NCBI GenBank assembly: GCA_946803715.1
Contig: CAMPET010000197.1
Coordinates: 1,935 to 31,686 of the forward strand
Direction: 5' to 3'
DNA from: Beroe ovata
Lineage: Eukaryota > Ctenophora > Nuda > Beroida > Beroidae
DNA: 29,752 nt
The notes under the pieces are model-generated. The model searched no databases and was not told the origin of the DNA. It worked only from the letters and a program-made list of their open reading frames with translations. Shown piece by piece: positions 1 through 29,752 of this stretch; position 1 is the stretch's first letter; each line of letters starts with the position of its first letter. A program made the translations under genes and the position numbers.

Positions 1-54
1 GTGTGTGTTTGTGTGTGTGTTTGTGTGTGTCATGTGTGTGTGTGTGTGTGTGTG
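1..54. repeat. GT-rich microsatellite
   Basis: The first 54 bases are an imperfect (GT)n tract, interrupted by GTTT steps and one CATG. It has no coding content. The rest of 55-660 holds no gene I can support; 480-555 contains several copies of a GTACAGTGTACA-like palindrome. Confidence 0.9.
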
Positions 55-689
55 GCGTGATGCAACTTCTCCCAGAATCACGCATCAATCCAACAAATTT
101 CGCTCGTATTGTTTGTTTTAATTCCCATCTGATATGATTATATGCAATCGCTGTATATTCAGCCATTTCGGGGCCTATTTTCCTGGAAAACTAAATAAAA
201 CAAATTAAAAGGGCCTTTTGTTTATCTTCTCTAATTTCATCAAGGTGATGTGGCATTGTGAACAGTGAAACACACTATTGATAGAGAAATTGGTGTCATT
301 GGACAATGAAATATGAATGTATCGATATCGAACACCATAGTTTCCCATTGATGAGTAGTTAAAACAGAAACTGTAATTTGAGTAACATGGACAGTTCACT
401 GGACACACATTGTAACATGATCGCACTAACTATGACACCACTCAGATGATTACTACTAGGGAATCCTTGCATTACTGATAATTGCGATCCCTGTACATTG
501 TAGCTGCTGTACAGTGTACAGTGGAGCTGCTAGTTAGTGTACAGTGTGCAGTGTACAATTCTCATCTTTCTTTTGTGAATATCCGCTTGATATGCGAATA
601 GCGCATAATGCTTGGCAAGTATAGTTGTTGTCAATTGCCGACTATAATTTGTTCTTCTTGACAATTGACACCATTCTCGAATCTATGCT

Positions 690-975
690 GCGCTGACACC
701 AGTTCACTTACACCACCTCCGCTGACACCACTTTCACTGACACCACTTGCGCTGACACCACTTTCACTGACACCACTTGCGCTGACACCAATTGCGCTGA
801 CACCACTTGCGCTGACACCACTTGCGCAAACACCACTTGCGCAAACACCACTTGCGCAAACACCACTTGCGCTGACACCACTTTCACTGACACCACTTGC
901 GCAGACACCTCTTCCGCTGACACCACTTTCACTGACACCACTTTCACTGACACCACTTTCACCGACACCCCCACT
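690..975. repeat. 15-bp minisatellite
   Basis: About nineteen imperfect copies of a 15-base unit (CTGACACCACTTGCG and variants ending TTTCA or using CAAACACC) run head to tail. Because the period is a multiple of three, all frames stay open: the plus strand reads LTPLA/LTPLS and the minus strand reads VVSAQ/VVSVK. The minus-strand frame continues from a cysteine-rich reading frame at 976-1271, so the repeat may be its C-terminal tail. Confidence 0.9.
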
Positions 976-1271
976 TCTGCAAATGTCATGGTGACACGTG
1001 TTGTATGATAGTGTGTGTAATCTCCTTGCGGGGAAACTGCGTCAAAACACGTCACTGTCTCACATCCATTAGCACATGTCACTTGTGCAAAGCGCCATGC
1101 AGCTTCCGTAGTTCCTTGTTTGGAATCAGCACAGTCGCGACTGTTCTCTTGACAGGTAATATGATAACCCATGAGATTTTCGTCATTGATAGGCTCCACT
1201 CGCCACAAGTCATCACAGCACTGAGTTGGGAGGCGGGGTTTATCATGGAACAATAAATCAATCCCGACTAC
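708..1271 (-). CDS. putative terminal exon: cysteine-rich segment with pentapeptide-repeat tail
   Basis: The minus strand is open from a possible acceptor (ATATAG, just above 1271) to a stop at 708. The first ~95 residues look protein-like and contain paired cysteines (CCDDLW, ITCQEN, RDCADS, VTCANGCETVTC), as in an extracellular disulfide-bonded segment. After that comes an 85-residue VVSAQ/VVSVK repeat from the minisatellite. No signal peptide or upstream exon was identified and I do not recognise the family. It could be a chance frame, since the opposite strand is also open. Confidence 0.3.
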   Translation of the reverse strand, partial: VVGIDLLFHDKPRLPTQCCDDLWRVEPINDENLMGYHITCQENSRDCADSKQGTTEAAWRFAQVTCANGCETVTCFDAVSPQGDYTHYHTTRVTMTFAEVGVSVKVVSVKVVSVKVVSAEEVSAQVVSVKVVSAQVVFAQVVFAQVVFAQVVSAQVVSAQLVSAQVVSVKVVSAQVVSVKVVSAEVV

Positions 1272-2126
1272 CTATATCCCGAGCTAGCACAACCCCTGCA
1301 AATTTAGCAAGTAATGTGTGACCATATCACGTAAGAGAGTGCTATTATGATAGACAGTTGAAAACTTCACCTGCAGTAGTCCCCATGAATCGATCAGTAA
1401 ATTGTCACTGCTTTTGCCTAACAACGCCCTGTTAGATCTACAGGCACTATCCCGTGACCAGAAGTGTCCTCCACCGCATTATATTAGAGTTGGGATGTGT
1501 GCGAATTCCATATTTAAGCTAAACTTGTGGTAGCAGGACTATCAATCTAATGACAAATCCTGTCAATCCTGTTGAACTGGTTTCGCTACCTTCCGAGCTT
1601 TGATGGAACTTGTTCCAGGAACAGCCTAGAATATCAGATGACTGGTTTGACCAGTAAACTGTGAAATGGCAATAATACAACTGATAATGAGTTAAATACA
1701 TCAGCAATGCCCTGCAATTTGCTCAATGCTCATGGTGGCAGGTAAACAGGTTTGGAACATGATCAAAATGGTTTGATAGTGGAAACCAGGGTACTTGAAC
1801 TAGAGTCGGATGACTTCTTTACCTGAAACTATAATGCTCTGTCTTGTGTGTATTGAGAAAGTGTGGTTAGCAATGTGCCCATTAGGAAGAACATTCCATC
1901 ATGCAATTGTCACACTACAGACTAACGACATTGCATTTCCTACACTACATAATATGCCTACCTTTCTGCACACTGCACAATGAGTCATACAGACATATAT
2001 CCCCTGACGAAACATCCCTAGTCCCTACTCATGCCCCTTACCGGCTTACCCTATACACTTACCCCTTACCCTATTATACTCATAGTTTTTACTATTCAGG
2101 ATAACCCCACCCATTTCACTCTACAG
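1272..2126. other. intergenic, no gene seen
   Basis: No convincing exon on either strand. Near its end, 2041-2126 is pyrimidine-rich and finishes with CTCTACAG, a good splice acceptor six bases before the ATG of the UNC93-like gene. A 5' non-coding exon of that gene may therefore lie here. Confidence 0.5.
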
Positions 2127-2132
2127 GGCACA

Positions 2133-3527
2133 ATGTCAGACAGTGGTCAACAAAGCATCGTGAGGGCAACCTGTGGTTGTCGGACAGTCCGGAACAGGAC
2201 GATCTGTGGTTGTAACGTGGATCTGTGGAACATTGGCATTGTAAGCGTCATTCTATTCCTGGTGTGGACAGCTCTAACCCCCGCCCGAAACGAACTGAAC
2301 ACAGCGCTGTCGGACAGCCAATCAGGCAACACTACGGCAACACCCGACATTTCATCTGATCACGTGATATCAGCCGATACTGGTGACATAGCTGTTGCTC
2401 TGTTCTCTGTATTCTCAATTCCTGCAGCACTATCCATCCCTCTTTTCCGGCGTTGCCTTGGTTACAAGACTCTAATCATAGCAACAGCATCCCTCCACAC
2501 AGCACTGTTCCTAGGGGTTATGATGCTCAACCAGACACTAATCCTGATCGGGGCTGGCGTCACTGGGGCTGCCAATGGGATGCTCATGACCCTGGCTCCC
2601 CAGTACGTCACAGTGGTGTCTCAGTACGCTGATATTGAGCGTAATCTCAGCTACTCTAACTTTGTCATCAATCTGAGCGGAGTAGCTGGTAACTTGGTGT
2701 GCTTTCTCTACCTCAGGAATGTGGAAACTATTACCGATAGTGTGAGAGTTGAGTTGTATGGTATTTGCACTGGCGTCATAGTGCTTGCCGTGTGTATTGG
2801 CGTGTTTGGAATGCTGCCAACTCGTCCACAACTCGGGGACAACACCGTGGACACTCAGTCCAGCAGATTGATCGACAGTGTGTCCATAGACACCCGTCCC
2901 ACCATGACCAGACTAGCTGATTTCCTGACTGACAGAACAGTGGTACATCTCAATATAGCTAGAGTGGTGGTGGGACTGATAGCGTGCTATCAGATAGCAG
3001 TGCTCTCTAGCATCAGTAACACGTACAACGAGACACTGGTTCCTCTCTACTGTTTTGTGTACGGAGCTACCCGCACCCTGTGTAACGCATCATTCTACAA
3101 GCTTACAAAAACAGTCGGATACTTCACCATTCTCCACACAACAACAGCCGTTGCGTGTGTCTGGGTGTTGGTCATGTTGTCTGTTTTCCCTGGCGACAGT
3201 CTATACCAGCTGTCACAATTTCATCCTCTCATTCCTTGCCCCGCCCCCATTGTCTACCCTATCGCGGTGTTGACAGGCGTTGTTAACAGCGTGACATCAC
3301 TTCTTGTAACCATGGCAACGGGTAAAGTTGCTGCGACAACAACACTCCATGGGTTTCAACCGGATGCCCTATTCTCGCTGGGTTTCAGTGTGAATTGCGC
3401 GGCTCAGGCGATTTGTCTATCACTCCTCCCATTCACCAACTTGTATGTTTTGTTATTGGTAACTTTTGGTGGGGTAGTGTTTCAGTATTATGTTTACCTT
3501 GATAATTTACTACACTACTTGGTGTAA
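2133..3527 (+). CDS. UNC93-like major facilitator membrane protein
   Basis: A single-exon frame of 464 residues. I start at ATG 2133 (MSDSGQQ), not the upstream in-frame ATG at 2031, because a CTCTACAG acceptor lies just before it, so the upstream part is probably intron. The N-terminus has a short cysteine-rich cytosolic segment (CGCRTVR...ICGC) and then about eleven hydrophobic segments. Recognisable UNC93/MFS features are the ELNTALS segment after TM1, a GAANGMLM loop, and the NLSGVAGNL and LYGICTGVIVLAV segments, which match UNC93A in order and spacing. UNC93 proteins are multi-pass membrane proteins acting in receptor trafficking or ion-channel regulation; the substrate here is unknown. 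It is convergent with the GLDC exons on the other strand and may be nested in a GLDC intron. Confidence 0.75.
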   Translation: MSDSGQQSIVRATCGCRTVRNRTICGCNVDLWNIGIVSVILFLVWTALTPARNELNTALSDSQSGNTTATPDISSDHVISADTGDIAVALFSVFSIPAALSIPLFRRCLGYKTLIIATASLHTALFLGVMMLNQTLILIGAGVTGAANGMLMTLAPQYVTVVSQYADIERNLSYSNFVINLSGVAGNLVCFLYLRNVETITDSVRVELYGICTGVIVLAVCIGVFGMLPTRPQLGDNTVDTQSSRLIDSVSIDTRPTMTRLADFLTDRTVVHLNIARVVVGLIACYQIAVLSSISNTYNETLVPLYCFVYGATRTLCNASFYKLTKTVGYFTILHTTTAVACVWVLVMLSVFPGDSLYQLSQFHPLIPCPAPIVYPIAVLTGVVNSVTSLLVTMATGKVAATTTLHGFQPDALFSLGFSVNCAAQAICLSLLPFTNLYVLLLVTFGGVVFQYYVYLDNLLHYLV

Positions 3528-4001
3528 ATTGGATAAACATTGTTATGGGTCTTTTACAAGGAAAATCAATTCTTAATTCTTATTTCTTATTATTTATTTC
3601 TTATTCTTATTATTTATCTTTTTGTCCGAGATTTGCGGAATTGATTTGCTGAATTTATCCGAAACTCGAGAATATTCGTTATGATATCCAGAAATTGAGA
3701 AATTGAGAACTGTGCATAGTGCATACTGTATGACGTCACAGAGAGTAATTTGATCATTACAACCCATTGTTTTAACACAGGACAACTTCCTTGATTGTGG
3801 CATGCTATATTTGGAGAACACGTGACTTATTGTGTGGTGATAAGGGGATAGGTTTTCAAAGTGCCTGTGGTGGAATTTGGGGTTCGTAAAAATAGACCGC
3901 TTTCAGATCTACCTGGCTATTGGTACCTACTACAAGTTCAATACTGGCATACAAGTTAGATATTGAATTGAATATTGCCTTGAAAAGAGCATATCAATCA
4001 C
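3528..4001. other. AT-rich spacer between convergent genes
   Basis: Holds a TTATTTCTTATT-type repeat tract (about 3568-3620), which could serve as the 3' UTR and polyadenylation region of the UNC93-like gene. I searched the minus strand here for the next GLDC exon (human counterpart begins YMKKLENK) and found none. Confidence 0.5.
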
Positions 4002-7000
4002 CTGGTGAGCTGATGCTCGCTTCGGTAACTGTTGAAAGTGGGATGAGTAAGGAAGTCTGACGTTCTCTCGAATGAAGTTCGCAGAATTCCACCATCACGT
4101 GGCTTGAGCTGCTGCCACAGGTTTGTCTGAGGAATAGTGTTAGACAGACACGAATAGGAATGGTGAGTGATGAACATTGGATAACCATTCAGTTATCATG
4201 GAGAGGTTGTATTGCTATGTATGAAGATAGATCAGCACAAAAAGAATGGATTATAGGGCTCATGATATCGGGCTCTTCCAATTTCCATTGGCCTGCAGAA
4301 ATGGTGTGTGAAGGGGGGATCTCTCGGTAACTTGGTAATGACAAATAGGACGAGTAGTGTTACTTGTAACGAACATTTCAATAAAACGAAGCGTTGATCT
4401 GTTGTAATATTTCAATTCATCTGTCATGAATCATAATCATACATCTGAGGATATTGGTTTAATGATAACATAAATAAAACATCAATCTCCATTCTCCATT
4501 TCGTACGTTTTTTCCCAACATAGAATGCCGATTGCCGACCTTATTGAAAGCTGTGAATGTAGAGGGGGTGAGAGGGCAACATGGTCACGTTACAATATGG
4601 ACAAAAGTGATGCATTCTGCCACGTGCAACATTCAAAACTTGGCATCGAGCCATAACTTACCCAGTTTCCGTTATCCTCTGACTGAACGATTCATAAAAT
4701 GAATAATAACATGTACAACCTTCTCATGATAAAGTTAGGGCGAGAAGGAAGTGGTTTGTGTATTCTACTTACAACTGAGGGAGCACCAAGGACAAACAAC
4801 AAGTCATCCAGGTCCTCTGAAGTAACTGTTTCATCTAGAGAGATTCCAATCTGAGATAAACTTTGTTGAGTAGTCTTGATGAGTGACCTCAAGAAAGTAT
4901 CTACCTATATCGCTTCTGGACTAGCTCCTCAACTAGACTAGACTTACAGTTTGCTTGCTATTCACTAACCGTGCATGGTTCTTCATATTTCCTGATGTTG
5001 ATGTGCCGGATTTCAGCATTCAGTAGAGCGTCTTTGTAAGCTTGCTCCGATTTGATTTTTATCTTCAGAGTATCGAAGAATGCTCCCTCCTCAATATGAT
5101 GTCCTGCCCTGCGTGCTCCTACGGCAGCAGAAATAACCTTATATTGTCCAATTCAATTCGATTATGCATTTTTACAGCACATTAAATCGTACTATAATAT
5201 CAGTATTCAGTGTACATAACCACTGTTAGGTATACATAGGTATCACACTACGAAACTATAACATGAAAGAACAATTCAATAAAAAAAATTGCATACCCTC
5301 GGCCACGATTCGAGTAGAGTTGTGAACTTTCTCGGCGATAGACTGAAGTCCCTCAGCACCGTGGTACACTGCGTACATAGCAGCCATGTTCGCTAGCAGG
5401 GCCTTGGGAAGGAGAGAGGGATATTTTATTATTTAACTCATGAGGATGTCTCAAAAGATGAAATAATGAAATGCAGGGGTAACAGTAGCTTGCTTTCCAA
5501 TCGGTAAACAATATCCCACACCTGTGATGTAACAATATATTACAGCACTAACATTGTACTTCAAATCAGAAAGTGAATAGAACTTATAGCACCTACCTGT
5601 GCAGTGCAAATGTTGCTTGTTGCCTTGTTTCTCTTAATGTGTTGCTCTCTGGTTTGCAGAGTTAGTCTGAATGCCAAGCCATCATCAGCATCTTTTGTCA
5701 CACCAATAATTCTCCCTGGAAATTTATCATAATATTGCAAATTGGCGTTTATGAATAGTACATCATATATTCGGAATGTAATAAACAGGGTTCATACCAG
5801 GAATAGAGCGCTGAAGGGCCTTTTTGACACTAAAGAAGGCAGCATGGGGTCCTCCAAAACCAAGTGGCACTCCAAATCGTTGAGCACTACCAAAGGCAAT
5901 ATCAAAGCCATACTCTCCTGGTGGCTTGATCATGGCAAGAGCAAGAAGGTCAGTTGCGCATGCAGCAAGTGCCTGTATGAAACGAAGGACATGCATAACA
6001 TAAGCTTGAAATTTCGTAACTATGAACTAGTTCATTCACTTGTAAACAAGTTTGGGTTCATTGTTACATTACATTGTTGTCATGGGCTGCCTTGATGTAG
6101 TCTGTGTAATCTACTATTTTACCATCAGAGTTTGGGTATTGGAACAAAACACCACATAAGCCGGGAGTCTCATAGTCAAAGGTTTTGTAATCCCCAACCA
6201 CCACCTAATAAGCAAGATAAGTGTTAGATCATCGTATTAGTCAGCTAAATATTTTATAGGCATAACACATCACGTCTAAGTTACCTGCACCCCAAGATAT
6301 TTCGCCCTAGTTTCAGTAACAGCCAGTGTTTGGGGGAAAACTGATTTATCAACAAAGAATATTGGGGTGCATTTCTTCTTTTTCTGGTTCCTGAAGGGAA
6401 AGACCAAGTTTGATAAGTATGCAACCAGAGGTTCAAGACATCAAATAACTAGATCAAAAACAAAACCTGTAACACATTGCCATTGCCTCTGCAGCAGCTG
6501 TTCCTTCATCAAGAAGACTGGCATTGGAAATTGGAAGTCCAGTCATATCACTAGTCATGGTCTGAAAGTTTATTAGACTTTCCATCCTCCCTTGGGATAT
6601 CTCTGCTTGATATGGAGTATAGCTTGTATACCTGACAAAAAGATGCATAGTGGCAGGAAAAAATAATTGATTTTTGTTATAGTTTACTGGAAAGGTAGGT
6701 TGAAATAGACATACCATCCAGGGTTTTCCAAGATGTTTCTGACAATTGGTGGAGGAACTTTGGAATCATAATAACCCATCCCAATATAGTTACGATACAA
6801 CTTGTTTTTGGAACCCAGTTTATTAACCCTTCTAGCCAACTCAAGTTCACTCATTGGGGCAGACAATTTCAAATCCTCTTCATCAAGAATATTCCTTGGA
6901 ACTGTTTGTCGAATAAGTTCATCAAGACTTTCAACACCTACAACATCAAGCATTTCTGATATCTCATGTTCATTTGGTCCAATGTGTCGTCTTGAGAAAT

Positions 7001-7139
7001 CTTCTATGATTGGGAGTGTGTCAGGATTCCCAGAGCTTAGTGAGTTGCTGATATTTTTTCTTTTGAAAGCAGACAGGTTGCTTATCTGTGATATAGGCTG
7101 GACCCATGAAGGCAGTTGCTTCAGGCTGATCCGCAACAT
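4002..7139 (-). CDS. GLDC: glycine decarboxylase (P-protein), N-terminal half, ten exons
   Basis: P-protein of the mitochondrial glycine cleavage system, which decarboxylates glycine using PLP and passes aminomethyl to lipoyl-H-protein. Exons (high to low): 7139-6715, 6631-6467, 6390-6285, 6204-6073, 5972-5798, 5715-5597, 5402-5297, 5118-4970, 4850-4773, 4126-4002. All have GT-AG borders and every phase matches, giving 526 residues. Start ATG 7139 opens a basic, hydroxylated presequence typical of mitochondrial import. Recognised blocks are [43 protein letters not shown]-like [31 protein letters not shown] and [10 protein letters not shown]. The last exon ends in phase 2 at a GTGATT donor. 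The C-terminal half, including the PLP lysine (HKTF region), is not found below 4000 in this window, so the gene is either truncated or has a long intron containing the UNC93-like gene. Confidence 0.95.
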
Positions 7140-7740
7140 CAGGCCTCTATAAATGCAATGATATAGATCATTAATATGGATATAGGCATGAGAGATCAAA
7201 AGAATGTCATTGTTGGACAAACAGCACCACATGAGAAGAGAGAACCTATTCATATTATGAGTACGACATGTCCGAAGTTAATTTTGCAATTATGTGCACG
7301 AAAAGGAAATCCCACCAAGAGAAGGAAACGATTTAATTGCTGAGGATAGAAAGAAATCTTGAAATTACAAAATTGGTCATTCGACCTTGCTTATTATTTT
7401 TGAACTGTGCCCTACCTACATGTGAGTTTGAGTATATACTATTTACATATTATAATTCGACCCATTGATGTTTCAAAAGAATCTCTTTTTTTCTGAAATA
7501 TATCTTTTCATGAAGTATAATTCGGCCCACGTTGATAATTCACCTGATATATTTCCTATGATATAAATACATTTGACATTGATCATGTTAAGTTATAAAA
7601 CGTGCTGCTTATGCATAGCGTCGGCCTTGCCGGATGCTATACTTATCTGTCCACTGTTTTTTGCGCGCGAAAAACAGGTCCCGGTCGGATCGCAGGTATT
7701 ATAATTCAGGTAACATTCGAACTTGCAAACATCTGACGCA
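7140..7740. other. GLDC upstream region
   Basis: AT-rich DNA upstream of the GLDC start, presumably holding its promoter and 5' UTR. No TATA box or other element can be assigned with confidence and no other exon is visible. Confidence 0.4.
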
Positions 7741-8215
7741 CGAGAGGGCTTGTCTGGCGATGCTTGACCGTTGACATGATGCAAGCCGCGAAGCGGCTTG
7801 CGTCAGCTGTCTGAGAATGAGTTTGAGCCGCGCTTGGCTGTCGATGATAGCCCCTGTCGAGAATTTCATTGCGCGCGCGCCGCAAATTATTCTCATTGCG
7901 CGCAAATTATTCTTATTGCGCGCAAATTATTCTCATTGCGCGCGCGCGCCGCAAATTATTCTCGCTGGCGCTCGCCGCTACGCGGCTCGCGTCAGCTGGG
8001 CCTAGCATCGCCAGGCAAAGCCGCGCGCGCGCAAAACGAAATTATCGACAGGGTCTATTATCGATCGACAAGAGAGGGCATGGGCACATGCGGGAAAAGG
8101 TGCACAGATTAATAACAATTGCGGTGTGTTGCCAGTTGTCTGGCGATGCTAGACCGCTGATGCAAGCCGCGCAAAACGAAATTCTCGACAGGGTCTATCA
8201 TCGATCGACAATGTT
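7740..8215. repeat. nested copies of a CG-rich dispersed repeat
   Basis: Several direct and inverted pieces of one repeat. Core landmarks are TCTGGCGATGCT, GCAAGCCGCGAAGCGGCTTG (a palindrome) and CTCGACAGGGTCTATCATCG. One copy begins near 7756 and ends in an inverted CTGTCGAGAATT piece near 7868; an inverted CCTAGCATCGCCAGG piece lies at about 8003-8017; a partial direct copy runs about 8025-8072; a shortened copy lies at 8135-8211, lacking about 33 internal bases. A related full copy lies at 27971-28080. Non-coding; it looks like a short non-autonomous element family, class unknown. Confidence 0.75.
7881..7964. repeat. 20-bp tandem repeat inside the CG-rich cluster
   Basis: Three exact-length units of CGCAAATTATTCTCATTGCG (the second with TCTTATT) at 7881, 7901 and 7921, plus a fourth after a (GC)n run at about 7950. 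It probably arose by slippage within the surrounding repeat cluster. Confidence 0.85.
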
Positions 8216-8976
8216 GCCAGATTTGTCAGATGTTACCTGACCTGTTACTCGCGCGCGCGCGTTCATGGAAGGCCCTCGAAACAGAAGTCAGATGAAATCT
8301 GACAATTGCCAGATTTCATCTGCCGAGCCTACCGTAGCTCGACCTTTTTGCGCCACACGCTAAGAAGAGCATACAGATAAAATCAGGCAAGCAACACCGT
8401 ATCGGTATAGTTATACCATATACAAATACAACTACAAGATCACAGATCATCTAAAGTATTAGTAGTAGTACTACTAGTACTACTACTAGTAGTAGACCTA
8501 CTACTAATACTAATAGGCCTTGAACTTAAAGGTAACGTTGACTAAAGACAAGCTGTACAGTATGAATAGATTGCAACTGATCTTTACTGAGTCAAACTAA
8601 ATCAGTGTCCTAATCTAAACTGAATAAGTTATTCAATGACGAGGGACACGTCACAAATTTACCATCCCCAGCGGGACGATTAAAATAAATCTGCAGATTG
8701 AGATTAACAGAATAACTACAGCAATTATAAATCTAAACCCAATTAACTGGCTGGGAGGTCTAAGATTTATGCATCTAAGAATTATGCATTAATATACACT
8801 TCATACTCTTGACTCTACAATTACAAAACTAAAACATGCATCTACATGAACATCGGTCTATATCGGCGACATTACCAACTCCAAGCAAATTATATGCACG
8901 ATTGGCACATCAAACGTGTCATCATTTGTACTTAGGGAGGCTATGAACAGCGCTCCTACAGGCTACCATCAGCGTT
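8216..8976. other. intergenic, with a palindromic ACT/AGT tract
   Basis: No exon seen. At about 8457-8515 an (AGT)n run passes into (ACT)n and back, making a self-complementary trinucleotide tract that can form hairpins. The rest is AT-rich and unremarkable. Confidence 0.6.
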
Positions 8977-9126
8977 AGTAGGGATACCAAATCCAATAGC
9001 ATTAGATTAAGCAGGGATACCAAATCCTATAGCAGGGATACCAAATCCAATAGCATTAGCAGGGATACCAAATCCAATAGCATTAAACCAATCCTATAGC
9101 AGGGATATCAAATAGTATCCAATAGT
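8977..9126. repeat. minisatellite with AGGGATACCAAATCC unit
   Basis: Five to six copies of AGCAGGGATACCAAATCC(A/T)ATAGC(ATTA), with unit length varying from about 20 to 28 bases, end to end. No open frame of note. It lies about 270 bases downstream of the PSME4 stop codon. Confidence 0.85.
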
Positions 9127-9396
9127 AGACGCACGGAACCTCGTTTCCTTCTCCCAGTCCCCTTATTAAAATCCCCTCCATACTTAGTTATATAAATTAA
9201 AATACACACCCTGATAATCGTTTCACAAAGACACCACAAGTGCAATAGGCGATACAGCTCAAGGACCACGCTCTATTCTTTGCCATGAAATCTGAATTTA
9301 CGCAGACTTCTCTCAGCTTATCCGTATTGAAATACCATAGTTTGTACCCCATCTTCGGATACCACTGGCGGGAACCTTCACTGGTCCTCCTCCCAC

Positions 9397-11323
9397 TCAG
9401 GCATAGTAGTTTGGTGAGACGAGCAAATCTTGTAGGATGACAAGCTGGTCCTCTGTGAAGTGAAGCTTGTGCTCCTCCCAACTGTCCAGATGCGTGCGTT
9501 TGAAGTTGCACATGCACAATGCAATGCAGTTCTGAGAGGGAGAGATGAGTGATATATACTGTGAAATGAAACCATCAGAAAAAGGAAAAACTGTTAGAAT
9601 TACGCCGCATTGCCGCAATGCAGCTCTGGAAGAAAGGTTCATTGATCTATAATAATGAAACTATAATTCCATCAGAAAAAGAGAAAAGGACGCATCCGCC
9701 ATCTCTACTTACCGCAATCATAACATTTCCACGAGTATACTCGGCGAGGAATACGATGATTTCTGGTAACCAGTCTGGAATCGAGTAGGGGAAGGACTCT
9801 ACAAGCGAACAGAGAGTTTTTATAGCCCCGTGGCGTATCCAGATCTCTTTGATGTCTGAAGGGGAGGTTTCATGACGCATTAGCTCACTAGCTCAGGGAC
9901 GTAGAATTCAGAATTGACACAATAGTTTGGAGTTTCAATTTGATTTGATTTCCTGTCATCGCTCGCCCGTCGTTCATGATCCGTACTACAGTGACTTTAA
10001 CACAGCATTGTCGATAAGTCGAGAAATCAGGTACATGAAGATTGAAGATCACGTGAAGATTTGCCCTCAATATTGATTATTGAGCTCTCAATATTGAGCC
10101 CTTAATATTGGGCAGAAATTGTAGTGGAAATTTGTAATTGATTTTTAACTTAAGTCTGTCCAGAAGAGCCCCCAGATTGCCCCAATTTAACACACGGTGC
10201 CTCGAAACCATTTGAGGACTTTTTGATCCAAAGCGTTTGCAAGGTGTTCATTCAATGTTATAGCAGCTTAAACTTCAATTCTGCACACGGTTGCAAGTGC
10301 AGAAAACATAAATTTTTACTAATTGAGCTCTTGATGATTTAAACATTTGTTTATTTTCAGCTATAATCCTAACACTGTTTAGCCCCAACACACCACAACA
10401 TACCCCCTTTCATTTACAGATATAGTCAAAACACCCCGCTAACACCCCAACAACAAACATCATATTACCAGTCTGACTCTTCTTGGTGCCGGGTGGTAGG
10501 GGAGTTCTTGCCATGCCCTTTATCTGTCCCAGTATCTCTGTGACGTTGTCAAACAGTGACGTGATCATGAGACCACCTATTGTCTGTCCCGCAACTTGTC
10601 GTACCTGTTACAGTTATTATAGTTGCTATAGTTTTTCCCAGTTTTTATAGTTATTGATTGATTATTTGAGTTGAGAGTTTGAGGTGGTGGAATTCGATCA
10701 GCCTGCTCAAGGATTGTGTGATTCAACTCATTGACGAGTAGAGTAGGGGGGAGCATGAAGCCATGAACCATGGGAGATAGGCTGGTGTATTCTTACCTCA
10801 ACTTGTGGTGACTCCAGACACTCAAAGAGAAGCTGTTTGATTTCCTCAACCAATTGTGGCTGTTCCCTCAGTTTATAAACATTGCAAAACGACATAACCT
10901 GTGGAATCATAATAAGTTCAATATATCTTAGTCTGAACATCAACCTACCTAGATACAACGCTCTAACAGAATGAAATGCCCATCTCATCTCTGTGGCGAT
11001 CCCAAGAAATGGAACAAATGCCAACTTGGGAGAGGGTCGATCGATCACACACCTGAAGATAGACCAGTGCGGTGCACTTTGCCTTCCACGAGCAACCAAT
11101 AGTACGCTCTTCACTTGTACTGTTGACGACCTGTAGCATAGGTCATGTGCTCAAACTGGGCGAGAAAAAGAGTCGAAATTGGACAAGTCACGCCCCTCAA
11201 ATCTATTTCTTTCGTTACCTTCTTGACGGCATCTATTGCTGGGCTGAGAGACGAATCTGGAAGAATTTCCCTTGACAGGAAAAATAGCCCTTTCGTGCAG
11301 AGCATCTTCAAATCCGGATCAAC
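9397..11323 (-). CDS. PSME4: proteasome activator PA200, C-terminal exons
   Basis: PA200/Blm10 is a HEAT-repeat ring that caps the 20S proteasome and opens its gate with its C-terminal HbYX-type tail. Six exons on the minus strand, high to low: 11323-11219, 11130-11053, 10898-10797, 10604-10469, 9855-9713, 9531-9397. All borders are GT-AG and all phases match, giving 199 residues. Matches to the vertebrate C-terminus include SWKA...YLQ, VEVRQVAGQTI, IRHGAIKTLC, PYSIPDWLPEI, FKRTHLDSWEEHK, FTEDQL and LLVSPNYYA at the very end; the tail ends YYA as in human PSME4. The larger N-terminal part (about 1600 residues in animals) is not found upstream within the window. Confidence 0.93.
9864..10460 (-). 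other. PSME4 intron, with AATATT palindromes
   Basis: The long intron between the fourth and fifth PSME4 exons listed. At about 10065-10114 it contains three linked palindromes built on CTCAATATTGAG. No exon-like sequence seen inside. Confidence 0.6.
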
Positions 11324-11738
11324 CTGTATTTGGAGGGGTTAATATCGCGTTCATTTCATGATAGAGCATCATGTCTCGATATCTAACTACAATACAATGG
11401 GCCATCGAGGGTCTATAATGTAGGGTACAATAATTCGGGATCAGCTCAATTCCAAGTGATGGTTATAGCCGTCGAATATCTGCTTGTTATTGTTTGAAAC
11501 GTGTAAGAGATAGAGTTCGTTATATAATGTATGCGAAGCCCCATGAAACAACGGCGATCCTTTCAACTTTGGAGATTCAGCAACTTTGAGGAAACTTTGA
11601 GGAAACTTTGAGGAAACCGTGCTGCACTTGTGACTCGTTTTCAGCTTTTCCAGCATTTTACATGTATGATAGTATGGATAGCCATACGCTCAGTATATTT
11701 CAACTCACATCCTCACACATAAGCACTGATTACACACT

Positions 11739-11780
<42 letters not shown>

Positions 11781-11956
11781 GCGTGTGCACCCTAACACAC
11801 ACCCTCCCATACTCACAGGGTGGGTGTGTCAGTCTCATACTTGTTGTTGGAGACTTGTTTCTCGATAATATATCCCGTAAAATTGGAATCGAGTAAATTG
11901 TGATATGACGATTACAATAACTGTTACCATGAATAACCAACACACTCCCTCCAGCT
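11324..11956. other. spacer with short repeats
   Basis: Contains three copies of an 11-base unit AACTTTGAGGA at about 11582-11616 and a pure (CA)n microsatellite at 11740-11773. No further PSME4 exon was recognised. The minus-strand reading at 11441-11656 is low-complexity and not assigned. Confidence 0.6.
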
Positions 11957-12241
11957 ATGCAAATGATCCGATCCCTCCTCATTCTCACGTGTGTGATGGT
12001 GGCCTATCATGCTGAGGGCCTAGTGTACCGGGAGAGCAACGGCGCATGCCGAGGCAAGGGTCAAACTGAAGCAGGGCTGACATACTACAGTGACGACAAC
12101 TGTCGGGATAGATGTGACGGAGACGAAACTTGTACGGGATTTGTGTCAGGAGGATCGTGGTGTGAAACGTATCACGGGGAACCAGTGAAGGGAGACAGTC
12201 GGGGTGTGTTCAAATGTAACTCAAAGTTGGAAGATCAGTAG
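11957..12241 (+). CDS. small secreted cysteine-rich protein
   Basis: A 94-residue frame. Residues 1-20 (MQMIRSLLILTCVMVAYHAEG) form a typical signal peptide; a second ATG lies two codons on. The mature part has six cysteines (ACRG, NCRD, RCDG, TCTG, WCET, KCNS), consistent with three disulfides. The spacing, with a C-x3-C-x5-C core and TGF/GVFKC near the end, is reminiscent of a minimal PAN/Apple-like fold, though this is inference. The sequence just before the ATG (CCCTCCAG) could be an acceptor, so a 5' non-coding exon is possible. Function unknown. Confidence 0.6.
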   Translation: MQMIRSLLILTCVMVAYHAEGLVYRESNGACRGKGQTEAGLTYYSDDNCRDRCDGDETCTGFVSGGSWCETYHGEPVKGDSRGVFKCNSKLEDQ

Positions 12242-13349
12242 CAACAGTGATATCACAATTATAGTTGTGTTGTGAAATAGCTGAAATCTTGAGTTTTTGA
12301 GTCTTTTTCATTGATATCTCTCATCCGAGAAGCGCTTTTCTAATATTCCCAAAATCAATGTACCACATTACCACAAAGAAGTGTTTTATTATTAACGCAT
12401 GAACTCATGAAGTCATCCACAGCAAGTCTGTGGCTGCGCTCAGTGGATTTGCACATACAATTATTGCACGTGTAAAGTGTCTGTACGCGTTACACGTGAG
12501 CATGACGCGTCCCATAGCCCCAGTGTCCCCTGCCCATTGAGTAGGTCATATGCAGGCTTTATCATATGCAGGTCATATGCCGGCTTTTAATTTACACTCA
12601 GATGCGCCGATCATATCCTAAAAATATAGAGAACTCGATGCTGTCATGTTCCGATCCTGTGGAATTTATCGACTGATTGAAGTTGAGGGCGGAGCAATCG
12701 GCCCTCACAGATGCGAAAATCACCAAGAGAGTTCTCCGAGAGCGGCCCGAGCGGCAAAGTGGATTCGCTATAATGAGATCATAACCTTAATTTACACAGT
12801 TCACACCTACCATACCTTTGATTAGGCCAATTGTCCAAAAGGACGAATGGCCTAAACAGAAACTGTACAGTAGAATGAAACTTGAAATGAGTTTTAGGCC
12901 AAATGTCCAGTTAGGCCAAATGACCGCAAATTTTAGTACACATTGTTAGGCCAAATGTCCAGTTAGGCCAAATGTCCAGTTAGGTCAAATGACCGACTAC
13001 CGGCCACGAATTCATTCCGTGCCTCACCATGGCAGCTCCGCCCAATCCAACACGTTAGACGAAATTGTTCAATTTTTGGCCCCTGCGGCCTGCATGGAAC
13101 CCTTTCTCGCAACTGACTGGAATTTCTGCCCCGTTCTCCTCCTTCCTCAATCCTCATCAATGAAGTGTGGCCAGGTTTCTCATCATTGGACTAGTTCGTA
13201 ATTCCAAATAGTTATAAACTTGTTATCATGTAATAACCAGATTTGTGATGGCGCTTAGCGCGTTCAGTGGCAACTCTACATTGTTGAGGGGGGACAGCGA
13301 GTATTTTCCAATGTTTTGATATCATTGTATCAAAGTTTTGGAGAATTTN
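12242..13349. other. intergenic, no gene seen
   Basis: No convincing exon on either strand. It includes a CATATGC-rich patch (about 12546-12585) and the AGGCCAAATGTCC repeat cluster annotated separately. A single ambiguous base (N) lies at 13349, immediately before the palindrome. Confidence 0.6.
12823..12992. repeat. TTAGGCCAAATGTCCAG short-repeat cluster
   Basis: Five direct copies of a 17-base unit TTAGGCCAAATGTCCAG, some ending GACC instead of GTCC, in two groups (about 12894-12926 and 12947-12992). They are preceded by an inverted pair TAGGCCAATTGTCC...GGACGAATGGCCTA with a four-base loop. Function unknown. Confidence 0.8.
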
Positions 13350-13983
13350 GCCCAGAGAAATAGAAATATCAAACTGTACCTGAGATAAATCGTAATTCTT
13401 TTCATTATCATCGACAGAGTGCTGACGTTCATGTCACCTCATAAATTTCATATATGACCCGTATCCGATGATACCGTTTCATATTTCTATATATAGATAC
13501 CATATTTCATATTGGGCACAGAAAAACAGTGATATTTTTCCCAAAACCAAATAGGATTTGGTTGTTTCTGTTCGCGGCATCTAGCGTTCTTTATTCTAAA
13601 CTCTATGATATGAAAAAGAACGCGGCATATTTGACAGACTGCCGCCACATCACTAGAAAAAGCTGCAGTGTTTCTACACGTGATGTGGCGGCAGTCTGTC
13701 AAATATGCCGCGTTCTTTTTCATATCATAGAGTTTAGAATAAAGAACGCTAGATGCCGCGAACAGAAACAACCAAATCCTATTTGGTTTTGGGAAAAATA
13801 TCACTGTTTTTCTGTGCCCAATATGAAATATGGTATCTATATATAGAAATATGAAACGGTATCATCGGATACGGGTCATATATGAAATTTATGAGGTGAC
13901 ATGAACGTCAGCACTCTGTCGATGATAATGAAAAGAATTACGATTTATCTCAGGTACAGTTTGATATTTCTATTTCTCTGGGC
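13350..13983. repeat. perfect long palindrome, two 304-bp arms
   Basis: Left arm 13350-13653 and right arm 13680-13983 are reverse complements over their whole length as far as I can compare, including two identical 40-50 residue translations on opposite strands. The 26-base spacer (13654-13679) itself has a short TAGAAA/TTTCTA pair. The base just before the left arm is an N. It could be a foldback/MITE-type element or an assembly or amplification artefact. Neither arm resembles a gene. Confidence 0.95.
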
Positions 13984-15410
13984 ACGTCAGACAATATTTT
14001 TGAATAAATACGAACTAAAAAAGAGGACTGAATTGTTTAAGTAATAAACCCTGTTTGAATCAAACAAAGCGAGTAATTGCATGGGAGAAGTATAATATGA
14101 GATAGTTCCTGCGAATGGGGATAGAGTCTATTTCTATCAGAGGTAAGAGGAATTAGAGTGTCAACTTCAATAGTTAGTCTTTAGCGGCGATTTGTGGACA
14201 GAATATATTGCCTGACAGCGGACAGTCATGATGTCGGCCCCAATTAATCGTATCTGAATAAAGTTGGGTTACACTATAAAATCAGATATCATAAGCTAGG
14301 AGTAGACGATTATTGATGGCGTTGTCTAGCAATTTCTGATCGATGGCTTAGCTATCGATATCGATGATTCATTCATAGCCCATGAAGTTAATATGAAATA
14401 TGCTCACCACTCTTTCACAGGGAGACATTTCTGGACAATTTTTAGAACTTGTATAGTATGTCGAATTCCATTTGTACCCTCAGGCTTGGAATTGGAGCTG
14501 AGATAGTTAAGTGGTTGATGTTTACTATAAAATAGTCGACGAACTTTTGAGAACTTTTGAGATCATAGATGAAAGAAAGGATTAAGAATCAGATCGATTT
14601 TAACCTTCTTTGATAAGATGTAAAGAGTAACCAGCATGTTCAATTTTCAGCTGCCATGTTTTCACGCGTGTGTCACACAGGGATAAAGAATCTTTCGCTG
14701 GTCTTTGTAAAGTAAAAATCATGTTGTTGTTGTCAGGCCAATAAAGTTCTGAATTCACTGCGGTCAAGTTTCCGTGCCGTGGTTTCCTGGTAGTTGCATA
14801 TCTACTATTCTTCTTAACAGAACTGATCACATACTCACTTACTTATTATGTATGACTGTTATAGAAATAAGAAACATTGACTGCTGCCAAATATTCCCAA
14901 GAATAAAATTAAAAATCCTCATTCCCACAGCAATAATACATAATACGTCAACGTGTACCGAGAAATTGACGTATTCTAGATTAAAAACAGCCACTGAAGT
15001 CAACAGTGCACAAATTCGAACCTCATAACCGTCACAAGCAAATGATAAAATAAAATTGTTGCTATGAAATGCCACACAAGGTTGGTAATCATAACTATAA
15101 AGTGACACAATTTAGAAAATATCTCGCATAATGCTTGATTACTTCCGAGTTCTGCAAAACAAACTATAATTCTTGATAATCATAAAGATCATGACAGTAG
15201 CTTTTCAGTTTTCACATTTTCAAAGCGGGTTGCCGGCCGGTAATCTGAAAAGGTTGATTACGTAGTACTCCGTAAGGCAACCAGCTGTTTAAACTTTAAT
15301 ATCTAACAGTTAACACCACTTATCAACAGCACGAACAAAGAATCGCGAAAAATAAATTTCCGCAATGTGATACAAGATAATGGCTCATTACTTAGCAACA
15401 TACACTTATA
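13984..15410. other. intergenic, no gene seen
   Basis: AT-rich DNA with no recognisable exon on either strand. Open frames at 14600-14830 and 14839-15108 (minus) are short, lack similarity that I recognise and have no clear splice context. Confidence 0.5.
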
Positions 15411-15447
15411 GCACGTGCACTCCTATAAGTTATAGGAGTGCATGTGC
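15411..15447 (-). other. strong hairpin, candidate Helitron 3' terminal hairpin
   Basis: A 17-base stem GCACGTGCACTCCTATA pairs with TATAGGAGTGCATGTGC across a three-base loop, with one G-T wobble. Helitrons carry such a hairpin shortly before a 3' end of CTRR. On the minus strand, CTAA occurs 15 bases beyond the hairpin (15395-15392) but is followed by G, not the T expected for an A/T insertion site, so the exact terminus is not proven. Confidence 0.4.
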
Positions 15448-15892
15448 CTATTAAACGCGCGCACGGGCACTGCTTCCACTCATTTTAAATCTTTCCAACT
15501 TTGAAAATAATTTCACTTTTCATTCACGTCATTTTGTTGCGTTAGTGAGCGTTCAAAGTGAAATCTTTTGAGTAAAACAAATTTTAAGTAAAGTTTGAAT
15601 TCATTGTTTCATGACGGTTAGTTCTGGAAGAACAATGTTGAATAATGACGGGTTTCTAGTAAGGGAAGACAGCTAATCAGAGCTATAACCGACAAGTGAT
15701 TGTAATTTTAATCGGCTATAATCTTCCTCAAATTGTGCTATCATGCGATTTTTTCCTCTTTCATGCAGAGGCTTGGCTGATAAATGAGCTCTTGACAGTT
15801 GATACCTCATGCAAATTCCATACATGTAAATGCACAAAGCGAATTAACTTAAATTGGAATCATTGTACGTTAATGGCATCATTATAGACTCA
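15448..15892 (-). other. 3' non-coding region of the Helitron gene
   Basis: About 450 bases between the stop codon at 15893 and the hairpin. AT-rich, no open frame of interest. It probably contains the 3' UTR; no single polyadenylation signal stands out. Confidence 0.4.
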
Positions 15893-18800
15893 TTATAATG
15901 GAACATCAGCTCGTCTTGCGAAGGCAGTAACCAACCAAATGGCCATCAATCTGTAAAGAGGAATTCCGTTTTGCTCCCATTCATTGTGATTCCAAGACCT
16001 TATGAAACATTCAGCATTGATCAAACTGAACACCCCACAGTCAAAACCATTCCGCTGCCGTTGAGACCCGCCATTTACAAATTGGAAATCTCTTACCCGA
16101 ATATTGCGAGATGTCCAATGCACTGTATCGCTGTAGTTGTTTCTCACATGTGACCTGAACTTGTTGATGAACTCTATGAGGAAACCACACCGCTCAGCTA
16201 AGATTCGCTTAGATGATCCGCTTCCTGAGTCAAACATAGTCACTGATTTCTGCCCCTCACGTTGGTCAAGGATGAGCAGATACCAGTGACCCTCTGCGTT
16301 GTCATTGCAGAAGTTCATGATGACGTCACTGGACAAAGGATCACCTGCAAAGTTGATAGCATTACCCACAGTGTGAATATAATCGTCTGGCATAGACTCT
16401 GAGTATTGTCGCTCAGTGTGAGTACTAGTGATGTAGTCAGTGATGTACGTGCGTGGGCTGTGTTTGAAGAGAAAACGTGCATATGGAGAGATGAAGTGAA
16501 CTGATGGAGCTGATGCAATAGATGATGAGAGGTCTCTAAGATACATTCCATAGATGTTCATGAGGTCACTGCTGAGCCATTTTTGCCTGGTGTGATTGGC
16601 TATGCCAAATGGATCCGGCTGCAGCTCAATAGCAATGCGTCTTGAGAGAGCATCAGACTGGCGATCACAGAATGGGATAATTGATGTGTGATAGGTGTTG
16701 ATCATTGATTCTTGTGTCATGTGTTGAAGTATGGTGGTACTGCTTGAACATGATGATGCAAGACGAATGATTTCATGAATACTCTGTGATACATCAACTG
16801 GAATATGAATGAATGTTTCTGGTATGCCTGTCTTTCTCCTCTTGGTTTCAAGAATTGGTACGTTCTCGTCTGGAACCTTGACGGGCTTAGATAGGGGTGC
16901 AGGCTTCGTTGTTGTAGTTCCCGGTTTATCCTTATTAGACTTAGGTTTTCTCACTGTACTGGAAATATTAGTATCAATTGTAGTTTTAGCCTTTTTCCTA
17001 CTACTGCTTATATACCAAACACGCTCAGGAGTGAGGGAGAATGATTTTAACTCCTTAGTATTCAACTTACTTGCGGTAACCCTATCCTTTCGCGATATTC
17101 CTGACTTACTTCCTAACCTAACGTATTCCTCCAACGAAGCTGTGCTAACAAGAATCTTTTTAGGATTAAAGTTGATGAGATGAACACCCTCCAGACTTGA
17201 CACTCGGCTGAGTGCAACGTAAGTCTGACTGTTCGCAAAAATACACTGCCCCAAATCGATCAATGCACGTGATAAGGTTAGCCCCTGGGACTTGTGAATT
17301 GTCATTGCATAGGATAAGCACAAAGGAAATTGCTCTCTGTGAAGGAATGCACCCGGAAAGATCTGAATCTTCCTCTTTACAGGTTTTATAATAACTGACT
17401 CTTCCTTCTTATCAAACAATACTTTGATACCTGTTATGATGTTGGTACTTTCGTCCCGTTCGAAACCATCCATGATACCCACCGCCCCATTTACCAGACC
17501 ATTGGCAGTGTCAATGTTCGATCTCAACATTACCCTGACACCATGGGCGATTGGTATCTTCTTCTCCAGTCCAGCAGTGTTCCGGGGATCGTCCAGCTTA
17601 TCTAGCCTCTGCACAGCCTGTTCTGCAGCCTTGAGGTTCCTCTTGTTCCTGCAGTCGATGCTATCTCGTGCAAGGACTTCCTCAAAGTGCGGGTGTGCTG
17701 CCTTGATAGCTGCCTCGTTGAAACGATCCACCATCTCACGTGTTGGCAGGAGACAAACTAAGTTATCGCCGGTTTCAGAAAGTTCATTGAAATGCTTAAT
17801 GAGAAATGCAAGTTTTTCATCAGGAGACTGGGCAGATCTAGGAATTTTAATACAACGATCATTAAGGGTTTTGATGTCCTCAATATTGTGAGTTCCAGTT
17901 CTCACTCGGTAAAGGAGCAACTTCCAATATGAATTTGCATCTCCGGTCTGCCGCTGGTTGATGTTGAGCTCATCAAACTGGAGCTCTAACCAAAGATTAA
18001 GTGAGATTTTATTGCCATCAGTTATTTTATGCATCATATTTGCAGAAATTTCCTTATAAGGAGACTGTGCTTGGACCGGGTCCAGCTGCAAAAGGTCGCC
18101 AAACAATATAACTGATTTGTTTCCGAATGGTGCCTTCTTACCAAATAACTCACAGAGACGCAAATGGATCAACAGAAGAATAACATTACTTACCATACTT
18201 ACTTCATCCACAACGATAAGCTGAAGATCTTGTAGTACAACTCTTGTTTGGTCTAATGTCTTCTTGTTGAGAGGTTCATATTTTGGATGGCTGCCATGCT
18301 CGACAGGCAAGTTGAAAGCTGAATGAAGGGTTTGCCCTCTTATGTTATCAGCAGCGAGTCCAGTTGGTGCCCCAAGAATGTTATCACATGGACGGTTATA
18401 AACATTTCGCTGGACATACATGAAACCTACTAATGCTTTAATCAAATACGATTTCCCTGTCCCTCCAAACCCACTAACATACATTAATAATGGCTTGTAA
18501 CCATCACATTTACACTTTTCATCAATATGATCCAACGAGTGTAACAAATTATTGGTAACCCTTTCATAAATTCTGCGCTGATCAACATTCAAAGTATCAA
18601 CAAAATTTCTCAGTTCTTCCTCAGTCTTGATATCACTGTTCTTCTTGAGATTCTCAAAATCCTGCAATGCCTGAGCTATGACAGGGTCATCATCCTCCAT
18701 ATGATCAGCTAGGGGGTCTTCCTCCTTTCTATCATCCTCTCCTTCTTTCTGATCAGCCTTCTCTTCCATATCTTCTCTCATTCGCTTGATGGTCGATCTC

Positions 18801-21800
18801 CTTTCATATTTTTTCTTCATCTCTGGGAGCTCATTTAGAAGTCTGAAAAATTCCTCTTTGTATGACTCACTCGGACCTATGATATCAGTCTCCTTGCGCC
18901 ACGGCTTGTAGAGGCACAGGTAACTGTAGTAGAATGACTCGGCATTTTTCTTAGCATCAAACTCATAGTGTTGAATGATAGGAAGTTTTGTTCCCACACT
19001 TCTCTTCTTGAGCCGGGCAATTGTCTTAGATCCATGTTCATCTTTGATTTCGATGACCAAATGAGAAGGGATCTTCTTGTCATAAGTTCGTTCGTAAGTT
19101 TTGACATAGTCATGTAAAGACATCTCTTCAAATGCAGGGTTGCTAGGTCTTCTAGGGTAAAAATCGTGAATGAAATCAGGTGTGAAAATGTTTGTATCAT
19201 CGCCATCCTGTTTCTCTAGCTCTTCAACTTTCTTGAGGCACCTTGTTCTGTATCTAGGAAATGTTGTTGGGACGAAGATGAACTTTTCACTGATCACATA
19301 CAGCTCCCCATTGTTTTGAAGCATTCTATCGATGGCTTCATGAGTAGACATTTCCCTGTTCCTGAGGCATTCATAGGCGAACTTTGAAGTATTCTGAAAA
19401 GCTGACTTGGTGTCATCCGAAACAAAGGATTCAATGTGACTCTTTTCACCTTTCGTTACATATTTGGTCACATACTCAACTATTGAAAAAGAATCTTCAG
19501 AGAGGAATTGTATGTCCATATTTCCTCCCCACAAATAGAGTAGATCAGGATTGTAGTCGTTAATGTTAGATTCTTCAGAAGTCCTCGGCAGATCATACAA
19601 TCTCTTCTTCAACTTATTCTTCCGACGACCAATGACACAGGATAAGACATCATGGAGCTGGAAAACCTGCGAATCCTTCCTGGGGAAACCAAAGCGGCAC
19701 ACTTTACTATACTTACCACCTGATCTTATGAGTCTCAAGCAATAATCTCGACATTTATGCCGCTGGTACTTGTCAACCATATCATAAAGTTCCGGTTCCT
19801 CATTCTTATCAGGCAGTTTACAGGAAGAGTACTTCTGGATGAAACTTGCCACATCTTTTGTAGAATCCTTCCCTATTACTGGTGCTCCTTCTACCCAGAA
19901 TAAACAATGAAAATGAGCAACCCCCCTGCCTTGATACTCAGTTCGGATAAAGTACTTTGTTACTTTACCAATTGGGTCAGCTTTCAGTATGAAGCTCAAT
20001 ATCGCTGCAAATCTCTTGTGAATGTAGTTCGACACTAAAACTGGATCTTTGGCAAGAACTTCGTTGTCTGATAGGTTCTCGATTCCAGGAAGATCTGTGT
20101 TCTGATCTCGCACATACTTCACCAGCTCTTCCCAGTCGTACTCTGCAGGGGAGAATGTGACGAACCAAGAAGCAGGACCACTTTCCTCACAAATTGCCTG
20201 GATTTTCTTCCTATTGAAGCTCCAATACTGGGGTGTTCCTGGAATATCTCTCACAGACCGTGACAATCTCTTCTGTAGATCTGGATCATTGTCTCTCAAC
20301 CTTTTCAGAAACTCTTTGGCACTGATATTTCCTAAACCTGCAACATTTCTCAATGATGCATACACTCCTTGTGTAATCTTTCTTCGCTCATATTCCTGAC
20401 TCAAGCTGAAAATATATGGGATATTCCTCCTGATGTTGCCATGTCTGGAGAGGAGTCGTGATCTCTCATACTGCAAGGGTCCGATTTTCCTTTGCCTCTC
20501 CTCTTTGGCATTTCTTCCACCCACTCCCCAGGGAAATACTTCAGGGAAACACATGACATCTAAATTCGGCTCCTGAAGAGAAATAGCTTCGTCATCAACT
20601 CGTAACAACTGGTACAGACTTTCTAGCCATTTATCATTGTCTTCAAAACCATCTAAGCAGGTCACTGTGTAATGGGTTATAAGATTCCGAAAGTCTTCTT
20701 CAGACATTTGTTCTAAAATCTTCTTCACCTTTTCTTTCTTATCCGACACCTCTGATCCAATGTCACTGTCTTCTGATCCTGGTTTGGTGTTTCCACCCCC
20801 ACAGAACGGCAAATTTCTGTTGAGCATGTCGCATATGTCTGCTTCTGAGATATCTGGAATCGCATTTTCACACATTACGTCATGAAGTGAGTGGTTGCTC
20901 TCATCAGAATTTTCATGAATTGCATTAATACAGGAGTCTAAGTCTTCATTTATAGAGCATAATACAGTTCTCTCAAGATCATCACACTCAGCTAATTTCA
21001 CATCTTTTAAAGGATGTGTTAAATGCGATAAACAATGGAAACATTTTCTATCATACCTTGATCTATGAAATTTATTTAAATTGTCAATCAGCAAGGAACG
21101 AAAAACTTCAATATCAATGTACTGGAGATTCACCCTTATTCCATGACGACCTTCGCATGTATACAGTTTACCCTTCAAAAAATTTTTATACACTGCTTTG
21201 ATATCGCCTATGTTATCATTATTCCTACATTCAACACAGCATAGGCGAGCTTTTTCGGCAAGATTCAGTATTCTTAAAATGTCCCCAATATATTTAACAT
21301 TTGATACTATTGTTTGCAAAGATTCATAAGATGGTGCACAAATATCCTCTATAGGTATTGAACCAAGCTTTCCTCGTGTGGACGCATTCTCGTTCTCATA
21401 TGAAATGTTTAATGTCTCATTGCCTTTCCGAGGCATTCTGATTGATGAACAGTCAGTACTAACATTTTTTGAAACTTGAATTATGCCTGGATCAATGGGA
21501 CATAATTCATCATGACATTTCACGCATTTATTTGTGATGCCGTTTTCACCGTACACCTCTGCCACGGTTCTGTATACAGAAACATTCCTAGAACATTTTT
21601 GGTCCTTCAAAATTCTGCCATGAAGTTTTTTCAAGAATTTAGATGCAGAGACTTTCTCACTGGCAGAAATCGCAACACATTGTTGGTCACTGTTTTTATG
21701 ACATTTCTTGCAAAGAAACCCGTTACTTCTTAGATTGTCTATCATTTTTAAGTATTCGAGTTGATTGGTCTGAAGTTGTGCTCTTTTTTCTCGAGTTGCT

Positions 21801-24800
21801 GTCAAAACAGTCGATCTTTTTTTTGCGAGTTGTGACCTTTTAAAGGAATTCCTCTTATAAGATTTAACACCATCAACTAAACACCAACTACAACAAGACT
21901 TCGATCGAGCCTGATAAGATCTTTTCAGTCTCAAAACGACTCTAGCAGTGTTAGATATGTCTATTGACTTAAAGTTTATTAGTGCATGCCAATTACCAAG
22001 TTTCCGTGAGGCCCTAGTTCTAAAATTTCTCATTTGACTATCACACTGTCCACAAAGAGTACCACTAACAGTAAGTTCCCGTGCATAGTTCAACATTATC
22101 TGCAAGAGAGCAAACTTCAGTCTGTCTGAAGGGAGTTCGATTCTAGAAATCCTTTCCAAATCATGATCACTGAGAACCGCTGTTATATCGCTTTTATCAA
22201 TACTACAGCACAAATCATAGTTACTTCCACCCGATAACTGCCGATTTCTGGTACTCTGAGTTCCTTCGAGTGATAACTCTGACATAAGTTTTTCTAGTTC
22301 TGAAATGTCAAACTGATCACTATCAGCTAATTCTCCACAATAAGTTCTGTCTAACTCTGATAAAAAGAGATTGTCTGCCGGGGACACGAGGTCGTCGGTT
22401 GCCATAGAACAAGATGAGGGTGATGATGCTGAACTATGCAAAATCTTTTCATCCTGTGATACTGTATCGGCTATACTTGGAGTTTGTGAAATGGTGTTTG
22501 TGCTGAGTGACACTAAATCGTCTGTACTATAATCTGAACCTCGCCCATATGCCTGGGGCGAATCATCATGATATTTGTCAGGGCTGTCAGTGTCATGATC
22601 AGGGGGAAGTAAATCATCCTGGTTTTCAGGGATGACAACATCTTTATAAAGAGGGTTATTGGCTTTCAGCCAAACTAATGCAACATGAATTTTGTTTACA
22701 GAAACTAAACGCTGCCAAACTGCCCTATCCTTCTTAGGGATACCGTGCAGCACAATAAACTCGTCAGGGTTAACAAGTCTAGTGGGCCTATCACCGAATA
22801 ACTCCTTTATGGAGTTGTCAAGTGGGGACATGATGTGAACAGCAAACCCTTTCAGCTTATCCATACGTACACTGTAGGGTAAATTAGCTCCTACCGCAGA
22901 AACTTTAAAGATACTCTGGTAACACATAGCAGTATGTATGAATATCCTTTCAAAATCGTTCAAACGCTTAATACAATCGGGGAGTATCCCAGTATCCATG
23001 CCATTTATTTTAGATATTGTGGGCACCCTATTCTTACCCAATTCCCCAGAGCATGCACTGCAAATTTTCAAGCCAATCAGAGTGTTAACTGGTGCCTCAC
23101 CCCTCACAATTACGCGTTCATGACAATTTAGATACCTGAACAAACTCTGCCATGCTGCGTTATCGAGATTTCTCCTCTTGGATGTGATTGTTTGGATATG
23201 AGCGTCGTCCACCAGCTTATCACAAGAGACACATGCTGTCTTAGGGAGATGTTCGTTACGTTTCTTATAATAATCTAACAATTTTTCACCGTATTTCTCT
23301 AAAAGAGTCTCAGAATTGACTATATAGTTAGGACGCTGAACATCAAATAACTTAGTTGGTTTATCAGGGGGTTGGTATGCTAGTAATTTGTAGAGGTACT
23401 CGAAGTCTCCACATGCAACTGCTGCATCAAAGTCAGCAATAATTTCATTCATATTTTTGAGATCATTTAGGTAAAAGTATAACTTCCTGAGGTTGTTGTA
23501 ATGTGGGTAAAGTCGCCTGAGAAGAACCAGCTTAGAAGTACACCCATTTACTCCGCTGAAACATTCGTAGGGGTGATTTCTTTTGTCAACGGGCAATAAA
23601 TACGGTTGACATTTGGCCGAAGGACAGTCATTAAGCTCATCCAAGAATGAACGGACATCTCTGCGAGTTATTCTTTTACCCTCTTCAAACAATTCCATCA
23701 TGGTTCCTACTTCATCTGAAGTAGCTGGGATGCAACTTTTCAGGCATGGACTGATGACATCACCTTCTTCAGGATCACAGTCGACATGAATATTCTTAGT
23801 CTTTTTTGTCTTGAAGGGATACTCCTTCACACCCCAACGATAACAGAACTCCGGGAAATACGGTTCCCAACCCTTTGCATGACAAGCATCTCCCATTGCT
23901 GCATTGGTTTTCTCCTCTTCAGCTGATACAGCAACCTTTGCACATATACCCCTACAATAGACATTCAAGCGGTGGACAGCAAAATAGACACACTGAACCC
24001 ATCGATCACGTCTTAAAAGAACATTGCGAACCATTGACCTAGCAAGGAAATTAACCTTGAACCTTATACCATAGGAAGTAGACAATTTTCTCTGTGAATA
24101 TTTTCTCATCAATTCATCAATATCTCCATATTTCCTCAATGCACTAGATAATATATCCTTAGCCCTAGTTTTGTACATGATTCTAGTTTTTGACTTCACG
24201 AATTTCTTATTTTTGAATAGAGTATTATACCTTTGATTATCGTTTCGGGACGGCAGTGAGGGAAGAAAGAGACGCTTCCTTGATTTCTTGATAACCTTCT
24301 CTGCATCCTTATATGCTCTAACAACGTACCCTGGAACCTGGGACGACAAATTAATGATTACTGATTGGAGATGATTTGATACAGCATCAAAGTAATTTAT
24401 AAAAGTGAATACTCATCTATTGAGACTAATTTTATCACAACTTACATCATGCGCTCTTATTACTTCCATAGCCTTCCTCTTCAAGAGTCTATGAGCTGAT
24501 TTCGCCTGTTGATTGTCACTGTTCTCATTCGGTATCCCCCTATCATCAGAATCCTTGCCAGACACTCTCACCTCCTCATCAACAGCTTTGTGAATTTTCG
24601 CCTTATTGACAACCTTCTTGTACCAAAATAAATTCTTCTTATATTTCTGTCTCCTCAATGTTGCCTTTCTTGATAGTTCATAGAACTCACGAGTCTTCTT
24701 TCCTTTTTCTGAACACCCATATTTCCGAACAGCGCGCCTGTATGCCTCCCGTCCTTTGCTCGACTCCATATACTTTTCCATCCCTTTCTTTTGCGCTTCA

Positions 24801-25629
24801 GACCAGCCCTCTGTACTCATGTACTGCCTCATAGCACGTTTCTGGGACTCCATGTACCTTTGTGTACCCTTGTATGAATCCATGGCACGTTTCTGGGACT
24901 CCATGTATCTTTGTGTACCCTTGTATGAATCCATGGCACGTTTAAGTGAGTCCTTGTACCCTTGTGTGGTCGCATACCTTTTCATAGCATGTTTATGTGC
25001 CTTAAGATATCTATCAGATTTCAAATATCCCAGTAACGCTTTTCTCTGAGCACAGTTTCCCTTCTCAGATTCTTGATATTTCACCATAGCATTCCTTTGG
25101 GACTTTTGTCCCTTCTCACTTTTTATATATCTTCTATTTGCTTCCTTCTTTCTTTCTGACCCTTTGTCACTTTCTCTGTACTTTTTGTTGCTCCTTGCAA
25201 CGCTTTCTTTACCAGAAGGACTTTTCCTCCATTTTGCCATATACTCTTTCCGTGACATAGCTGGGGTATTTACCACATCTGATCCTGGTTCAACAATGAT
25301 ATTACATGAATCATCTGCAAGAATGGCCCTGCTTGTTCTAGAGTTTTTCCCCATCTTTCGAGATGATTCTTCGCCCTTGCACCGTCTCTTCTTTGGAGTC
25401 TCTTCTTCAGTAACATCAGACACCTCCTTCCCTCCACCCCTCAGATCTATATGTACTTGAGTGTCAGCCTTATCATCTGCGGTTAACAGCAGTAGATCAT
25501 CCACACTTTTCTCCTCTTTGAGTACACAAGAATTCCATCTCCCTTTCCTTGCAGATCTACTTCTAGTCCAGCACAATTCTCTCTTGCTTTTCTTGTCCAT
25601 TATGATGGGTGCGTCGCCACCACAGTAAC
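15893..25629 (-). CDS. Helitron Rep-helicase protein with C-terminal Ulp1/C48 protease
   Basis: Two exons, 25629-24446 and 24337-15893, phase 0. Numbering the large exon from codon 24349: CxxC zinc knuckles lie at roughly 370-1110 (CVSC, CSAC, CGQC, CSWC, CKKC, CVKC, CVEC, CFHC). The Rep domain begins near 1394 (WFVTFSP), with HFH metal-binding histidines at 1479-1481 and the tyrosine pair Y1626/Y1630 (EYVTKYVTKGE) that cuts and joins ssDNA. The PIF1/SF1 helicase has Walker A GGTGKS (K1966), Walker B VDEVS (D2048/E2049), TIHKSQGLT and VALSRVSS. The C-terminus is a C48 protease with H2688 (GHWYLL), D2707 (FDSGSG), Q2765 and C2771 (GFDCGVF), so it should be active against SUMO/ubiquitin-like substrates. 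The upstream exon adds 17-residue basic repeats. If it is a separate gene from the SGNH-KH exons, ATG 25600 is the likely start (25675 is an alternative). Confidence 0.93.
24338..24445 (-). other. 108-base phase-0 intron of the Helitron gene
   Basis: Donor GAT|GTAAGT and acceptor CGTCCCAG|GTT are both near consensus. The two flanking frames are in the same register and separated only by one TGA (24413-24415), which lies inside the intron. Removing 108 bases joins ...RAHD to VPGYVV in frame. The intron is itself a multiple of three, so retention would give a truncated 5' protein. Confidence 0.85.
24650..25260 (-). repeat. about eleven 17-residue basic repeats coded in the Helitron 5' exon
   Basis: The protein repeats a pattern like KRAMDSYKGTQRYMESQ roughly eleven times; two adjacent units (about 24838-24939) are nearly identical at the DNA level (51-bp period), showing recent duplication. 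The repeat is rich in K/R with a Y-x2-(S/T)-x5-Q/K rhythm and should be helical and nucleic-acid binding. It resembles in style the short basic repeats (STPR-like) at the N-terminus of other animal Helitron proteins, but the period differs. Confidence 0.8.
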
Positions 25630-25725
25630 CTGTTGTGAGATTGCCATGAATGACTGCATGATATGAAAAGTACATTCTTCCTCATAAATTGATGTGCAAA
25701 CTATTTTCATTAAACTATGTCACTT

Positions 25726-27934
25726 TCAGTATTCATGTAACATTTCACTATTTTTCATGATCACAGCACCTGGATCGACTTTGCACTTTTTATTTTTCGA
25801 CTCTGAACTGCGACAAAGGCGTGGTTTCGGTCTTTTAGTCTTCTTCTCACACTTCAAATCTTTAACTGAACTCTCAACTCTCGTTTCATCTTTCAGTTTC
25901 TCTGCATACCTGAAAATATTCACACGGTTGATGTTCTTTCGGTTGCATCTCGCAATAAAAAGCAATGGCCAATGTGACTTAATAAACCAATCCCGCCTTA
26001 CCAATGAGCACTAGAAATGAAAGACGCACTCTCTGGATCATAAACCTGTCCACCCCTGATTGCATCACACAGATTTCTTGAATTAAGATTTCCTGAAAGT
26101 GAACATTAGTTCTACTACTAAAATCAATAGGCACTAATTTTGATCGAATACAGGCGCTAATCTTAATCGAATTTTTGTGTTGCCATGGTAATGAATGCAG
26201 ATAAACGTGGATGAAAATTATAGAGATAATTTAAATTAACATTAAATCAACACTAATTTGTCTAACCTTTGCTCTGTGTGCTGTTGGGTACATCTTCCCA
26301 ATTTCCAATCTCGCTTATTCCAGCTCCACTTCTTCCAGTTGACAGCTCCTCAGGACTCTTATAATCATTTCGCTTGCCTGTGGTAAATGGAAATTTCAAT
26401 TATTCGAGTGAAATGCAGGTGAATATCAGTGGAGCTTGCACCACATATCAGTCACAGCCCTGCAGGATTCGCTCAAAGAAGGCTTTCCAATTCCATGTCA
26501 TTATATAAGCCACCTATCTTAGTATACCTAGGTTGCTAATGATTTCTCTTAACAAAGTTGTTGCAGCAAGTACATCAGCTCCTTTTCCACTGATCAGAAA
26601 CTCTCTGTATTTCCCGCATTTGGCTGGTGCCAGGGTGACTGTTGCTCTTGTTTCGGCCATGATTTTCTTGACGTGGCGACCTCCCTGATATAACAATATC
26701 ATCACTCTCTCACTATCACTTATCATGAAATTCGAGTTACTTCGAGTTACTCCCATTGCTCTCCAAACTGACCTTTCCAATTACAGAGCCAACCATTGAT
26801 TCTTGCACGATCAAACGTCTCTGATCTGGTAAGCCACTCTTCCGTTTCTGACTGCCAATTGATCCTTTGCTCATAATTTGAGGAGACGACGTTATGTTGA
26901 TTTTCTCTCCTATCAAATAATTATCTATTAATTACAATGTATTGATTCCTCGTTGGGATATTATTCCCGCGAAATGTTATTACACTACTCGATTCTATAA
27001 TAGTATAATTGCACTGAGATGACCCATACGAAACAAAATATACGTTCTATTAGAGTACATATTCTTTTCAAAACATGTCACAACAAACCTGGATCAGGCA
27101 ACCCGGCTGACAAAACAGCAGAGAGATACAGCGGCTCCTTATCCGGAGCATCCATACTACTTTGATAGTGTACCCACCCTGAGTTTATGACCTTCTCTTT
27201 TAAATCACTTTCCTCAACCTCATAAAACTTGGGATTGGGTTTTGTAAAGTAATATCCAGGGTGCTGCCCCCAAGACACATGCTCCATTATCTTTCTTTTG
27301 ATTAAAAAGCTCGACTTAGCATTCGGGTGCAGTCCATCCCTTTTATAAAATCGTTTTTCAACATTTCCATTAGCATCCAAGAAGTCACCATACAACCTGA
27401 TGACTCTACCAGGGAACTCCTTGTGGAGGTAACTGTTCAGAATGATAGCATGATCATTAGGATGTTTGGTTGATCCTACATCTCTTGTCCACTCCCTGCG
27501 AGGAAGGATCTCACATATGTGGATCCTCGAGACTGGATTAATGTCCTGTAGTAAGCACATTAACCCATGTATATCAGTAACAGTTTCATCCTCATCAGTG
27601 ATCCCTAAATCGTTCGCCCCAACGACGACCACTACGTGATCCCAAACACCCTCGTATTCTTCACGATTACTTCTCACCTGAATCATACAAATTGTGTTAC
27701 AATTACATACGCTTAACGTTTTGATGCATCAGCAAACCGGTCCTCATTACAATAATCAGATCAGCTTTTGTGACCATCGGTATCAAAACTTTTAATTTCA
27801 TTTACCATTATCCGACCAATAACCATTACCTTCTGTATCAATTGATGGGTATTGATACCCGGGTAGGTATACGTTCTCCCACGGCCACATGAAAATTGTA
27901 CATCCCGGGTTATAGAGTCACCCACAATCAACAA
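25726..27934 (-). CDS. SGNH/GDSL hydrolase plus KH domain exons, N-terminal part of the Helitron gene or a separate gene
   Basis: Seven exons, high to low: 27934-27830, 27677-27089, 26909-26773, 26684-26528, 26377-26267, 26092-26002, 25909-25770 (or to the stop at 25726). Every GT-AG junction is phase-consistent. Residues 5-9 are GDSIT (nucleophile S7), 55-58 GAND (oxyanion N57) and 149-154 DGLHPN (D149, H152): a complete SGNH hydrolase, likely an esterase or deacylase. Residues about 262-330 form a KH domain with the VIGK|GGRHVKK loop, interrupted by an intron between K277 and G278. After it come NWEDVP and DAIRGGQVYDPESA, then a lysine-rich tail. The last exon either splices (CCAG|GTGCTG, a weak donor) to CAACAG|GTTACTG at 25629, in frame with the Helitron protein, or reads to a stop at 25726. 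No ATG precedes residue 1 in the first exon, so a 5' exon is missing. Confidence 0.8.
26518..26860 (-). other. KH domain coding exons
   Basis: The upstream exon gives RRLIVQESMVGSVIGK and the next gives GGRHVKKIMAETRATVTL...FLISGKGADVLAATTLLREII. This is a type I KH fold with an invariant GxxG loop (GKGG). KH domains bind short single-stranded RNA or DNA. In the Helitron context this could help handle the ssDNA intermediate or the element's own RNA, though that role is inference. Confidence 0.85.
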
Positions 27935-27970
27935 CTGCAATAGTAGCACATGAATATCATTGTTTAAGCG

Positions 27971-28082
27971 GTTGTCTGGCGATGCTAGACCGCTGATGCA
28001 AGCTGCGAAGCGGCTTGCGTGAGTTTGAGCCGCGCGCGCGCAAAACAAAATTCTCGACAGGGTCTATCATCGATCGACAATT
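27971..28082. repeat. second full copy of the CG-rich dispersed repeat
   Basis: Matches the cluster at 7740-8215: GTTGTCTGGCGATGCTAGAC, GCGAAGCGGCTTGCG, (GC)n, then CTCGACAGGGTCTATCATCG. It sits only 37 bases upstream of the first SGNH exon acceptor, between that exon and MAEA exon 1. Confidence 0.85.
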
Positions 28083-28418
28083 TAACTTTAAGCGGATATG
28101 GTATTGGTAAGTGGGAACGACAGCGCGCGATTTGCGTCCAGTTGTGTACAATACCGATCGATTTGAAAGATTGTGTGTAGTTGTACAGTGTAGGTGCTGG
28201 TGTGTGTGTGTGTGTGTGTGTGTNGCGGAGTCTGTTGAAACATTTCTGAGCATAACCTCCCTCTTTGGTCAGGCAATCTGCATACTGGGGGGAGGGCAAA
28301 TTTCGTTTTGAAATCTGTCCCAGATTGGCAAAATATAATGCAGTATTTCAGGAGAAGTCTGATTTCAGTAACAATCACATGATTCCCTCGCAACAAACAC
28401 AGAATCCCCCCACCCTAC
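28083..28418. other. intron or intergenic DNA with GT microsatellite and an N
   Basis: Contains a (GT)n tract at about 28199-28223 followed by an ambiguous base at 28224. No convincing first exon for the SGNH gene was found on the minus strand here; an in-frame ATG at about 28253 reads through the microsatellite and is not protein-like. Confidence 0.5.
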
Positions 28419-28640
28419 CCTGTTCCTGAAGTTCTTTAGTTTCTCGAGGAAAGAAACCATGGCCTGTCTCTGCAACTCCTGAGTCGGCAGCCTCGCGATG
28501 TGAGTTATCTGAGTGTTGAGTTGCGCAATCTCGCGGTCAATGATCTTCTGTGCCTGTCTGAACTTCTTGTTGAGTACCTCGTAGGGGACTTTCACTGATG
28601 TATACTCGAGTGACGCGACCTCCGAGGCTTTGTTCGACAT
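28419..28640 (-). CDS. MAEA: E3 ubiquitin ligase subunit MAEA, first coding exon
   Basis: MAEA (yeast Gid9) is a RING-type subunit of the CTLH/GID ubiquitin ligase. The exon runs from ATG 28640 (MSNKASEV) to 28419, then GTAGGG (phase 0), coding 74 residues. LEYTSVKVPYEVLNKKFR, AQKIIDRE and LEKLKNFRNR match the N-terminal coiled coil of animal MAEA in order and spacing. An upstream in-frame ATG at 28727 adds 29 unconserved residues. The LisH, CTLH and RING-like parts are not found anywhere downstream in the window, so only exon 1 is present here. Confidence 0.85.
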
Positions 28641-28727
28641 AGTAGACTGACTGTGAGGTTGGGTAGTCAGGAAGGTCCGCGAAGGAGCTTGAATATCGGG
28701 AAATCTGATGAAATTGACAATAGACAT

Positions 28728-29349
28728 GCATGATATTATATGCTATGATATGTGATAGGGACATTAATCAATGAAATGGAATCGTAAAATAGAATCACAA
28801 TGTTTGTGTATAACATGGCATACAAACCATGTATAGAGAGTACAAACAACAGAATGCTAGGTACATAGTTATTCTGTGGACAATTGCGCTATGATTTATC
28901 AAACCACTGGAAACAACCATCGTTTTTTCAACATGTTCGAACAATTAACATGGATCTTTTGGATCACGGAGCGCATATGGCGGAGCGCATATAACAGTGT
29001 ATCGCGCGTTCCGTCTACCAAATATTGATTTGGCGGAGCGCTAATTAGTTCTTTGTGAGTGTGTGCCCTGCGTGTATTTGTTATGTAATATTGATACGCG
29101 TGTGTAACAACATACGTACATTGTTGATGTGCGTGTGTAATTTCACTGTACACTATCTTCATACACTCGATATTTTCAGGAACGCCCAGGGAAAAATTTC
29201 CGGAGCCCCGGAAATAGTGGTTAGAATAATTTTTGTCCGTTTGAGATTTCGATTAAAGTCAGGGACCATCTGAGTAAAACTACAATGTCTATAAAGCTTA
29301 AGAATCTCTGCACAGATTTTCTCTAGAAGCACAAATTCAGTCACAATTT
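28728..29349. other. intergenic, no gene seen
   Basis: No supported exon. At about 28965-29035 three CGGAGCGC motifs occur (two of them CGGAGCGCATAT), and a loose GTGTGC-rich tract follows. It may contain the MAEA promoter. Confidence 0.5.
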
Positions 29350-29752
29350 CTAAAGTTTGTCAGACTGGAAGTTGACCAAGAACCCGATGACTGAGACAAT
29401 TTTAGAAACGTTTCCCATGTCACTCTTCTTCAGTGTATTACCGAGGATCTTGAATCTTTTCATATATCTGAAACATGCGCAACAAATTCAAATACAAATA
29501 CTTTCACTGACATTATATATTAAGAGCTAATGATTATATGGAAATAGTGCAAAAGCCTCTCAATTTTCAGAGTATGGAGACTGGTATATCTATACTATAA
29601 ACTCGCAAAACCACGTGTCACGTGATATTAAAGGATCAAAGATATAATTCTGCTAATCACCCAATTATCCTTTCGACGTGAACACGAACAGAGCTGATGT
29701 CCTGTGAATACATCGCTTCTTGGGCGGTCAGTTGCTTCTTGTTACCCCACAG
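29350..29752 (-). CDS. DDE_Tnp_4-type transposase, C-terminal end (partial)
   Basis: Two exons: 29752-29661 (continuing beyond the window) and 29467-29350, joined by a GTGATT...TTTCAG intron in phase 2. The joined reading has VRVHVERIIG|YMKRFKILG, then VSVIGFLVNFQ and a stop. The VR-x-HVER-x-IG-x-(M)KRF-x-IL signature, with the last catalytic acidic residue in HVER, is characteristic of DDE superfamily endonucleases of the Harbinger/ISL2EU group (DDE_Tnp_4). Transposon remnant or a domesticated relative; completeness cannot be judged here. Confidence 0.8.

Follow-up and report, generated by a model that had tools for sequence, protein, structure and literature searches.

Does the SGNH hydrolase encoded upstream of a Helitron in the ctenophore Beroe ovata belong to the transposon's own gene, and what would it do there beside a KH domain and a C-terminal Ulp1 protease? 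The question arises from a contig stretch of 29,752 nt (the window), where the original prediction joined nine minus-strand exons with GT-AG borders and matching phases into a single gene. Re-splicing confirms the join: the exons yield 10,959 nt and 3652 open codons whose sole stop is terminal, and all eight introns are GT-AG with compatible phases throughout. Exon 1 as read (27830..27934; this and all following features on the minus strand) carries SGNH block I (GDSIT) and no start codon, and exon 2 (27089..27677) the remainder of the hydrolase (GAND, RDGLHP). Exon 3 (26773..26909) encodes a linker and the start of the KH domain, exon 4 (26528..26684) the remainder of KH, and exons 5 (26267..26377), 6 (26002..26092) and 7 (25770..25909) further linker. 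Exon 8 (24446..25629) contributes the h-x-GG motif termed site a and then basic repeats, which include a 51-nt tandem array (24830-24967). Exon 9 with the stop (15893..24337) encodes a Cys-rich region with DUF6570, Rep, PIF1 and Ulp1.

Pfam matches and motifs agree with the predicted domain order SGNH-KH-Rep-PIF1-Ulp1. The Lipase_GDSL_2 match (3.3e-4, 21.6 bits) lies under its cut-off of 32.9; the SGNH region matches 2hsj at 2.8e-5, with GDSIT at residue 5, GAND at 55 and RDGLHP at 148, and the Ser, Gly, Asn and His blocks (GDSIT, YPGI, GAND, DGLHP) are present in every aligned copy that spans them. The KH region matches KH_1 (5.7e-11) and Nova-1 (5.7e-12), and its profile match together with a GXXG loop (GKGG at residue 276) marks it as type I. 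DUF6570 (22625..23035, 3.9e-14) precedes Rep, where the Helitron_like_N match (19901..20296, 4.5e-24) reaches as far as the HUH motif HFHCLFW at residue 2313; the two-tyrosine motif YVTKYVTK at residue 2460 lies beyond the profile match. The PIF1-like helicase (17885..18496, 5.5e-22; GGTGKS at residue 2796) shares one ORF with Rep. The Ulp1 protease (Peptidase_C48, 15983..16582, 9.6e-12) has GHWY at residue 3521, FDSG at 3540 and FDCGVF at 3603, forming the His-Asp-Gln-Cys set of C48 proteases, and its structure model has a predicted CE-clan SENP/Ulp1 fold nearest to SENP1/2. An HUH Rep with two tyrosines, a fused PIF1-like helicase and dispersed multiple copies characterize the element as a Helitron. 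The AP endonuclease (PF03372) by which Helentrons are recognized is absent from exon 9 in a Pfam search at E<=1. The predicted zinc knuckles likewise gave no Pfam match at E<=1; the visible feature is Cys pairs only.

Chance does not explain the exon join, since further copies repeat its exons, phases and domain order. Ten Rep loci of the window's family lie on ten contigs of the same assembly, with Rep 61-100% identical. Other copies sharing the domain order were sought in this genome and found at all ten: exon 2 is matched 5' of every Rep, with SGNH on the same strand at a distance of 6.3-8.0 kb, except at one locus where it is 12.0 kb, and KH is upstream on the same strand in 10/10. The copy C174, whose Rep is 61% identical, also has SGNH and KH upstream. 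Family copies without SGNH-KH, named beforehand as the observation that would overturn the prediction, were sought among the ten loci and not found. The other long-ORF Rep loci C407, C513 and C8, with Rep 23-30% identical to the window's, are different Helitrons; SGNH matches are absent at the Rep loci C407 and C513. At C8, an SGNH fragment is seen 1 kb upstream of Rep.

A host SGNH-KH gene might have been carried along without use to the element, and a host-gene fragment that we take to be MAEA-like does lie nearby, across an N. Helitrons are known to capture genes (PMC6431247). Such passenger status is nevertheless highly improbable in view of the presence of SGNH-KH at all ten family Rep loci (including C174), an SGNH dN/dS of ~0.1 and the frame shared with Rep.

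The reading frame itself provides the closer evidence. Exon-length remainders are identical over exons 1-8 of the window, C213, C464 and C494, and over exons 2-8 of C453 and C103. All six spliced copies are free of internal stops, agree in phase and keep the exon 8|9 junction, and exon 4 measures 157 nt in each of the six models. Exon lengths change by multiples of three in 19/19 cases, intron lengths in 14/36. C224, a more diverged copy, likewise splices into a single frame. The exon-7 donor and the exon-8 acceptor needed no phase-guided choice in C213, C464, C453 and the window; in C494 and C103 the expected phase guided the choice of both. The SGNH-matching copies C305, C446, C48, C8, C349, C460, C29 and the weak C86 were left unspliced, and C25, C176, C61, C110 and C174 were examined as alignments or ORFs only. 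Estimates of dN/dS (NG86, ten copy pairs; window pairs excluded, with dS >0.8 or saturated) are 0.09-0.16 for SGNH, 0.10-0.31 for KH, 0.21-0.62 for exons 5-7 and 0.18-0.41 for exon 8; exon 3 is weakly constrained (0.27-0.90). By this measure purifying selection acts on SGNH and KH. Agreeing phases, the lack of stops, exon changes in threes and purifying selection point to a conserved frame from SGNH-KH to Rep, and on these sequence grounds we hold with strong confidence that it is one reading frame. It is also very likely that SGNH and KH serve the element.

Two genes could be read from the same locus, namely an SGNH-KH protein ending by intron retention at the stop at 25726 and a Rep-PIF1-Ulp1 protein starting in exon 8. 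In fish, texim has several exons and is treated as a gene of its own, lying 5' of the Helitron (PMC4021074); read-through of the window's exon-7 donor does meet a stop (frame 26010-25729), and exon 8 has an early Met at codon 10 in the window and codon 9 in C103. However, five of seven models (C213, C464, C494, C453, C224) lack a Met in exon 8 until codon 100-170, downstream of the conserved site a, so translation must enter exon 8 from upstream. Phases into exon 8 are preserved in the tested copies, and exons 5-7 are constrained at the values given above. We consider the division into two genes unlikely; one-protein and two-message forms could both be produced through alternative splicing.

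Exon 1 of the window copy has no Met, and no initiator exon was found for it. C460 shares the exon 1 acceptor, and there a short Met-containing exon with a GT donor precedes it on the 5' side. The ATG at 28640 belongs to the 5' fragment of a host gene (28228..28745; exon 1, intron 1 and part of exon 2) beyond the assembly N at 28224, 95% identical over 518 nt to a gene at C121. This is the presumably MAEA-like fragment mentioned above; further exons we take to be PSME4-like, and both resemblances make an animal genome likely; a COX1 search of the assembly gave no match. The phase of the MAEA-like exon from 28640 would allow splicing to exon 1, but this exon was dismissed as the element's start, being a truncated duplicate beyond the N that occurs at one other place in the assembly. 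Helitrons end in 5'-TC and in 3'-CTRR with a hairpin, and insert between A and T. No 5' terminus of the element was found, and assembly Ns lie at 13349 and 28224; in a DNA search of the assembly, the window's 3' flank is unique except for a foldback repeat. The sole sharp boundary seen is that of the similarity between C176 and C25, which ends in AAATG without CTRR. A domesticated host gene might present such long open frames under purifying selection, with termini not found, but the many copies across different contigs, several of them truncated, make domestication scarcely credible. The SGNH-KH region appears as an integral, constrained part of the transposase reading frame and not a passenger.

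Selection extends to copies without the transposase core. C25 and C176 lost Rep and the helicase through one shared deletion and yet remain constrained: the derivative retains an SGNH-KH-DUF6570-Ulp1 gene under selection, which suggests that these modules might act in trans.

We favour, by a modest degree of confidence, a single spliced Helitron gene encoding SGNH-KH-linker-basic repeats-DUF6570-Rep-PIF1-Ulp1 that processes its own product. Rep would nick and PIF1 unwind, as in other Helitrons; SGNH would de-esterify some substrate; and the type I KH domain would bind the element's single-stranded DNA (or RNA), in the role thought to be that of RPA in plant Helitrons. We give binding of single-stranded DNA by KH an even chance. 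Ulp1 would cut after Gly-Gly like viral diglycine-cutting proteases, releasing SGNH-KH from the Rep-helicase, and perhaps also strip SUMO, NEDD8 or ubiquitin off host or element proteins. The putative cleavage sites are site a (LRGG, residues 506-509, 25433..25444), which separates SGNH-KH from the remaining modules; site b (LSGG, residues 1539-1542, 22226..22237); and site c (FCGG, residues 2016-2019, 20795..20806), directly before Rep.

The presence of h-x-GG, which resembles the tail of ubiquitin, at module boundaries suggests that the C-terminal Ulp1 cuts a polyprotein. Site a is the best-conserved six-column stretch among the 12 copies aligned there and occurs in 12/13 copies with sequence at this place, the window included, the copies having been gathered with the motif pattern (11/13 fetched matched; C460 has no homology there, and C174 lacks the site by the pattern used). 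Among the 24 nearest relatives, which are not independent, h-x-GG occurs <=130 aa before Rep in 18, with a P4 and P6 preference; P4 is hydrophobic in 20/23 GG runs of this region, against a background of 0.24. The 68 other relatives, a pool of OTU/VTD/USP/AP-endonuclease Helitrons and relatives lacking a listed protease, have hydrophobic-x-GG before Rep in 1/12 GG runs. Ten of the 24 list no Ulp1, and nine of these ten alignments end at 3484-3501, before the catalytic residues; an intron would cause such ends. Raw counts of LxGG versus GGxL over whole relatives proved confounded by LWGGN and LTGG inside Rep and helicase, and were replaced with region-bound counts. Over the whole pre-Rep region, the motif is in modest excess over its reverse in the Ulp1 group (22 vs 13), and counts 16 vs 3 in the ten near relatives without a listed Ulp1 and 38 vs 22 in those other relatives for which no protease is listed. 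OTU (1 vs 3) and USP (5 vs 5) Helitrons have no excess. These region-bound counts partly disfavour processing at h-x-GG.

Alternatively, the motifs are mere flexible linkers and Ulp1 acts solely on host SUMO, NEDD8 and ubiquitin conjugates, so that transposition proteins escape degradation, a role already suggested for the VTD deubiquitinases of Helitrons. The model's nearness to SENP1/2, which are SUMO proteases, would fit this role, as does the reactivity of zebrafish Helitron VTD domains with ubiquitin in vitro, and of two of three with NEDD8 (PMC9741609). The motif may also be inherited, site c of the window is FCGG, C174 lacks site a, and OTU and USP Helitrons show no surplus. On the other side stand the motif before Rep in most near relatives, with its position preferences, and the conservation of site a in an otherwise fast-evolving linker. 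We assign the linker reading a nearly even chance. Cleavage by Ulp1 at the h-x-GG sites is, from the sequence pattern, a tentative proposal with chances somewhat below even, and the fuller scheme, a Helitron polyprotein matured by its own Ulp1 at L/I/V-x-G-G with the modules of Rep-less derivatives acting in trans, is possible but rather doubtful. If true, a eukaryotic rolling-circle transposon uses a viral strategy of diglycine cutting, and the ubiquitin-like protease of this Helitron clade is a processing enzyme. Precursor processing offers a concrete, testable reason for a ubiquitin-type protease in a Helitron.

The Mnemiopsis leidyi proteins P0011, P0013 and P0019 resemble the window's in having Rep, PIF1 and a C-terminal Ulp1, with 47-49% identity in the Rep region. 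DUF6570 is common to P0019 and the window protein, and h-x-GG before Rep also occurs in Mnemiopsis Ulp1-Helitron proteins. SGNH-KH matches are absent from these three gene models, and P0019 starts with a different N-terminus. KH or GDSL domains are listed for 0/92 Rep matches in a protein search with 4000 candidates scored, in records that often lack small 5' exons. The viral CE-clan polyprotein proteases include ASFV pS273R and poxvirus I7; in comparison with these, cleavage by the window's Ulp1 is only predicted. Helentrons and Helitrons with OTU, VTD, USP or AP-endonuclease domains share RepHel and a ubiquitin-type protease (PMC9741609, PMC6431247), but have another protease class or an endonuclease, and KH and GDSL are not listed among their domains. 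Kaonashi Mutator elements and Ginger1 also have Ulp1 in a DNA transposon, but with other transposases and no Rep (PMC13317346, PMC2836005).

The claimed novelty of the domain combination is thus reduced: Ulp1 occurs in Mnemiopsis Helitron proteins, and fish offer a published case of SGNH beside a Helitron (PMC4021074). No literature linking 'Helitron' with 'KH domain' was found in the library searched, within which KH would be a new nucleic-acid-binding module of Helitrons beside RPA; the term is also absent from the text of PMC4021074. New points are the h-x-GG motifs at module boundaries and the continued constraint on Rep-less copies. In fish, texim is a separate SGNH gene 5' of a Helitron (PMC4021074; guppy, PMC7643365), either 3 kb from it or with the Helitron inside texim's last intron, and its capture in the fish lineage was inferred by the authors (PMC4021074). 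Searches for Texim-clade SGNH matched only the unnamed proteins P0001 and P0094-P0096. Texim-Helitron and the window family are alike in arrangement, with SGNH directly 5' of a Helitron in several copies. Fish texim is a separate gene with its own stop, whereas SGNH-KH of the window family appears to be in frame with Rep, and this position in the transposase frame bears on the question of whether texim is a sperm gene or a transposon helper.

The nine minus-strand exons at window positions 15893-27934 join as originally predicted: the eight introns have GT-AG borders, the phases agree, and the 3652 codons end in a single terminal stop. From N- to C-terminus, domain searches of the window protein return SGNH, KH, DUF6570, Helitron Rep, PIF1 and Ulp1. 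The Pfam match to SGNH is weak, yet every SGNH block is there. The wording "at least 3652" residues proved apt, as exon 1 opens inside the SGNH domain and no start was identified in the window. In C460, the contig whose copy is closest to window exon 1, a short Met-bearing exon precedes the same acceptor. The corresponding place in the window is occupied by a repeat and by a microsatellite, beyond which come an N (28224) and a truncated host-gene duplicate, so that the length is only a lower bound. The duplicate (28228-28745) is the 5' fragment of a gene that we take to be MAEA-like, and is 95% identical to the gene on contig C121, where the gene runs on. The fragment is phase-compatible with the SGNH exon, but across an N. 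CGCGCG-rich interspersed repeats at 7749-8211 and 27971-28080 are common to the window and C121.

Other features of the window include host genes, namely an UNC-93-like one (2022-3524), a glycine dehydrogenase exon (6684-7277; both from Pfam) and exons presumed to be PSME4-like (9650-11338), and a minisatellite of 18.8 copies of a 15-bp unit (689-969). A perfect foldback of 304 nt (13350-13983) adjoins an N (13349). Some 280 bp at its core form a high-copy inverted-repeat element with at least 87 matches, both strands taken together (among the best 40 of 194 candidates); the arms outside this core may have arisen in assembly.

The order from SGNH-KH to Ulp1 is a real, conserved architecture, and the element is a new Helitron variant. 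Profile searches of the 77.8 Mb assembly, where the window lies on contig C197, returned 18 Helitron_like_N matches. The window Rep region was compared by BLAST with one locus on each of 16 contigs: ten loci are 61-100% identical to it (C103, C110, C174, C197, C213, C224, C305, C446, C453 and C494), C407, C513 and C8 are 23-30% identical, and C2, C323 and C43 gave no match. All ten family loci, C174 included, carry KH, and all have SGNH 5' of Rep in the same orientation, at a distance of 6.3-8.0 kb in nine of them and of 12.0 kb in C305. Ulp1 was matched in nine of the ten, the C446 match covering the Ulp1 start only; the short C305 locus, probably cut by the contig end, has neither PIF1 nor Ulp1 among the matches listed. 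A second PIF1-Ulp1 copy at C224:24449-27049, preceded by an N and a GT run, is possibly a scaffold join. SGNH without a Rep match occurs in the assembly searches on C48, C349, C460 and C29, on C518 and C464, which both run to contig ends, and on C61, where similarity to the window protein stops at residue 956. An SGNH fragment at C8:2707-4589, 61% identical to that of the window, lies on the 5' side of an unrelated Helitron Rep, 1 kb away.

When five copies are aligned between KH and the Rep ORF, the exons stand out as blocks among introns that do not align, and the stretch 5' of KH behaves likewise. The spliced models of C213, C464, C494, C453, C103 and the window have the same exon-length remainders and GT-AG borders and are stop-free to the end of exon 8; in C494 and C103 the expected phase guided the choice of two splice sites, a choice that none of the other models required. 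Length changes are divisible by three in 19 of 19 cases in exons vs 14 of 36 in introns. Two of the introns are missing from C224, which nevertheless splices into one frame, and the C518 model was traced as far as exon 6. The first Met of exon 8 comes only at codon 100-170 in five of seven models, and early at codon 10 in the window and codon 9 in C103. Across ten pairs of copies, dN/dS is 0.09-0.16 for SGNH, 0.10-0.31 for KH, 0.27-0.90 for exon 3, 0.21-0.62 for exons 5-7 and 0.18-0.41 for exon 8; for exon 9 it is 0.09-0.15 (three pairs). The bolder part of the account, which we infer, is putative processing of the polyprotein, with the Ulp1 domain cutting between modules. Neither the early Met of two copies nor the h-x-GG motif counts over the whole region before Rep shift the odds of these readings, whose margin of doubt already covered them.

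Two elements, C25:262600-269960 (L059) and C176:122350-130310 (L058), lack Rep and helicase through a common deletion and keep SGNH-KH, DUF6570 and Ulp1. Their order is SGNH, KH, repeats and DUF6570, up to about residue 1971-1985, followed directly by Ulp1, and their 5' exons align, unspliced, to those of C61. The exon-9-like ORF of C176 (1616 codons, holding an N and a local duplication) contains DUF6570 and Peptidase_C48, with no Rep or PIF1 match at E<=0.01; the corresponding stretch of C25 is split into ORFs of 867 and 547 codons. The two align without gaps over the deletion junction and are 87-90% identical over most of their common part. Because the deletion is common to both, their divergence should mostly postdate the loss of Rep and helicase. 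Their SGNH ends are 76% identical and may have a different history. With dN/dS of 0.12 (795 codons), 0.33 (544 codons) and 0.23 (SGNH exon 2), SGNH-KH, DUF6570 and Ulp1 are under purifying selection in these elements. Our reading is that the modules have a use even where no Rep lies in cis, and can therefore act in trans. The 3' flank of both elements has conserved blocks with splice-like borders.

Outside the assembly, the protein search returned SGNH relatives (P0001 and P0094-P0096). P0095 runs into LCGVVIGK and P0096 into LCGVIIGN, the first part of KH, as if the domain were broken at the same intron. With an identity to the window of 36-51%, these relatives suggest that SGNH-KH reaches beyond the window-like copies of the family. 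The OSK domain of Oskar weakly matches P0001 (E 0.0053) and P0094 (E 0.0022).

Ulp1-bearing Helitron proteins, e.g. from Mnemiopsis, are already in databases. Our literature search, whose scope ended before older reviews in subscription journals, returned nothing joining Helitron with "KH domain" or with protease and self-cleavage, and passages from some of the papers that name both Helitron and Ulp1 describe no Ulp1 inside a Helitron. The known counterpart is fish texim, which is described as an SGNH gene 5' of Helitrons, a separate gene captured in fish (PMC4021074); a second report treats the texim-Helitron association in guppy (PMC7643365). The term "KH domain" is absent from the texim text (PMC4021074), whereas the present element has a KH domain.
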